From assembly GCA_902615425.1 (NCBI GenBank), contig CACMPD010000002.1, positions 62,001-126,000 of the forward strand: a stretch of 64,000 nt of DNA, in the 5' to 3' direction. Of the stretch, positions 1 to 64,000 are shown piece after piece. This stretch comes from an uncultured Pelagibacteraceae bacterium. GTDB taxonomy: Bacteria > Pseudomonadota > Alphaproteobacteria > Pelagibacterales > Pelagibacteraceae. The notes beneath the pieces were generated by a model. That model was not told the origin of the DNA, did no database searches, and saw only the letters and a program-made list of their open reading frames with translations. The number at the start of each line of letters is the position of its first letter. Positions within the stretch are counted from its first letter, which is position 1. Both the position numbers and the translations under genes were made by a program.

Positions 1-507
1 TATATGGTCTACTTTATGTTTATGTAGACATATACCTTTAACTAAATTTACTTGTACTTCATAAGCAGTTATTATTCCTCTTAAAAGATCTAAACCACTT
101 TTTTTATTTTGTTGAGCAACACTTATTAGAGGAGGAATGTTATCTCCTGGATGACTATAATCAGCGGCTAAAAAAGTATCATGAAAATCCAATTCTCTTA
201 CAGCAGTTCCGTTCGACCAAGCTGCCCACTCACAATCAAATCTTAATTTACTATTAACACCGAATAATGTTGCACCATTTTTTCTTGAATGTTTTAGAGC
301 CATTTCTCTAGATGAAACAACAGGCCTTCTGTTAAGTGATGCTATTGCAACCGATGCATTGTCTATTATTCTATTTATTGACATTTCAATTGCATCTTTA
401 CTTAACTTAGAATTATCACAGGCAATTTCTGCAATTTTCCATGCAAGCTGATTTTTTTTTGGTAGATGAATCTTAGATGGGTAAACTTTAATTTTATGAA
501 CTATCAA
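1..507 (-). CDS. prpD: 2-methylcitrate dehydratase, PrpD/MmgE family (N-terminal part)
   Basis: The frame is open from 507 to the window edge (169 codons), so only the N-terminal part is visible and the C-terminus lies outside. It reads as the MmgE/PrpD family: the stretch ELDFHDTF followed by SHPGDNIPP is the conserved N-terminal signature. The family dehydrates 2-methylcitrate in the methylcitrate cycle that disposes of propionyl-CoA. I chose the TTG at 507-505 because the ribosome site AGGAG lies about 5 nt upstream and no ATG fits. Methylcitrate synthase and lyase genes are not in the window. The family assignment is sure; the exact substrate (methylcitrate rather than another hydroxy acid) is inferred from family membership. 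Confidence 0.85.
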   Translation of the reverse strand, partial: MIVHKIKVYPSKIHLPKKNQLAWKIAEIACDNSKLSKDAIEMSINRIIDNASVAIASLNRRPVVSSREMALKHSRKNGATLFGVNSKLRFDCEWAAWSNGTAVRELDFHDTFLAADYSHPGDNIPPLISVAQQNKKSGLDLLRGIITAYEVQVNLVKGICLHKHKVDHI

Positions 508-560
508 AATAACTCCTAATTAACGAAGTTGTTTTAATAGTTAAAAAAAAATAATCAATA

Positions 561-1244
561 TTAAAGATATTTTGATACTATTTTTTCGATACCAATAAAG
601 TCTTTTACCAAGTGATTATGGTAAATTTCATTTGTTTTTTTTTCAGTATATCCATCTTCCATTAAGATAACTGGTATACCAGCATCTTTTGCTGCATTTG
701 CGTCAGTTTCACTATCTCCAATCATTAACGATTTTTTTATATCACCTTGCAATATTTCAATTACAGATGTTAAATGCCTTGGATCAGGCTTACAATAATC
801 AAATGTGTTATGTCCAGCAACGTATTCAAAAAAATCATAAATCCCAATTTTTTTTAAAAGATCGACGGCCAAGTAATCAGTTTTATTTGTGCAAACAGCC
901 ATAGAAATATTATTTTTTTTCGACCATATTAAAAAATCTTTGACACCATTTATCAAAGTACTTTCGTTAACAATGTTTTTTCCATAGAAGTCAATAAAAT
1001 CTTTTATCATCTCTTTTTTAATTTTTTCATCTTGCACTTTTCCAAATTCCTTTTTAGCTTGTCCCCAAATTGATCGTCCAAGCATTGCACCTGCACCTTG
1101 CCCTACAAGACTCCTTATTTCCTCTGTAGACTTTGTGGGATAACCAAATTTTTTCATTACATGATTATGGGCACGCATTAAATCTGGTGCTGTATCAACT
1201 AAAGTTCCATCTAAATCAAAAAGAATTGTAAAATTTTGCTGCAT
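561..1244 (-). CDS. gph: Phosphoglycolate phosphatase (HAD family)
   Basis: 227 residues, the usual length for Gph. HAD motifs are intact: motif I DLDGT with nucleophile D10 and D12, motif II T119 in CTNK, motif III K152 in CKPDP, and motif IV GDSETD with D177 and D181. The APDL stretch after motif I and the helical cap at about 20-90 are typical of Gph, which removes phosphate from 2-phosphoglycolate. It follows prpD on the same strand and is divergent from the GlmU-like gene. Another small HAD phosphatase function is possible, but the motif context favours Gph. Confidence 0.85.
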   Translation of the reverse strand: MQQNFTILFDLDGTLVDTAPDLMRAHNHVMKKFGYPTKSTEEIRSLVGQGAGAMLGRSIWGQAKKEFGKVQDEKIKKEMIKDFIDFYGKNIVNESTLINGVKDFLIWSKKNNISMAVCTNKTDYLAVDLLKKIGIYDFFEYVAGHNTFDYCKPDPRHLTSVIEILQGDIKKSLMIGDSETDANAAKDAGIPVILMEDGYTEKKTNEIYHNHLVKDFIGIEKIVSKYL

Positions 1245-1315
1245 AATTAAAAGTTTTTTTAAGAAATATTATGTGAATTAAGAAACATGTATACTTAATA
1301 TAAAGGATTTTATAG

Positions 1316-1939
1316 ATGAAACAATTAAATTTACAAAAGCTTCAATATAATCTTCGAAAAAAATTTTTAAAAGTTGGTGTAAAAATGATTAGTCCTGAAA
1401 CGATTTTTTTTTCGAAAGATACAAAGATAGGTAAGAATGTGATTATCGAACCTTATGTAGTAATTGGCCAAAGAGTTAAAATTGGAAACAATGTTACAAT
1501 AAAATCTTTTTCACATTTAGAAGATTGTAAAATAGAAAATAAAGTTGATGTTGGCCCATATGCTAGAATAAGACCGGGTGTAATTTTAAAAAGTGGTTCA
1601 AAAATTGGAAATTTTGTTGAAATTAAAAAAAGTACTTTGGGTATAAATTCAAAAGTAAACCACTTAACATACATTGGTGATAGCGAAATTGGTAAATCGG
1701 TTAACATTGGTGCTGGAACAATTACTTGTAATTATAATGGGGTAAAAAAAAGCAAAACTAAGATAAAAGACAATGTATTTATTGGTTCAAATTCATCATT
1801 AGTAGCACCACTTACTATTGAAGAGAATAGTGTGGTTGGAGCTGGATCAGTTATAACGAAAAATGTAAAGAAAAAATCATTAGCATTAACGAGAAGTTTA
1901 CAGACGGAAATTAAAAATTATAAAAGAAAATCAAAATAG
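1316..1939 (+). CDS. glmU: GlmU-type glucosamine-1-phosphate acetyltransferase, left-handed beta-helix domain only
   Basis: 207 residues that correspond to only the C-terminal half of bifunctional GlmU (about 450 residues). Residues 1-30 match the linker helix (start of the acetyltransferase half, DPETVFF-like), and hexapeptide repeats run from about 36 to 190. The acetyltransferase signature is complete: ARIRPG at 83-88, HLTYIGD with catalytic His116, and GAGTITCNYNG at 132-142. The expected role is acetyl-CoA-dependent conversion of glucosamine-1-phosphate to GlcNAc-1-phosphate for peptidoglycan and LPS. There is no N-terminal uridylyltransferase domain, and the upstream 71 bp to gph cannot hold one. 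The ATG at 1316 has AAGGA about 10 nt upstream. It ends 2 nt before glmS, so the two consecutive steps of the pathway are coupled. The uridylyltransferase must be encoded elsewhere. Confidence 0.85.
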   Translation: MKQLNLQKLQYNLRKKFLKVGVKMISPETIFFSKDTKIGKNVIIEPYVVIGQRVKIGNNVTIKSFSHLEDCKIENKVDVGPYARIRPGVILKSGSKIGNFVEIKKSTLGINSKVNHLTYIGDSEIGKSVNIGAGTITCNYNGVKKSKTKIKDNVFIGSNSSLVAPLTIEENSVVGAGSVITKNVKKKSLALTRSLQTEIKNYKRKSK

Positions 1940-1941
1940 TT

Positions 1942-3762
1942 ATGTGTGGAATAATTGGAATTAATAGCAATAAACCTGTATCAGCAACTATAATTAATTC
2001 TCTAAAAAAATTAGAGTATAGAGGTTATGACTCAGCTGGTATGGCAACTCTCTATAATGGATTAATAAATGAGTTAAAATCTGAGGGGAGAGTAGAAAAT
2101 TTGGAGAAAAATTCCTTAGTTCAAAGTATGGAGGGAACTATTGGTATTGGTCATGTAAGATGGGCAACACACGGGCTCCCAAATAGTATTAATGCTCATC
2201 CACATTCTTCCAAGAATGTTTCTGTTGTTCATAATGGAATTATTGAAAACTCAACAATATTAAAAAAATATTTAATTGGAAAAGGTCACAAATTTAAATC
2301 TCAAACTGATACAGAGGTAATAGTACATTTAATTACTGAAAATCTTAAAACAGAAAACATTGTTAATTCAATTCAAAAAACTTTGAAGTCGTTACATGGA
2401 AGTTTTGCATTGGGTATAATTTTTAAAGATCAACCAGATTTAATCGTTGGTGCAAGAAGGGGTTCACCATTAGCTGTTGGTTATGGTCCTAATGAAAATT
2501 ATCTAGGCTCTGACTCCTATGCCCTTAAATCAATGACAAATAAAATTACATATTTAAATGATGGTGAATTCTGTATTATTAAAAAAGATTATGTGGAATT
2601 TTTTAATGAGGAAGGAACTAAAATTAATAAAAAAATTTTAGAATTATCCTCTGAAGAAGAAAAATATGACAAAGGTGATTACAAACATTTTATGGCTAAA
2701 GAAATTGAAGAACAACCAAACACAATTAGAAATGGAATTAATGAGTATATAGATATGTCTAATAAAGATGTTAATATTTATAACTTTCCTTGGAAAAGTG
2801 ATGAGATTACATCAATAACCTTGATTGGATGTGGGACAGCGTATCATTCATGTTTAATGGCAAAATATTGGTTTGAAGAAATAACATCATTAGATGTAAA
2901 TATAGATATTGCATCAGAGTTCAGATACAGAAAAAACAGATTTAAAAAAGAGACACTTTATGTATTTGTCTCACAATCTGGAGAAACAGCAGATACTTAT
3001 GCTGCTTTAGATCTTTGTAAACAAAATGGCGTTAAAACTTGTGCAGTTGTAAATGTAGTAGAAAGCTCAATTGCAAGAGACTCTGAATTTGTATTACCAA
3101 TACATTGTGGAACTGAAATAGGTGTTGCTTCAACTAAAGCATTTCTTGGACAAATATTAGTTTTATATATTTTAGCCTTGAAACTTGGTTTATTAAGAAA
3201 GGATATTGAAAAAGCTCATTTTGATAAAAAAATTGACGATCTTAAAAATTTACCAAAACTTGTTGAGCAAACATTATTGATTGACAATAAAATACAAGCA
3301 ATTTCAAATACTTTTAATGAGGCAAAGGGTTCTATGTTTTTGGGACGTGGATTTTCTTATCCAATCGCTCTAGAAGGTGCCTTAAAACTAAAAGAATTAT
3401 CATACATTCATGCCGAAGGTTATCCTGCAGGAGAGATGAAACACGGACCTCTTGCATTAATAGAGGAGGGTATGCCAGTTGTAGTTTTAGCTCCACGAGA
3501 CAATTATTATAAAAAAACAATTTCAAATATGCAGGAGGTGATTGCAAGGGGGGCTAAAGTTTTATTAATAACAAATAAAAGTAAAGATGAGGTAATTTCA
3601 GAAAATATTTGGGAGAAAATCGAAGTTGAAAGCACTAATGAAGATTTACTACCTTTTCTTTTGACAATTCCTTTGCAAAAATTAGCTTATTATTCAGCGT
3701 TAAAAAAAGGTTATGACATTGATAAACCTAGAAATTTAGCAAAGTCAGTAACCGTTGAATAA
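1942..3762 (+). CDS. glmS: Glutamine--fructose-6-phosphate aminotransferase
   Basis: 606 residues, full length. The N-terminal class II glutamine amidotransferase starts MCGIIG, so Cys2 becomes the N-terminal nucleophile after Met removal. EYRGYDSAG and the HVRWATHG loop follow. Two SIS isomerase domains occupy roughly 285-430 and 460-600, with the SQSGETADT phosphosugar loop. The C-terminus ends in the invariant KSVTVE. It makes glucosamine-6-phosphate from fructose-6-phosphate and glutamine, the first step of UDP-GlcNAc synthesis. It begins 2 nt after the GlmU-like gene. Confidence 0.97.
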   Translation: MCGIIGINSNKPVSATIINSLKKLEYRGYDSAGMATLYNGLINELKSEGRVENLEKNSLVQSMEGTIGIGHVRWATHGLPNSINAHPHSSKNVSVVHNGIIENSTILKKYLIGKGHKFKSQTDTEVIVHLITENLKTENIVNSIQKTLKSLHGSFALGIIFKDQPDLIVGARRGSPLAVGYGPNENYLGSDSYALKSMTNKITYLNDGEFCIIKKDYVEFFNEEGTKINKKILELSSEEEKYDKGDYKHFMAKEIEEQPNTIRNGINEYIDMSNKDVNIYNFPWKSDEITSITLIGCGTAYHSCLMAKYWFEEITSLDVNIDIASEFRYRKNRFKKETLYVFVSQSGETADTYAALDLCKQNGVKTCAVVNVVESSIARDSEFVLPIHCGTEIGVASTKAFLGQILVLYILALKLGLLRKDIEKAHFDKKIDDLKNLPKLVEQTLLIDNKIQAISNTFNEAKGSMFLGRGFSYPIALEGALKLKELSYIHAEGYPAGEMKHGPLALIEEGMPVVVLAPRDNYYKKTISNMQEVIARGAKVLLITNKSKDEVISENIWEKIEVESTNEDLLPFLLTIPLQKLAYYSALKKGYDIDKPRNLAKSVTVE

Positions 3763-3797
3763 TAAAAAATTTCTGATACAACAATCTTGAGTTGAAA

Positions 3798-5177
3798 ATG
3801 AAAAATTGGAAAGTTAATAGCTGGAGAAAATATCCTGTAAAACATATTCCGGAATATCCGGATAAAAAAGAATTGGATCAAGTTTTGAATAAAATCAAAA
3901 CCTTTCCACCTTTGGTTTTTGCTGGAGAAACAAGACATTTGAAACAACAACTTGCTGAAGTTGTGGATGGAAAAGCCTTTTTATTACAAGGTGGTGATTG
4001 TGCAGAAAGTTTTGCAGAATTTCATCCTGACAATATTCGAGATACATTTAAAGTTATTCTTCAAATGTCGTTAGTTTTGACTTACTCAGCATCTTTACCA
4101 GTTGTAAAACTTGGAAGAATAGCTGGTCAATTTTCAAAACCAAGAAGTGCCCCTACTGAAATACAGGGCGGCAAAGAATTACCAAGTTATTTAGGCGATA
4201 ATATAAATGCGATTGATTTTACAGAAAAAGCGCGAAGACCTGATCCAAAAAGGATGTTCAAAGCTTATTCACAATCTGCTTCAACCTTAAATATCTTAAG
4301 AGCATTTTCAAAAGGAGGTTTTGCAGATTTAAATAAAGTTCACTTGTGGAACTTAGATTATATTAAGAAAAGCCCTCAAGCTAAAAAATTTAAAGAGTTG
4401 GAGGATAAAATTGCTGATGCTTTAGCTTTTATGGAAGCTTGTGGAATAACTTCCGACTTTAATAATAGATTGTACACAGTGAATTTTTGGACTTCTCATG
4501 AAGCATTACATTTACCTTTTGAGGAAAGTATGACTAGAATTGACTCTACTACAGGAGAATATCATGATACATCTGCTCATTTTGTTTGGATTGGAGATAG
4601 AACAAGACAAATTGATGGTGGTCATGTAGAGTTTTGTAAGGGTATCGAAAACCCAATAGGAATTAAATGCGGACCAACCTCAAAGCCAGATGAAATTGCA
4701 AAAATTTGTGAATTGATAAACCCAAACAATGAAAAAGGTAAAATTACTTTGATCTCTAGGTTTGGTCATAAAAATGTTGAGAAATTTTTACCTAAATTAA
4801 TTAGAGGAATAAAAAAAGAGGGTTTAAATGTGGTTTGGTCGTGCGATCCAATGCATGGAAATACAATTAAATCGACAACAGGTTTCAAAACAAGACCTTT
4901 TAATGATGTTGTTAGTGAGGTTAAAAATGTATTTGCTGTGCATCAGTCTGAAGGGTCTTATGCTGGTGGTTTACATGTTGAAATGACTGGACAAGATGTG
5001 ACAGAGTGTACGGGTGGTGCAAGAAAAATATCAGATGCTGACCTGTCTAGCAGATATCATACTCATTGCGATCCTCGTTTAAACTCCGATCAAGCAATTG
5101 AGCTAGCATTTTTAATTTCTGATGAGATTAAAAAGAATAGCAGCTATTCGAAAAATGCTATTCAAGCGGCATCTTAG
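3798..5177 (+). CDS. aroG: Class II 3-deoxy-D-arabino-heptulosonate 7-phosphate (DAHP) synthase
   Basis: 459 residues from the ATG at 3798. An in-frame TTG at 3792 would add two residues, but the family typically starts with the sequence that follows this ATG (NW..NSWR), so I prefer 3798. Class II (plant-like) hallmarks are present: LLQGGDCAESF with the metal-binding Cys, RIAGQFSKPRS, and HWVS-like motifs near the C-terminus including WSCDPMHGNT. It condenses phosphoenolpyruvate and erythrose-4-phosphate, the entry to the shikimate pathway. It lies 35 bp after glmS, in the same direction but with no pathway link. Confidence 0.95.
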   Translation: MKNWKVNSWRKYPVKHIPEYPDKKELDQVLNKIKTFPPLVFAGETRHLKQQLAEVVDGKAFLLQGGDCAESFAEFHPDNIRDTFKVILQMSLVLTYSASLPVVKLGRIAGQFSKPRSAPTEIQGGKELPSYLGDNINAIDFTEKARRPDPKRMFKAYSQSASTLNILRAFSKGGFADLNKVHLWNLDYIKKSPQAKKFKELEDKIADALAFMEACGITSDFNNRLYTVNFWTSHEALHLPFEESMTRIDSTTGEYHDTSAHFVWIGDRTRQIDGGHVEFCKGIENPIGIKCGPTSKPDEIAKICELINPNNEKGKITLISRFGHKNVEKFLPKLIRGIKKEGLNVVWSCDPMHGNTIKSTTGFKTRPFNDVVSEVKNVFAVHQSEGSYAGGLHVEMTGQDVTECTGGARKISDADLSSRYHTHCDPRLNSDQAIELAFLISDEIKKNSSYSKNAIQAAS

Positions 5178-5216
5178 ACTGTTGTTTTTAAATCAATTTT
5201 GATTAAATAGTATGTT

Positions 5217-5954
5217 ATGAATCCTACTGAAAAAGTAAAATACATATCAAATTGGATTAAGAGTTACGTTGATCAAATGCCAAGTAAAGCTCAATCTTTA
5301 GTGATTGGTATTTCTGGCGGTATTGACTCATCTGTTTCAAGTACCTTGAGTGCGATGACAGGTTTAAAAACAATTGTTTTAACTATGCCAATAAAACAAA
5401 AGGAAAATCAGCATGATTTAAGTTTAAAGCACCAGGAATGGTTAACAAAAAAATTTAAAAATGTTGAAGCTCATACTATTAGTTTAGATAAATTATTTGA
5501 AACATTTTCATCTACATTAAATAAATTTGATAACGAACATGGATACGCGAATTCTAGAGCCAGGTTAAGAATGGCAACTCTTTACCAAGTAGCTGCAGCT
5601 AACAAAGGTATTGTTGTTGGAACTGGTAATAAAGTTGAAGATTTTGGTGTTGGTTTTTATACAAAATATGGTGATGGCGGTGTTGATATTTCTCCAATAG
5701 CAGATTGTAACAAAACAGAAGTATGGGAATTAGGAAAAGAACTTGGAATATTAAAAGAGATTATTGATGCTCCCCCTACTGATGGCTTGTGGGATGATGG
5801 CAGAACAGATGAAGGTCAGTTAGGATTCAATTATAGTGAGTTGGAGGATGCAATGAGTAACCCAAATTCTCCTCATAGAAGCCAATACGAAAAAATTAGA
5901 AATCAAAACTTGCATAAAATGGAGCCTATTCCAGTTTGCAAGATTCCTAGTTAA
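5217..5954 (+). CDS. nadE: NH3-dependent NAD+ synthetase
   Basis: 245 residues, close to the ammonia-dependent form; there is no glutaminase (nitrilase) domain. The ATP pyrophosphatase P-loop SGGIDSS starts at residue 33. The deamido-NAD site is recognisable in ARLRMATLY, VVGTGNKVEDFGVGF and TKYGDGGVDISP. It amidates nicotinic acid adenine dinucleotide using ammonia, the last step of NAD synthesis. It sits between aroG and cysS in the same direction. The rather short C-terminal tail is typical of compact genomes. Confidence 0.93.
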   Translation: MNPTEKVKYISNWIKSYVDQMPSKAQSLVIGISGGIDSSVSSTLSAMTGLKTIVLTMPIKQKENQHDLSLKHQEWLTKKFKNVEAHTISLDKLFETFSSTLNKFDNEHGYANSRARLRMATLYQVAAANKGIVVGTGNKVEDFGVGFYTKYGDGGVDISPIADCNKTEVWELGKELGILKEIIDAPPTDGLWDDGRTDEGQLGFNYSELEDAMSNPNSPHRSQYEKIRNQNLHKMEPIPVCKIPS

Positions 5955-6002
5955 TCAATTAGATTAACAAATCATCAAATAAGGTATATTTCTTAATCAT
6001 CA

Positions 6003-7349
6003 ATGATGGATATTTTTTTAACAAATAATTTAACAAATAAAAAAGAGCAATTCATTCCAAAAAATAAAGAGAAAATAGGAATGTATGTTTGTGGACCCAC
6101 TGTTTATGATGATCCACATATTGGTAATGCAAGACCTTTGGTTGTTTTTGACATTCTTTATAGGCTACTTAAAGATAACTTTTCAAATGTAACCTATGTT
6201 AGGAATATAACTGATATTGATGATAAAATTATCAAATCGTCTAGAGAACAAAAAATTTCCACAAAAGAACTTACAGAAAAAGTAACCTCAGGTTTTTTAA
6301 AAGATTGTGAATTTTTAAATTGTGAAAATCCAACTCATCAACCTAAAGCGACAGAACATATAGATCTTATGATTGAGATGATTACTGAATTGATTAAAAA
6401 GGGTTTTGCTTATGAAAATCAAAAACACGTATATTTTGAAGTAAAAAAATTTTTAGATTATGGAAAATTATCGAATAAAAATTTAGATGACTTGATTGCA
6501 GGATCAAGAATAGAAATTAGTGAAAATAAAAAAAATTCTGAGGATTTTGTTTTATGGAAACCATCAATTAATGATGAACCTTATTGGGACTCTCCCTGGG
6601 GAAAAGGTAGACCTGGTTGGCATTTAGAATGTTCTGCAATGTCCAAAAAATTTTTGGGCAATGAATTTGATATTCACGGGGGCGGTATAGATTTAATTTT
6701 TCCACATCACGAAAATGAAATTGCTCAATCTAGATGTGCAAATGAAACAAAAGTTTTTGCAAAATATTGGATCCATAACGCCTTTATCACAATGTCTAAT
6801 GAGAAAATGGCTAAGTCCCAAGGAAATATCTTAAAGATTAAAGATTTTAGAAATAAGATTAGTGGTCAGATTATTAGATTGGCTCTAATGAGTACACATT
6901 ACAAACAGCCACTTGATTGGAATGATAAGTTATTAAGTGATTGTGAAAATACTTTAGATAAATGGTACAAAGTCTATTCATCTGATTTAAAATCAATTAA
7001 AGTTCCAGATAAAATTTTAAAGCCATTATATGAAGATTTGAACACACCTGGTTATATTGCAAACCTTCACAATTTATTTGAAAAAGCCACTAAAGGTGAA
7101 GGTATAGACTTATTCATATCAGCATGCCAATTTATAGGTTTGATGAATGAAAGTACTGAGCAATGGAATGACTTTAAAAAGAATAAAGCATCTATTAGTG
7201 AGTCTGAAATTAAAAATATGCTTAGTTTAAGAGATAAAGCTAGAGAAAATAAGAATTATAAAGAAGCAGATAGAATTAGAGATGAACTTTATGACAAAGG
7301 TGTTTTAATAGAAGACAAAGATGGTAAAACACTCTGGAAATTTAAATGA
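6003..7349 (+). CDS. cysS: Cysteinyl-tRNA synthetase
   Basis: 448 residues. Class I aminoacyl-tRNA synthetase with zinc ligand Cys30 in YVCGPTVYD, HIGN at 39-42, a second zinc-site Cys in WHLECSAMS, the HGGGIDLIFPHHENE motif, and the KMSKS equivalent KMAKS. Two start codons are adjacent (ATG at 6003 and 6006); either gives essentially the same protein. It charges tRNA-Cys. Its 3' end overlaps cimA by 4 nt (ATGA), indicating translational coupling. Confidence 0.96.
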   Translation: MMDIFLTNNLTNKKEQFIPKNKEKIGMYVCGPTVYDDPHIGNARPLVVFDILYRLLKDNFSNVTYVRNITDIDDKIIKSSREQKISTKELTEKVTSGFLKDCEFLNCENPTHQPKATEHIDLMIEMITELIKKGFAYENQKHVYFEVKKFLDYGKLSNKNLDDLIAGSRIEISENKKNSEDFVLWKPSINDEPYWDSPWGKGRPGWHLECSAMSKKFLGNEFDIHGGGIDLIFPHHENEIAQSRCANETKVFAKYWIHNAFITMSNEKMAKSQGNILKIKDFRNKISGQIIRLALMSTHYKQPLDWNDKLLSDCENTLDKWYKVYSSDLKSIKVPDKILKPLYEDLNTPGYIANLHNLFEKATKGEGIDLFISACQFIGLMNESTEQWNDFKKNKASISESEIKNMLSLRDKARENKNYKEADRIRDELYDKGVLIEDKDGKTLWKFK

Positions 7350-8947
7350 GCAAAGAAAGATTATACATATTTGATACAACTCTAAGAGATGGAGCTCAAA
7401 CTCAGGGTGTTGATTTTTCTTTGGAAGATAAAGAAAAAATTGCCTCAGCTTTAGATAATTTAGGTGTTGATTATATTGAAGCAGGATGGCCTGGTGCTAA
7501 TCCAACAGATACAGAATTTTTTCAAAAGAAACATAATTTTAAAAACTCAAAGCTAACATCTTTTGGGATGACTAAAAGATCTGGAAGAAGTGCAGAAAAT
7601 GATACTGGTTTATCAGCACTCATGAATTCAAATACCTCTGCTGTTTGTTTGGTAGGAAAGTCCTGGGATTTTCATGTTGATGTAGCTTTAGGAATAACAA
7701 ATGAGGAAAATTTAGAAAATATTTCTGAAAGCGCTAAACATTTTGTAAAAGCAAAAAAAGAGTTCATGTTTGATGCAGAGCATTTTTTTGATGGTTACAA
7801 AGCAAATCCAAAATATGCATTGTCTTGTATAAAAGCTGCATATGATCAAGGTGCAAGGTGGATCGTTTTATGTGATACGAATGGAGGAACATTGCCTCAC
7901 GAAGTTACACAAATAATTACCGAAGTTTCTAAAGTTGTTCCAGGAAAGAACCTGGGAATCCATGCACATAACGATACTGGCAATGCAGTTGCAAATTCAT
8001 TAGCAGCAGTATTATCTGGAGTGAGACAAATCCAAGGAACAATCAATGGTTTAGGTGAAAGATGTGGTAATGCAAATTTAATGTCATTAATTCCAACTTT
8101 TTTTTTGAAAAAAGATTTTTCATCGCAATTTGAAATCAGTATCAAATCAGAAAACATTAAAAATTTAACTGAATGTTCAAGATTATTAGATGAAATTTTA
8201 AATAGAAAACCTAATCAACATTTACCTTATGTTGGTGCTGCAGCATTTTCACATAAAGGAGGATTGCATGTATCAGCTGTACAAAAAGATCCAAAAACTT
8301 ATGAACATATCGATCCAGAAAAGGTTGGTAATACAAGAAATATTGTTGTTTCAGATCAATCTGGAAAATCAAATATTATATCTAGACTAAAAAGTATCAA
8401 AATTAATATTGAGGAAAGTGATCCAAAAATTAAAAAATTGTTGGACGAAGTTAAAGATAGGGAATTTATTGGTTATAGTTATGATGGGGCTGACGCCTCT
8501 TTTGAATTACTAGCTAGAAGAATTATTGGAGAAATACCAAGATATATTTCAATTAATGAATATGACGTGTCTGTTAAAAAAAATAAGTCTGGAGAAATAG
8601 TTTCCTCTGCAAAAGCTCAATTAGAAGTTGATGGAGAAAAAATTATATGTGAGGGAGAGGGGAATGGACCAGTAAATGCATTAGATAATGCTATTAGACA
8701 AAACGTTGATAGACTTGCAAAATATTCAAAATATCTAAAAGATTTAAAACTTGTTGATTACAAAGTAAGAATTTTAAATACAGGAACAGAGGCAGTTACT
8801 AGAGTGTCTATTGAAAGCACAGATTCAAAAGGAAAGAATTGGTTTACTATTGGTGTATCTACAAACATTATCGATGCTTCGTTCAAAGCATTAATTGATA
8901 GCTTAGATTATAAACTATTTAAGGATAATGCTCCTGCTAGTAAATAA
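7346..8947 (+). CDS. cimA: (R)-citramalate synthase
   Basis: 533 residues, matching CimA rather than LeuA. The HMG-CoA lyase-like TIM barrel starts with FDTTLRDGAQTQG (residues 9-21) and carries the metal-site HAHNDTGNAVANS. The C-terminal third is a LeuA-type allosteric dimer domain, with FTIGVSTNIIDASF near the end. CimA condenses pyruvate and acetyl-CoA into citramalate, giving a threonine-independent route to 2-oxobutyrate and isoleucine. The GLGERCGNANL and VGAAAFSHKGGLHVSAV stretches are typical of CimA. The gene overlaps cysS by 4 nt and shares its last base with the next gene. Confidence 0.88.
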   Translation: MSKERLYIFDTTLRDGAQTQGVDFSLEDKEKIASALDNLGVDYIEAGWPGANPTDTEFFQKKHNFKNSKLTSFGMTKRSGRSAENDTGLSALMNSNTSAVCLVGKSWDFHVDVALGITNEENLENISESAKHFVKAKKEFMFDAEHFFDGYKANPKYALSCIKAAYDQGARWIVLCDTNGGTLPHEVTQIITEVSKVVPGKNLGIHAHNDTGNAVANSLAAVLSGVRQIQGTINGLGERCGNANLMSLIPTFFLKKDFSSQFEISIKSENIKNLTECSRLLDEILNRKPNQHLPYVGAAAFSHKGGLHVSAVQKDPKTYEHIDPEKVGNTRNIVVSDQSGKSNIISRLKSIKINIEESDPKIKKLLDEVKDREFIGYSYDGADASFELLARRIIGEIPRYISINEYDVSVKKNKSGEIVSSAKAQLEVDGEKIICEGEGNGPVNALDNAIRQNVDRLAKYSKYLKDLKLVDYKVRILNTGTEAVTRVSIESTDSKGKNWFTIGVSTNIIDASFKALIDSLDYKLFKDNAPASK

Positions 8948-9660
8948 TGAGTGAAAAAAACGTCACTTTTATTTTACATAAACCTCAATTATCAGAAAAC
9001 ATTGGTGCATGTGCTAGGGCTATAAAAAATTTTAATTTTAAAAAATTAGTTTTAATTAATCCAAAACCCATCTTCCCTAATGATAAAATCTTAGCAACAT
9101 CTGTCGGAGCAAAAGACATCATTAATCAAAGTAAAAAACATGATAATTTAGAAAAAGCTTTAGGAAAGATTGATATTTTAATTGCCACTTCGGCAAGATT
9201 TAGAAATAAGAATATAAAACATATTAATTTAGAAGATTTAAAAAAGATTAATTTTAAGAAGAGAGTTGGGTTTTTATTTGGGTCAGAAGCATCAGGCTTA
9301 TCAAATGAGGAGGTGAGTTATGCAAATTACACTTTGCAAATACCTACTAATCCTGATTTCAAATCTTTAAATTTATCTCATAGCTTGATCATAATTGCTC
9401 AATATGTAGCCAGTCTTATCAAATTAAAAAATATTCCGTTCAAAAAATCAAAAAAGGTTAAATCAGCGAGCAAAAAAGAAATTCAATTAATGTTAGGCCT
9501 TTGCATTAAAAATTTAGATGAAATAAATTTTTTTAGACCTAAAGAGAAGAGGCCAAAAATGTTAGAAAACCTAAGAAACATTTTTTATAAAATGGACTTA
9601 TCTGATAAAGAAACACGTATATTATCTGGTGTATTTGCAAGTTTGGGTAAAAAACGTTGA
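8947..9660 (+). CDS. trmJ: TrmJ-like SPOUT RNA 2'-O-methyltransferase
   Basis: 237 residues. SpoU/TrmH-family methyltransferase with the three conserved motifs: motif 1 NIGACARA near the start, motif 2 FLFGSEASGLSNEE, and motif 3 IPTNPDFKSLNLSHS. The C-terminal helical extension after about residue 160 resembles TrmJ, which methylates ribose at tRNA position 32. The SAM-dependent knot fold is sure; the precise RNA target is inferred. It starts within the cimA stop (TAATGA). Confidence 0.78.
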   Translation: MSEKNVTFILHKPQLSENIGACARAIKNFNFKKLVLINPKPIFPNDKILATSVGAKDIINQSKKHDNLEKALGKIDILIATSARFRNKNIKHINLEDLKKINFKKRVGFLFGSEASGLSNEEVSYANYTLQIPTNPDFKSLNLSHSLIIIAQYVASLIKLKNIPFKKSKKVKSASKKEIQLMLGLCIKNLDEINFFRPKEKRPKMLENLRNIFYKMDLSDKETRILSGVFASLGKKR

Positions 9661-9700
9661 TTGACAAAATAATGAGTAAGTTTATAAAGCCCTCTATTAA

Positions 9701-10318
9701 ATGACAAAAAGATTAAACTCTAAACATAAAGTTGACAGAAGATTAAAAGTAAATCTTTGGGGAAGACCTAAAAGTCCGTTTAATACAAGAGCATATGGAC
9801 CCGGCCAACATGGTCAGACCAAAACCTCAAAACCATCAGATTATGGAATTCAGTTACAAGCAAAACAAAAATTAAAAGCTTATTACGGAAATATTAATGA
9901 AAGACAATTTAGAAATATTTATAAAAAAGCTAGCATGCTCAAAGGTGATACAAGTGAGAACTTAATTGGATTATTGGAAAGAAGATTGGATGCAGTGATA
10001 TATAGAGCAAAGTTTGCAACTACAATTTTTTCTGCAAGACAATTAATCAACCATGGACATGTAAAAGTAAATGGAAAAAAAGTAAATATTTCTAGTTTTT
10101 CTGTTAGAGAAGAAGATACTATAGAAATTAGAGATAAGTCAAAACAACTTGCGATAATCGATATTGCTCTAGCTAGCAAAGAAAGAGAAGCTCCAGAATA
10201 TATTCAAATGGATGAAAAAAATAAAAAATTTAAGTTTGTTAGAATTCCAAAATTTGAGGAAGTACCATACCCAATTGTTATGGAGCCAAATTTAGTAATT
10301 GAGTATTACTCTAGATAA
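9701..10318 (+). CDS. rpsD: 30S ribosomal protein S4
   Basis: 205 residues, full length. The N-terminal segment contains [21 protein letters not shown] and the GPGQHG motif, followed by the S4 RNA-binding domain at about 97-160 ([27 protein letters not shown]). S4 binds 16S rRNA and nucleates assembly of the small-subunit body. It stands alone here rather than in the alpha operon, a common arrangement in alphaproteobacteria. It is convergent with grxD, with only 3 bp between them and no obvious terminator. Confidence 0.97.
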
Positions 10319-10321
10319 TAA

Positions 10322-10654
10322 TTATTTTTTATAGTTAATACCTTTATCATCAAATAATTTTTTTAATTCTCCGCTCTCATACATTTCTTTAATGATATCA
10401 CATCCACCTATAAATTCTTTTTTGATATAAAGTTGAGGTATTGTTGGCCAATCACTAAAGACTTTAATTCCATCTCTCAAAGATTGATCTTCTAATACAT
10501 TTACACCCTTAAAATTTATTTCTAACATTTTAAGTATGTTTGAGACAGTCATTGAAAAACCACATTGTGGTTGGTCTGGAGTACCTTTCATAAAAAGGCA
10601 CACATCATTAGCACTAATATGATTTTGAATTAAAATTTTTGTTTGATCATCCAT
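10322..10654 (-). CDS. grxD: Monothiol glutaredoxin (Grx4/GrxD type)
   Basis: 110 residues with the CGFS active site at 31-34, preceded by FMKGTPDQPQ and followed later by WPTIPQLYI and the glutathione-binding GGCDI. CGFS glutaredoxins bind glutathione-ligated [2Fe-2S] clusters and deliver or sense iron-sulfur clusters, partnering with BolA proteins. The upstream neighbour is a BolA-family gene whose last base is shared with this start, so the pair is very likely co-expressed and co-functional. Confidence 0.94.
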   Translation of the reverse strand: MDDQTKILIQNHISANDVCLFMKGTPDQPQCGFSMTVSNILKMLEINFKGVNVLEDQSLRDGIKVFSDWPTIPQLYIKKEFIGGCDIIKEMYESGELKKLFDDKGINYKK

Positions 10655-10884
10655 TATTGTTCCTTTGTTTTAATTGCTAAAGCGTGTAGTTCATTTCCCA
10701 TCTTACCTTTTAATGAATTGTAAACCATTTTATGTTGTTCAATTTTACTCTTACCTGCAAATTGAGAAGAGGTTATAGTTGCTGAATAATGATTACCATC
10801 TCCAGCTAGATCTTGAATATCTATTACAGCATCCGGCATTGCTTCTTTAATATATTTTTCGATTTCTTTTAAATCCATTGCCAT
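10654..10884 (-). CDS. bolA: BolA/IbaG family protein
   Basis: 76 residues covering the whole BolA fold. The C-terminal helix-strand part HKMVYNSLKGKMGNELHALA carries the conserved His expected to coordinate the shared cluster with a CGFS glutaredoxin. Its short length is closer to the IbaG/YrbA type than to long BolA. It sits 3 bp downstream of purL and 1 nt into grxD. BolA-Grx partnership in iron-sulfur trafficking is established for the families; regulation here is not visible. Confidence 0.88.
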   Translation of the reverse strand: MAMDLKEIEKYIKEAMPDAVIDIQDLAGDGNHYSATITSSQFAGKSKIEQHKMVYNSLKGKMGNELHALAIKTKEQ

Positions 10885-10887
10885 TTT

Positions 10888-13077
10888 TTAACTCATATAC
10901 TTTGATAACCAATTTGTATAATAAGACTTCAATTCGTCAATTGTAACTTTTGTCTTTTCATTAATAATCATATCGTTTTGTGTGATAATACCTAATTCCT
11001 CATGATGTACTGAGTTTTTGTTTAAAATTTTCGTAACTTCTTTTAAATCTTCTTTATTCACTTCAATTAAGTATCTACCTTGGTCTTCTGAAAAAAAATA
11101 CTCAATTTCATTAATTAAACTCTTTGGCTTGTTAATTTGAATTCCTTTATTACCTTTGATGCACATTTTACTTATTGCAACCAATAAACCTCCTAAAGAT
11201 ATGTCATGAGCACTTTTCACATATCCTTTATCAATTAAGTTTAAAATTGACTCTCCATTATTTTTTTCATTAAAAAGATTTACCTCTGGTGGAGGACCAT
11301 TTTTTTCATCTAAAATAGTTCTAGCAAATAAACTTTGGTCAATATGCCCTTCAGTCTTACCAATGATTAAAACTAAATTATCAATTTCTTTCAAATCCAT
11401 TGAAATCATTTTTTCATAATCTTTGATGAGACCCACACCACCAATTGATGGAGTTGGTTTGATACCAACTTCTTTGGTTTGGTTGTAAAAAGATACATTA
11501 CCAGATACCACTGGAAAATTTAAATATTTACTTGCTTCACCTATACCTTGAACACATTCAACAAACTCACCCATATTCTCCTCTTTTTCAGGGCTTCCAA
11601 AGTTTAAGCAATTTGTAATAGCGATTGGCTTTGCCCCAACTGAAATTAAATTTCTCCAACTTTCAGCGACAACTTGTTTACCTCCTGTTAATGGGTGAGC
11701 CCAACAATATACTGCTGAGGAATCCACTGATGCTGCTACAGCTTTATTTGTTCCATGTACTCTTACAACACCAGAGTCTCCACCTGGTTTTTGAATAGTG
11801 TCACCCATAACTGTATGATCATATTGTTGCCAGATCCATTCCTTACTACATATATTCTCATTAGATAAAACCTTTTTAAGTACATCTTTTATTTTTAATT
11901 TATTCAAAGCTTCATTTCTAATTTTATTTTTTTTAGGTAACTTTGATTTTTTCCATTTGCGATCATACATTGGAGAATTTTCAACGAGTAAATTAACTGG
12001 TATTTTTGCTACTTGATCTTGGTTAAAAAATAATTCGATGTTTTTTGAGTTTGTGGTTTTTCCAATAATTGCAAAGTCTAAATTCCATTTATCAAATATT
12101 TTCTTAGCAGTTTCCTCTTTACCATTTTCTAATACTATCAACATACGCTCTTGACTTTCAGACAACATGATTTCGTAAGGAGTCATTTTAGTCTCTCTGC
12201 AGGGGACTTTATTTAAATCAATTTCAATGCCTAAATTTCCTTTTGATGCCATTTCAATACTCGATGAAGTAAGACCAGCAGCTCCCATATCTTGAATGGC
12301 AATAATTGAATCACCAGCCATTAATTCTAAACATGCCTCTAACAAAAGTTTTTCAGTAAAAGGGTCACCAACTTGTACAGTTGGTTTTTTTTCTTCAATC
12401 TTCTCATCAAAACTAGCTGAAGCCATACTTGCACCATGAATTCCATCTCTACCAGTTTTAGAACCTACATATATTACAGGTTTGTTCAAACCAGCAGCCT
12501 TTGAGTAAAAAATTTTATTTTTTTTAACCAGGCCAAGCGTCATTGCGTTTACTAAAATGTTTCCATTATAAGAACTATCAAATGAGGTCTGTCCTGCTAT
12601 GGTTGGCACACCCATACAATTCCCGTACCCACCAATACCATGTACAACTCCTCGTAAGAGATTTTTTGTTTTTTTATTTTGTGGAGATCCAAAATGTATA
12701 GAATTCAAATTAGCTATCGGTCTTGCCCCCATTGTAAATACATCTCTCATAATTCCACCTACACCCGTTGCAGCTCCTTGATATGGTTCAATAAAAGATG
12801 GATGATTATGACTTTCGATTTTAAAGACAATTGCATCGCCATCCTCAATATCAATAACACCTGCATTTTCTCCTGGACCCTGAATTACTTTTTTTCCTTT
12901 GGTTGGTAGTTTTTTAAGGTGAAGTCGTGATGACTTATATGAACAATGCTCATTCCACATTGCAGAAAAAATTCCAAGTTCAGTAATATTTGGCGTTCTC
13001 TTAAGTAACAGACAAATTTTTTTATATTCGTCAGATTTGAGACCATGATCTATAGCAATTTGTTCATTAACTTCCAT
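10888..13077 (-). CDS. purL: Phosphoribosylformylglycinamidine synthase subunit PurL
   Basis: 729 residues, the small PurL that works with separate PurS and PurQ, both encoded just upstream. Key motifs are [12 protein letters not shown] near the start, [20 protein letters not shown], and the C-terminal AHDISLGGL. It converts FGAR plus ammonia (from PurQ) and ATP to FGAM, the fourth step of purine synthesis. Its ATG sits immediately after the purQ stop. Part of the run purB-purC-purS-purQ-purL. Confidence 0.97.
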
Positions 13078-13760
13078 TATTTAATATTATTAATAAGGTT
13101 TTTGAAAAAAATTGAGCCATCTTCCCCAGATAAACTTTGGTCAATCATTCTCTCAGGATGGGGCATCATTCCTAATACATTTTTTTCTTTATTAAAAATA
13201 CCTGCAATATTTTTAATTGAACCATTTGGGTTATGTTGGTCTTCTATCTTACCTTCTTTATTACAATAATAAATTGCAATTTGATTATTATCCTCAATTT
13301 CTTTCAATTGATCTTTGGTACAAAAATAATTTCCTTCATTATGAGCAATATGAAATTCTAGAATATCTTTATTAAGATTTTTAAAATATGTATTTTCTTT
13401 GTTATCCAATTTCACGAAGACATTTTTACATATAAACTCCAAATATTTATTTCTTAACAACACTCCTGGCACTAAACCTGTTTCAACCAGTATTTGAAAT
13501 CCATTACAAATTCCCATGACCAATCCCCCAGATTTTGCAAAATTTATAACTGATTGCATTATTTTAGATTTAGATGCCATACTTCCACATCGCAAGTAAT
13601 CCCCGTATGAAAAACCACCTGGAAGAACGACCAAATCACTTTTTGGGAGTTCACTTTCATCATGCCAAACCATTTTATTGTTAAAACCAAATTTCTTGAG
13701 TGCAACATCCATGTCTCTATCGCAATTTGAGCCAGGAAAAGTTATTACAGATGACCTCAT
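13077..13760 (-). CDS. purQ: Phosphoribosylformylglycinamidine synthase subunit PurQ (glutaminase)
   Basis: 227 residues. Class I glutamine amidotransferase with nucleophile Cys85 in GICNGFQ and partners His201 and Glu203 in [19 protein letters not shown] forms the oxyanion region. It supplies ammonia to PurL through the PurS-bridged complex. It lies 3 bp after purS and shares one base with purL. Confidence 0.96.
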
Positions 13761-13763
13761 TAA

Positions 13764-14006
13764 TTATTGTGTTTCAATAATTTTAAAGTTTTCGATTACA
13801 AGATTAGCTAAAAGTTTTTTACACATATCCTCAACAACAGCTTTTGCTTTGTTTGGATCGTTTTCATTTACATCTATTTCAAAATATTTACCTTGTCTTA
13901 CTTCACTTATATTTTCAAAACCCATTCCATCCAGGGCTTGATGGATGACTTTTCCCTGTGGATCTAAAACATCCTTTTTTAAAGTTATTATTGCTGAAAC
14001 TTTCAT
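13764..14006 (-). CDS. purS: Phosphoribosylformylglycinamidine synthase subunit PurS
   Basis: 80 residues, usual size. The family pattern is visible: ITLKKDVLDPQGK at 7-19, then VRQGKYFEIDV. PurS forms a small dimer that couples PurQ glutaminase to PurL. Its start overlaps the purC stop by 4 nt (ATGA). Confidence 0.94.
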   Translation of the reverse strand: MKVSAIITLKKDVLDPQGKVIHQALDGMGFENISEVRQGKYFEIDVNENDPNKAKAVVEDMCKKLLANLVIENFKIIETQ

Positions 14007-14788
14007 TTACTCTTTTTTTTAATTGAAGAGAGGTTTGTTACGTTAACTGCAGATACATTTGATTGTTCATGAAGAATACCAAGTCGTTTTGCAACTTCAG
14101 TATAAGCTGGTATCAAATCTCCCAAATCTTTTCTAAATCTATCTTTATCAAGTTTTTTATCAGTAATTGTGTCCCACAATCTACAGGTATCAGGGCTAAT
14201 TTCATCTGCTAAAATAATTGTATTTTTTCCACTTTCATGAGTGAATCCAAACTCTACTTTAAAATCAACTAGTTTAATTCCGACACCTCGAAATAAACCA
14301 AGTAAAAAATCATTCAATCGTTTTAAATTTTCATCAATTAAATCAAGCTGAATAGCTTTAAGCCAATTAAATGCTAGAATGTGTTCTCTACTTATGTTTG
14401 GATCACCCAATTTATCATCTTTGAGACAATATTCTATTAATGGATATTCAAGTACAGTACCATCCTCAATACCCAATCGTTTTGTGAGAGAACCGGTTGC
14501 AATATTTCTTACAATGAACTCAATAGGAATAATATCTACAAGTTTTACAAGTTGTTCTCTCATATTAAGTCTTTTTACTAAATGATTTTTAATTCCAATT
14601 TGATTTAGGTTTGAAAGTATATGTTCTGAAATTCTATTATTAAGGACACCTTTGCCCTCAATAGTACTTTTTTTTTGATTATTAAATGCTGTTGCATCAT
14701 CTTTAAAATATTGAATAACTAAATTTTTATCAGAAGTTGCATAAATAATTTTAGCTTTTCCTTCATATATTTTTTTTCCTTTTTTCAT
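14003..14788 (-). CDS. purC: SAICAR synthetase
   Basis: 261 residues. Starts KKGKKIYEGKAKIIYAT, the ATP-binding beginning of the family, and carries the signatures VDFKVEFG and LADEISPDTCRLWD. It ligates aspartate to CAIR, giving SAICAR. It overlaps the upstream hypothetical gene by one base (TAATG) and purS by 4 nt, so it is tightly embedded in the purine operon. Confidence 0.96.
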   Translation of the reverse strand: MKKGKKIYEGKAKIIYATSDKNLVIQYFKDDATAFNNQKKSTIEGKGVLNNRISEHILSNLNQIGIKNHLVKRLNMREQLVKLVDIIPIEFIVRNIATGSLTKRLGIEDGTVLEYPLIEYCLKDDKLGDPNISREHILAFNWLKAIQLDLIDENLKRLNDFLLGLFRGVGIKLVDFKVEFGFTHESGKNTIILADEISPDTCRLWDTITDKKLDKDRFRKDLGDLIPAYTEVAKRLGILHEQSNVSAVNVTNLSSIKKKSK

Positions 14789-15201
14789 TAGTTTTTTTCT
14801 AATTTACACTTTTCTCTTTGAGTTTGTTTGGCACCATTCCATTTAAAATTTGAAGATCTTTTGAGTTTTTTAAAATCTGTAACAGAAGTTGAGTCGGTTC
14901 CTATTCCTCCATTAAGAAATGTAGCTTTTTTTGTGAAACAAATGGCCTGGTAATCAGAAATAATTAATTCAACACCTTCAACTGATTTTAAAAAATGCTT
15001 GTTACTTTTATTAATTTCAGCAGGACAAAATTTATGGTAGTTTTTTTTATCTTTTTTAATATTTGCACTATATATGGTTACCCCTGAATCATCTGATACA
15101 TACTTATATCTATATTTTTTACATTTTATAATAATAGTTTCAGCAACTAAGCTTGTAGAAAAAAAAGTTAAAACAAAGATAACAAAAATTTTTTTCATCA
15201 T
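14788..15201 (-). CDS. Hypothetical secreted small protein in the purine operon
   Basis: 137 residues, no family recognised. An N-terminal signal peptide is clear: KK, then a hydrophobic run IFVIFVLTFF, and a likely cleavage near SLVAE (residues 17-22). The mature part is about 115 residues, Lys-rich, with four scattered Cys residues that could form disulfides in the periplasm. The start has two adjacent ATGs (15201 and 15198); the first overlaps the purB stop as ATGA. It is coupled on both sides, so it is transcribed with purB and purC although its location suggests no enzymatic role in purine synthesis. Confidence 0.7.
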   Translation of the reverse strand: MMKKIFVIFVLTFFSTSLVAETIIIKCKKYRYKYVSDDSGVTIYSANIKKDKKNYHKFCPAEINKSNKHFLKSVEGVELIISDYQAICFTKKATFLNGGIGTDSTSVTDFKKLKRSSNFKWNGAKQTQREKCKLEKN

Positions 15202-16490
15202 TTAAACACTCTTCTAAAGATTAAATTTACATTTTTGAGATGCTTGGCATAACTAAAAATAGTTCTTAATTTTTTAAGTGATATATTGTTCATTATATAT
15301 TTATCAGATTGCGCTACATCAAATAAATTCAAATTTTCAGCAAAACACTTTTTCGAGAAATTTTGAACCATTCTATATGATTTTTCTCTAGTTAATCCAG
15401 TTTTTGTAAGCTCAAGCATCAACTCTTGTGAAAAAATTAAACCTTTCGTTATGTTTAAATTCTCTAACATTTTTTTTGGATAAACAATCATATTGTCCAA
15501 AATATTGGTTAATCTTACTAAAGCAAAATCAATAGTTATATTAGCATCTGGGCCAATGTTTCTCTCTACACTTGAATGTGAAATATCTCTTTCGTGCCAT
15601 AAGGCTATATTTTCAAGTGCAGGAATTACACTACTTCTAACCATTCTTGAAAGACCTGTTAAATTTTCACTCAAGATAGGATTTCTTTTATGCGGCATGG
15701 CAGATGAACCTTTTTGTTTTTTTGAAAAAAATTCTTGTAGTTCGTAAACTTCAGTTCGTTGTAAATGCCTGATTTCTGTAGCTACTCTTTCTATAGAACC
15801 CGCAATAATTCCTAGAACTGAGAAATAAAAAGCGTGTCTATCCCTTGGAATAATTTGAGTTGAAATCGGTTCAACTTTTAAGCCAAGTTTTTTAGCTACA
15901 TGTTTTTCCACATTTGGATTTATGTTGGCAAAAGTTCCAACTGCACCTGAAATAGCACATGTAGAGACCTCATCTATAGCATCGACTAATCTTTTTCTAT
16001 TTCTTTTAAATTCTGCGTAAAAAGAAGCAAGTTTTAAACCAAAGGTAATGGGTTCAGCATGTATGCCATGACTTCTTCCCATGCATGGTGTAAATTTATA
16101 TTTGTTTGCTTGTTTTTTTAATATTTTTAAAATTTGGTCAAGATCTTTGAGAATAATTTTTCCTGACTGAATCAACTGAACATTAAAACTTGTATCTACA
16201 ACATCTGATGATGTCATTCCTTGATGAAGATATCTTGATTTAATCCCAGCTTTCTCTGTAACAGAAGTTAAAAAAGCTATGATATCATGTTTAACTTGAG
16301 ACTCGATTTGATGAATTCTTTTTACATTAATTCTTGCTTTTTTTCTAACAATTGAGGAAACTCCTTTAGGAATTTGATTTAATTTTTCCATTGCTTGTGC
16401 TGCAGCTATCTCTACATCTAACCAAACTTTGTATTTATTTTCTTCTGACCAAATATCAGTAAGTTCTTTTCTCGAGTATCTTTTAATCAT
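15198..16490 (-). CDS. purB: Adenylosuccinate lyase
   Basis: 430 residues from the ATG at 16490; an upstream in-frame TTG at 16493 is less likely because the family starts IxRYS. The fumarase/aspartase superfamily signature SSAMPHKRNP is present, as are TSSDVVDT and GRSHGIHAEP with the catalytic His residues. It catalyses two fumarate-releasing steps in purine synthesis (SAICAR to AICAR and adenylosuccinate to AMP). It starts 4 nt after map and overlaps the next small gene by 4 nt. Confidence 0.96.
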   Translation of the reverse strand: MIKRYSRKELTDIWSEENKYKVWLDVEIAAAQAMEKLNQIPKGVSSIVRKKARINVKRIHQIESQVKHDIIAFLTSVTEKAGIKSRYLHQGMTSSDVVDTSFNVQLIQSGKIILKDLDQILKILKKQANKYKFTPCMGRSHGIHAEPITFGLKLASFYAEFKRNRKRLVDAIDEVSTCAISGAVGTFANINPNVEKHVAKKLGLKVEPISTQIIPRDRHAFYFSVLGIIAGSIERVATEIRHLQRTEVYELQEFFSKKQKGSSAMPHKRNPILSENLTGLSRMVRSSVIPALENIALWHERDISHSSVERNIGPDANITIDFALVRLTNILDNMIVYPKKMLENLNITKGLIFSQELMLELTKTGLTREKSYRMVQNFSKKCFAENLNLFDVAQSDKYIMNNISLKKLRTIFSYAKHLKNVNLIFRRVFK

Positions 16491-16493
16491 CAA

Positions 16494-17267
16494 TTATAAA
16501 TATGGAGGCTTTGAATAACCTTTAGCAGATTCTGTAAAAATTTCATAACCATTTTCTGTAATTCCAACTGTATGCTCAAATTGTGCAGACAAAGATTTAT
16601 CTTTTGTAACTGCTGTCCAACCATCATTAAGCATTTTTGTAGCAAATTTACCTGCATTAATCATAGGCTCAATCGTAAATGTCATTCCTGGTTTTAGTTC
16701 CATTCCTGTATTTTTAGTTCCATAATGTAAAATATTTGGCGATTCATGAAAAGTTGTGCCTATACCATGTCCGCAAAAATCTCTGACAACTGAAAAGCCT
16801 TTTTTTTCTACATATGTTTGAATTTCATGACCAATATCTCCAAGTTTTTTTCCAGGTTTTAAGATTTTTATGGCCCTCATCATTGACTCGTGTGTCGCAT
16901 CTATAAGATTATTCAATTTGACAGAAGTTTTACCTATACAAAACATTCTACTTGTATCTCCGTAGTGGTTATCAATGATTGCTGTGACATCTACATTGAC
17001 TGCATCCCCTTCTTCTAAAATTTTTTCTTCAGAGGGAATTCCATGACAAACAACATGGTTTAATGATGTACACAATGATTTATTAAAGCCTCTGTAATAA
17101 AGTGGAGCAGAGTAACCTCCGTTGTCTCTAATAAATTCGTAACCAAGCTTATCAATTTGTGCAGTCGAAATACCTTCTTTAATATTTTCAGTAAGCATAT
17201 CTAAGGTCTGAGCTGCAAGTTTTCCTGCAATTCTCATTTTTTCAAATTTTTCTGAATAATTATTCAT
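16494..17267 (-). CDS. map: Methionine aminopeptidase, type I
   Basis: 257 residues. Metal-binding pattern of type I enzymes: VNVDVTAIIDNHYGDTSRMF (two Asp), GHGIGTTFHE (His), FTIEPMI (Glu) and the final QFEHTVGI (Glu). It removes initiator Met from nascent proteins. No N-terminal SH3-like extension is present. It overlaps sfsA by 8 nt and lies directly ahead of purB. Confidence 0.96.
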   Translation of the reverse strand: MNNYSEKFEKMRIAGKLAAQTLDMLTENIKEGISTAQIDKLGYEFIRDNGGYSAPLYYRGFNKSLCTSLNHVVCHGIPSEEKILEEGDAVNVDVTAIIDNHYGDTSRMFCIGKTSVKLNNLIDATHESMMRAIKILKPGKKLGDIGHEIQTYVEKKGFSVVRDFCGHGIGTTFHESPNILHYGTKNTGMELKPGMTFTIEPMINAGKFATKMLNDGWTAVTKDKSLSAQFEHTVGITENGYEIFTESAKGYSKPPYL

Positions 17268-17964
17268 TAATAATATTTAACTTTTTTTCTATTTTAATTT
17301 CTTTTGAATTTAGTTTGCATCTATAAGCAAGAAAATTAACACCAGCTTTTTTGGCAATAAGGTAGTTTTTATAGTACTCTTCATCAATATCTTTCGCAAT
17401 TTTAAAATTTTCCATATTTTGTATCTGAACCAAGAAGATCAAGTATGATTTATAACCTTTTTTTATGGCATCAATAAGGGTAAGAAGATGTTTTGAACCC
17501 CTTGTAGTAATTGCATCAGGAAATTCAGCAGTTTTTTTCTGTCTAAAAAGAGTTACATTTTTAACTTCAATAAAAATTTTTTGCTTTTTTTTCTCTATTA
17601 AAAAATCAAATCTGGTTTCTTTGTTGTAAAAAACTTCTGACTTAATAGTATCATTGTTTTTTAATTCAGTTATTAAATTAGCTTTTAGACCATGTTCAAC
17701 AATTTTATTTGCCATGTGAGTATTTACACCAACTAGATTATTATTGGCTTTAATCAATTCTAAACCATATTTCAGTTTTCTTTTTGGATTATCATTTTTG
17801 AGTAAGTATACATCATTTCCCGCATCAAGTAGACCTTTCATGGAGCCTGTATTTGGACAATGAGCTGTGACAACTTCTTTATTTATTTTTACATCTACAA
17901 AAAAACGTTTATATCTTTTGATTAATTTGCCTTTTATTAAAGACTTGGTAAATTCCATATTCAA
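17260..17964 (-). CDS. sfsA: SfsA family protein (DNA-binding/nuclease-like)
   Basis: 234 residues, standard SfsA length. AHCPNTGSMKGLL near residue 35 and the PD-(D/E)XK-like pattern ETRFDFLIE followed by IFIEVKNVTL are characteristic, as is FPDAITTRGSKHL. SfsA was named for sugar fermentation stimulation in E. coli; its biochemical role is not settled. It is the first gene of the minus-strand run and is divergent from the CinA-like gene, with only 12 bp between the two starts. Confidence 0.9.
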   Translation of the reverse strand: MNMEFTKSLIKGKLIKRYKRFFVDVKINKEVVTAHCPNTGSMKGLLDAGNDVYLLKNDNPKRKLKYGLELIKANNNLVGVNTHMANKIVEHGLKANLITELKNNDTIKSEVFYNKETRFDFLIEKKKQKIFIEVKNVTLFRQKKTAEFPDAITTRGSKHLLTLIDAIKKGYKSYLIFLVQIQNMENFKIAKDIDEEYYKNYLIAKKAGVNFLAYRCKLNSKEIKIEKKLNIINE

Positions 17965-17976
17965 ATTATAGATAAT

Positions 17977-18726
17977 ATGAAAAAAAATACAAAAGTTAAT
18001 GCTGCTATATTAATAATTGGAAATGAAATTCTTTCAGGCCGAACTCAAGATACAAATACGAGCACCTTGGCTGTATGGCTGAATTCACTTGGAGTTCAGG
18101 TAAATGAAGTAAGAGTAATACCAGATACAAAAAAAATTATAATTGAAAATTTAAATGTCTTAAGAAAAAATAATGATTATGTATTTACAACTGGTGGTAT
18201 TGGTCCAACACATGATGATATTACAGCAGAGTCTGTTTCAGAAGCCTTTGGATTAAAATATGAAATTCATCCAGAAGCTTTTAAAATATTAGAAAGTTAT
18301 TATAAACCAGGAGAATTCAATGAAGGGAGACAGAAAATGGTCTGGATGCCACATAATGCAAAATTAATTTTAAATCCGACGAGTGGGGCACCAGGATTTA
18401 GTGTTGAGAATGTGTTTTGTTTACCAGGTGTCCCATCGATATTAAAATCAATGTTAGGTAGTTTGAAACAAAAAATTGTAGGCGGTGATCCAATACTGAG
18501 CCATACAATAAGCTTAAGAACTGTAGAAAGTGAAATTGCAAATTCTTTATCAAAAGTTCAAGATCAGAATAAAGATGTTGAAATTGGAAGCTATCCCTTT
18601 TTCCATGCAGGAAAACTTGGAGTCTCCATAGTTCTTCGATCTGAGCAGCAATCAAAAATTGATACTTGTAATGCTCAGATTTTAGATTTTATAAAAGAAA
18701 AAAAAATTGAAATAGTAGATCGATAA
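17977..18726 (+). CDS. CinA-type MoCF-biosynthesis-like domain protein (competence/damage-inducible protein A family)
   Basis: 249 residues, only the N-terminal MoaB/Mog-like domain of CinA. ILIIGNEILSGRTQDTN near the start and TTGGIGPTHDDIT at about 70-82 are the fold signatures. The C-terminal NMN-deamidase domain of full CinA (about 400 residues) is absent. Proteins of this shape are common in alphaproteobacteria; the substrate is unknown, probably a nucleotide or pterin-like phosphate. The stop is followed immediately by the next gene. Confidence 0.8.
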   Translation: MKKNTKVNAAILIIGNEILSGRTQDTNTSTLAVWLNSLGVQVNEVRVIPDTKKIIIENLNVLRKNNDYVFTTGGIGPTHDDITAESVSEAFGLKYEIHPEAFKILESYYKPGEFNEGRQKMVWMPHNAKLILNPTSGAPGFSVENVFCLPGVPSILKSMLGSLKQKIVGGDPILSHTISLRTVESEIANSLSKVQDQNKDVEIGSYPFFHAGKLGVSIVLRSEQQSKIDTCNAQILDFIKEKKIEIVDR

Positions 18727-19128
18727 ATGCTTTATTTTGCTTATGGTAGTAACTTGCATCATTTTCAAATGAAAAGAAGATGCAAAGATAGTTTTTTCTT
18801 AAAAAAAATAAATCTAAAAAATTTTAAACTAACATTTAGAAGTAAATATAGAGCTGCAGACATAGAGCCCAAAAAAAATTCAATTGTTCCTGGTGGACTT
18901 TTTGAAATATCTAAAAGTGATGAAAAAAAACTTGATATTTATGAAGACTTTCCAATTTTATATAAGAAGTATTATTTTTCATATTATGGGAAAAAAGTTA
19001 TGACATATACAATGACTAACAAAACACCTTTTAGATTTCCAACTGAAAGATACCTTAATGTTGTAAAAAGAGGTTATAAAGATTGTAAGCTTGATCATAA
19101 ATATTTGTTAAAAGCTTTGTCAAATTGA
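18727..19128 (+). CDS. Gamma-glutamylcyclotransferase-like protein
   Basis: 133 residues of the GGCT/AIG2-like fold. YGSNL at 6-10 is the substrate-binding loop, and IYEDFP supplies the conserved Glu expected to be catalytic. Members release 5-oxoproline from gamma-glutamyl compounds or gamma-glutamylamines. The substrate here cannot be read from sequence. It begins the base after the CinA-like stop and converges with the Gfo/Idh gene, overlapping it by 9 bp. Confidence 0.75.
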   Translation: MLYFAYGSNLHHFQMKRRCKDSFFLKKINLKNFKLTFRSKYRAADIEPKKNSIVPGGLFEISKSDEKKLDIYEDFPILYKKYYFSYYGKKVMTYTMTNKTPFRFPTERYLNVVKRGYKDCKLDHKYLLKALSN

Positions 19129-20079
19129 TGATAATTCATTAATTAAGAAATGAATCTTTTTTGCATCAAAAAAATTTGGTTTTAACAACTTTTTTTCATT
19201 AATACTTTTTCGAAAAATTTTAAGATTTGCCAAGACTGGATAAAATCTAAAATCTTTTTTATCATTTATTGGTTTAAAAATAACTTTATTTGATTTTTTT
19301 AATATAAATTGATCACTTAAACTTTCCGCTTGTGAAAATAATTCAAAATTATTCTTTTCACTAAAAATCTTAATTCGATGAATAGGTTTTTGCCTAGATT
19401 TTAAAGATAAAATTTTAAAATTTAGGTAAATAATAAAATTTTTTTTAACATTTCTTAATCTAATTTTTATAGTTGTGGGATTTTTTTTTCTATTTTTATT
19501 TAGCTTTTCAATTACAAAATCACCGAATAAGTCCTCTAAATAATATATGCTATGACATATATAATTATAGAAAATACCACCACCTCTATTATGAAAATTT
19601 TTCCATGAAGATCTTTTTTGTTGAGAAATTTTGATTGTCCAATTTATTTGAATTTTTTTGATATAAATTTTTTTTAAAATTTTTTTTTTAAAAAATTTAA
19701 AAGCTGCTATTTCTGGGAATTCATAGTTCACAATATGGAATAATTTTTTATTTTTTAATAAATTAGTAACTTGCATGACTTGTTTATAAGATTTAGTTAC
19801 TGGTTTTTCGCAAAAAATGTGAATTTTTTTTTTAATAGCTGTTTTAATTATTTCTAGATGTGTTTCTGGTGGAGAAGATATTATTACTGCATTGATTTTT
19901 TTGTTACTCAGCATTTTTTTCCAGTCTGTATATATCCTAATTTTATTTACAGTATTGAAATTACTAGGATTTTTGAAACAAAAAGCAATTGTGTTAAATT
20001 CTTTTACTCTTTGAATTACTGTGAAAATAAGTTTATAACCGAAATTTTTTCCAATTATTCCTACATTAATTTTTTTCAT
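19120..20079 (-). CDS. Gfo/Idh/MocA-family oxidoreductase
   Basis: 319 residues. N-terminal Rossmann fold (NVGIIGKNFGYK; the usual GxGxxG is degenerate) and the family's HIFCEKPVTKS, containing the EKP motif, at about 88-98. The C-terminal part is Lys/Phe-rich and diverged. Such enzymes oxidise or reduce sugars or inositols, often nucleotide-sugar intermediates. It overlaps the next upstream glycosyltransferase by 4 nt, so the two form an operon likely devoted to a surface glycan. Substrate unknown. Confidence 0.75.
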   Translation of the reverse strand: MKKINVGIIGKNFGYKLIFTVIQRVKEFNTIAFCFKNPSNFNTVNKIRIYTDWKKMLSNKKINAVIISSPPETHLEIIKTAIKKKIHIFCEKPVTKSYKQVMQVTNLLKNKKLFHIVNYEFPEIAAFKFFKKKILKKIYIKKIQINWTIKISQQKRSSWKNFHNRGGGIFYNYICHSIYYLEDLFGDFVIEKLNKNRKKNPTTIKIRLRNVKKNFIIYLNFKILSLKSRQKPIHRIKIFSEKNNFELFSQAESLSDQFILKKSNKVIFKPINDKKDFRFYPVLANLKIFRKSINEKKLLKPNFFDAKKIHFLINELSSI

Positions 20080-20774
20080 TTTTTAAAAGTAGACATTAAA
20101 ATGTATAAGTACCATCTAAAATAAAATGGAATTGTATAATAACTGAATTTACTTTCACCACTTGTTCTTACTGGCCATTTTTCAGGCAGTTCTGTAATTT
20201 TATAATTATTTCTATGTGCTTTTGCTAATAATTCTATACTAAAAGTAAAGCCTTTCTTCGATTCAATTGGGAACTTTTCAACAATTGATTTTGAAAATAA
20301 TCTAAAGCCATTGGTTGCATCTTTTGTGGGTAAAGATGTAAAATTAGTTAATGTGAAAGACACAAACTTCACAATTAATCTTTTTATTAGTGGTGCCCCC
20401 TCATAACTTCCACCATCAATAAATCTACTTGCACAAACTATGTCATAACCTTCATTAAACTTATTAAACATTTTAGATATTAAATTAAAATTTTTGTGAT
20501 CATCTGCTGGGTAAAGCAACGTTGCCTTAGATTGAATATTCTCAAAGCCTGTCTTTATAGCTCCATTAAACCCCTCGTATTTATTTTTTAAACAGATTAC
20601 TTCAGATCTATTAAATCTTTCACTAATTACACTAAGTGTAGGATCTTCATCGAAATCATAAATAACTAATATTCTATAATTTATTTCTGAAATTTTAGAA
20701 ATTTCTTGTAACGTTTTTGAGATATTGCCTTCCTCCCTGAAAACTGGCACTATGATATCTAAATCATATTTCAT
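20076..20774 (-). CDS. Family 2 glycosyltransferase, dolichol-phosphate-mannose-synthase-like
   Basis: 232 residues. GT-A fold with IIVPVFREEGNI at the N-terminus, the acidic YPADDHKN motif (around residue 91-98) standing for DxD, and KDATNGFRLFSK typical of the DPM1-like group. No C-terminal membrane anchor is obvious apart from a hydrophobic stretch at the extreme C-terminus (YYTIPFYFRWYLYILM). It would transfer a sugar from a nucleotide donor to a lipid phosphate. Coupled to the Gfo/Idh gene by an ATGA overlap. Confidence 0.82.
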   Translation of the reverse strand: MKYDLDIIVPVFREEGNISKTLQEISKISEINYRILVIYDFDEDPTLSVISERFNRSEVICLKNKYEGFNGAIKTGFENIQSKATLLYPADDHKNFNLISKMFNKFNEGYDIVCASRFIDGGSYEGAPLIKRLIVKFVSFTLTNFTSLPTKDATNGFRLFSKSIVEKFPIESKKGFTFSIELLAKAHRNNYKITELPEKWPVRTSGESKFSYYTIPFYFRWYLYILMSTFKK

Positions 20775-20830
20775 TTTAATTTAAATGACTTGTTATTATC
20801 TTATATAAAGGTATTTATTATTCAATAGAT

Positions 20831-22087
20831 ATGAGTGTTTCTGATTTAAAACCTGGTGTTATTAATGAATGTCAGATTTGCAAGTCAAAAAAAATATATG
20901 AAATTTTAGATCTTGGACATTCTGGTCTGTGCGACAGCTTACTCAGAAAAGATGATTTAAATAAATACGAAAAAAGCTATCCACTAAAACTTTTAAAATG
21001 TAAAAATTGTCATTTACTTCAAATAAATTACGTTGTGGATAATAAAGAGGTCTTTCATTTAGATTATCCATATAAAAGTGGTATAACAAAAACCCTTAAA
21101 GACTTATTACATAGCACTAGCAAATATACAGTTAAAAATTTTGAATTTTCAAAAAATCCCCTGGCTATAGATATAGGATCGAATGATGGTACTCTTCTTG
21201 AAGGTTTTAAAAACCAAGGGTTTAAAGTCTTGGGTATTGAACCAACAAATATAGCTAAATTAGCAAATAAAAAGGGAATTAAAACAATTCAAAAATTTTT
21301 TGATAATAAAACTGCTCAATTTATAAGAAAAAGATTTCAGAAAGCTGAGGTAATTACTGGGACAAATATTTTTGCCCACATCAATAAACTTGATAGTTTG
21401 ATGAAAGGAGTAAAGAGTATAATAAATATAAAAAATGGAATTTTCGTCACCGAATCTCATTATGCAGTGAATATTTTAGACGAAATGCAATTTGACTCAA
21501 TTTATCATGAGCATTTAAGATTTTACTTGTTAAGGCCTTTAATTTTTTTATTAAATAAATATGGTTTTAAAGTAATAGATGCATCCAGAATACCAAATTA
21601 TGCAGGCTCTATAAGAGTCACAGCAACTCTTAATAAAAACATAAAAGCAAAAAAGAGCGTAAAAAAGTTAATTAATCAAGAAAAAAAGAGGGGATTTTAT
21701 TCTGAAAAAAAATATAAACAATATGCAAACAAAGTAATTAAGGTCAAAAAAGATTTAACTGAATTACTTTGGAAATTGAGATTAAAAAGAAAAAAAATTG
21801 TTGGAGTTGGATGCCCGGGAAGAAGTATAACTTTATTAGCTTATTGTAATATAACTAATCAATTAATTGATTATATTGCTGAGCAAAGTAGTTCATTAAA
21901 GTTAAATATGTTTACCCCAAGTACACATATAAAAATTATAGATGAAAAATATATGATAAAGCATCAACCTGATTATGCACTTATTTTATCTTGGCATTAT
22001 GGAAAAAATGTAATGAAAAATTTAAGAAATAAAGGTTATAAAGGTAAGTTTATTATGCCGTTACCAAAACCTCAAATTATTAATTAA
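20831..22087 (+). CDS. SAM-dependent C-methyltransferase with N-terminal zinc ribbon (sugar C-methyltransferase type)
   Basis: 418 residues in three parts: an N-terminal Cys-rich region with C-x2-C pairs (CQIC at about 15 and CKNC at about 55), a central class I Rossmann domain (AIDIGSNDGTLL, then GIEPT), and a C-terminal putative-substrate domain with GVGCPGRSITLL. This architecture matches NDP-hexose C-methyltransferases of the TylC3 group and similar surface-sugar enzymes. It is the first plus-strand gene of a two-gene pair with the membrane protein that follows. Substrate is inferred to be a nucleotide sugar. Confidence 0.8.
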   Translation: MSVSDLKPGVINECQICKSKKIYEILDLGHSGLCDSLLRKDDLNKYEKSYPLKLLKCKNCHLLQINYVVDNKEVFHLDYPYKSGITKTLKDLLHSTSKYTVKNFEFSKNPLAIDIGSNDGTLLEGFKNQGFKVLGIEPTNIAKLANKKGIKTIQKFFDNKTAQFIRKRFQKAEVITGTNIFAHINKLDSLMKGVKSIINIKNGIFVTESHYAVNILDEMQFDSIYHEHLRFYLLRPLIFLLNKYGFKVIDASRIPNYAGSIRVTATLNKNIKAKKSVKKLINQEKKRGFYSEKKYKQYANKVIKVKKDLTELLWKLRLKRKKIVGVGCPGRSITLLAYCNITNQLIDYIAEQSSSLKLNMFTPSTHIKIIDEKYMIKHQPDYALILSWHYGKNVMKNLRNKGYKGKFIMPLPKPQIIN

Positions 22088-22115
22088 ATAAATTATAAAT
22101 TTTATTTCGAAAATA

Positions 22116-23585
22116 ATGGAATTAAGCAAAAAAAAAGAGATCATTTTATATATTATACTTAGCTTTTTTTTTGCAATAACAATTCAGCAATTTCCACTTT
22201 TTAAAGGTAACTCATTGCATTTGCTTCATGCAATAAAAGATTTTGAGTTTAATAAGTTGCAAAATGATTGGATAGCCAATCAAACTAATCATTTGCCATT
22301 TTTCACCATGTTTAATCATTTTTTGATTAAATTTTTTTCACTTAAAATATTATATTTTGTTCATTTTATATTGTTATCATTATGTTCCTTTTTTTTATTT
22401 TTAATTTGTAAAACTCAATTCAAAAACCTTGCAAATATTTATTTATCTATAATTTGGTTTGCATTATTTTTAATCATTTATCACGAAAATAGTTTGTTCG
22501 GTGGTGTTGCGGGTCAAGATATTATCAATGAGGGTTATCAACCTGCAAGCTTTGGTGTACTTTTTTTTATTGGTATTTATTTTTTTCTAAAAAAGAAAAA
22601 TTTATTTGCAGTTTTTTTTATTTGTCTGGCGGCAACTTTTCACCCAACTTATACACTACATTCAGGATTTTTGATTAGTGGAATTTTAATTTATCTTATT
22701 TTTAGAAAAGAATTTAAAGAATTTTTAAAAGTATTAATCTTTTATATTATTTTAATTTTACCAATTACGATCTATGTGATTTATAATTTCTTACTCATAG
22801 AAAGTAACATACTTTTAGAAGGTCAAAAAATTTTATTAAATAGAATTCCTCATCATGCCAATATAAATCATTGGTTTTCATATAAAGATCTATTATCCCT
22901 TATTACTTATTCAATTTCGTTGCTTATTGTCTATAGAAACAAACGTATATTTTTACCACTTTTTATTTTTGGCTTTGTTGCTATTTTTTTATCTGTTGTT
23001 GATTATTTTATTTCAAATAATACCCTATCTCTTACTTTTCCATGGAGAAGCTCAGTTATTTTAATCCCGTTATCAACAACTATTATTTTATCTTTTTTAT
23101 TATCAAAAATTTCATTAGAAAATAAAACTCTCAAATTAGTAAGTATTATTTTATTTGTTTTTTCTTGTTTTTTCTTTTTTATAAAAAATCATCATATTAA
23201 AAATTCTAATAAAGATTTTTATAAAAAACTAGAGTTGGTGAAAAAAATAAATAAGAATTATGACTCTATAGATAGAATTTTGATCCCTGATAATTTGACG
23301 TATATAAGAATGAATACAGGTTTACCGATATTTATTGATTGGAAACACCATGCTTTTAAATACGATGAAATTATTCTTTGGAAAGAAAGATTAGATCTGA
23401 CAAAAAGCTTTTATAATTCAAAAGGTTTTGATGATAAAAAATTAATTTTAAAGAACATTAATAAAATCGAAAAAGTCACGCACATTCTTTTTTACAAAAA
23501 AAATTTTTCTCTAAATTGTGAAAATTTGATTGATGATAAAAACTTTATATTTGTCGATACAAATAGCTGTTTTGGTATTAATTAG
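22116..23585 (+). CDS. Multispanning membrane protein, possible GT-C-like glycosyltransferase
   Basis: 489 residues with about ten hydrophobic segments between 10 and 365, then a soluble C-terminal tail of about 120 residues. No named family recognised. Short conserved-looking loops occur (GVAGQDIINEGYQP near 130, ATFHPTYTLHSG near 180). The layout is compatible with lipid-linked-sugar GT-C enzymes or a polymerase, but I see no diagnostic catalytic motif. It follows a sugar methyltransferase by 28 bp and is followed convergently by the GH13 gene. Confidence 0.6.
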   Translation: MELSKKKEIILYIILSFFFAITIQQFPLFKGNSLHLLHAIKDFEFNKLQNDWIANQTNHLPFFTMFNHFLIKFFSLKILYFVHFILLSLCSFFLFLICKTQFKNLANIYLSIIWFALFLIIYHENSLFGGVAGQDIINEGYQPASFGVLFFIGIYFFLKKKNLFAVFFICLAATFHPTYTLHSGFLISGILIYLIFRKEFKEFLKVLIFYIILILPITIYVIYNFLLIESNILLEGQKILLNRIPHHANINHWFSYKDLLSLITYSISLLIVYRNKRIFLPLFIFGFVAIFLSVVDYFISNNTLSLTFPWRSSVILIPLSTTIILSFLLSKISLENKTLKLVSIILFVFSCFFFFIKNHHIKNSNKDFYKKLELVKKINKNYDSIDRILIPDNLTYIRMNTGLPIFIDWKHHAFKYDEIILWKERLDLTKSFYNSKGFDDKKLILKNINKIEKVTHILFYKKNFSLNCENLIDDKNFIFVDTNSCFGIN

Positions 23586-23610
23586 CTTTATATAATTATT
23601 TATAATAAAT

Positions 23611-25335
23611 CTATATATTAGATATCCATAGAGTTTCAAAAGGTTTCAAAACTACAAATTGGTTATTTTTAATTTGTATCTTTGATCCCATTAAATTTCT
23701 CATTTTTTGATTGTTTATATTAATCTTTATTTTTTGGGTCACTGAACTCAAATTTGTAACACATGTTATTGATTGTTTTTTATCTCTACTTATCCTTTTA
23801 AATCCAAATATTTTTGGTCCAAAATTCATATTTATTCTTATTGCATTTGGATGAAAAGCTTTTTGTCTTCTTCTAATGTCCAATAGACTACATATGCTAT
23901 TATAAAATATACTTTGTTTAGTTTTATGGTTTCTAAGTTTATTAGAAATATTTTTTAAATTCCATCTATATCTATTTACATCTCTGTTATTACCAGTGAT
24001 GATAAATTTATTTTCGTCATTAGAGGTACCAAAAATAGAATTAAAATATATCGCTGGTATTCCCTCAAAAGAGATCATTATAGCATGAGCTGAAATATAT
24101 CTTTCTTGATAAAATTCACCTTTTTTATCATAATCAGATTTTTTTAAAGCATCAAAGACAGTAATATTTGCTTCATAAACTTTTTTAGTTTTATTTTGAA
24201 CTCTTCTATAAGAGAATTTTGAACCATTTTTTTTTAGCCTCTTTAAAAAATTATTTAATGCTTTTTCATTTAATAATCCCTCTGTAGGTCTTATTCCTAT
24301 TCCATCGTGTGAAGCAATAAAGTTTAAATAACAATTTCCTTTTTCTGTACTTGGAAGATTTCTGCTCCATTTATTTAGATATGAGCTATTTTCAAATAAA
24401 AAAGCATGAATTAATAATGGTGGTAAAGAAAAATTATAAATCCAATTTGCCTCGTCCTTTTTACCAAAATAGCTTAAATTCTCTTTTTCAGGCAAATTTG
24501 TTTCTGTAATTATTGTAGTTTGTACGTTAAGCAGATCAATTATATTTCTTAAAAGTTTAATAATTTCATGAGTTTGTTTTAAATTAATACACTTACTTCC
24601 ATTTTCCTTCCAAAGATATGCAATAGCATCTAATCTAAAAATAGTAACACCATTATTAATGAGATGAATCATTATTTTGATGAATTGAATTAATACAGAA
24701 GGATTTTTAAAATTTAAATCGATTTGATCTGGGCTAAATGTTCGCCAAAGATAATCAGATTTTTTAAAAATGTTTATTTTTTTCAGTAATTTATGATCTC
24801 TTGGTCTAACCACCTTAGAAGTATTAAATTTAGAGTCGACTGTTAAAAAATAATCTTTTCCAGGTTCTTTTTTCTTAAGAAAATTTTTAAACCACAAACC
24901 TCTTGCTGATGAATGATTAATAACTATATCGGCCATAACATCACTTGATTTTGAAACATTCTTGATATCTGACCAATTCCCAAGTTTATTCTCAACTTTA
25001 TAATGATCTTTTACAGCAAAGCCACTATCGCTACTTGAGGGATAGAATGGTAAAAAGTGAATAATATTGAAGTAATTTTTTAATTTTTTCTGAAAGAAGT
25101 TTAGAAATACTCTAATTGATTTCTTTTTTTTGGAATATATGCTGTCACCATAACAGATTACCAAAGTAGTTTTTTCAGAAATATTTTTCTTCTTTTTTGG
25201 ATTTTTTTTATTAAAATTTTTGATTATTTGAACAATTTCATACTCAAAATAATCAATATCTTTTTTAGATAAGATTATTTTAAAAATATTGTCTAGTCTA
25301 GATCTTATAATTCTCTGATCTTTTTGAGTTAACAT
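23611..25335 (-). CDS. GH13 (sucrose-phosphorylase-type) glycoside phosphorylase, probably glucosylglycerate phosphorylase
   Basis: 574 residues, GH13_18 size. Alpha-amylase barrel with the nucleophile Asp236 in FRLDAIAYLWK, acid/base Glu278 in ITETNLP, and transition-state Asp344 in ASHDGIG. The KENGSKCINLKQTHEI stretch after the nucleophile resembles E. coli YcjM, reported as a glucosylglycerate phosphorylase, more than sucrose phosphorylase. It would split glucosylglycerate with phosphate into glucose-1-phosphate and glycerate. The adjacent synthase (1 nt overlap) and phosphatase genes of glucosylglycerate synthesis support this reading. Sucrose or another alpha-glucoside remains possible. 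Confidence 0.75.
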   Translation of the reverse strand: MLTQKDQRIIRSRLDNIFKIILSKKDIDYFEYEIVQIIKNFNKKNPKKKKNISEKTTLVICYGDSIYSKKKKSIRVFLNFFQKKLKNYFNIIHFLPFYPSSSDSGFAVKDHYKVENKLGNWSDIKNVSKSSDVMADIVINHSSARGLWFKNFLKKKEPGKDYFLTVDSKFNTSKVVRPRDHKLLKKINIFKKSDYLWRTFSPDQIDLNFKNPSVLIQFIKIMIHLINNGVTIFRLDAIAYLWKENGSKCINLKQTHEIIKLLRNIIDLLNVQTTIITETNLPEKENLSYFGKKDEANWIYNFSLPPLLIHAFLFENSSYLNKWSRNLPSTEKGNCYLNFIASHDGIGIRPTEGLLNEKALNNFLKRLKKNGSKFSYRRVQNKTKKVYEANITVFDALKKSDYDKKGEFYQERYISAHAIMISFEGIPAIYFNSIFGTSNDENKFIITGNNRDVNRYRWNLKNISNKLRNHKTKQSIFYNSICSLLDIRRRQKAFHPNAIRINMNFGPKIFGFKRISRDKKQSITCVTNLSSVTQKIKININNQKMRNLMGSKIQIKNNQFVVLKPFETLWISNI

Positions 25336-26555
25336 TAATAATATTTTTTATTATCATCATTAACTACTTTTTCAAGTCTTCCAAGGAAATCTGGTATGGC
25401 GCTTTTTACCCTGCTCCATGTGGGAATAAAAGGGGTATCCATTGGATTAAGAATAAAAGCCTCTCCAGCTTTCATTATGTTTATTGCAAATAATTCGACT
25501 GCTTTTTCCTCAGTGTGAGAATCAAATTTTAGACCATTCATTACTGCATCATTCCTATATATATCAATTAAATCTAGGGCACATCTATAATAAGTTGCTT
25601 TTAATGATCTAAACTTTTCCCTGCTAAAAGTGTTTCCTTGAGTTGCTAACTTTTTGATAAATGTTTTAATGATATCAATAGACATTCTTGATAGTCCTTT
25701 TGTTTCATCATCAATTGATAGTACCTGATGTTTATGCTCATAAGTATCTGCTAAATCCACTTGACATATATTTTGAGGAGAAAAACTTCTTTGCATTTCA
25801 GATAAAATTCCAACTTCTATTCCCCAGTCTGAAGAAATTCTCAATTCAGGTAAAACATTTCGCCTAAATGAAAACTCACCCGCTAAAGGATATTTAAATG
25901 ATTTCATAAAGTCTAAATAATCACTTTTACCAATAGTTTTTTCTAACGCCGTTAATAAAGGAAAAACTAATAATCTTGCAACTCTTCCATTCATTTTTTC
26001 ATTAGCTACTCTTGGATAATAACCTTTACAAAATTCAAAGTTGAAAAGGGGATTTACTACTGGATAAAATAACTTTGCAAGCATTCTTCTATCATAAGTT
26101 TTAATATCACAATCATGTAAGGCAACTGATCGCGCACTATCTCTTGCTATACACATGCCTATACAATACCAAACATTTCTACCTTTACCCAGTTCACTTG
26201 GTGCAAGATTATTTTTTTTTAATTCTTCATCAAGTTTTTTCAAACCAGCACCATCATTCCATAGAATTGAAAATGGTGATTTTAATTTCTTGAAAAATTT
26301 CCAAGCTTTTTTAGCTTGCGTTTCGTTTGCCTTATCTAATCCGATAATGATGTGATCTAAATATTTTGTTTTACTTATTTCCTCAACTATCTTTGGCAAA
26401 GCCGTTCCCTCTAATTCAGAGTAAAGACATGGTAAAATTAATTCCATTTTTCTTTGCTTTGAAAATTTTGATAGCTCATTTTCAATGACTGATGTAGACT
26501 TTGTTTTAAAGTCGTGCAAAGTTGAGACTACTCCATTTTGAGAAAAATCACTCAT
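25335..26555 (-). CDS. gpgS: Glucosyl-3-phosphoglycerate synthase (GT81 type)
   Basis: 406 residues. GT-A fold with MELILPCLYSELEG near residue 36, the metal-binding HDCDIKTYD motif around 147-155 in place of DxD, and AGEFSFRR. This matches GpgS/MpgS-like retaining enzymes, which transfer glucose from NDP-glucose to 3-phosphoglycerate. With the phosphatase 15 bp upstream it would form glucosylglycerate, a negatively charged compatible solute known in other bacteria to build up under nitrogen limitation. The donor (GDP- or UDP-glucose) cannot be decided from sequence. Confidence 0.82.
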   Translation of the reverse strand: MSDFSQNGVVSTLHDFKTKSTSVIENELSKFSKQRKMELILPCLYSELEGTALPKIVEEISKTKYLDHIIIGLDKANETQAKKAWKFFKKLKSPFSILWNDGAGLKKLDEELKKNNLAPSELGKGRNVWYCIGMCIARDSARSVALHDCDIKTYDRRMLAKLFYPVVNPLFNFEFCKGYYPRVANEKMNGRVARLLVFPLLTALEKTIGKSDYLDFMKSFKYPLAGEFSFRRNVLPELRISSDWGIEVGILSEMQRSFSPQNICQVDLADTYEHKHQVLSIDDETKGLSRMSIDIIKTFIKKLATQGNTFSREKFRSLKATYYRCALDLIDIYRNDAVMNGLKFDSHTEEKAVELFAINIMKAGEAFILNPMDTPFIPTWSRVKSAIPDFLGRLEKVVNDDNKKYY

Positions 26556-26570
26556 GCCGGGTTTTTAATA

Positions 26571-27371
26571 TTAATAGTCTAGTTTAACTAGTGCCGTTTT
26601 AATCACATCAGCCCAGCCCTCAGGTGATGGCTTGTTCGAAACTATTAAATTATCTATGTTTATTTGATCCTGTTTAAATTGATCATTAAAGACTAAACAT
26701 GGAATATCACAATTTCTCAACATATCTAAATCATTGAAATTATCTCCTACAGCTATGACCTTAATTTTACTTTCTACTTTTTTATAAATTTTAAGAACTT
26801 GATTCATTGATTTAACTTTATCTGTTTTATCACCTAAATTTAGAACACGACCACCTTCTTGCATAGTTAATGAAGAAGATCTTAATATATTGAATAATTT
26901 ATTTTTTTCTTTTTTGTCACCCTCAAATAAAAAGGGAATTGTATATTTCCGATTTAAAGCATTTTTTAAATTATTTTCTTCAAGACCAAAAATATTGGTT
27001 TGTTCTTTTGAATTCATTTTTGAAATAAATTTACATTTAGCTTTAAGATTTTCAGGAACTTTAGAATCAAAAATTTTAATTAATTCCTCTTTATCTCTGC
27101 TCAAAACTATTTTGTTTGGAAAATTATTATTAATTAAATTTAATCCATGAATTGAAGATCCATTTTCAGATATATAAGGAAGATTTGAACCAAGTTCCGC
27201 TATAAATCCCTCTATCTCTTTTTCAGTTTTACTAGTATTAGGAATAATAATGATCCCCTCAACAATAAGACTTTTTAAATAATCCTTTATCTCATCAAAT
27301 TTGAAATTATCTCTATGTAATAATGAACCATCTAAATCAGTAAATATAATTATTGAAAATTTTTTACTCAA
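26571..27371 (-). CDS. Glucosyl-3-phosphoglycerate phosphatase / mannosyl-3-phosphoglycerate phosphatase family (HAD)
   Basis: 266 residues. HAD Cof/MPGP type: motif I FTDLDGSLL with Asp12 and Asp14, PNTSKTEKEIEGF for motif II, ISENGSSIHG in the cap region, and VGDNFNDLDML for motif IV. The MPGP subfamily removes phosphate from mannosyl- or glucosyl-3-phosphoglycerate. Its position next to the GT81 synthase points to the glucosyl compound. The gene follows the ABC ATPase by 6 bp on the same strand, so import, synthesis and phosphorolysis genes may be one transcript. Confidence 0.82.
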   Translation of the reverse strand: MSKKFSIIIFTDLDGSLLHRDNFKFDEIKDYLKSLIVEGIIIIPNTSKTEKEIEGFIAELGSNLPYISENGSSIHGLNLINNNFPNKIVLSRDKEELIKIFDSKVPENLKAKCKFISKMNSKEQTNIFGLEENNLKNALNRKYTIPFLFEGDKKEKNKLFNILRSSSLTMQEGGRVLNLGDKTDKVKSMNQVLKIYKKVESKIKVIAVGDNFNDLDMLRNCDIPCLVFNDQFKQDQINIDNLIVSNKPSPEGWADVIKTALVKLDY

Positions 27372-27377
27372 AGAAAT

Positions 27378-28430
27378 CTATCTTATCCTGTTTTTATTTT
27401 TATCAAAAAATAAAACCTTGTCTTTAGAAAATGATATTTTAAGTGGCTGATTATTTATATTTTCTGACGATTTTATAATAATTTGGGTATCTGATAACTT
27501 AGCATAAATAATTTTTTCGAAGCCTAAATTTTCAATAAGGTCTACTTTAACGTCTAATTTAATTTCATGATCACTTTTGATACTGATATCTTCAGGTCTA
27601 ATACCTAAATAAATCTCATCTTTAAAATCAAAATTTTCAAAGGTTATTTTATTTTTAAACAATTCTATTGTGTTCGAATTAACAATTTGATCTCTATTGA
27701 TTTTAATAATATTCATTTTTGGGGAACCAATAAATTCTGCAACAAAAATGTTATTTGGATCAGTGTAAATCTCATTAGGAGTTCCAAACTGTTCAACAAT
27801 TCCTTTATTAAGAACTACAATTCTATCAGCTAATGTCATCGCCTCTATTTGATCGTGTGTTACATAAATAATATTTGTTTTTAATTTTTTGTGTAGTTTA
27901 GAAATTTCAACTCTCATTTCAGATCTTAAAGCTGCATCTAAATTAGATAATGGTTCATCGAATAAAAATACTTTTGGATTTCTTGTAATTGCTCTACCAA
28001 TTGCAACTCTTTGTCTTTGTCCACCTGAAAGTTGTTTGGGCTTTCGTTTTAATAAATCTTCAATTTGAAGTGTAGAAGCTGCATGATTAACTTTTTCATT
28101 AATTTCATTTTTTGAAATTTTTTCCATTTTCAAACCAAATGACATATTTTCAAAAACATTCATGTGTGGATATAAAGCATACGATTGAAAGACCATTGCA
28201 ATTTCACGTTTAGAAGGAATTAAATTATTAATTAGCTTTGTATCTAAAAAGATTTCTCCTTGATCGATACTTTCTAATCCTGAGACCATTCTTAATAAAG
28301 TTGATTTTCCACAACCTGAAGGACCTACTAAAACTATGAATTCCCCATCCTTTATGTCTATGTTAAAATTGTTGATAACTTTATTTTCGCCAAATGATTT
28401 TTCGAGATTTTTAATAACAATTTTTGACAT
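27378..28430 (-). CDS. ABC transporter ATP-binding protein, CUT1/UgpC-MalK type
   Basis: 350 residues. Walker [10 protein letters not shown] at 36-44, Q-loop [12 protein letters not shown], signature LSGGQRQR, Walker B VFLFDEP, and the H-loop YVTHD. The C-terminal TOBE/MalK-like regulatory domain (about 235-350) includes YLGIRPEDI, marking it as a sugar-class (CUT1) ATPase. It is divergent from the binding-protein gene and heads the minus-strand run with the glucosylglycerate genes. It should energise the importer encoded at 28571-32391. Confidence 0.92.
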
Positions 28431-28570
28431 TTATTTGATTTAAAGGGATTTTAACTAACCATTAAATGTTGTTAAAAATTTATTACACTGCTAGATTTAT
28501 CGCAATGAAAAAATCGCGAACATCAGAGAAAACTAAATACCAGAGAGGAACAATATAAGAGGGGGAATAC

Positions 28571-29899
28571 ATGATTAGAAAAATCATAATTAATATATTT
28601 GCTCTAGTATTTCTAATTACTAATACTAGTTTTGCGGATATTAAATTTTGGACGACAGAGGTCCAACCTGCAAGAATGGCAAAACAAGAGGAGATGGCTA
28701 AAGCGTTTGAAGCTAAAACTGGCATCAAAGTTGAAGTCATACCAATTGAAGAAAAAGATCTTGGTACAAGAGCTACTGCAGCAGCAGCAGCAGGAGATCT
28801 TCCAGATGTGATTTATCACACTCTTCAATATGTTTTACCATGGGCTGAGGCAGGCATATTAGATGTTGATGCAAATAACGCTGTAGTTAAGTCGTTAGGT
28901 AAGAAAACATTTGCACCGGGCGCATTAAATATGGCTAAGAAGGGTGGAAAAATTGCAGCTGTTCCAGTTGATGGCTGGACGCAAATGGTTGTTTATAGAA
29001 AAGATCTATTTGCTGCAGCTGGCTTAGAGCCACCAACTTCATATGCAAACATCGTAAAAGCAGTTAATGCATTATCAAGCAATGATATGTTTGGCTTTGT
29101 AGCTGCCACAAAAACAGATGAAAACTTTATGAGTCAAGTACTTGAACATGTACTTTTAGCTAATGGAGTAAATTTTGTTAAAAAAGGTGGAACTAAAAAG
29201 CAAGGGAAAGCTTTAAAGAATTCTTTAGAATTTTATAAAGTAATTGCTAAAGCAAGCCCTCCAGGAGAATTATTCTGGAAACAATCAAGAGCTTTATACT
29301 TTGCTGGAAAAACACCAATGATTATTTGGTCACCATTTATTATGGATGAGTTAGCAGGATTAAGAGACTCTGCTCCGCCAACAATTAATAGTGACCCAAC
29401 ATCACCAGAGTTAGCTTCTAAAACTGGTTTCATTACTAATTTTAGTGGACCGAATAATAAAAAAGGAGCTGCTTGGGCTGATGTAAGATACTTTGGTATT
29501 ACTGCGGATGCAGATACTGATGAAGCTAAAAAATTCATCGAGTACTCTATGAGTGAAGGTTATACAGCTACATTAGGAATTGCTCCGGAAGGAAAATTTC
29601 CAGTAAGAAGAGGAAATAAGAGTGATCCTGGTGCTTACACAAAAGCTTGGAGTAAATTACCAGTGGGTGTTGATAGAAAAGCTCCTTTAACAGATCTTTA
29701 TTCTGCAGATGTTATTGATAACATCGTTGCAGGTTTAGATACTGCAAACAGATGGGGTGTTAAAGAGGGTGAACTATCTCGAGCATCAAAAATCATCAAT
29801 TCTCAATTCTTAAATAGAATCACGAGAGAATATATTGATGATCAAATCTCAGTTGATGAAGCGGTTAAGAAAATTAACGCTGAATTAGCTAAGTTTTAA
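28571..29899 (+). CDS. Sugar ABC transporter periplasmic substrate-binding protein (family 1)
   Basis: 442 residues. Signal peptide 1-22 (IRKIIINIFALVFLITNTSFA), then KFWTTEVQPARMAKQEEMAKAF and IIWSPFIM typical of SBP family 1 for oligosaccharides. The gene uses more Ala/Gly codons than its neighbours, typical of a highly expressed periplasmic protein. A strong ribosome site GAGGGGGAA sits about 5 nt before the ATG. A 140-bp divergent promoter region separates it from the ATPase gene. Likely ligand is an alpha-glucoside; context suggests glucosylglycerate or related sugar. Confidence 0.9.
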   Translation: MIRKIIINIFALVFLITNTSFADIKFWTTEVQPARMAKQEEMAKAFEAKTGIKVEVIPIEEKDLGTRATAAAAAGDLPDVIYHTLQYVLPWAEAGILDVDANNAVVKSLGKKTFAPGALNMAKKGGKIAAVPVDGWTQMVVYRKDLFAAAGLEPPTSYANIVKAVNALSSNDMFGFVAATKTDENFMSQVLEHVLLANGVNFVKKGGTKKQGKALKNSLEFYKVIAKASPPGELFWKQSRALYFAGKTPMIIWSPFIMDELAGLRDSAPPTINSDPTSPELASKTGFITNFSGPNNKKGAAWADVRYFGITADADTDEAKKFIEYSMSEGYTATLGIAPEGKFPVRRGNKSDPGAYTKAWSKLPVGVDRKAPLTDLYSADVIDNIVAGLDTANRWGVKEGELSRASKIINSQFLNRITREYIDDQISVDEAVKKINAELAKF

Positions 29900-29912
29900 A
29901 TAATAAATTTAT

Positions 29913-29945
29913 AAAAAGCGGATAATATTTTATTATCCGCTTTTT
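29913..29945 (+). terminator. 15-bp perfect hairpin between binding-protein and permease genes (attenuator/terminator-like)
   Basis: Positions 29913-29927 are exactly complementary to 29931-29945, with a 3-nt TTT loop. The stem is GC-rich in its middle (GCGG/CCGC) and ends in a run of five T, like an intrinsic terminator. It begins 13 nt after the binding-protein stop and ends 3 nt before the permease ATG at 29949, so it also covers the place where a ribosome site would be. The likely effect is partial termination or mRNA protection that keeps binding-protein levels above those of the permeases. Confidence 0.85.
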
Positions 29946-29948
29946 ATT

Positions 29949-31208
29949 ATGAGTGATTCATTATCAAAATTAGAAAAAAGAACTGCTTACACTTTAGTTT
30001 TACCTGCAGTCCTATTAGTTTTTGCTATCGTATTATTTCCTATATTTGCAAATGTTTGGATCAGTTTTAAGGACATTGAATTAAAAGATATTAGAATTCC
30101 TGAACCAAGGGCAAAGAAAATTGTTAAATCAATTTCAGAAAATCAATCAGAATTAAAAATTATTTATAAATTACGAAATAGTTCTTTAATTCAAGAAATA
30201 AGAAATGTTAAATTTCAAGATAAATTTCCAACAAATGTCTCACCGATCAATTTAGATCCAAGATGCAATTTTCAATCTAAAAAAGTTGTTTGCGATTTTG
30301 GAAATTGGCAGGCAAAATTTAGAGAAAATTTTGAGATAACTATACAGAATAACAATGGTGAAATAATTGACAGAAAAATAATCAAATCCCAAAAACCAAT
30401 TTTAAGTGGAAAAGCAGATAATCCATTATTGACTACAAATTTCACTTTAGAAAATTTTAAAAAAGTTTTTTATGAAAATAATTTTGTTGAATTACTTTTA
30501 ACGACATTTTACTTCACTTTTTTTGGCACAGTTGGTGCAATTATCTTTGGAATTTTAGCAGCACAATTAGTTAATCAAAATATTCAAGGACGAACATATA
30601 TGCGAGGTATTTTACTTTTTCCGTATGTGGGCCCTGTAGTTGCTTTAGCTTATACTTGGACTTTATTACTAGATCCAAATAGTGGAACTTTAAACGCATT
30701 ATTGGTTAATTTTAACATCATAGAGAAACCAATAAATTTATTAGGCCAAAAATACATAACCATGAGTATTTTAGGATTTGAATTTAAATTAAGGTTGGCT
30801 TTAACCACAATTATCTTTTTTGAAATTTGGCGCTATTTTCCACTCGCCTTTCTATTTATTTTAGCAAGATTACAAGCAATACCACAAAGTTTGTATGAAG
30901 CAGCGGAGGTAGATGGAGCAAGTCCTATTCAAAAATTTATCCATATTACACTGCCTCAAATTACAGCGATTATCTCAATTTTATTTATGATTAGGTTTAT
31001 TTGGAACTTTAATAAATTTGAGGATATCTTTTTGTTAACGGGTGGGGCATCAGGTACAAGAACTTTACCTATTAATGTTTATCAACAAGGTTTTGCAGTA
31101 TCAGATATTGGGATGGGCTCTGCTGTTTCGATAGTCATTGTGATGTTACTTCTTAGTTTCATGATTATTTATTTTAGATTAATTGGAAAGAGGGCTAATG
31201 AAGTTTAA
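29949..31208 (+). CDS. Sugar ABC transporter permease 1 (MalF/UgpA type)
   Basis: 419 residues. One membrane segment at about 15-37, a large periplasmic region at about 40-165 (MalF-like insertion), then five segments. The cytoplasmic EAA loop YEAAEVDGASP...FIHITLPQ is near residue 315. It forms the channel with the next permease. No Shine-Dalgarno is visible because a hairpin occupies that position. It overlaps the next gene's ATG by 11 bp. Confidence 0.92.
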   Translation: MSDSLSKLEKRTAYTLVLPAVLLVFAIVLFPIFANVWISFKDIELKDIRIPEPRAKKIVKSISENQSELKIIYKLRNSSLIQEIRNVKFQDKFPTNVSPINLDPRCNFQSKKVVCDFGNWQAKFRENFEITIQNNNGEIIDRKIIKSQKPILSGKADNPLLTTNFTLENFKKVFYENNFVELLLTTFYFTFFGTVGAIIFGILAAQLVNQNIQGRTYMRGILLFPYVGPVVALAYTWTLLLDPNSGTLNALLVNFNIIEKPINLLGQKYITMSILGFEFKLRLALTTIIFFEIWRYFPLAFLFILARLQAIPQSLYEAAEVDGASPIQKFIHITLPQITAIISILFMIRFIWNFNKFEDIFLLTGGASGTRTLPINVYQQGFAVSDIGMGSAVSIVIVMLLLSFMIIYFRLIGKRANEV

Positions 31209-32391
31209 GTCTCTTGCAATATTTTTAATAATTTCATCTTTTTTTCTAACATGTATTTTATCAATTTGGAAAATCATGGCTACATTACAAGGCGTAAGCT
31301 TTACTAATTTAAACATCACACCTGTTTTCTTAATTGGTATTTTATTATCTTTAACATTTGTCTTAATCGGTAATAAACTTAACCACTTAATAAAGATTCT
31401 TTTATTATCTTTTATATTTTCAATTTCATATTTTTACTTAAATGAGGCATCTCCATATTGGTATATATTTGGAGTTTTCTTAATTACTTTATTTTTTACG
31501 AACAAACTCAAAAAATACAATATGCAATCTTTACAGGAAGATTTCATATCTGAAAAAATTATTTTTGATTTTATTACCTTATTTGGCATTGTTTTCTTTG
31601 CATTTGTAATCTTATTCCCGTTTTACATTATGCTGGTTACAAGTTTTAAAACACAGATCGTTTTATTAGTTAATCCTTTAGACTTTAGTCTTGATTTCAC
31701 CAAAAGCTTAACTGAGTTGTTTAAGTCTTATTTTGTTATCTTTGAAACTTATAATTTTGGTAGGTATATCTTAATAAGCTCAGCAGTTTCTATCGGAACT
31801 GTTATTGTCACATTGTTATTTGCCATCCCTGCAGCCTATGCTGTTGCTAGATTAAATTTCTTTGGCAAAAACTTTTTATCAACCTCAATTTTAATTATCT
31901 ATATGTTTCCAGCTATAGTATTAGTCATCCCTTTATATACTGTGTTTAGTCAACTGGGATTAAGAAACTCAATCTTTGGTTTATTGATTGTTTATACAGC
32001 GACTACTTTGCCAGTCGCAATATACATGCTGCAAGGATATTTTAAAAGTATTCCAAAAGAAATTGAAGATGCTGGTATCATGGATGGTCAAAATTGGTTT
32101 GGTATAATTTTAAAGATTATTATTCCTTTAAGTTTGCCAGCTATTGCATCCGTTGCACTCTATGTTTTTATGATTGCTTGGAATGAATTCCTTTTTTCAT
32201 TGATGTTTTTAGATAGTCCCAAGTCCTTTACTTTATCACGAGCCATTCAATATCTAAGTGGGGACGCTGAAACACCACGCCAATACTTAATGGCAGGCTC
32301 AGTAATAGTTACATTGCCAGTACTATTTATATTCATTTATTTTGAAAAATATTTAGTCAGCGGTCTAACAGCTGGTAGTGTAAAAGAGTAA
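31198..32391 (+). CDS. Sugar ABC transporter permease 2 (MalG/UgpE type)
   Basis: 397 residues from the ATG at 31198. An upstream TTG at 31183 is in frame, but GGAAAGAGGG right before the ATG is a good ribosome site, so 31198 is preferred. Four N-terminal membrane segments precede a MalG-like core of about six with the EAA loop EIEDAGIMDGQN near residue 297. The N-terminal extension of about 110 residues is longer than in typical MalG. Translation is coupled to permease 1 by the overlap. Confidence 0.9.
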   Translation: MKFKSLAIFLIISSFFLTCILSIWKIMATLQGVSFTNLNITPVFLIGILLSLTFVLIGNKLNHLIKILLLSFIFSISYFYLNEASPYWYIFGVFLITLFFTNKLKKYNMQSLQEDFISEKIIFDFITLFGIVFFAFVILFPFYIMLVTSFKTQIVLLVNPLDFSLDFTKSLTELFKSYFVIFETYNFGRYILISSAVSIGTVIVTLLFAIPAAYAVARLNFFGKNFLSTSILIIYMFPAIVLVIPLYTVFSQLGLRNSIFGLLIVYTATTLPVAIYMLQGYFKSIPKEIEDAGIMDGQNWFGIILKIIIPLSLPAIASVALYVFMIAWNEFLFSLMFLDSPKSFTLSRAIQYLSGDAETPRQYLMAGSVIVTLPVLFIFIYFEKYLVSGLTAGSVKE

Positions 32392-32402
32392 TTTTTAGTA
32401 CT

Positions 32403-34517
32403 ATGAAATTAAAGAGTTGTTTAAGATCTTTTATATTTCTAATTCCTTTGACTCTGGTTTTTTCTAAAGCTATAGCGGAGCCAACCTTTGTGCAAAGCAA
32501 ATCACTTGATAACGCCTTTTATTTGGGACTTAACTTTAATAATGATGGTACAAAAATGTATACTGTAAATGCTGGAGCATCGGATGCAGTTATCGAACAT
32601 ATATTAACTACCCCATATGACATTTCAACTGCAATCGTAAATAACACTTTTGGAGTAAGTAGAGGTGGTGATACACAAGCAACACAAGTAGTGTTCAATA
32701 ACGATGGAACAAAAATGTTTATTGTTAACCATGCTGGTAGAAAGTCAGTAGATTACTACTCACTAAGCACTGCATTTGATGTTTCAACTGCTACATTTGA
32801 TGGCGAATATTTTATCTCTGGTCAAGAAAAGAGAGCAAATTCAATTGCATTTAATAATGATGGTACCAGAATGGTTGTTGCTGGTGTAGGAAATAATTCA
32901 CAAGTGCAAATTCATGAATATTCACTAAGCACAGGATTTGATCTTAGCTCCACAGTTACTCATCTTAATACTCAAGACCTAATTTCTTTTCAAAATCACA
33001 TAGATGGAGTTACTTTTAATTACGATGGTACTAAAATGTATACCATTACACTTATGAATAAAGATGGAACAGAAGCACAAGATTTGATGAGTCAGTTTAA
33101 ATTAACTACACCTTATGATGTTTCTACTTTATCACTTGAAGGCACTTATACTGTAAGTTCTGTTAGTGGAGATTCAAGAGAAGTTGTGTTTAGTAATGAT
33201 GGAAGTAAAATGTTTATCATTGATGATGATAATGATAAAGTTCATGAATTTAACTTAAGTTGTAATTGGAGCGTAGTTGATGGTGCTTGTGATGATCCAA
33301 TAACTACCTCTGATGGGGGTAAAGATATTTTAAGCTCAATCGAGTCTCAAACTGCAACCGCGAAACAAATTGCTATACACGCAAGTACTCCAGTTCTTAA
33401 CCGTATGTATTGGTTAAGAAGACATAGAACTAATGACCAATTAAGTGATCAAAATATTAGATTAAATTTTTCTAATTCAATGATGGCATCGCTTTCTAAC
33501 ATTATTCCTATATCAAATAAAACAAATGAAGTTCTAGACAAATTATCAGATGATTGGTCATTTTGGAGTGAGGGTAGTGTAAGTATTGGTAGAACTGGAG
33601 ACACATCTACTTCATCATCTAAAAAAATTAATACCAAGGGCATTACACTTGGCATGGATAAAAAGATAAGCAAAAATAGATTATATGGTTATGCTCTTAG
33701 ATTTGGTAATGATGATGTTGATGTCGGTACATCTGGGACTAATTTAGACACTGAGTCTTTTAGTTTATCTGTTTATGGAACTTTTCCTCATAATGATGAA
33801 AAATTTACTGAAGGTATCATTGGAGTGAGCACTTTAAAGACTGATCATATTAGGAAAGGGGGAGGAAGCACTAGAACAGGAGAGAGAGATGGTGCACAAA
33901 TATTTGGTTCACTTAACTACTTAACAACATATAAAAAAGAGGATTTTAATATTACTCCTAATTTAAGAGTTGATTTAAGCTATACAGAATTATCCGAATA
34001 TAGAGAAAATGGTCCTGCAGCCTTAGTTTACAAAGCTCAAACAATTGAAACTGGAATGATATCTGCTGGTTTTACCATAAGTGATATTTTAGATTATAAT
34101 TCTTTCACGTTTAAACCAAATGGTGGATTAGAACTTGGAGTAGATTTTAGTCCGTCTTCAGATGCAACATATCGTTATCTATCGGAAACTACAGAATATA
34201 CAAAATCAATTGATCAAGATTCTAAAAATTTAAGAGCAAATATTGGATTTGATTTATTAACCGATAATGGTTTTTCCATAATGTCTATCTATGAAAGAAA
34301 TCAAAGTGATAATTCTCATAGCGATACTTTATATTTAGGATTTGGTTATATAAGAACAGATGACACCGAATATGCTATGAAATTAGATAATAATGAAGCA
34401 ACTTTAGATTATAAAAGAAATTTAAGTGGTTTTGATATCAACATAAGTTCTAACTATAGTTTGATGAGTGAATTTCTCGAATATGGAACAAATATTGAAT
34501 TAAGAAATACATTCTGA
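32403..34517 (+). CDS. Autotransporter-like outer-membrane protein with beta-propeller-type passenger
   Basis: 704 residues. Signal peptide 1-25 with a cleavage-like KAIAEP. The passenger (about 26-290) has five repeats built around F-x-NDGTKM-(Y/F) (variants NDGTRM, YDGTKM, NDGSKM), each about 50 residues long and followed by a YDIST/FDVST element, as in blades of a beta-propeller. After a Ser/Asp linker, residues about 385-704 show alternating beta strands and end in a terminal Phe (RNTF), as in autotransporter barrels. It starts 12 nt after permease 2, so it may belong to the importer operon. A role in surface binding of a substrate is a guess. Confidence 0.75.
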   Translation: MKLKSCLRSFIFLIPLTLVFSKAIAEPTFVQSKSLDNAFYLGLNFNNDGTKMYTVNAGASDAVIEHILTTPYDISTAIVNNTFGVSRGGDTQATQVVFNNDGTKMFIVNHAGRKSVDYYSLSTAFDVSTATFDGEYFISGQEKRANSIAFNNDGTRMVVAGVGNNSQVQIHEYSLSTGFDLSSTVTHLNTQDLISFQNHIDGVTFNYDGTKMYTITLMNKDGTEAQDLMSQFKLTTPYDVSTLSLEGTYTVSSVSGDSREVVFSNDGSKMFIIDDDNDKVHEFNLSCNWSVVDGACDDPITTSDGGKDILSSIESQTATAKQIAIHASTPVLNRMYWLRRHRTNDQLSDQNIRLNFSNSMMASLSNIIPISNKTNEVLDKLSDDWSFWSEGSVSIGRTGDTSTSSSKKINTKGITLGMDKKISKNRLYGYALRFGNDDVDVGTSGTNLDTESFSLSVYGTFPHNDEKFTEGIIGVSTLKTDHIRKGGGSTRTGERDGAQIFGSLNYLTTYKKEDFNITPNLRVDLSYTELSEYRENGPAALVYKAQTIETGMISAGFTISDILDYNSFTFKPNGGLELGVDFSPSSDATYRYLSETTEYTKSIDQDSKNLRANIGFDLLTDNGFSIMSIYERNQSDNSHSDTLYLGFGYIRTDDTEYAMKLDNNEATLDYKRNLSGFDINISSNYSLMSEFLEYGTNIELRNTF

Positions 34518-34540
34518 TTAATATCTAATGTTTTAAAAAT

Positions 34541-35221
34541 TTAAGATATTTTTGAAATTTCACCTTTTTCAAAAGAAATAATTTTATTGCAAATTTTTTT
34601 CAACCTTTCTGAATTGTGTGAAGCAATTAAAGTAATTTTTGATTTTGCAATTCTTTCAAAAATTAGTTGATCAACTTTATCTCTTAAATTTTGATCAGCC
34701 ACTCCAATCCATTCATCTAATAATAAAATATCACTCTCGATATGTAATGATGTAAAAAAAGCTAATCTAAATCTCATTCCCGTAGAGTAAGTTTTTATTG
34801 GTAAATAAAGATAATCACCAAGCTCAGTTTCATTTTTGATTTTTTCTAATAAATTATTTCTTTGATTTTTTTTTATACCCTCAATAATTAATCTAAATTC
34901 TATATTATCAACACCAGTAAGTTCTGGATTAAACCCAAAATTGATATCGATCATAGAACTTATTGAACCAGAAATTTCAATCTTTCCTGAAGAAGGTTGA
35001 AAAATCCCTGCAACCAGTTTTAATAATGAGGTTTTTCCAGACCCGTTAGCTCCAGAGAGTCCGTAAATGCCATTATCAAATTTTAGATTTATATTTCTTA
35101 AGGCCTCTATATAGTTATTTTTAATATTTGAACCAAAAATACCATTAACTATACTTCTTCTCAAAGATAAGTTTTTATTTGAAATGGGATAATTTAAACT
35201 AACATTTTCTAATATAATCAT
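34541..35221 (-). CDS. Polysaccharide export ABC transporter ATP-binding protein (KpsT / short Wzt type)
   Basis: 226 residues. Walker A GLSGANGSGKTSLLK, an ABC signature variant TYSTGMRFRLAF, and Walker B ILLLDEWIGVAD are those of the capsule/O-antigen/teichoic-acid exporters (CPSE/LPSE). There is no C-terminal carbohydrate-binding domain as found in long Wzt, so chain-end recognition is not built in. It overlaps the permease gene by 4 nt. It exports a lipid-linked glycan made by the following 22-kb cluster. Confidence 0.9.
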   Translation of the reverse strand: MIILENVSLNYPISNKNLSLRRSIVNGIFGSNIKNNYIEALRNINLKFDNGIYGLSGANGSGKTSLLKLVAGIFQPSSGKIEISGSISSMIDINFGFNPELTGVDNIEFRLIIEGIKKNQRNNLLEKIKNETELGDYLYLPIKTYSTGMRFRLAFFTSLHIESDILLLDEWIGVADQNLRDKVDQLIFERIAKSKITLIASHNSERLKKICNKIISFEKGEISKIS

Positions 35222-36021
35222 AAATACAATATAGTTTTATTTTCCAAATGTTTATTTATTTTTAGATTAATTAAAAAAATTGTTAACATTATTATCAATG
35301 AGATAAAAAAACTTTGATAAAACTTTTCATCAAAATCATTCATTAATGGGTTTCTAAATAAAACTAAAAAATGATAAAAAGGATTAAAAATAAGAATTTT
35401 TTGAATTTTAGCTGAAACCATATTTTCACTCCATATAATTGGAGTTGCAAAAAAGAAAGCATAAACAAGATTTTCTACAATTTTTTTGACATCTTTATAT
35501 ATCGCTGACATGATTGTAATTAGATAACCTATCATAATTAAGTTGATTAATACTATAAGTAATCCAAGAAGAGCGAAGAACAAACTAAATTGAAATTTAA
35601 AATCAGAAAAAAATAATAATACGAAAATTATAGGGAAGCTATGTAAAAAAATAATAAAGTTTGTGTAAATATTTTCACATACAAAATTTTTAATATCTAT
35701 TTTTTTTTCATTCAATAAGTTTTTCTTATCTTCTAATAATGATGTAAATCCATTTAAACAACTTGAAATAAATAACCATAAAAATACTGATATAGATAAT
35801 CTATAAACAAAATTATTAAAATTATCAGGATTTAAAAATAAAAAGTAACTTAACGATAATACTGAAATTAGAAAAATGCTATTAATTACGTTCCAGAACG
35901 GTCCTAAAATAGTATCTTTATATTTTAAAACTATATTTTTATGTGAATAAAAAATCCATATATCTGAATAAGAAAAGCACTTAAAAAATTCTTTTAAAAA
36001 ATTCATTATAATAATATACAC
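35218..36021 (-). CDS. Polysaccharide export ABC-2 permease (KpsM / Wzm type)
   Basis: 267 residues, six membrane segments. The N-terminal YKDTILGPFWNVINSIF (about 30-46) is typical of the LPSE/CPSE permease family. Partner of the ATPase gene it overlaps. It starts 15 bp from the divergent glycosyltransferase gene, so the export pair and the biosynthetic genes share a promoter region. Confidence 0.9.
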   Translation of the reverse strand: MYIIIMNFLKEFFKCFSYSDIWIFYSHKNIVLKYKDTILGPFWNVINSIFLISVLSLSYFLFLNPDNFNNFVYRLSISVFLWLFISSCLNGFTSLLEDKKNLLNEKKIDIKNFVCENIYTNFIIFLHSFPIIFVLLFFSDFKFQFSLFFALLGLLIVLINLIMIGYLITIMSAIYKDVKKIVENLVYAFFFATPIIWSENMVSAKIQKILIFNPFYHFLVLFRNPLMNDFDEKFYQSFFISLIIMLTIFLINLKINKHLENKTILYL

Positions 36022-36036
36022 AAGATAATAAATAAG

Positions 36037-37119
36037 ATGAATAATATTTACCTCTCAATAGTTGCTGCAAGTAGAAACGATAACCATGGAGATAAATTAG
36101 ATGAAAGAACTAATTTATTTATTAAAAGTTTAGCTGAAAATTGTAAAAAATATCAAATTCATTCAGAATTAATCCTTGTAGAGTGGAATCAAATACCTAA
36201 TAAAAAAACTTTATCCGATCGATTAAGTTTAATTACAAATGATTATCTAGAAATTAAGATCATACCTGTAAACCAAGATCATCATTTAAAATTACCAAAT
36301 AGTGATCGTTTAGAATTTTTTCAAATGATTGCTAAAAATGTTGGTATTAGAAGAGCAGTAGGTAAGTTTATCCTAGCAACAAATATTGATGTAATTATGA
36401 ATCAAAAACTTTTTAAATTTATTTCAAAAAAAAAATTAAAAGAAAAAATAATTTATAGATGTGATCGTCATTGTGTTGAATATGATTATTCAGGAAATAT
36501 TGAGGATAGTCACCTTGATCAATTTACAAATTTTATTGATAGAAAATACTATTCTTTAGATGTTAAAACAAATGAGAAATATTATGTTTATTCTACCTTT
36601 TTAAATCAATTAAAAAATTTTTTTAAAAGTTTAAGAAGTATTTTTGAAATACAAAAAAATAAAAAAAATTTATTTCAAAAAATCACTATCAAAAACCTTA
36701 TAAGTATTAGTAAAAAGATTATTTTTTTTCTTAAAAATTATAAATTTTTCCAAAAAAAAATATTTACAAATGCTTGTGGTGATTTTACTCTTTTAGATAG
36801 AAATTCTTGGATTGCACTTAAAGGTTATTGTGAGCTGCCAATATATTCTTGGCATTTAGACTCGCTTTTTTTGTGGGAGGCAAGATTTAAAAACTATAAA
36901 TTTCATGATTTTGACAAAAATTATTATATTTTTCATATGAATCATCAAAAAAGTGGTGTGATATCTGTTAAAGAAAAATTGTTTGAAAATTTAGATAAAA
37001 ATAAGATACCTTATTTAACTAATGAAGAATTTCTAGATATAGCTATCAAATTAAGTAAAAATCCAGATTATTTAAAAACCAACGAATTATGGGGTTTACA
37101 TAATAAAAATTTAAATTAA
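36037..37119 (+). CDS. GT-A-fold glycosyltransferase-like protein
   Basis: 360 residues. The N-terminus is GT2-like (LSIVAASRNDNHGDK), with an acidic ATNIDVIM around residue 113-120 in the position of DxD. The C-terminal part has ACGDFTLLDR and CELPIYSWHLDSLF, similar in pattern to enzymes that read a galactosyltransferase-like acceptor. A Lys-rich insertion occupies about 190-245. It is the first plus-strand gene of the island. Sugar and acceptor unknown. Confidence 0.7.
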   Translation: MNNIYLSIVAASRNDNHGDKLDERTNLFIKSLAENCKKYQIHSELILVEWNQIPNKKTLSDRLSLITNDYLEIKIIPVNQDHHLKLPNSDRLEFFQMIAKNVGIRRAVGKFILATNIDVIMNQKLFKFISKKKLKEKIIYRCDRHCVEYDYSGNIEDSHLDQFTNFIDRKYYSLDVKTNEKYYVYSTFLNQLKNFFKSLRSIFEIQKNKKNLFQKITIKNLISISKKIIFFLKNYKFFQKKIFTNACGDFTLLDRNSWIALKGYCELPIYSWHLDSLFLWEARFKNYKFHDFDKNYYIFHMNHQKSGVISVKEKLFENLDKNKIPYLTNEEFLDIAIKLSKNPDYLKTNELWGLHNKNLN

Positions 37120-37129
37120 ACCTCTTTAT

Positions 37130-38473
37130 ATGTTTAGAAACATATCAGTCATTGGCCTTGGAAAACTTGGTTACCCAATGGCACAGTTTTTGTCGAGTTC
37201 TGGTGCAAAAATCAGTTGTTATGATAAAGATGAAAAACTTGTTGATGATTTAAAAAAAAATCATGGTGAACATTTGCATGAAATAGGTTTGAACAATCTG
37301 GTCAATAATAATAATGATTTAATTTATCATAATAATATCCGTAGTTGTATTAGTGAGGCTGAAATCATTTATATCACTGTTCCTACCCCCTCTAAGTTGG
37401 ATGGATCTTTTTCAAATGAGGTAATAATTGAAATATTAGATGAGGTTGCAGATGTAATAATAAAAAATAAGAAATCTTATATTATAAATATCAATTCAAC
37501 AGTTCAACCTGGGTCAACAGAAAACGAGATAATACCTTTTTTAGAAAGTAAAGGTTTAAAAACTAACGATGATTTTTATCTTATATATAATCCTTATTTT
37601 GTTGCGCTGGGTTCGGTTATTAGAAATCTTGAAGAGCCTGATTATTTATTGGTTGGATCTTCAAGCATATATGCTGCAAAAAAAATTACAAAATTTTACA
37701 ATTCTTTGTATAAAAACCCAAAAATAAGACTTTTGAAATTTAAAGAAGCAGAACTTACAAAACTATTAGTTAATACTTATTTGACAACAAAAATTTCTTA
37801 CTCAAACTTTGTAAAAAATATTTGCAAAAACTTTGATGATATAAGTGATCTAAGAGTTTTAGAGTCAGTTGGTTTGGATGCAAGAATAGGTACTAAATTT
37901 ATGTTACCGGGTGGCCCTTACTCAGGCCCATGTTTGCCAAGAGATAATTTATCTCTTAAAAAATTTTGTTCAGATAACAATATTCAAAACTCTTTTTCAG
38001 ATGAAGTTCAAAAAATTAATAATGAAACGATCGAAAGCTTGTATAAAGTCATATCCACTCTTAAAAATCAATATGGGATTAAATCTTTTGGTTTTTTAGG
38101 CCTTGGCTATAAATCTAATACGCAATGCTTTGAAGAAAGTTATTCAATCAAAATGATGAAATTTTTAGAAAGTTTAAAAATAAAAGTATATTACTATGAC
38201 CCTTATTTAACTGAGAAATTTTCTGCCACAAAAGTAAATAGTTTTGAGGAATTATGTTTAAATAGTGAGATTATTTTCCTGTCTTATATTGATCAACATT
38301 TTAACCCTATTGTACAAGTAAAACATGAAAAAAATATTTGGGATTTGTGGTATCATTTTTCTGATTCTAAATTTAACAGAGTTTTTCATAAAGTATCTGA
38401 CTTCAAAAAATTTGTAACCAAAATATCTAACAAAAACCAAAAAATTATTCAGTTTAATAAAAAGATTGGTTAA
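37130..38473 (+). CDS. UDP-glucose/GDP-mannose dehydrogenase family protein
   Basis: 447 residues, full length of the family. NAD site VIGLGKLGYP at 7-16, middle domain with the conserved EAELTKLLVNTY, and catalytic Cys268 in PYSGPCLPRD (the usual motif is GGSCFPKD). The C-terminal nucleotide-sugar domain contains GFLGLGYKSNT. It would oxidise a nucleotide sugar at C6 to a uronate. The altered Cys environment matches a second family member at 54660-56003 in the same island, so both belong to a distinct subgroup whose substrate may not be UDP-glucose. Confidence 0.82.
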   Translation: MFRNISVIGLGKLGYPMAQFLSSSGAKISCYDKDEKLVDDLKKNHGEHLHEIGLNNLVNNNNDLIYHNNIRSCISEAEIIYITVPTPSKLDGSFSNEVIIEILDEVADVIIKNKKSYIININSTVQPGSTENEIIPFLESKGLKTNDDFYLIYNPYFVALGSVIRNLEEPDYLLVGSSSIYAAKKITKFYNSLYKNPKIRLLKFKEAELTKLLVNTYLTTKISYSNFVKNICKNFDDISDLRVLESVGLDARIGTKFMLPGGPYSGPCLPRDNLSLKKFCSDNNIQNSFSDEVQKINNETIESLYKVISTLKNQYGIKSFGFLGLGYKSNTQCFEESYSIKMMKFLESLKIKVYYYDPYLTEKFSATKVNSFEELCLNSEIIFLSYIDQHFNPIVQVKHEKNIWDLWYHFSDSKFNRVFHKVSDFKKFVTKISNKNQKIIQFNKKIG

Positions 38474-38637
38474 ACTCGAAATTTTTTTTAATACCAATAT
38501 TTACGACAAAATATATTTCAGATACTCTGATCAGGCTAAGAAATATAACAAATAATTTTGAATTTAAAGTTGATTTTAAATATACAAAAAAAATCAATCA
38601 AAATTTAAAATTATTTGAAGTAAAATATTGAACTATT
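38474..38637 (+). pseudogene. Non-coding gap with a possible degraded coding remnant
   Basis: 164 bp between the dehydrogenase and rfbB. Frame 1 is open from about 38461 to a stop at 38632-38634 without an ATG start, giving a plausible protein tail (ending LKLFEVKY); frame 3 is also open up to about 38553. Two overlapping open frames with a shift between them are what a truncated, frameshifted gene end would look like, but in such AT-rich DNA this could be chance. I see no RNA structure or promoter that I would defend. Confidence 0.25.
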
Positions 38638-39651
38638 ATGAAAAAAATTTTAGTAACCGGTGGTTTAGGCTTTATTGGTAGTAATTTAATAAGATTATTA
38701 TTATTAAAAAAATTTAAAGTCGTAAATATAGATAATAAGAGTTATTCATCAAGTAGTTACAATACAAAAAATTTTAAAGACAATAAAAATTATCAATTTA
38801 TAAAAGCAGACATTAATAATAAAAAAAAATTAATACAGATATTTAAAAAATTCAAACCGGATGGAATTTTTAATTTAGCTGCATCGACTCATGTTGATAG
38901 ATCTATCGAAAATCAAGTTAGTTTTATCAATAGTAATATTTTGGGTACATATAATCTTTTAGAAGCGCTAAGAGATTATTCTAAAATAAACAAAAATTAC
39001 AAATTAATTCATGTTTCAACAGATGAAATTTACGGCGATATATTAAAAGGAAGTGTTAAAGAAAATTTTCAAGTGAAACCTAGTTCTCCTTATGCAGCAA
39101 CTAAAGCTGCTGCAAATCATTTAGTAAGTTCTTATATTAAAACATTTAAATTAAAAGCGCTAATCGTAAATCCTACAAATAATTATGGTCCGAATCAACA
39201 TCCCGAGAAACTTATCCCAAAAATTATATATAATATCTTAAATAATAAAAGATTACCTATTTATGGAAAAGGCAAAAACAAAAGAGAATGGATTTTTGTT
39301 TCAGATAATTGTGAAGCATTATTTGCAGTTTATAAAAATGGAATAATTGGTGAGTCATATAATATTGGTTCAGGAAAAATAATTTCAAATTTAGCAATTT
39401 GTAAATTATTAATGAGTATTGCAAAAAAAAATAAAGTTTTAGGACAAAATGTCAAAATCCAATTTATAAAAGATAGACCTGGACATGATTTTAGATATTC
39501 AGTTAATAGCTCAAAAATTAAAAAAAAGATTAAATGGAAACCAAAAGTAAAATTATTGGAGGGTCTTGAATATACTTTTAATTGGTATGTAGAGAATAAA
39601 AATTATTTTAATTCGTTTAATAAAAAAGATTTCACAAGAAGAATTGGATGA
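38638..39651 (+). CDS. rfbB: dTDP-glucose 4,6-dehydratase
   Basis: 337 residues. Extended SDR: TGGLGFIGSN at 7-16, HVSTDEIYGD with the Thr-Asp-Glu catalytic trio, and the YAATKAA motif (Tyr and Lys of YxxxK). NNYGPNQHPEKLIP matches RmlB. It converts dTDP-glucose to dTDP-4-keto-6-deoxyglucose. It overlaps rfbA by 4 nt and starts the block rfbB-rfbA-wecE. Confidence 0.93.
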   Translation: MKKILVTGGLGFIGSNLIRLLLLKKFKVVNIDNKSYSSSSYNTKNFKDNKNYQFIKADINNKKKLIQIFKKFKPDGIFNLAASTHVDRSIENQVSFINSNILGTYNLLEALRDYSKINKNYKLIHVSTDEIYGDILKGSVKENFQVKPSSPYAATKAAANHLVSSYIKTFKLKALIVNPTNNYGPNQHPEKLIPKIIYNILNNKRLPIYGKGKNKREWIFVSDNCEALFAVYKNGIIGESYNIGSGKIISNLAICKLLMSIAKKNKVLGQNVKIQFIKDRPGHDFRYSVNSSKIKKKIKWKPKVKLLEGLEYTFNWYVENKNYFNSFNKKDFTRRIG

Positions 39652-40421
39652 AGACAAGAGGTATTATTATGCTTGGAGGTAGAGGAATTAGATTAAAACC
39701 AATGACAGAATATATATCTAAACACTTATTACCTGTTTATAATAAGCCCATGGTTTATTACTCCCTGTCATCTTTAATTTACTCAAATATAAGAGAAATT
39801 TTAATTATATGTAATAAGCATGATTTAAACATTTACAAAAAATTACTCAAACCAATAGCTAAAAAATATAAAATCAAATTTAGTTTTGAGTTCCAAAAAA
39901 AAATAGGTGGAGGAATAGCTGAAAGTTTACTAATAGGAGCAAAGTTCATAAATGGTTGTAAAAAAGTTGTATTGATTTTGGGTGACAATTTTTTTTATGG
40001 AAGAGAATTTCCAAGATTATTGAAAAAAACAATTTCAAAAAAAAACAAATCTTTTGTATTTTTATCACCAGTTAAAAATGTTAAGAACTTTGGTATTGCA
40101 TACTTGGATAAAAGAAAAAAATTAAAAAAAATAATTGAAAAGCCCTCTAATTCCAAAAGTAATTTGGCTGTTACAGGACTCTACGTTTATTCCACCAGCC
40201 ATATAAACAATTTGCATAAACTCAAAAGATCTAGAAGAGGTGAACTAGAAATAACAAGTTTCAATAACAGATTATTAAAAAATGATAAACTAGACTACAT
40301 AAATTTAGGTCAAGGAATTACTTGGTTTGATCTTGGAAGTTTTAATAATTTATATCAATGCTCTGAATTTGTAAAAGTTGTTGAAAATAGACAAGGAAAA
40401 AAAATTTCTGGTTTACTTTGA
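39648..40421 (+). CDS. rfbA: Glucose-1-phosphate thymidylyltransferase (short form)
   Basis: 257 residues against about 290 in RmlA; the C-terminal helical part is reduced, as in the short RmlA-like group. Nucleotide-binding loop GGRGIRLKPMT and KHLLPVYNKPMVYY are conserved; GDNFFYGREF supplies the metal-binding Asp. It makes dTDP-glucose from dTTP and glucose-1-phosphate. The altered first Gly-loop residues (LGGRGIR, not AGGSGTR) are worth noting. Overlaps rfbB and wecE by 4 nt each. Confidence 0.9.
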   Translation: MKTRGIIMLGGRGIRLKPMTEYISKHLLPVYNKPMVYYSLSSLIYSNIREILIICNKHDLNIYKKLLKPIAKKYKIKFSFEFQKKIGGGIAESLLIGAKFINGCKKVVLILGDNFFYGREFPRLLKKTISKKNKSFVFLSPVKNVKNFGIAYLDKRKKLKKIIEKPSNSKSNLAVTGLYVYSTSHINNLHKLKRSRRGELEITSFNNRLLKNDKLDYINLGQGITWFDLGSFNNLYQCSEFVKVVENRQGKKISGLL

Positions 40422-41563
40422 TGAAAAATAAGAGAATAACATTTAATAAGCCTTTTTTTTTTGAAAATGAATTTAAAAAAAATTTATCAATCTTAAAACA
40501 AAAATCCCATTTTTCTTCATTAGGTTATTTTACTGAAAAATGTAAAAACTGGCTATCGCTAAACTTAAATTGTAAAAATGTTTTTCTTGTTCATTCTTGT
40601 ACTGCGGCCCTTGAGATGACTGCTTTATTGTTAAATATTAAAAAAGGTGATGAGATTATTATGCCCTCATACGCTTTTGTATCTTCAGCAAATGCTTTTG
40701 TGCTTAGAGGTGGAAAGCCTGTTTTTGTAGATACGGGCTCAAATAATTGCAACATAGATCCAAACAAGGTTGAGGCAGCAATAACAAAAAGAACCAAGGC
40801 AATATTAGTAGTTCATTATTCAGGTTTTAGTTGCGATTTGGATAAAATTTTAAAAATTGCAAAAAAACATAATTTATTTGTTATAGAGGATGCTGCCCAA
40901 TCAATTTTATCAACATACAAAAATAAAAAATTAGGCTCTATAGGAGATATTGCCACTATTTCTTTTCACGAAACTAAAAATATTCATTGTGGTCAAGGTG
41001 GGGCGTTATTAGTTAATAATGAACGATTTGTGAAAAGAGCAAACATATTACTTGAGAAAGGAACTAATAGATATCTTCACAGAAATAATTTAATAAAAAA
41101 ATACACATGGATTGATCTTGGCTCTTCATTTGCTTTAAATGAAATAAGCGCTGCATATTTGTATACACAATTGGTTAAAGCAAAAGAGATAACTAATCAG
41201 AGAAAAAGAATATATAATTACTATAATAAAAAATTTGAAATTCTTGAAAAAAAAGGTTTTCTTTTAAGACCGCAAATACCGAGACATTCAAAAACTAACT
41301 ATCATATTTATTATATTCTGATTTTAAAAAAAAAAAGAGATGATTTAATAAGTTATCTTAAAAGTAAAAAAATTTCAGCATTATTTCACTACATACCTCT
41401 GCATAAATCAAAGTATGGAAAACAAAATGGAATTGCTAAATTCAGTATGAAAAACACTGATTGGATTTCAAATAGATTATTAAGACTCCCCCTTCATCAT
41501 CGAATAAAAAAAAAAGATATAAATAGAATATGTAATGAAATTCTTTTATTTTGTAAAAGATAA
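40418..41563 (+). CDS. wecE: dTDP-4-amino-4,6-dideoxygalactose transaminase
   Basis: 381 residues. DegT/DnrJ/EryC1 aminotransferase; PLP Lys187 in SFHETKN and Asp158 in EDAAQS. Long stretches track E. coli WecE/RffA: SCTAALEMTALLL, EIIMPSYAFVS, ANAFVLRGGKPVFVD, and the C-terminal ALFHYIPLH. It transaminates dTDP-4-keto-6-deoxyglucose with glutamate to dTDP-Fuc4N. With rfbB and rfbA it forms a complete three-gene route. The product may be N-acylated by the formyltransferase at 52031-52768. Confidence 0.93.
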   Translation: MMKNKRITFNKPFFFENEFKKNLSILKQKSHFSSLGYFTEKCKNWLSLNLNCKNVFLVHSCTAALEMTALLLNIKKGDEIIMPSYAFVSSANAFVLRGGKPVFVDTGSNNCNIDPNKVEAAITKRTKAILVVHYSGFSCDLDKILKIAKKHNLFVIEDAAQSILSTYKNKKLGSIGDIATISFHETKNIHCGQGGALLVNNERFVKRANILLEKGTNRYLHRNNLIKKYTWIDLGSSFALNEISAAYLYTQLVKAKEITNQRKRIYNYYNKKFEILEKKGFLLRPQIPRHSKTNYHIYYILILKKKRDDLISYLKSKKISALFHYIPLHKSKYGKQNGIAKFSMKNTDWISNRLLRLPLHHRIKKKDINRICNEILLFCKR

Positions 41564-41672
41564 ACTAAAAATTTGTATAGTACTTTGATTATGATAATTT
41601 TTATATCTTAAAACAAATAAAATTTTTTAAGTTTTAAATCGATATAAATTAAGTTAAATTAAATTTGATCTT

Positions 41673-42446
41673 ATGACACAAAATTTAATGTATGATGAAA
41701 ATTTTCATAAAGAGTTAATAAAATTAGAAGATAATAACTTTTGGTTTATCTCTAGAAATAAAAGGATAGAACACATTTTAGATAAATATGTAAAAAGCCA
41801 ATTTGATAATTTTTTAGAAATTGGTTGTGGCACGGGGTATGTAACTAAAATGATTGCAAAAAAATTTCCTGATAAAAAGATATATGCCTCAGAATATTTA
41901 TTGTCAGGCTTAAATGAAGCAAAAGAAAGACTTAAAAATTTAAATAACGTTTCTCTTATTAGTTTAGACGCGAGGAAAATTCAGAGTAAAAATAAATATG
42001 ATATAATTGGTGCATTTGATGTTATCGAACATATATCTGAAGAAGATATTGTACTAAAAGAAATCAATAATAGTTTAAAAAAAAATGGAAAGTTTATATT
42101 TTCAGTCCCACAACATCAATTTTTATGGAGTATATATGATGACTTAGGGTTTCATAAAAGAAGATATTCAAGAAAATACTTATTACAAAAGTTAAAAGAA
42201 AATAATTTTGAAATTATCTACATAAATTCATTTAATTCACTTTTATTACCAGCAATGTACGTTTCAAGATTTTTAAACAAATTTAAAAAAAAAGAAGAAT
42301 TTGATATAATGGATGAATTAAAAATAAGTAATTTTTTAAATGGTGTTTTAAAAAAAATTTTAAATTTTGAATATTTTTTGTCTAAAATTGGTATTAATTT
42401 TCGATTTGGGGGTTCTTTAATTGGTATCGCAAAAAAAAAAACCTAA
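41673..42446 (+). CDS. Class I SAM-dependent methyltransferase, first gene of the phosphoramidate operon
   Basis: 257 residues. Motif I FLEIGCGTGYV at about 50-60, an acidic end of strand 2 (ASEYLL), and GAFDVIEHI. It starts a coupled operon (26-bp overlap with the next gene) that goes on to the MeOPN-like enzymes. In C. jejuni two methyltransferases of about this size, Cj1419 and Cj1420, lie in the same pathway, so this one and 47839-48645 may be their counterparts. Methylation of a sugar or lipid is the alternative. Confidence 0.75.
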   Translation: MTQNLMYDENFHKELIKLEDNNFWFISRNKRIEHILDKYVKSQFDNFLEIGCGTGYVTKMIAKKFPDKKIYASEYLLSGLNEAKERLKNLNNVSLISLDARKIQSKNKYDIIGAFDVIEHISEEDIVLKEINNSLKKNGKFIFSVPQHQFLWSIYDDLGFHKRRYSRKYLLQKLKENNFEIIYINSFNSLLLPAMYVSRFLNKFKKKEEFDIMDELKISNFLNGVLKKILNFEYFLSKIGINFRFGGSLIGIAKKKT

Positions 42447-43302
42447 TTTTATAATTATTGGATCTTGTGCAGGTGGAACATCTTTTTTATCCTCTATTTT
42501 AGCTTATCATAAAGAAATTTATCTTCCGAAAATTAAAAGACCAGAACCTAATTTTTTTCATTATACACATAAATATAAAAAAGGAATAAGTTCTTATCTA
42601 GATGAATGGTTTTCGGACGTTAAAGATGAGAAAGCAATAGGAGAAAGATCTTCTTTACTTTTAACAAGCAAATTAGCTCCAAAAAGACTTTACAAACATT
42701 TTCCAAAAATTAAAATTATAGCAACTCTTCGTAATCCAATTGAAAGAGCGTGGGCAAATTATAGATTTACATGCTTAGAGGGCTTAGAAACTTATAAATT
42801 TCTTAACTCTTTGAAAAAAAAATATAAATACAAGAATAAATTTTGGAGTGAAGTTGCTCCCAACAACTATATTCAAAGAAGTCTTTATGCGGATAGTATT
42901 AAAGCATTTATCAGACTATTTGGGAAAAAAAAAATATTGTTAATAAAATCAGAAGATTTGAATAACAATACGAAAAAAGAATTAAATAAAATTTGTGAAT
43001 TTTTAAATGTTTCTAAAAATTTTAAATTTCGTAGACCTCCTACATTTACGAGCCCAAATGTAAAATATTTAAAAGTGCAGAAAAAATTAAGAAAAAAATA
43101 TAATGAAAAATTTTATAAAATTATTGAACAAATAAGAGAAAAAAGACTTAATAGTAAAAAATTTAATGATATTAAAAAAAATATATCTTTTGACAAAATG
43201 AATATGGATAATAATTCTAGAATTTATCTAAATAAAATTCTATTTAAAGATATTAAAAAACTTTCCAAATATGTTAACTTTGAAACAAAGGATTGGATAT
43301 GA
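42421..43302 (+). CDS. Sulfotransferase-fold protein with altered donor-site residues; candidate phosphoramidate transferase
   Basis: 293 residues from a TTG at 42421 (GGGGG lies upstream; no ATG fits). The heparan-sulfate-sulfotransferase fold is recognisable: the 5'-phosphosulfate loop region IIIGSCAGGTSFL at 11-23, GERSSLL at 74-80, and the 3'-phosphate region RNPIERAWANY at 104-114. The donor Lys expected in the loop (as in IGxxKxGT) is Ala17, and the 3'-phosphate Ser is Ala112. It overlaps the methyltransferase by 26 bp and the next GT2 gene by 4 nt, in one operon with glutamine-kinase-like and CDP-phosphoramidate genes. A role in transferring a group other than sulfate is inferred, not shown. 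Confidence 0.72.
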   Translation: MVSQKKKPNFIIIGSCAGGTSFLSSILAYHKEIYLPKIKRPEPNFFHYTHKYKKGISSYLDEWFSDVKDEKAIGERSSLLLTSKLAPKRLYKHFPKIKIIATLRNPIERAWANYRFTCLEGLETYKFLNSLKKKYKYKNKFWSEVAPNNYIQRSLYADSIKAFIRLFGKKKILLIKSEDLNNNTKKELNKICEFLNVSKNFKFRRPPTFTSPNVKYLKVQKKLRKKYNEKFYKIIEQIREKRLNSKKFNDIKKNISFDKMNMDNNSRIYLNKILFKDIKKLSKYVNFETKDWI

Positions 43303-44231
43303 AAAATAAAAAAAAAGATATAGCTATAATATTACCAGTTTTCAATAATGAAAAAACTATATCTAAGATAACTCAAATAATCATAAAAGCTTGCAACAAA
43401 ATTAAAAAAAAATATGAAATAATATTTGTTGATGATGGAAGTAAAGACAACAGTTGGTCGAAAATTTGTGAACAAAATTCGATTAACAAAAATATTAAAG
43501 GTATTAATCTTATGAGTAATTTTGGTCAGCATAATGCCATTATTGCAGGTCTTGAGCATTCAAATTCAAGATATAATGTAGTTATGGATTGTGATTTACA
43601 AGATAATCCAAAATACATATGCAATTTATATTCTGAAATTATTAAAAAAAAAAACGATGTAGTTGCAATAGAATTTGAAAAAAGACACGAGAATTTTTTT
43701 CAAAGAATTTGTTCTAACATTTTTTGGAAGACAATTTCGATTTTGTCAAAAAAAAAATTTAATAATAAAATTGGAAATTTTATGATTTTTTCTGAAAAAA
43801 TCAAAAATGAAATTTTAAAATTCAAAGAACAAGACAAATTGCTTAGTGGAGTATTGCTTTTAATGGGCTGTAAATTTGGTACTATTAGGTTTCCAAGAGA
43901 GGCAAGAGGATATGGTAAGTCTAGTTATACTTTTGTAAAAAAAATAATTTTAGCGCTGAATTTAATAATAAACTATTCAAATATTATAATTAAATATTTT
44001 ATATTTTTTAATTTTATTATTTTTCTTTTTAGTTTTTTTGCTATTTTCTACATATTATACTTATCATTTTTTGATTATATTCAAGTCTTTGGATGGGCTG
44101 GAATAATGGTAAGTATTTTCTCAATATTAAATATTCAATCATTATTTTTAATAATCATTTCTTATTATGTGCATAAACTTCATGTAGAGTCTAAGAATCG
44201 GCCTAACTACTTAATCAGGAAAATAATTTAA
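43299..44231 (+). CDS. GT2 polyprenyl-phosphate glycosyltransferase (GtrB/ArnC type)
   Basis: 310 residues from the ATG at 43299 (ATGA overlap with the preceding stop; a TTG at 43293 is less likely). GT-A domain 1-215 with IILPVFNNEKTI, VDDGSKDNS, and MDCDLQDNP as the DxD segment; two membrane segments at about 230-295. This is the GtrB/ArnC layout, which loads a sugar on undecaprenyl phosphate. Its presence suggests a sugar added to the glycan on the periplasmic side. Confidence 0.85.
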   Translation: MKNKKKDIAIILPVFNNEKTISKITQIIIKACNKIKKKYEIIFVDDGSKDNSWSKICEQNSINKNIKGINLMSNFGQHNAIIAGLEHSNSRYNVVMDCDLQDNPKYICNLYSEIIKKKNDVVAIEFEKRHENFFQRICSNIFWKTISILSKKKFNNKIGNFMIFSEKIKNEILKFKEQDKLLSGVLLLMGCKFGTIRFPREARGYGKSSYTFVKKIILALNLIINYSNIIIKYFIFFNFIIFLFSFFAIFYILYLSFFDYIQVFGWAGIMVSIFSILNIQSLFLIIISYYVHKLHVESKNRPNYLIRKII

Positions 44232-44232
44232 T

Positions 44233-46527
44233 TTGAAACTTCCAACTAAAATAATTAATTTAGAGAAGGCAAAATTAATATGCAATGTTCCAAAATTTTT
44301 ATATTTTAGTTTTCAAGATTATAAAAATAATCAAAATTTAGTAGTAAAAAATATACAAAAAAAATTAAAAAAAAAAATAATTATTAGATCGGCCTCTTTT
44401 AATGAGGATGGTGAATATAGCAATGCTGGAAAATATTTATCTTTACCAAATATAAAGACGACAAATTTTACTAAGATTAAAAATAGTATTGAAAAGGTTT
44501 TCAAAAGTTATGGTCCCCATAAAAAAAATCAATTCATTTTAGTTCAAGAATATATTCAAAATGCTGAAAGTGTTGGTGTTATCTTTACAGCTGATCCTAA
44601 GAACGGATCGCCATTCAGAACAATAAATTTTAATGAATCTAATTCTACCGACTTAATAACCTCTGGAAAATCTAATGGTCAAATTATATATTTTTTTAAA
44701 GATATCCCAAAATCAAAAATTAAGATTGATAAGAAAATTAAAAATTTTAACAATATTATTAAAAAATTAGAGAAAAAGTTTTCAAATAATTTTTTAGACA
44801 TAGAATTTATAATTTACCAAAAAAAAATTTATATTTTGCAGGTTAGAAAACTAAAAATATACTCTAATAGTAAAATAAATTTTAAAAAATCATTACGAGA
44901 TCTTGAAAAAAAGATTTTAAAAATGACCTGTGAAAATTCTCACCTAATCGGAAAAAAAAGATTTTTTTCAACTATGACCGATTGGAACCCAGCAGAAATA
45001 ATTGGACTAAAACCAAAGCCATTAGCCCTTTCTCTTTATAAAAGTTTAATAACAGATGAAATCTGGTCAGAGAGTAGAGTGAGTTTAGGCTATAAAGATA
45101 TAACAAAAATGCCTTTATTATACTCATTTTTAGGAACGCCTTATATTGATCTAAAAACAGATATAAATTCATTTTTAATTCCAGATCTGTCAAATGAAGT
45201 ACAAAAAAAATTATTAAAATTTTATTTGAAAAAATTTAAACAGAAACCATATTTCTATTACGATAAAATAGAAAGTGAGTTGGTATTAAATTGTATTTCG
45301 TTAGATACTAAAAAATATGAAAAAATTATTCAAAAATCTTCTCTTACAAAAAAAGAGTTAAATATTGTTATAAAAAAATATAAAGAGTTAACAATTTCTT
45401 TAATTTTGAGATTAGATGAAAATATAAAAAAATATAATCATGGTAAATTGTTATTCAAAAAAATAAAAAGTACCCAAAACTCTATAATTAATAAAATATA
45501 TCTTTTACATAATATATGCAAAAACTACGGTACTTTACCTTTTGCAAACTTAGCAAGGATGGCATTTATAGCAATCGAGTTTCTCAATTCTTTTGTGAGT
45601 TTGAAAATTATATCAAATGATGAAAAAAAAATATTTCTGGAAACTATCAAATCTGTATCGTTTGAAATGAGTAAAGATTTATCTAAATCGAAGTTTTTAT
45701 TTTTAAAAAAATACGGTCATTTAAGACCGAATACTTATGAAATTTCTAATCAATGTTATAATGACAATTTTAAGAATTACTTTCGAAATTCCCAGAATTT
45801 AGTTAAAAGACCAAAAAAATTTAAATTTACAACAAAGCAAATAAATAAAATTAATTATCACTTAAACAAAAAAAAGTTTGAAAATATTGATGCAAAATTA
45901 ATTATTAATTTTATTGAAAATTCAATATATCAACGTGAAAAATCAAAATTTTTTTTTACTGAAATAATAAATGAGATTTTTAATCAGCTAAAAATTTTAG
46001 CTAGAGGAATAAAATTAAAAGAGAGTGATTTGCAATATTTAGATATTTATAAAATTTTAGAATTATATGAACAGTTTGATCATGAAGTTATAGTAAAAGA
46101 CTTGAAAAATAATATAAATAGAAACAGAGATATGTATGTATTTAACCAAAATTTTAATTTACCGAATGTAATATTAGATAAAAATGATTTATACATTTAT
46201 CATGAAAAACAGGCATCACCTACATTTATAACTGATAAAGAAGTTTTATCGGAATTTATCAATTTAAATAGAATGAAAAAAAATTTAAATTTAAATGATA
46301 AAATAATATGTATCGAAAATGCTGATCCAGGATATGATTTTATTTTTAGTTGTAGAATTAAAGGTCTAATAACAGCATTTGGTGGTCCAAATTCGCATAT
46401 GAGTATTAGGTGCAATGAATTTTCCGTACCTGCTGCAATAGGTATAGGTGAAAAAAAGTTTCAACAATTATTGAAGAAAAATAGGTTGTACCTTAATTGT
46501 AAAAAAAGAATATTGAATAGTTTATAA
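44233..46527 (+). CDS. L-glutamine kinase-like enzyme (ATP-grasp plus PEP-utilising swivel domain; Cj1418 type)
   Basis: 764 residues from a TTG. The N-terminal third is an ATP-grasp resembling pyruvate phosphate dikinase (IIRSASFNEDGEYSNAGKY, VGVIFTADP), and the C-terminus is the PEP-mobile domain with His722 in TAFGGPNSHMS. No PEP-binding TIM barrel is present. This layout and length match Cj1418 of C. jejuni, which phosphorylates the amide nitrogen of L-glutamine using ATP, the first step to O-methyl phosphoramidate. Its neighbours are the next pathway enzymes (46527 and 47108). A generic phosphoenolpyruvate synthase is unlikely, as the barrel is missing. Confidence 0.8.
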   Translation: MKLPTKIINLEKAKLICNVPKFLYFSFQDYKNNQNLVVKNIQKKLKKKIIIRSASFNEDGEYSNAGKYLSLPNIKTTNFTKIKNSIEKVFKSYGPHKKNQFILVQEYIQNAESVGVIFTADPKNGSPFRTINFNESNSTDLITSGKSNGQIIYFFKDIPKSKIKIDKKIKNFNNIIKKLEKKFSNNFLDIEFIIYQKKIYILQVRKLKIYSNSKINFKKSLRDLEKKILKMTCENSHLIGKKRFFSTMTDWNPAEIIGLKPKPLALSLYKSLITDEIWSESRVSLGYKDITKMPLLYSFLGTPYIDLKTDINSFLIPDLSNEVQKKLLKFYLKKFKQKPYFYYDKIESELVLNCISLDTKKYEKIIQKSSLTKKELNIVIKKYKELTISLILRLDENIKKYNHGKLLFKKIKSTQNSIINKIYLLHNICKNYGTLPFANLARMAFIAIEFLNSFVSLKIISNDEKKIFLETIKSVSFEMSKDLSKSKFLFLKKYGHLRPNTYEISNQCYNDNFKNYFRNSQNLVKRPKKFKFTTKQINKINYHLNKKKFENIDAKLIINFIENSIYQREKSKFFFTEIINEIFNQLKILARGIKLKESDLQYLDIYKILELYEQFDHEVIVKDLKNNINRNRDMYVFNQNFNLPNVILDKNDLYIYHEKQASPTFITDKEVLSEFINLNRMKKNLNLNDKIICIENADPGYDFIFSCRIKGLITAFGGPNSHMSIRCNEFSVPAAIGIGEKKFQQLLKKNRLYLNCKKRILNSL

Positions 46528-47111
46528 TGAAAACAATCGGTTTAATACCTTCGATTATAGAACATAGAAACTCAAATCATTTAACAGTTGATTATAAGCT
46601 GATAATTTTTATCGAAAAATGTTTTCCAAAACATCACCTAAAAATTTTAACTGGAGTCGAAAAAAAAAATAAATTGGATTATGTTATATCTATTGGTAGC
46701 AATGATATTTTAACAATAAAAAATACAAAGTCTAATAAACTGAGAAAAAAATTAGATGACTATTATTTCAGCTATTCTTTAAAAAAAGATATTCCTTTTA
46801 TAGGGATTTGTTATGGAGCTCAATATATTGCAAATTTTTTTAAATCAAAAATAATAAAAAAAAAGAACCATACTAAAAAAAAACACAAAATCTATTTTAA
46901 CAAATCCTCAAAAACTCTAAACGTAAATAGCTATCATGACTACTCAATTGTAAAATTAGGAAAAAAATTAAATGTGATTGCATATACAAAAGATGGTTCT
47001 ATCGAGGCTTTTCGTCATGAAAAAAAAAAAATTCTTGGAATAATGTGGCATCCCGAAAGATATAATCGAATAAAAAATTTTGATATCAAATTTATCAAAA
47101 AATATATATGA
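46527..47111 (+). CDS. Gamma-glutamyl-CDP-amidate hydrolase-like (class I GATase, Cj1417 type)
   Basis: 194 residues. Peptidase C26/GATase1 fold: SIGSNDIL at 55-62, nucleophile Cys95 in GICYGAQ, and His175 and Glu177 in MWHPER. Cj1417 of C. jejuni removes glutamate from gamma-glutamyl-CDP-amidate, leaving CDP-phosphoramidate. It overlaps the glutamine-kinase-like gene by one base and the cytidylyltransferase-like gene by 4 nt. A stand-alone hydrolase of another gamma-glutamyl compound would be the alternative, but the operon argues for this pathway. Confidence 0.8.
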   Translation: MKTIGLIPSIIEHRNSNHLTVDYKLIIFIEKCFPKHHLKILTGVEKKNKLDYVISIGSNDILTIKNTKSNKLRKKLDDYYFSYSLKKDIPFIGICYGAQYIANFFKSKIIKKKNHTKKKHKIYFNKSSKTLNVNSYHDYSIVKLGKKLNVIAYTKDGSIEAFRHEKKKILGIMWHPERYNRIKNFDIKFIKKYI

Positions 47112-47851
47112 ACTTTATAGTATTAGCATCAGGGAGAGGCTCGAGATTAAATATTTTAACCAAAAAAAAACCTAAGTGTCTGACAGAAATTAAAAATAAA
47201 AAAACTCTGCTAGATTTTATTGTTGAAAACTTTAATAATAACGATAATAAAATAATATCAATAGGCTATAAATCAAATTTAATCACAAAACATCTTTCAG
47301 ATAAAAGTGTGATTTTTGTCAAAAACAAAAATTTTCTTAGTACAAATATGACAGAGTCTCTAATGCTATGTAAAAAAAAATTAAAAAAAAAAGATTTAAT
47401 TATTGTGTATAGTGATATCTATTTTGACCAAGTGATTATAAAAAAAATTAGAAAATTAAAAGGTAATATAATTGCATTAAATTCCAATTGGTTGAATTCA
47501 TGGAAACAGAGGTATTTGTCTTTAAAGAAAATAAAAGAAGATGCTGAAAATTGTGTTGTTTCAAAAGGAAAAATTAAAAAAATTGGACATAAAATTGGAA
47601 AAAAATTACCAAAATACCAGTTTATGGGAATTATAAAAATTGAATATAAAACTTTTAGTAAACTTGAAAATTTTTATAAAAGATTAAAAAATAAAAAAAT
47701 TAGCATGACACACTTTTTAAACGAATCAATAAAATTTAATATAACTAATTATAAATATTTTGACTGTAAAAATTATTGGTATGAGGTAGATAATATTTCA
47801 GATTTGAATTATTTAAAAAAAATGTTTAATCAACATAGCTATCTTAACTGA
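47108..47851 (+). CDS. CTP:phosphoglutamine cytidylyltransferase-like (Cj1416 type)
   Basis: 247 residues. LicC-like nucleotidyltransferase: LASGRGSRLNILTKKKPKCL at 6-25, then TNMTESLMLC and VYSDIYFD (metal Asp). This family adds CMP to small phosphorylated compounds; Cj1416 does so to L-glutamine phosphate. It overlaps the hydrolase gene by 4 nt and its 3' end overlaps the convergent methyltransferase by 13 bp. A phosphocholine or aminoethylphosphonate cytidylyltransferase is the alternative; no choline or phosphonate gene is nearby. Confidence 0.8.
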   Translation: MNFIVLASGRGSRLNILTKKKPKCLTEIKNKKTLLDFIVENFNNNDNKIISIGYKSNLITKHLSDKSVIFVKNKNFLSTNMTESLMLCKKKLKKKDLIIVYSDIYFDQVIIKKIRKLKGNIIALNSNWLNSWKQRYLSLKKIKEDAENCVVSKGKIKKIGHKIGKKLPKYQFMGIIKIEYKTFSKLENFYKRLKNKKISMTHFLNESIKFNITNYKYFDCKNYWYEVDNISDLNYLKKMFNQHSYLN

Positions 47852-48645
47852 GCTAGATAAGCTACATTATCATAAGGCACCTCAACAAAATCAGTTTTCA
47901 AAAAATTTACGTAATTTGTTATAGATTTAATAATTTGTTTAAAGTGACTATTATTTTGACAGTTTCTTTTTAACGTTCCGTGTGAATTCCAAGCTTTTAT
48001 AAAATCTTTTTTATCAATTTTAATAGAAAAACTTTGTGTTATTTTTTCAACATTTTTAAATGACTTTTCTTTTTTTATTATGGTTCTATAATCAAATCTC
48101 CTATCTCCGTAATTATAATTTGGTAAATGAGATTTTATAATTTTCTCTATTGCTCTTTGATGTACGTTGTTTAAGTTTCTGTGATTCCACATACAACAAA
48201 AGTAACCTTTTTTTATTAATATTCTTCGAATTTCTGTAAAGGCTTTTTTATAATTAACAGTATTAAAAGATGACCCAAAAAAAGTACAGTAAACACTATT
48301 AGATTTTAATGTAGTATTTTCACCTGTGCCGCTTGACCAATTAACATTTGAAAATTTTTTTGTATTTTTTTCTCCATAAAATCTCATGTAACTATTTGGC
48401 TCAATAGAATTTACAATCATCTTATTTTCACAGAGTAATTTTGTTAATTTCCCAGTGCCTGCTCCAATATCAGCTACGGGGTAATTTTCTTTGCATTTAA
48501 TCTTTTTTAAAATTTTTTTAATTAGTTTTTTTGAATAGTCTGCTCTTAGATCATAGTGTTTAGCTAATGTAGTGTAGTCCCAATTTGTTTTTATGTTTTT
48601 CTGTTTCATCCTATTAGCATTAATTCCTAATGAATAATTTTTCAA
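47839..48645 (-). CDS. Class I SAM-dependent methyltransferase (Cj1419/Cj1420-like position)
   Basis: 268 residues. Motif I VADIGAGTGKLTKLL near residue 57-70, SIEPNSYM for strand 2, and the SSGTGENTTLKSNSV post-motif stretch place it in the Methyltransf_11/25 group. It lies 5 bp after the CDP-phosphoramidate-kinase-like gene on the same strand. The setting suggests the O-methylation step of phosphoramidate, by analogy with the two C. jejuni methyltransferases, but substrate cannot be read from sequence. Confidence 0.75.
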   Translation of the reverse strand: MKNYSLGINANRMKQKNIKTNWDYTTLAKHYDLRADYSKKLIKKILKKIKCKENYPVADIGAGTGKLTKLLCENKMIVNSIEPNSYMRFYGEKNTKKFSNVNWSSGTGENTTLKSNSVYCTFFGSSFNTVNYKKAFTEIRRILIKKGYFCCMWNHRNLNNVHQRAIEKIIKSHLPNYNYGDRRFDYRTIIKKEKSFKNVEKITQSFSIKIDKKDFIKAWNSHGTLKRNCQNNSHFKQIIKSITNYVNFLKTDFVEVPYDNVAYLAQLR

Positions 48646-48650
48646 TAAAA

Positions 48651-49076
48651 TTAAATACTAAAGATATTTTTAGAAAAGTTTTCAAAAGTTTCACATTTAA
48701 ATTTTGGTTGTTTAATATGTATTCCAACAATATTTTTTTTATTTGCTAATTTTCGATTAATTTTATTTTTTGAACCCAGAACATTAACAACTCTGATTTT
48801 GTTCTTTTTTGCTTTTAGAAAATGATTTAAGTCTAGAAAAACACTTGAAATAATTGGATAATATCCATTTTTGATTGCAATTTTAGCCAATCCAAGTTTT
48901 CTCTTATTTGATTTGATTCTATCAGATTTGCTGTATCCAAGATCAAAACTAATAAATCTTCGAACTTCATCACCATCAATAATAAATGGGTTTTTTATTT
49001 TTTTTGAAATTTTTTTAGATAGATAAGTTTTACCAGAGCCCGACAATCCAAATAGCCACAACCCTTTATAAATCAT
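48651..49076 (-). CDS. CDP-phosphoramidate kinase-like protein (APS-kinase fold, Cj1415 type)
   Basis: 141 residues. P-loop GLSGSGKT at 10-17, IDGDEVRRF, and DLGYSKSDRIKSNKR follow the APS-kinase pattern; the C-terminus is shorter than in CysC (about 170-200). Cj1415 of C. jejuni has this fold but phosphorylates the 3'-OH of cytidine diphosphoramidate. SAR11 bacteria are known to lack assimilatory sulfate reduction, so an ordinary APS kinase would be out of place. It forms an operon with the methyltransferase at 47839. Truncation at the 3' end may be real or reflect a compact variant. Confidence 0.75.
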   Translation of the reverse strand: MIYKGLWLFGLSGSGKTYLSKKISKKIKNPFIIDGDEVRRFISFDLGYSKSDRIKSNKRKLGLAKIAIKNGYYPIISSVFLDLNHFLKAKKNKIRVVNVLGSKNKINRKLANKKNIVGIHIKQPKFKCETFENFSKNIFSI

Positions 49077-49141
49077 AAATATATCCTTTATAGGTTAATA
49101 TAAATTTCATTTTTTTAAATATAGAAAAATTGAAGTTTAAT

Positions 49142-50866
49142 CTAGTTATTAAAATTTAATTTAAATGAATATGCATTATTGAATTTTAAATTTATCTCCT
49201 CTATATTTTTTTTATCTAACTCACAGTTTTGTACTATTTTGAAAATTTTTTCTTTAGCATCTTTTGAACTAGAAAAACCCCGAGCATAAATTATGGAATT
49301 TCCAAATAATTTAAACCAAGAAATTTGTCCACATATGTCATAGGGTTTATAAAACCTTGAATAATCACTATACATAGTATCAATCAATATATTATTATTG
49401 TTGCCACTAAATATGAAATCTTTTTTTTCATCTAAAATCCAAATTCTATACTTATCATCATATTGAGTTATATCTTTTATTTCTTTTGAAAGTTGACTCA
49501 ATATTTTAGTTTTATCAAATTTAAGAATTGGGTTATTTATTTGTCCGATGTACCAAAGAAATGAGGAAAGAACAATCATGTAGACAATTAAACAATAACT
49601 TATTAAACTAAGGAGCTTTCTTATTTTTAAATTATTCTTAAATAAATTATTTAAAAAAATTAATATCGCTAAAACACCTATTAAATTATATATATTTTTT
49701 GCATTCTCATAATTATTAAATTTCATTAAAATTATTACTAATAAAGAAATAATTATAGTAACTAAATATACATAAACTTTTTGTGAGAATGTTAAATTAA
49801 TAATTAGTGTAGTTGAAAAAATAATAATAGTTATAAATGGTAGTATAAATGAATGACCACCATATAAAAGGTCGCCTCCAAGCATAAATTTATTATAACT
49901 AATAATTTGGGGTAAATAGAATACTAATAATAATGAAGTTATAATTATAGTATAATTTTCAATATTATTTTTTAATTGAGTATTATTGTTTTTCATTGAA
50001 ATTAAATTGAAAAAAATAACCATTACAACAAAAAATAGTGTTCCCATTGGAAGATATATTTTAAAGTACTCTCTTTGACCCCAAACATCATGGATTAAAA
50101 GCCCTGCTGTCTTTAGGAGGGTATATAAGATTATATTTGTATCGTACCCGATAAATTTACCCATTATGAAGTCTATTATTAGTATTATTATTATCGCTTT
50201 AATAACTTCTAAATTTAATTTCATAAATTTGTTTTTAAGTTGCGATAACTTTATCAAGTAAATTATATAACTTGTATAAATGAAGAGCGCCGCATAAATG
50301 TGACCTTGCCAACTTATAAAAATTATACCTAAAAGAAAAAAATTTAAAAAAATTTTGTTAAAATCTAAAATTTTTGACTGAAAATTTTCAATCATATTTT
50401 TTAAAACTAATAAATACAATGGTATCGCAATGTAGCTTGAATGCATTGATACCATTTGTTGAGTTACATATTTGCTAAACAAAAATAAAAAAAAACATAA
50501 CAAATAACCACTCAAGTTTTCATTTAAGATTAAATTTGTTATTTTTAATAAGAAAATGACCGAAAAAAACATTGTTAAATGAAATAAAATTAAAAAAGTT
50601 AAATTTGCGTCTACAAATAATTGTAATAAAAAAATTGGAATTATAGTTGCCCATCTTCTTAAATAATATGTGTCCTGAAAATGTTCACTAAAATATTCTA
50701 AATTTAGTGCCGTTCCAAAATAGAACCATTTATCAATTTCACCTAAACCTATCTGAATCCACCAAACTGGGTAAAAATAATTTTTTAAAATTATTAAAAT
50801 TAATGAAAATAGAATGAATATCCTATATTTTTTACCAAAAAAAATTTCACTCAATAAACTTTTCAT
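49142..50866 (-). CDS. Multispanning membrane protein, unknown (possible polymerase or GT-C transferase)
   Basis: 574 residues, about twelve hydrophobic segments from 15 to 450, then a soluble tail of about 120 residues with RIWILDEKKDF and a Cys pair. No family recognised. The topology resembles the protein at 22116-23585 and polysaccharide polymerases or GT-C glycosyltransferases. In this island it could polymerise or decorate the glycan, but nothing in the sequence proves it. It begins 75 bp from the divergent aminotransferase. Confidence 0.6.
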   Translation of the reverse strand: MKSLLSEIFFGKKYRIFILFSLILIILKNYFYPVWWIQIGLGEIDKWFYFGTALNLEYFSEHFQDTYYLRRWATIIPIFLLQLFVDANLTFLILFHLTMFFSVIFLLKITNLILNENLSGYLLCFFLFLFSKYVTQQMVSMHSSYIAIPLYLLVLKNMIENFQSKILDFNKIFLNFFLLGIIFISWQGHIYAALFIYTSYIIYLIKLSQLKNKFMKLNLEVIKAIIIILIIDFIMGKFIGYDTNIILYTLLKTAGLLIHDVWGQREYFKIYLPMGTLFFVVMVIFFNLISMKNNNTQLKNNIENYTIIITSLLLVFYLPQIISYNKFMLGGDLLYGGHSFILPFITIIIFSTTLIINLTFSQKVYVYLVTIIISLLVIILMKFNNYENAKNIYNLIGVLAILIFLNNLFKNNLKIRKLLSLISYCLIVYMIVLSSFLWYIGQINNPILKFDKTKILSQLSKEIKDITQYDDKYRIWILDEKKDFIFSGNNNNILIDTMYSDYSRFYKPYDICGQISWFKLFGNSIIYARGFSSSKDAKEKIFKIVQNCELDKKNIEEINLKFNNAYSFKLNFNN

Positions 50867-50941
50867 TTAAACAAATTAATAAATTAATTAACATAACTTT
50901 TTTGAATTTAATATATATAATGGTAAAAGGCTTTTTATAAA

Positions 50942-52021
50942 ATGATACCCTTATCTGAACCTAAAATAACATCAGCAGATATTAGATATGTTACAGATCA
51001 ATTAAAATCAAACTTTTTTGGACCAGGAAAAACAAATGAGGAATTTTCAAAAAAATTAGCAAAAATTACAAATAGAAAGTTTGCAATTACATTATCAAGT
51101 GGCACAGTAGCATTGACAATTGCCGCTTTGGCGATTGGGTTAAAAAAAAATGATGAAATTATTATTCCTTGTTATGGAGTTTTTTCAGTAATAAATGCTT
51201 TTGCTACGATTGGTCTAGATATTAAATTATGTGATATCAATCCAGAAAATGGTTCAATGGATGCAAGAAAATTAGAAAAATTAATTTCCAAAAAAACGAA
51301 AGCTGTTTGTTTTATAAGCTTTTTAGGTAATATTGGGGAAGATCTAAACAGAGTAGTAAGCATATGTAAAAAAAAGAAAATTTTATTGATTCACGATGGA
51401 GCTTGGTGTCTTGGAAGAAAAATTAAAAAAAAAATTGGATGTAGCCAAGGAGATATCTCGATTACAAGTTTTAGTGTACCTAAAATAGTAACCACAGGTC
51501 AAGGTGGTGCAATTATGACAAACTCTCGCAGAATAAGAGACAGAGTTATGGGTTTGATTGATCAAGGAGATAAAAACTGGAGAAAAAAAAATAATATTAA
51601 TTCAATAGGTTCAAATCTAAGACTATCAGATCTTAATGCATCATTTGGTCTTTCACAATTATCTAGAATAAATCTCAGCCATAAAATCAGAAGAAAAAAT
51701 TTTAAATTATTAAATAGATTACTGAATGATAGATTAATTAAAACTCTTGATAATGATTATTCATTTCAAAATGTTATATTAGCAAAAGAAAAAAATAAAA
51801 TTATTAAGTTCTTAAGGAGTAAAAAAATATTAGCAACTAATCAATATAATTTGTATTCAAAATTAAATTTCTATAAGAAAAAATATAATAGATTAAAATT
51901 TCCAGGAGGTGAACTTTGGGCTTCAAGGGCAGTTTACTTACCTTTTGGTATCGCTATGAAAAAAAAATCAATAATATATACTGCAAATTTAACAAATAAA
52001 ATTTTAAAAAATCTTTCTTAA
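50942..52021 (+). CDS. DegT/DnrJ/EryC1 nucleotide-sugar aminotransferase (perosamine-synthetase-like)
   Basis: 359 residues. Starts IPLSEPKI, with TLSSGTVALTIAALAIG, Asp152 in IHDGAWCLG and PLP Lys181 in SFSVPKIVTTGQGG. The family installs an amino group on a 4-keto (or 3-keto) nucleotide sugar. It is a second such enzyme besides WecE and sits 9 bp before a sugar N-formyltransferase gene, so an N-formylated amino sugar is the likely product. Substrate base and position unknown. Confidence 0.85.
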   Translation: MIPLSEPKITSADIRYVTDQLKSNFFGPGKTNEEFSKKLAKITNRKFAITLSSGTVALTIAALAIGLKKNDEIIIPCYGVFSVINAFATIGLDIKLCDINPENGSMDARKLEKLISKKTKAVCFISFLGNIGEDLNRVVSICKKKKILLIHDGAWCLGRKIKKKIGCSQGDISITSFSVPKIVTTGQGGAIMTNSRRIRDRVMGLIDQGDKNWRKKNNINSIGSNLRLSDLNASFGLSQLSRINLSHKIRRKNFKLLNRLLNDRLIKTLDNDYSFQNVILAKEKNKIIKFLRSKKILATNQYNLYSKLNFYKKKYNRLKFPGGELWASRAVYLPFGIAMKKKSIIYTANLTNKILKNLS

Positions 52022-52030
52022 TTAAATAAT

Positions 52031-52768
52031 GTGATAAAACAAAAAATAATTTTTTTTGGTACAGGAAAAAAAAGTAAAAAATGTTTGAAATATTTATATG
52101 AAAATTTTAAAAAAATTAAAATAATTTGTCTTTGTCCAAATTTTTATGAAAAAAAAAGTAATAAATTAAATGAAACTATTCAATATGCCAAAAATAAAAA
52201 TATTAAAATTTTAAATCTTAGCCAAGTTCAAAATATAAGATTTGATTTAGGCATTAGTTACTTATACGATAAGATTTTCAGTAATAAATTATTAAGTATT
52301 CCAAGAAAGGGAATTGTTAATTTACATTTAGGACCCCTTCCTATGTACAAGGGGTCATATTCTGTTTATCATGCAATCAACAACTTATCTAAATCTAATA
52401 ATCATAATTTTGGAGTAACACTTCATTATGTAGTATCGAAAGTTGATAATGGTCCAATTATAGATTTAACCAATATACCTATTCTGAAAAACGATACAGC
52501 TTTTACTCTTTATAATCGGTCTATAAATGAATTGTACCCACTTTTTAAAAGAAACATAAGATCTATTTTAGAAACAAAAAATAAAGTTAGTGCAAAAAAG
52601 CAAAGTAAAATTGGAAAATTTTATAAAAGAACTAAAATTAATCACAAGATTAATATTAAGCTCAATGAAAAAGAATTATATAATAAGATTCGTGCTCTTA
52701 CCTTTAGAGGAAAAGATAAACCATATTTTATTCTTAAAAAAAGAAAAATTTATTTAATAATGAAATAA
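52031..52768 (+). CDS. Sugar N-formyltransferase (methionyl-tRNA formyltransferase fold)
   Basis: 245 residues from a GTG at 52031 (no ATG fits). The formyl-tetrahydrofolate transferase core is plain: IVNLHLGPLPMYKGS with Asn97 and His99, and SKVDNGPII with Asp139, the catalytic triad of the family. It lacks tRNA-binding C-terminal length, so it is not Fmt. Known relatives formylate Qui4N, Fuc4N or perosamine on nucleotide sugars. The adjacent aminotransferase, and the dTDP-Fuc4N block at 38638-41563, give amino-sugar substrates. Confidence 0.85.
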   Translation: MIKQKIIFFGTGKKSKKCLKYLYENFKKIKIICLCPNFYEKKSNKLNETIQYAKNKNIKILNLSQVQNIRFDLGISYLYDKIFSNKLLSIPRKGIVNLHLGPLPMYKGSYSVYHAINNLSKSNNHNFGVTLHYVVSKVDNGPIIDLTNIPILKNDTAFTLYNRSINELYPLFKRNIRSILETKNKVSAKKQSKIGKFYKRTKINHKINIKLNEKELYNKIRALTFRGKDKPYFILKKRKIYLIMK

Positions 52769-52780
52769 ATTTTAATAATC

Positions 52781-54115
52781 ATGAAAAATTATAAATTTTC
52801 TATAGTTATAGCCTCAAAAAATTCCTATCCATATATTGTAGGAACTATTGAGTCATTAAAAAAACAGATATATAAAAATTTTGAAGTGATTGTAATTGAT
52901 TGTTTATCAAAAGATAAAACAATTGAGTATTTGAGAGATCAAAACAAATTTTTAAATATAAAGATATTTTCTGAGCCTGATGATGGTATTTCTGACGGTT
53001 TCAACAAAGGACTTTCAAAAACCACAGGAGACATAATCGGTTTACTATCTACAGATGAGAGATATTTTGATGAAACTCTATTAAAAGTTAATGATTGGTA
53101 TTCAAAGTATCCAGAAAAAGCTCTGATATCAGGATCTTGTAATATGATAAGTAAAGAGGGCATATTTTTGTATAATCACAAAAATGAAAACATGAATTTT
53201 CATAATCATATTAAATCAAGAAAAGTTCCAGCAATTGCAACTGTTTTTTTTAACAAGAATATTTTAAGTGATGATTTATATTACAACATTTCACAAAAAA
53301 CAGTTCCTGATTATGAATTTTGGGCAAGAGTTTTTTTAAAACACAGCGAAAATAAATTTATGTGGATGAATGATCCAATTGTTGAAGCTATTGAAGATGA
53401 AATTTCTATGAGTAAAAATTTTAGATTTTTTGATCAGATGACATTAGATAAGATCGAATATTTTAATAATTTTTATATAAAAAATAAGAATAATCCAGCT
53501 TTTAAGGAACTTGATCCAAATACTTGTAGAGCTGAAATTTGTATGTGGGCAGCAGAAAGTTTAAAGGCAATTAAAACCGACAAAAATATAATTTGTAAAT
53601 TTTTACAAATGTCAAATAAATATCAATTGAAAAATACAAGATTAAAGAATTTTATAGAAATTAATCAAAATTATTATTTCCATAACGATAATATTTTTTT
53701 TTCAGATAATCCTAAAAAATATAAAGTAGTTAAAAAACTAAATTATGTAAGCAAAAAAATTTTAGGCAACGATTCAAATCCATGGGGTTATAGAGAATTA
53801 CTCACTATTCAAAAGACGATTTTATTGAAATTTTATTTAAATAAATATTTTCAAAAATTGATTAATTTGAAAAATTTTTATTCAATTAAGATCACTTTCG
53901 AAATTTTCTCTGGATCAATTGGTATTTCACAAATTTTTGATAATAAACTTTTAAATGAAATTATCTATAACAGAACAAATAATCAAATTTTATTAGAAAC
54001 AGTCTTTCCATTAAAAGAACCATCATCAATTAAAATTCCTTTAATGATCAGGAATGCTGGAGACTCTAATTCAAAATACGAAATAAAAAGTATAGAATTA
54101 ATTTACGGAAGCTGA
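52781..54115 (+). CDS. Family 2 glycosyltransferase with C-terminal extension
   Basis: 444 residues. GT2 domain 1-220: IVIASKNSYPYIVGTIESL, SEPDDGISDGFNKGL, and STDERYFD with an acidic pair. The remaining about 220 residues are beta-rich with no clear family; the last 80 residues may be a carbohydrate-binding-like or sandwich fold. It follows the N-formyltransferase by 12 bp. It would transfer a sugar to the growing glycan; donor unknown. Confidence 0.8.
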   Translation: MKNYKFSIVIASKNSYPYIVGTIESLKKQIYKNFEVIVIDCLSKDKTIEYLRDQNKFLNIKIFSEPDDGISDGFNKGLSKTTGDIIGLLSTDERYFDETLLKVNDWYSKYPEKALISGSCNMISKEGIFLYNHKNENMNFHNHIKSRKVPAIATVFFNKNILSDDLYYNISQKTVPDYEFWARVFLKHSENKFMWMNDPIVEAIEDEISMSKNFRFFDQMTLDKIEYFNNFYIKNKNNPAFKELDPNTCRAEICMWAAESLKAIKTDKNIICKFLQMSNKYQLKNTRLKNFIEINQNYYFHNDNIFFSDNPKKYKVVKKLNYVSKKILGNDSNPWGYRELLTIQKTILLKFYLNKYFQKLINLKNFYSIKITFEIFSGSIGISQIFDNKLLNEIIYNRTNNQILLETVFPLKEPSSIKIPLMIRNAGDSNSKYEIKSIELIYGS

Positions 54116-54118
54116 TTA

Positions 54119-54658
54119 TCATTTTTTGCATTCTACATTTAGATTAAACAAAATTCCTTTAGCTTTATCCATATGAGGGTAATATGCTTGTGAATAATCG
54201 TCTACATTACTATGTTCTGTTTGCCTCCAATCCCAGTTTTTAATTTTTCTAAATTTGTTTTTAATTAATATTTTTTTTAAATAGTCAAAATCAAAAATTA
54301 TTTTATGATAAATACTTTTTTTGCCCAATGGCCATTTTCCATATATAGTTCCTAAAAGTTTATCTAATTTTAATTTTTTATTTTGGTACAATAAGCTAAT
54401 AATTTTAAAATTTGGAACAGATAATCTCAAAATACCATCTTTCTTAAGAACTCTTCGCCATTCTTTTAGTACCACATTTATTTCGTCAACGTCAAAATAC
54501 TCCAGGACTTGACACGCATAGATTAAATCAGCGCTATTGTTCTTAAAGCATGAAAGATTTTTTACATTTCTTTTATAGTCAATATGTTTAAAATTAGCTA
54601 AATCTACATGAATAAAACCAGGTATATATCTTTTACCACAACCAAGGTGCAACTTCAT
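54119..54658 (-). CDS. Class I SAM-dependent methyltransferase (small, surface-glycan type)
   Basis: 179 residues. LHLGCGKRYIPGFIHVDL at the start is the predicted SAM-methyltransferase motif I of the group often found in LPS and O-antigen clusters; VLEYFDVDEI and RVLKKDGIL follow. It lies on the opposite strand from the preceding GT2 (3 bp apart, convergent) and 1 bp after the dehydrogenase. Probably methylates a sugar or a lipid carrier. Confidence 0.8.
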   Translation of the reverse strand: MKLHLGCGKRYIPGFIHVDLANFKHIDYKRNVKNLSCFKNNSADLIYACQVLEYFDVDEINVVLKEWRRVLKKDGILRLSVPNFKIISLLYQNKKLKLDKLLGTIYGKWPLGKKSIYHKIIFDFDYLKKILIKNKFRKIKNWDWRQTEHSNVDDYSQAYYPHMDKAKGILFNLNVECKK

Positions 54659-54659
54659 T

Positions 54660-56003
54660 TTAAATAATTATTTTTTTAACTTTGTTACTTAATTGTTTTG
54701 AAATCTCTTTATTTTTTGAGTTTCCAAAATTTATATATTTTGTTGATTTTATTATATCTTTATTTTTAACTACTCTCCATAAATCAACAATAATTTTTTT
54801 TGAAAAAATTTTATAATTAATATTTGTAAATGGCTGTACAATTATTATTACATCGCACATTTTAATTGCTTTAATATTGTTAGTGTGTTTGAATTTTTTA
54901 CTTTTAATTATTTTTTCTATGTCTTTACTTACTAAGGGATCATAGCCAATTATATTTTTTGCATGAGGCAAAATTGATTTTATTAAATTTATAGAGAAAG
55001 AATTTGTAATTAATGGAGTTCCAACTTTATACGCAAGTCCTAATATTCCTAATTTTAACTTTTTCTTTTTAAGCAGATTTTTTAACAAACTTTTTAAATA
55101 TTCTGAATGATGATTATTAAAAGTACCTATAGCATTTGGAATACTATCTTTTAAATTAATTTGATTAATTAGACTTGAAAGCGCAATGTTATCTCGAGGC
55201 CAACAAGGCCCTCCATATGGGGCAGCTGCTTTAAAAAATTTTTTCTTAAATCTAAAAGTTAGTGCGTTGGTTATATTATCAACATTTGTATCACCAATCT
55301 CGTTAGAAATTTGAGCTATCATATTTATAAAACTTAATCTCATAGTTTCGTATGTATTTGAAGCTAGTTTAGTAATTTCTGCTTCAGTTAGTGACATGCC
55401 TAGAATTTTAGAATTATTTATAATAATTGATTTATTAATATCTTTTATAGCTTTCAAACTTCTTTTAGAAGAATATCCAATTATAGAGAAAACTGGATTT
55501 GTTATTCCTTTTAGAATTTCACCTTGAGCAATAAAAGAGGGGTTATAACAAAAACCAAAGGATTTATTTATCCTTTTTTTTGTAATTTTTTCAATGTAGG
55601 GAATAATTTGAAGTAATGATGATCCTGGCACTACTGTACTTACAAGTGCAAATGTATGAAACTTTTTTTTTTTAATTAATTCTTCTTTAATGCTATCAAA
55701 AACTTGAAGAATATGTTTATTAGAAAAACCACCATAAATATTAGAATTCGTTGGAACAACTATAAATGTAGTGTCTGTTTTTTTTATTAGGTCTTTAGAA
55801 TCATCACAAAATATTAATTTTTTAAAATTTTGACTAATTATTCTTTTTATCCCTGGCTCATAGAATGGAAATTCTTTTTTTTTATATTTATTAATAAGAT
55901 TTTTATCTTTATCCGAAATAAAAACCGAAAATTTAGAATTTAATAGAGCCGCACATAAAGATATTCCAACTTTTCCAACACCAATTATTGAAGCTTTTTT
56001 CAT
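54660..56003 (-). CDS. UDP-glucose/GDP-mannose dehydrogenase family protein (second copy)
   Basis: 447 residues. SIIGVGKVGISL gives the NAD loop, and AEITKLASNTYETMR the middle domain. Catalytic Cys267 is in YGGPCWPRD, again not the usual GGSCFPKD. Same length and altered motif as the gene at 37130-38473, but otherwise clearly diverged, so this is not a recent duplicate. The C-terminus is Lys-rich. It overlaps the epimerase by 4 nt. Likely a nucleotide-sugar C6 or related oxidation; substrate unknown. Confidence 0.8.
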   Translation of the reverse strand: MKKASIIGVGKVGISLCAALLNSKFSVFISDKDKNLINKYKKKEFPFYEPGIKRIISQNFKKLIFCDDSKDLIKKTDTTFIVVPTNSNIYGGFSNKHILQVFDSIKEELIKKKKFHTFALVSTVVPGSSLLQIIPYIEKITKKRINKSFGFCYNPSFIAQGEILKGITNPVFSIIGYSSKRSLKAIKDINKSIIINNSKILGMSLTEAEITKLASNTYETMRLSFINMIAQISNEIGDTNVDNITNALTFRFKKKFFKAAAPYGGPCWPRDNIALSSLINQINLKDSIPNAIGTFNNHHSEYLKSLLKNLLKKKKLKLGILGLAYKVGTPLITNSFSINLIKSILPHAKNIIGYDPLVSKDIEKIIKSKKFKHTNNIKAIKMCDVIIIVQPFTNINYKIFSKKIIVDLWRVVKNKDIIKSTKYINFGNSKNKEISKQLSNKVKKIII

Positions 56004-56962
56004 TTTTCGTTTATTGCTGTGTGTTTTTTGGAATAAGAATCATAAAAATATCCATTTTTGACTGAATTATATACTTCAATAATTGCTGGATTTATTTTTC
56101 CATATTTCATTTTTCCAAACATTTTAATAAATTTTCTTCCTGAAACTTTATAATCTCTTATATCTGATGATACTTTCTTTTCTTTAAATTTAATTCTTTT
56201 TTTTAATACTTTTGAAACTCTTTCAATTAAATCACTTTTTTTTAAATTTTCTCCGACGATATTAAATATCTTATTTTTAGTTAGTCTTTTATTAGCTTTG
56301 ATTATTTTTTCTAAAGAAATAACTGCATCATCTATTGTTAAATATGGTCTCCATGATGATGGCGAGTATAAATCAATATTATGATTTAAGGCTATATTTC
56401 TACATATCTCGTTAATTAATAAATCAAACCTCATCCTTGGGCTTAAACCACATAGTGTTCCAAGTCTTAGAATTGTATAGTTTTTTTTATAATTTTTAAT
56501 TATGTATTTTTCTATTGAAACCTTTTGTTTTGCATAAATTGATAAAGGTTTTAATACTGAATCTTCATTTAAAAACTTATTTTTTGAATTAAGACCATAA
56601 TTACTACATGTACTTACATAAATTAAATGACTTAAGTTTTGATTATTTAGTGTTTTTACGATTTTTTTTATATCTAGATAGTTAGTTTTTTTTGATTGTG
56701 GAATATTTTTTTTGCAGGCTTCTTCTCCAACTATCCCAGCAAGATGAATGAATTTGTCAACTTTTTTTAATAATTTCTTTATTAAATCAATATCACCTAT
56801 ATCACCCTGAACAATTTCTAGATTTTTTTTATTTTTATAAAAAATACTTGGTAGTCCAAAATTCATTATATCTAAAGCAACAACTTTATAATTCTTTTTT
56901 AATAAATACAAAACAAGAGAAGAACCCAAATAACCAAATGCACCAGTTACTAATATTTTCAT
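56000..56962 (-). CDS. NAD-dependent epimerase/dehydratase (extended SDR)
   Basis: 320 residues. Cofactor loop VTGAFGYLGSSL, a VSTCSNYG catalytic Ser region, and YAKQK (Tyr and Lys of YxxxK). It belongs to the nucleotide-sugar SDR group; the absence of a GalE-like SSSATVYG motif leaves the reaction open. Operon of three minus-strand genes (epimerase, dehydrogenase, methyltransferase) at the right edge of the island. Confidence 0.82.
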   Translation of the reverse strand: MKILVTGAFGYLGSSLVLYLLKKNYKVVALDIMNFGLPSIFYKNKKNLEIVQGDIGDIDLIKKLLKKVDKFIHLAGIVGEEACKKNIPQSKKTNYLDIKKIVKTLNNQNLSHLIYVSTCSNYGLNSKNKFLNEDSVLKPLSIYAKQKVSIEKYIIKNYKKNYTILRLGTLCGLSPRMRFDLLINEICRNIALNHNIDLYSPSSWRPYLTIDDAVISLEKIIKANKRLTKNKIFNIVGENLKKSDLIERVSKVLKKRIKFKEKKVSSDIRDYKVSGRKFIKMFGKMKYGKINPAIIEVYNSVKNGYFYDSYSKKHTAINEK

Positions 56963-57305
56963 ATTTTTATTTTTTCTCTTATTGTTATATTCAATCTTTT
57001 TTAAAGTCTAATTAAGTCTGTACTAAAAAGTCCTTATATTTATCAAATAAAAAAGATGATTATTATGAGATATATTAGAAGAGAGCACAGCTTGCTTTTG
57101 TGTTGAAATTGGTAGACACAAAGGACTTAAAACAGTTTGAACTGAGTAATTTCAGGCCTCAAATATTCCAAGGTAATTTAAGATACCTCATAAAATCTAA
57201 TAAATTTAATTTAGCATTCAATTAATATTAGAGAATTAATCTTAACTAATTTTAGCAAATTTGCCCAGACTTGCACATGAAATGATAAATTTGTATATTT
57301 AGGTT
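56963..57305. other. 343-bp intergenic region at the island edge
   Basis: No convincing ORF. It holds a decayed 5' half of tRNA-Leu at 57094-57132 and, after it, an imperfect hairpin region at about 57136-57170 (TTTGA ... TCAAA with an inner CTGA/TCAG). A decamer CCAGACTTGC at 57265-57274 recurs at 62727-62736 near the intact tRNA. The ATG of the next gene is at 57306. I see no other gene. Confidence 0.6.
57094..57132 (+). pseudogene. Partial tRNA-Leu (5' half) remnant
   Basis: Bases 57094-57132 align with 62823-62861 of the intact tRNA-Leu(UAA): 35 of 39 identical, with the last 29 fully identical. It covers acceptor 5' strand, D-arm, and anticodon arm to the anticodon loop. The 3' half (variable arm, T-arm, acceptor 3' strand) is absent and the anticodon stem cannot pair. 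It looks like a partial tRNA copy from an old insertion or recombination at this locus. Confidence 0.8.
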
Positions 57306-58169
57306 ATGAGATTTATATTAGTACTAATTTTTTCAGCATTAATATCTTTTGCAGCAAATGCTATAAATATTGATCAAAAAAAAAAGGAGTTAAAAAAAAT
57401 TTATGAGGCAGGTGGCATATCAAAAGTAGAATATGAAAAAGCTATTGAGTTCTTAGAAAACGAAACTGAAAAAGTAAAAAAAGTTAAGAAAAAAACATTT
57501 TCTTTAAAAAATCAAAAGAAAAAAAAATCTAATTTTAATTTATTAAAAAAAGAAGATGATTTAGAGGAAATAACTTCGGAGAAAATTGAGGAATTAGGAC
57601 AACCAATAAAATTTAACGACACTTATTTTACTGAGGGAATGATAAAAAAATTTAAAGGATGTAATAATAGTTTTAAATGCAGAGGACAAAAAGCTGGAAG
57701 AGCTTTATACAAAACTTTTTCAGCAAGCAAAAGTTTTGGTCAAAAGAATCCTGGTAAAATGATTAAAGCCATGGCTATGTACGAAGTTTTCTATGCCCAA
57801 AAATTATGGTACGCAAGAAAATCCATTGAAAGATACAATGCAAATGATTATTCAAAAGGGAAAATACTTTATACCAAAAAAAAAGATGAAAAAGAAATAA
57901 GATCATTATTTGGGATAAATAAAGGCAGAAAAGGTATGCGAGAAGCTCTTGGTATGAATTTAGATACCCCAGCGAAAGAGGCGATTAAAAAATTTTGGTT
58001 GTTAGGTGAATTTTTAGATCTCGGTACTGGTGTTAAAAATGACAAATTAGACAAAGATTTAAAAGAAAGACAAGAATTATTAGAAGCTTATAAGCTACAA
58101 ATAGCTAATCTAAAAAAAAAACTTCAGGATGATATAGATGAGGAGAAAAATGAAGAGTCAGTTGAATAA
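57306..58169 (+). CDS. Secreted SHOCT-like hypothetical protein
   Basis: 287 residues. Signal peptide 1-19 with FAANA cleavage-type end. Next is a SHOCT-like helix pair (KKELKKIYEAGGISKVEYEKAIEFL... at about 26-50), a Lys-rich linker, and a helical region with two nearby Cys (CNNSFKCR). The C-terminal 40 residues form a coiled coil (KLQDDIDEEKNEE). The function is unknown. The gene overlaps the giant coiled-coil gene by 20 bp, so the two are probably one operon with partner products. Confidence 0.65.
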   Translation: MRFILVLIFSALISFAANAINIDQKKKELKKIYEAGGISKVEYEKAIEFLENETEKVKKVKKKTFSLKNQKKKKSNFNLLKKEDDLEEITSEKIEELGQPIKFNDTYFTEGMIKKFKGCNNSFKCRGQKAGRALYKTFSASKSFGQKNPGKMIKAMAMYEVFYAQKLWYARKSIERYNANDYSKGKILYTKKKDEKEIRSLFGINKGRKGMREALGMNLDTPAKEAIKKFWLLGEFLDLGTGVKNDKLDKDLKERQELLEAYKLQIANLKKKLQDDIDEEKNEESVE

Positions 58170-61100
58170 AATTTTAAAAATCATAATTATAATTTCATTA
58201 TTTTCTTTTTCTAAATCCTATTCAATTGAAAACGTGAGTGAGTTTACAGATGCAATTGATGAAGTAAGAGAAGAGTTTAACAATATTTCTGAAGCTTCAA
58301 CAGAACAATCAAAAATTATTGACGAAGCATTAAAAGAAATAGACAAAGCAACAGAATATGTTCAAGAAGCTATCGATAACAATAAGCCTGAAGACGCAAT
58401 AATAACTTTAGAGTTTATAGAAAAATCTTTAACTGATGTCGAGAGTATTATTCCACAAGAATTTGGATCTGACATGTCTAATATTGATACTTCTGTAATT
58501 GCCAAAGAGGATATGGATGTTGTTAATGAAGTAACTGCCCAAATGAAAACTGCTAAAGAAGAAAAATTAAAAGATTTCATGTCTGATTTGATTGATCTTA
58601 ATCAAAAAGGTATTGATACAATAACAATTTCCGAAAATTTAAATAGTCTTGGGATTGATACAATAGAATTAGATTTAAATTTAGATGAAAAAAAGAAAAT
58701 GGAAACATGGACCAAAGAGGAATGGGCAAATTCTTATAAAGGTTCTGTTTTAACATCAGATGGTTCTGAAGTAATTACTGATCAAGAGATAAATACTAAG
58801 GTAGGTGATTTAGAGCAAAAATTACAAGCCAATACTGCAGCAATATTAGACAAAAGATCTTCACTTACAGAATTACAAACAAAAATTGATCCTTTATCAG
58901 GACAAATCACAGAACTGAAAACACAAAAAACTAATCTCTTAGCCAAATATAATGAGGAGATTTTAAAACAATCTTCAACAATTTTATCTGATGAAGAAAT
59001 CAGTGAAAGTAAAAAGTTGGCAGATCAATTTAATAGTCAATTAAGTAATCTAACTGATCAAATAAAAACTGCAGAACAACAATCAAATTCACTTCAAGAG
59101 CAAGTACAAAGCTTAAATTTAGAATTAGCTAATGAAATTGCTAATAAAACACAACTACAAACTAATATTAATGAATTAAACAATCAACTTTCTGCAAATC
59201 AAAATATTTTATCTAAAAAAACATTAGAGCTTGATCAGCTTAAAAATACAAATTTAGATACAAAGATATCCTCTTTAAATGAAAAACTCCAGTCAGCTTC
59301 TCGTGAGAGAGATTTCATTCAAACAGATTTTGAAAGATCAATTGACTTAGAAGTGGATGCAATTGAAAGATATCACACAGCGTTAGGTAATATTGATAGT
59401 AAAAATTTTGATGATGAGGTGGAATTTTCAATTAGAGAAGTGGGTGTTATTATGGATGCTGATCCGAGAAAACATAGAGCGTTCGAGTTAGAAAAATATG
59501 CAACTTATGCAGGATTTTCTGATGATTATATCCAAAAAGGTATTAAAGCAATAAATAATGATGATTGGGGACGACAAAGAGAACTTTATAACGAAGTAGC
59601 AAAAAAACTTTCTAAAAATCCAGAATGGACTGTTGATATTCCATCCAACGCTGAACTAAATGTGATGATTGAAGAGGATAAAGCAATACAAGCTGCAGCT
59701 CTTGCTTCGATGCAGATTAATGAAATTAATTCAGCATGGGATAAAAAAATAAATGAACAAGTAAAAGATATCCAACCGTTAGCTGCTTTAAATCTATTAA
59801 CCATTAAATCAGCTGCTACCTGGGAAGGTATGAGAGAACATAGTTTTCTTGTTGAGGAAACAAATAAATTACTAGCAGGCCAAAATTTGGAAGCGAAGTT
59901 TGAAGCTTATGAAAAAGCCCAGCAAGCATATGATGAATACATGAATAAGGACTGGAGATCAGTTAATTGGCAGGGGTATAGTTTAAACAAAGCTTTAGAT
60001 CTTCAAACAAAAAAAAATGAGCTTTTTTTTGAAGCTAAGGATATTGAATGGGATGCAGAAAGACAAGCAAGAGAAAATCTTTATGCTGCTGTAGAGTCAG
60101 CTAAATCAAAATATAATGAAATTATTTCTCAAGAAAATCCTGAGCTTAAATCTGTTAAAGAAAAAGTTACAAAGATATTAAAAGATGTTCCAACTTTTGC
60201 AGATAGTGCAGAAAATCTTGCAGGACTTGATCCTGCTACTTTAAGAGCAAGATTAATTGATATAACATTAGGGAATAACAATGAATCAGAAGCATTAGAA
60301 GCAGCAAGAAATGCTATTGCAGAAATAGGTGAGGCACCTGTAAGTGAATACATGACAGGACCTTATTGGGAAATGACTAATGTTAAGGCTGCCGCAATAG
60401 TAAGATCAAAAAAATATGATTGGGTAGATGATTATGAATATATTAACGCATATTATGAAGAATCCTTAAATCTTAATTCATCACAAAGAGAATACGTTGA
60501 GGGTGAATTGAAAGGATTATTAGGCCAGAATAATATTAAATTACAAACACTTGAAAGTAAAATTTCTGATTTATCTAATGAGTTAAATTTAACTAAAGAG
60601 GAAAGTCAAAATTTAACAACTGAAATATCTCGTTTAGAAAATGAATTGTCTTCACTTAAAAATTCAGAAATTGAAATTCAAAACCAAATCAGTGATTTAT
60701 CAAATCAATTTAGTTCTAAAGAAAATTTAATTGTTGAAAAAACTCAAAACTTAGCTTCACTTCAAGAACAATTAAACCCCTTAAATGATAAAATGAATGA
60801 ACTTGAAGGTCAAAGAGCTGAATTAGATGCTAAACTCAATACTCAATTAGCTACTATTGCAAATCAAATTGAAAGTCAGGGTCAAGCAAATAATAAAGCA
60901 AATGCATTAAAGGCTCAATTTGAAAGTCAAATAGCACAATTAGATGGACAATTAAAAAATTATGAAAACCAAAGTCTTGAAATCAATAGTCAATTAGCTT
61001 CTCTTACAACTGAATTAAGTACTTTAGAAACTGAGACACCAGAAATAGCAAATCAAATTGAAAGTTTGAATCAGGATCTTGAAAACTTCATTAATATTAA

Positions 61101-62679
61101 AGCAGACTTAGCTATGGCTAGTGCAGAAAAATATAATATAGATATACATGAAAAAGTAGTAGATGCAGTAAAACCTTTGGAAAACAAATCTATAATTTCA
61201 ATTGAGGGCACTAATATCTTTAGAGTAGTAGAAAGTGATGAATTATTAGATAATAAAGGTAAATTTAAAATTCCAACTGGAACACTTACCTTAAAAGGTG
61301 AAGTTTATACAGCTGGTGCTGTTCAACCTGAAAAATTATTTTCTTTTGCAAAAATAAATAGCGATGAAGAAATAAATGGAAAAATACTTGAACTAGAAAA
61401 ACAATTTGAAGCTGGAACTTTATCAGAAGAGGAATTACGATCTCAAAGAAATAGTTTGAATGCAACAAGATCTAATATGAAAGTTGAATTTTCTGAAATA
61501 GCAGCTGAACAATTTGCAAGCACTGGTGCTTTAAAAGGGGGTGAGCAAGCATATACTGGAAGTACATTAGGATCATGGGTACTGGTTAATGCTATCACAG
61601 GTGAGCAAATGGCTAATCCATTAACAGGTCATTCAGGCTCAATTGTTTGTGAAGGATCAACCTGTGGTCAAGGAGGATCCTTGGCGAATCAAGCAGCCTC
61701 ATTCGGTGGTATGTATGTTCTTGAAAGTCTAGCGGACCAGAATGGAAATGTAGCTGGTAGATGTGCGGGGGGTGGATGTAAGTTTGATGTTGATACTTTA
61801 AGAGTGCTTGGTCCAAATAAAATCGAAGGAAATGTTTTCAATGAAAGAGGAGAGGGGTTATTTCAAGGGGCATTTACTTCATCTGAATTAAATGAAATTG
61901 AAAAATATGGAATGACATCTGGACAGAGACAGAAAGCAGTAGATTATGCTTTGAAAAATAATATTGAATTTAATGCTTCTGATTTTGTTGATCAAGATAG
62001 CTTAGAAACACAAGCTAAAGCAGTTGCGTATGCTGCAAAAACTAACACAGCAATATCAAAAATTAATAAAACTGCTGGTTCTTACGTCAAATTTAAAACC
62101 GATAATTTCACAAGAAAATTTTCGTCAACACTTACTTATACTGGTGAAACATTTTCTGGTTCATCAAGTGCTTCGCCAACTGCATCATTTAAAGTTGTAG
62201 ATGGACAAATAGTTAAAAAGACAGCTTCAGAAATAGCACAAGCACAAAGTGCTGCTCAAGAAGCAGCATCAGCAGCGCAAGAGGCAGCATCTGCTGCACA
62301 GGAAGCTACGCAAGTCGCTCAAGCTGCTGCTCAAGAAGCAGCGTCTGCTGCACAAGAAGCTGCTGAAGAAGTTGCCCAAGTTGCCTCAAGTGTAATAACT
62401 GGAAATGATGTTGAAGAACTATCTAAATTAGCTAATGATGCTTTGGGAGCATGGGTATTAGTTGATGCGGCGACAGGTAAACAAATGACAAACCCAATTA
62501 ATGGTTATAGCGGTTCATCTGTATGCACAGCTAGTGTTTGTGGCGCAGAGGGATCTTTTGGTAAAGAGGCAGCATCTTTTGGTGGAGTATATGTTTTAGA
62601 AAGATTAGCTGACCCTGAAACTGGAAATGTTGCAGGATCTTGTGCTGGTGGCGATTGCCAATTTGATTTGGGTAATTAA
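58150..62679 (+). CDS. Giant secreted coiled-coil protein with duplicated C-x4-C domain
   Basis: 1509 residues from the ATG at 58150, preferred over 58138 because AGGAG lies 5 nt upstream. Signal peptide 1-26 (LKIIIIISLFSFSKSYS). Two long coiled-coil regions (about 215-400 and 810-1010) have Gln/Glu/Leu heptads; between them is a helical region with YATYAGF and repeated EW. A domain at 1140-1214 recurs at 1432-1509: LG(S/A)WVLV(N/D)A.TG.QM.NP, two C-x4-C pairs, and ASFGG.YVLE.LAD. An Ala/Gln/Glu 7-residue repeat separates them. No known family; an envelope or surface structural protein is inferred. Confidence 0.7.
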   Translation: MKSQLNKILKIIIIISLFSFSKSYSIENVSEFTDAIDEVREEFNNISEASTEQSKIIDEALKEIDKATEYVQEAIDNNKPEDAIITLEFIEKSLTDVESIIPQEFGSDMSNIDTSVIAKEDMDVVNEVTAQMKTAKEEKLKDFMSDLIDLNQKGIDTITISENLNSLGIDTIELDLNLDEKKKMETWTKEEWANSYKGSVLTSDGSEVITDQEINTKVGDLEQKLQANTAAILDKRSSLTELQTKIDPLSGQITELKTQKTNLLAKYNEEILKQSSTILSDEEISESKKLADQFNSQLSNLTDQIKTAEQQSNSLQEQVQSLNLELANEIANKTQLQTNINELNNQLSANQNILSKKTLELDQLKNTNLDTKISSLNEKLQSASRERDFIQTDFERSIDLEVDAIERYHTALGNIDSKNFDDEVEFSIREVGVIMDADPRKHRAFELEKYATYAGFSDDYIQKGIKAINNDDWGRQRELYNEVAKKLSKNPEWTVDIPSNAELNVMIEEDKAIQAAALASMQINEINSAWDKKINEQVKDIQPLAALNLLTIKSAATWEGMREHSFLVEETNKLLAGQNLEAKFEAYEKAQQAYDEYMNKDWRSVNWQGYSLNKALDLQTKKNELFFEAKDIEWDAERQARENLYAAVESAKSKYNEIISQENPELKSVKEKVTKILKDVPTFADSAENLAGLDPATLRARLIDITLGNNNESEALEAARNAIAEIGEAPVSEYMTGPYWEMTNVKAAAIVRSKKYDWVDDYEYINAYYEESLNLNSSQREYVEGELKGLLGQNNIKLQTLESKISDLSNELNLTKEESQNLTTEISRLENELSSLKNSEIEIQNQISDLSNQFSSKENLIVEKTQNLASLQEQLNPLNDKMNELEGQRAELDAKLNTQLATIANQIESQGQANNKANALKAQFESQIAQLDGQLKNYENQSLEINSQLASLTTELSTLETETPEIANQIESLNQDLENFINIKADLAMASAEKYNIDIHEKVVDAVKPLENKSIISIEGTNIFRVVESDELLDNKGKFKIPTGTLTLKGEVYTAGAVQPEKLFSFAKINSDEEINGKILELEKQFEAGTLSEEELRSQRNSLNATRSNMKVEFSEIAAEQFASTGALKGGEQAYTGSTLGSWVLVNAITGEQMANPLTGHSGSIVCEGSTCGQGGSLANQAASFGGMYVLESLADQNGNVAGRCAGGGCKFDVDTLRVLGPNKIEGNVFNERGEGLFQGAFTSSELNEIEKYGMTSGQRQKAVDYALKNNIEFNASDFVDQDSLETQAKAVAYAAKTNTAISKINKTAGSYVKFKTDNFTRKFSSTLTYTGETFSGSSSASPTASFKVVDGQIVKKTASEIAQAQSAAQEAASAAQEAASAAQEATQVAQAAAQEAASAAQEAAEEVAQVASSVITGNDVEELSKLANDALGAWVLVDAATGKQMTNPINGYSGSSVCTASVCGAEGSFGKEAASFGGVYVLERLADPETGNVAGSCAGGDCQFDLGN
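62240..62382 (+). repeat. In-frame 21-bp-period Ala/Gln/Glu repeat within the giant coiled-coil gene
   Basis: Nucleotides code for tandem copies of A-A-Q-E-A-A-S with small variations, a seven-residue period suiting a coiled-coil helix. The DNA copies differ at third positions, so this is an old or selected protein repeat and not a recent DNA expansion. Confidence 0.75.
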
Positions 62680-62822
62680 ATCAAAAATTTAGAATTTTTA
62701 TTAAGGATAATATAGGTTAACTTGCACCAGACTTGCGCACAGGGAGATAAAATAAAAAAAATTTACTTATTCATCTTGTTCAATTATAAATATTGGCATA
62801 AACACTCATGAAACTCATTAAT

Positions 62823-62908
62823 GCCCTCGTGGTGAAATTGGTAGACACAAAGGACTTAAAATCCTTGCCGCTTGCGGAGTGCCAGTTCGAGTCTGGCCGA
62901 GGGCACCA
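62823..62908 (+). tRNA. tRNA-Leu (anticodon UAA)
   Basis: Acceptor stem GCCCTCG (62823-62829) pairs with CGAGGGC (62898-62904); discriminator A and encoded CCA at 62905-62908. Anticodon stem AAGGA/TCCTT encloses CTTAAAA with anticodon TAA. The long variable arm (GCCGCTTGCGGAGT region) fits a class II tRNA, and GTTCGAGTC is the T-loop. A partial copy lies at 57094. The nadK ATG is only 4 nt beyond the CCA. Confidence 0.97.
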
Positions 62909-62912
62909 GTAA

Positions 62913-63683
62913 ATGGACAGAGTTCAAATCATTTCAGATAAAAATCAAAGATCTTTAAAAATAAAATCAGAAATCCAAAAAAAGATTAATGAAAATAAAG
63001 TTAAAAGATCGAACATTACAATCGTTATTGGTGGAGATGGTTTCATGCTACAAACACTTAAAAAGAATAGAAAATCAAAAAAATTTTTTTATGGAGTAAA
63101 TTCTGGAAATTATGGATTTTTGATGAATAAATTCTCATCTAAAAATATAATAGGCAATTTACATAAAGCTAAAATGATTACTATTTCCCCTTTAGAGATG
63201 TCTGTTAAAAATAATAAAAATCAAACAAGAAAACATATTGCTATAAATGAAGTTTCAATTTTAAGACAAAGTAGACAAGCTGCTTCTTTATCAATTAATC
63301 ATGGCTCCAAACAAGTTATAAAAAAATTAGTTTCTGATGGAGTTCTTGTTTCAACACCAGCTGGAAGCACTGCATATAATCTTTCAGTTCACGGGCCAAT
63401 TTTAAGTTTGAACTCAAAAAAACTATCTATTTCACCCATAAGTGCTTTTAGGCCTAGAAGATGGAAGGGAAAAATTGTAAGTGATAGGTCAAAAATAATG
63501 ATTAAAAATTTAAATCCTAAAAAAAGACCTATCAGTGCTGTTGCAGACAACATTGAAATAAGAAATGCTAAAAATGTAATAGTAAAAACAAATCAAAAGA
63601 TAAAATTTAATCTTTTATATGATAAAAATAAAAGTCTTCAGAAAAAGATAAAATTAGAACAATTACGTAAAGAAACCTCATAA
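62913..63683 (+). CDS. nadK: NAD kinase
   Basis: 256 residues. GGDG at 40-43 in VIGGDGFMLQTL, NSGNYGFLMN, and the NE motif IAINEVSI are typical; the STPAGSTAYNLS stretch binds ATP/NAD. It phosphorylates NAD to NADP. The N-terminus aligns well with other alphaproteobacterial enzymes, so ATG 62913 is a genuine start even though it lies 4 nt after the tRNA-Leu 3' end. The only Shine-Dalgarno-like run (GAGGG, 62899-62903) is inside the tRNA acceptor stem. Confidence 0.93.
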   Translation: MDRVQIISDKNQRSLKIKSEIQKKINENKVKRSNITIVIGGDGFMLQTLKKNRKSKKFFYGVNSGNYGFLMNKFSSKNIIGNLHKAKMITISPLEMSVKNNKNQTRKHIAINEVSILRQSRQAASLSINHGSKQVIKKLVSDGVLVSTPAGSTAYNLSVHGPILSLNSKKLSISPISAFRPRRWKGKIVSDRSKIMIKNLNPKKRPISAVADNIEIRNAKNVIVKTNQKIKFNLLYDKNKSLQKKIKLEQLRKETS

Positions 63684-63699
63684 TCCAAAGTAAAATTTT

Positions 63700-64000
63700 A
63701 TGAATTATAAAAATTTATTAAAAACAAAAAAATATAAAATTGGAATTTGGGGCACTGGATATATTGGTTTATCGACAATGGTTTATTTTTCTAAGAAAAA
63801 TATTAAATGTGTGGGTTTTGATATTAACAAAGAAAAAGTTAGAAAAATAAATTCAGGAATAATTCCTTTAAAAGATTTAGAGAAATGGTTTGGGTTTAAT
63901 ATTAAAAAGATGGTTCAAAAGGGTTATTTGAAAGCTACCGCAAATCCTGATGATTTAATCTCAGATAAATTCATTGTTCACTTCATAGCTGTTCCAACCG
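63700..64000 (+). CDS. UDP-glucose/GDP-mannose dehydrogenase family protein (N-terminal part)
   Basis: Open from ATG 63700 to the window edge (about 100 codons), so incomplete. NAD loop GIWGTGYIG at 15-23 and VHFIAVPT at the end of the visible part match the family. A third member of this family in the window, on the other side of the tRNA. Substrate cannot be read. Confidence 0.75.
   Translation, partial: MNYKNLLKTKKYKIGIWGTGYIGLSTMVYFSKKNIKCVGFDINKEKVRKINSGIIPLKDLEKWFGFNIKKMVQKGYLKATANPDDLISDKFIVHFIAVPT

Follow-up and report, generated by a model that had tools for sequence, protein, structure and literature searches.

We analyzed a 64,000-nucleotide stretch of DNA (the window) from an uncultured Pelagibacteraceae bacterium, i.e., a SAR11-type genome of 1.06 Mb that is 80% complete; genomes of the order have about 1.0–1.4 Mb. 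The window is AT-rich and contains a surface-sugar island (34541–56962) with 23% GC, compared with 29% in the remaining window. A preliminary description of the sequence had listed eight open reading frames in this island. All were confirmed at their coordinates and strands, and Pfam and NCBIfam families supported their order and fold types as a set. Six plus-strand genes (41673–47851) overlap or abut with gaps of −26, −10, +1, −1 and −4 nt, and two minus-strand genes are convergent on them. The features are as follows:

34541–36021, minus: two-gene ABC-2 polysaccharide exporter, with a Wzt/TagH-like ATPase and a permease (170 bits with NF050108, under the cut-off)
38638–41563, plus: RmlB, RmlA and DegT (RmlB and dTDP-4-amino-4,6-dideoxygalactose transaminase above their cut-offs)
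41673–42446, plus: class I SAM methyltransferase, the second one (MT1), generic methyltransferase families (Pfam/NCBIfam), role uncertain
42421–43302, plus: sulfotransferase-fold protein, proposed phosphoramidoyl transferase (PF00685, 4e-14)
43293–44231, plus: GT2 of the ArnC/GtrB/PgfS type (NF047588 135 bits, NF007986 118 bits, both below cut-off)
44233–46527, plus: putative L-glutamine kinase, Cj1418 homologue (NF004508 686 bits, cut-off 501)
46527–47111, plus: putative gamma-glutamyl-CDP-amidate hydrolase, a class I GATase homologous to Cj1417 (NF045546 127 bits, cut-off 250)
47108–47851, plus: putative CTP:phosphoglutamine cytidylyltransferase, Cj1416 homologue, NTP transferase (33% over 253 amino acids, 2e-27)
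47839–48645, minus: Cj1419-type SAM methyltransferase (41% to Cj1419 over 208 amino acids, 2e-47)
48651–49076, minus: putative CDP-phosphoramidate kinase, homologous to Cj1415 with a shortened APS-kinase fold (31% over 78 amino acids, 2e-8)

The exporter pair lies about 6 kb upstream of the eight-gene set; its permease was called on the basis of sequence and position. The island also encodes nucleotide-sugar dehydrogenases, two DegT aminotransferases including the one listed, and a formyltransferase. RmlB, RmlA and DegT likely supply a dTDP-4-amino-4,6-dideoxyhexose, which we infer as the probable sugar context of the cassette, and the GT2 is predicted to form an undecaprenyl-phosphate-linked sugar, again a likely but purely sequence-based assignment.

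We compared the window proteins by BLASTP with the C. jejuni operon for O-methyl phosphoramidate (MeOPN), which was found by a GTDB scan with the kinase alignment (locus L078). Its gene order is DUF2972 protein, Cj1420, Cj1419, Cj1418, Cj1417, Cj1416 and Cj1415, with names given from gene order and fold. Homologues of Cj1415–Cj1420 in the same fold combination had been claimed for the window, and this held for Cj1418, Cj1416 and Cj1419 and, with less certainty, for Cj1417 and Cj1415. Homology extended over the full length for Cj1418 and Cj1416 and over most of the length for Cj1417 and Cj1419; for Cj1415 it was partial. The kinase, GATase and cytidylyltransferase genes follow each other as in C. 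jejuni.

The kinase is 34% identical to Cj1418 over 775 amino acids (1e-130). It has a PPDK_N ATP-grasp domain and a PEP mobile (phospho-His swivel) domain, and the TIM-barrel domain is absent. Compared with its score for NF004508 (PRK05849), the best PEP synthase family reached only 35 bits. A catalytic-type His722 lies within GGPNSHM, and GG-NSHM is invariant in the kinase alignment. The GATase is up to 44% identical to Campylobacter proteins (1e-26 to 1e-32), with 44% (1e-27) for L078 and 1e-31 for a second C. jejuni locus. The hydrolase family is its best match, with the runner-up at 51 bits, and its triad Cys95/His175/Glu177 is intact and invariant in the GATase alignment. The cytidylyltransferase scored 98 bits with Cj1416 versus 26 bits with LicC (PDB 1jyk) and has kept its catalytic residues in the alignment. 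Identities as PEP synthase, generic C26 peptidase and phosphocholine cytidylyltransferase, which would have refuted the preliminary description, were thus rejected on family scores and direct homology. Substrate drift is possible, given that the GATase stays below its equivalog cut-off and that the kinases of SAR11 sit on a long branch.

The APS-kinase-like protein, 141 amino acids long, retains the Walker A, DGD-R and VGI motifs. It shares 39–49% identity with kinase-adjacent proteins of three genomes (G307, G324 and G373), and its 46 bits with apsK are far below the cut-off of 139. The minus-strand methyltransferase is 39–41% identical to copies in two kinase operons of other phyla, L067 (Sphingobacteriaceae) and L101 (a planctomycete); no further homologue above 54 bits/34% was found across 247 genomes of the order. 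It likely O-methylates the phosphoramidate; the inference rests on its homology to Cj1419, for which activity is likewise only presumed. Both methyltransferases had been assigned to Cj1419/Cj1420, which held only for this one. MT1 matched Cj1420 merely generically (3e-4) and an L101 operon protein at 23%, and its membership in the pathway is unsupported. The GT2 also has a relative in the L101 operon (27% identity), and the DegT of the window is 43% identical to the gene following the cytidylyltransferase there.

We conclude, from sequence alone and without biochemistry, that the locus is likely a cassette for phosphoramidate decoration, akin to the MeOPN genes of Campylobacter, within a surface-glycan island of SAR11 type. 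In the proposed pathway, the kinase would convert ATP and L-glutamine to L-glutamine phosphate, which the cytidylyltransferase would join to CTP. The GATase would then strip glutamate to give CDP-phosphoramidate, and the APS-kinase-like protein would phosphorylate the ribose 3'-OH to yield a PAPS-like donor. The inference of these four steps rests on homology to, and synteny with, the characterized C. jejuni enzymes. The sulfotransferase-fold protein may then move phosphoramidate onto a sugar, and the minus-strand methyltransferase would add the methyl group. Only inference supports the methylation step, the nature of the sugar acceptor and any role in ecology. The earlier claim that the cell makes a surface phosphoramidate is hence supported at the sequence level, with the actual product not shown. 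Its suggested use in phage or grazer protection is unsupported speculation; phage protection cannot be assumed, because several phages use the MeOPN of C. jejuni as their receptor (PMC5808241).

A survey of the order found the kinase above its family cut-off in 27 of 397 genomes, nearly always adjoining GATase and cytidylyltransferase. About 30 SAR11-type loci have this triad; it was present in nearly all other loci of the order that were retrieved and in most of those from other phyla. Because it recurs in this way, the gene arrangement is not due to chance. About half of the other fetched loci of the order have the APS-kinase-like gene, and the Cj1419-type methyltransferase occurs, within the order's loci, in the window only. 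One SAR11-type genome in a single contig (G013) carries the triad together with the APS-kinase-like gene. The GTDB scan yielded more than 500 kinase relatives, with the cassette in about 14 further phyla. Taxa with it outside the order include Campylobacterota, Bacteroidota, Bacillota, Spirochaetota, Planctomycetota, Acidobacteriota, Nitrospinota, Verrucomicrobiota and Pseudomonadota, and it is plasmid-borne in some cases. Reviews describe the MeOPN group as known from Campylobacter only (PMC6429109) and the glutamine kinase as C. jejuni-specific (PMC9561416). The cassette had been put forward as undescribed in SAR11, and we found no description in the literature searched.

In the kinase tree, 22 of 25 SAR11-type sequences, including that of the window, lie on one branch (96% SH-aLRT); the other three are placed elsewhere, two of them together. 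Given that the kinase of the window falls within this SAR11 branch, contamination of the metagenome-assembled genome is unlikely. A viral origin was also rejected: no relative was found in viral contigs, and phages gave a single unannotated 9.5-kb match.

MeOPN attachment in C. jejuni requires Cj1421/1422 (PMC3907429), and a 2025 paper states that the phosphoramidate decoration step still awaits elucidation (PMC12409886). The pathway product is 3'-phosphorylated CDP-phosphoramidate (PMC6429109), which resembles PAPS. We therefore put forward a new proposal, unproven and in our view as likely wrong as right, that the sulfotransferase-fold protein is the phosphoramidoyl transferase. The proposal is inferred from sequence and gene context. 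The gene lies two genes upstream of the kinase, and profile searches matched the protein to PDB 3rnl (5e-39) and NDST1 (4e-21). Close relatives are found in the kinase operons L067 (42%) and L101 (34%), and the type is absent from all other genomes among 197 of the order. The NDST1-type active-site Lys is replaced in all three proteins (A, A, P), with Ala in that of the window; the 5'-phosphosulfate loop reads GSCAGGTSFL in the window versus GPQKTGTTAL in NDST1. All three proteins keep the 3'-phosphate-binding motif RNP..RA (LRNPIERA in the window). Sampled sulfotransferases elsewhere in SAR11 genomes retain Lys/Arg.

Sulfotransferase-family genes occur at the edge of many kinase operons in other phyla. 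Counted by distance from the core operon, they made up 29 of 188 genes at rank 1, 10 of 178 at rank 2 and 2 of 691 at rank 4 or beyond. A sample was confirmed with Pfam, and the sulfotransferase models had been seeded from kinase-adjacent genes, a caveat for this count. Not all APS-kinase-bearing loci have such a gene: among SAR11 loci of this type it was found within 3 kb of the core in only 6 of 16 and went undetected near 10 of 16. Over all loci, co-presence of APS-kinase-like and sulfotransferase genes was not significantly associated, and a strict rule pairing APS-kinase-like with sulfotransferase genes, and absence of the former with TagF-like genes, failed (p 0.11 and 0.45). Within the SAR11 subset, PF04464-like genes were present in none of 16 loci with the APS-kinase-like gene versus 5 of 15 without (p 0.018), which we take as a hint only.

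The DUF2972 model (PF11186) matches C. jejuni; it had no match in the window's genome, which is 80% complete, nor in 60 relatives or any control genome. With a predicted model of the C. jejuni DUF2972 protein (pLDDT 80), Foldseek returned PAP-bound sulfotransferases as all top five PDB matches, at E 3e-3 and low TM-scores of about 0.3. Sulfotransferase profiles matched weakly (E 1.4e-3 and 1.7e-3, control 0.26; probability 17% at 1.4e-3). Kinship of DUF2972 with sulfotransferases is possible on these structural grounds, which are suggestive only.

Neither ATP sulfurylase nor CysD was found over cut-off in 33 kinase-bearing genomes. AprA is encoded in the window's genome and cysC has been listed for several SAR11 isolates (PMC5069961), which weakens the case against PAPS synthesis in SAR11; it is not ruled out, as AprAB might supply APS from sulfite. 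A 136-amino acid core protein was matched by the apsK and PF01583 models, with NADEVR where DGD is expected.

Compared with C. jejuni MeOPN (Cj1415–Cj1420 with Cj1421/Cj1422), the window shares the kinase, the cytidylyltransferase, a Cj1419-type methyltransferase and, with weaker support, the GATase and the APS-kinase-fold kinase, besides the triad order and the surface polysaccharide setting. It differs in that the methyltransferase and the shortened APS-kinase-like protein are encoded on the opposite strand, and in having a single Cj1419/1420-type methyltransferase. Moreover, it has a sulfotransferase-fold protein with no DUF2972 transferase found, and amino-sugar genes and an ArnC/GtrB-like GT2 close by. 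L067 and L101, both from metagenome-assembled genomes, share the Lys-less sulfotransferase subfamily, methyltransferase, APS-kinase-like protein and kinase, and L101 further has the GT2, MT1 and DegT relatives. In contrast to the window, they belong to high-GC hosts in other phyla, and a GATase was undetected in L101; we found no description of either operon in the literature searched. With CysC/NDST1-type PAPS systems the window shares the two folds and the 3'-phosphate-binding motif, but not the active-site Lys, a high apsK score or an ATP sulfurylase/CysD over cut-off. We regard the cassette as a variant: its inferred core chemistry is the same, its candidate transferase and its sugar context differ, and no earlier description was found for this lineage in the literature searched.

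It is possible that the core yields CDP-phosphoramidate, whereas the 42421 and 48651 proteins are an ordinary sulfotransferase and PAPS kinase using APS made from sulfite via AprAB. Another enzyme, e.g., of glycosyltransferase fold or TagF-like, might then attach the phosphoramidate. AprA, the many further PF00685 proteins in these genomes and the PF04464 (TagF-like) genes adjoining the core in five APS-kinase-less SAR11 loci speak for this reading. Against it, the APS-kinase-like protein is far below the apsK cut-off and nearest to other kinase-adjacent proteins, the sulfotransferase lacks the active-site Lys and has its nearest operon relatives in kinase operons, and no PF04464 gene was seen within the cluster of the window.

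Likewise, the phosphoramidate may be unmethylated or otherwise altered, or placed on a lipid or a nucleoside instead of on a capsule-like glycan. Other SAR11 loci are without the Cj1419-type methyltransferase, unmethylated phosphoramidates have been reported from Xanthomonas and Shewanella LPS (PMC3907429), and an Agrobacterium vitis plasmid couples the core with a CDP-alcohol phosphatidyltransferase. However, the window does have this methyltransferase, and its cassette lies within a sugar island with an exporter. That the core proteins are merely PEP-synthase-, C26-peptidase- and phosphocholine-cytidylyltransferase-like, with unrelated functions, we consider very unlikely: general Pfam domains are in common, but the scores at family level, the homology seen in direct comparison and the conserved triad contradict it.

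A bolder form of the preferred reading, i.e., of a MeOPN-type decoration cassette, is that phosphoramidate decoration is widespread (about 15 phyla and about 7% of sampled SAR11-type species) and that the transferases involved form a branch of the sulfotransferase superfamily. These would have been re-tooled with 3'-phospho-CDP-phosphoramidate replacing PAPS, and DUF2972 would belong to the same superfamily. Taken jointly, we would lean slightly against all of this being correct. In loci without the APS-kinase-like enzyme, TagF-like or CDP-alcohol CDP-type transferases may conceivably use CDP-phosphoramidate directly.

The occurrence of this cassette both in SAR11-type genomes and across many phyla makes cell-surface P–N chemistry a general question. 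It covers the most abundant ocean bacteria, whose surface islands are thought to shape encounters with phages and grazers, and the sulfotransferase-fold idea supplies a concrete, testable enzyme family for the decoration step.

As a separate observation, an APS-kinase domain in Azospirillum is fused to an N-terminal region that weakly matches Sulfotransfer_2 (E 0.015).

A TagF-type gene (PF04464-like) lies close to the cytidylyltransferase gene in five SAR11 loci, L032, L036, L042, L043 and L047, all of which lack an APS-kinase-like gene. The assignment is backed by Pfam in L032, L042 and, just under the cut-off, L036; in L043 and L047 it rests solely on a local model. It is conceivable that CDP-phosphoramidate is the direct substrate of the PF04464-like protein in these loci.

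Plasmids carry further versions of the cassette. On an Azospirillum ramasamyi plasmid, a fusion gene is found immediately upstream of a methyltransferase-kinase-GATase-cytidylyltransferase run:
L207:2609-5125, one protein with a C-terminal APS-kinase domain and a weakly Sulfotransfer_2-like N-terminus

Plasmids of Pseudohalocynthiibacter (L208) and Roseovarius (L214), two different genera of marine Rhodobacterales, share an identical kinase protein accession, which suggests recent transfer of the cassette. On an Agrobacterium vitis plasmid (L213), kinase, GATase and cytidylyltransferase genes are followed by a LysE translocator gene and one for a CDP-alcohol phosphatidyltransferase; the product of this set might be a small-molecule phosphoramidate.

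Neither ATP sulfurylase nor CysD was found over the cut-off in kinase-bearing SAR11-type genomes (n=33), despite PF00685 sulfotransferases in 31 of them, mostly in several copies. Examples are:
G000:C4:24194-25006 (genome of the window), PF00685 sulfotransferase
L143-L172, PF00685 sulfotransferases

Two proteins of the window had no family match or only weak ones:
window 49142-50866, (-) strand, 574 aa, apparently membrane-embedded, adjoining the cassette; no match in Pfam or NCBIfam
window 58138-62679, (+) strand, 1513 aa, with the sugar island on one side and a tRNA-Leu gene on the other; only weak coiled-coil-type matches

Separately, the kinase reading frame of L056 is split in two pieces in a single-contig genome (G158) of the same family as the window.
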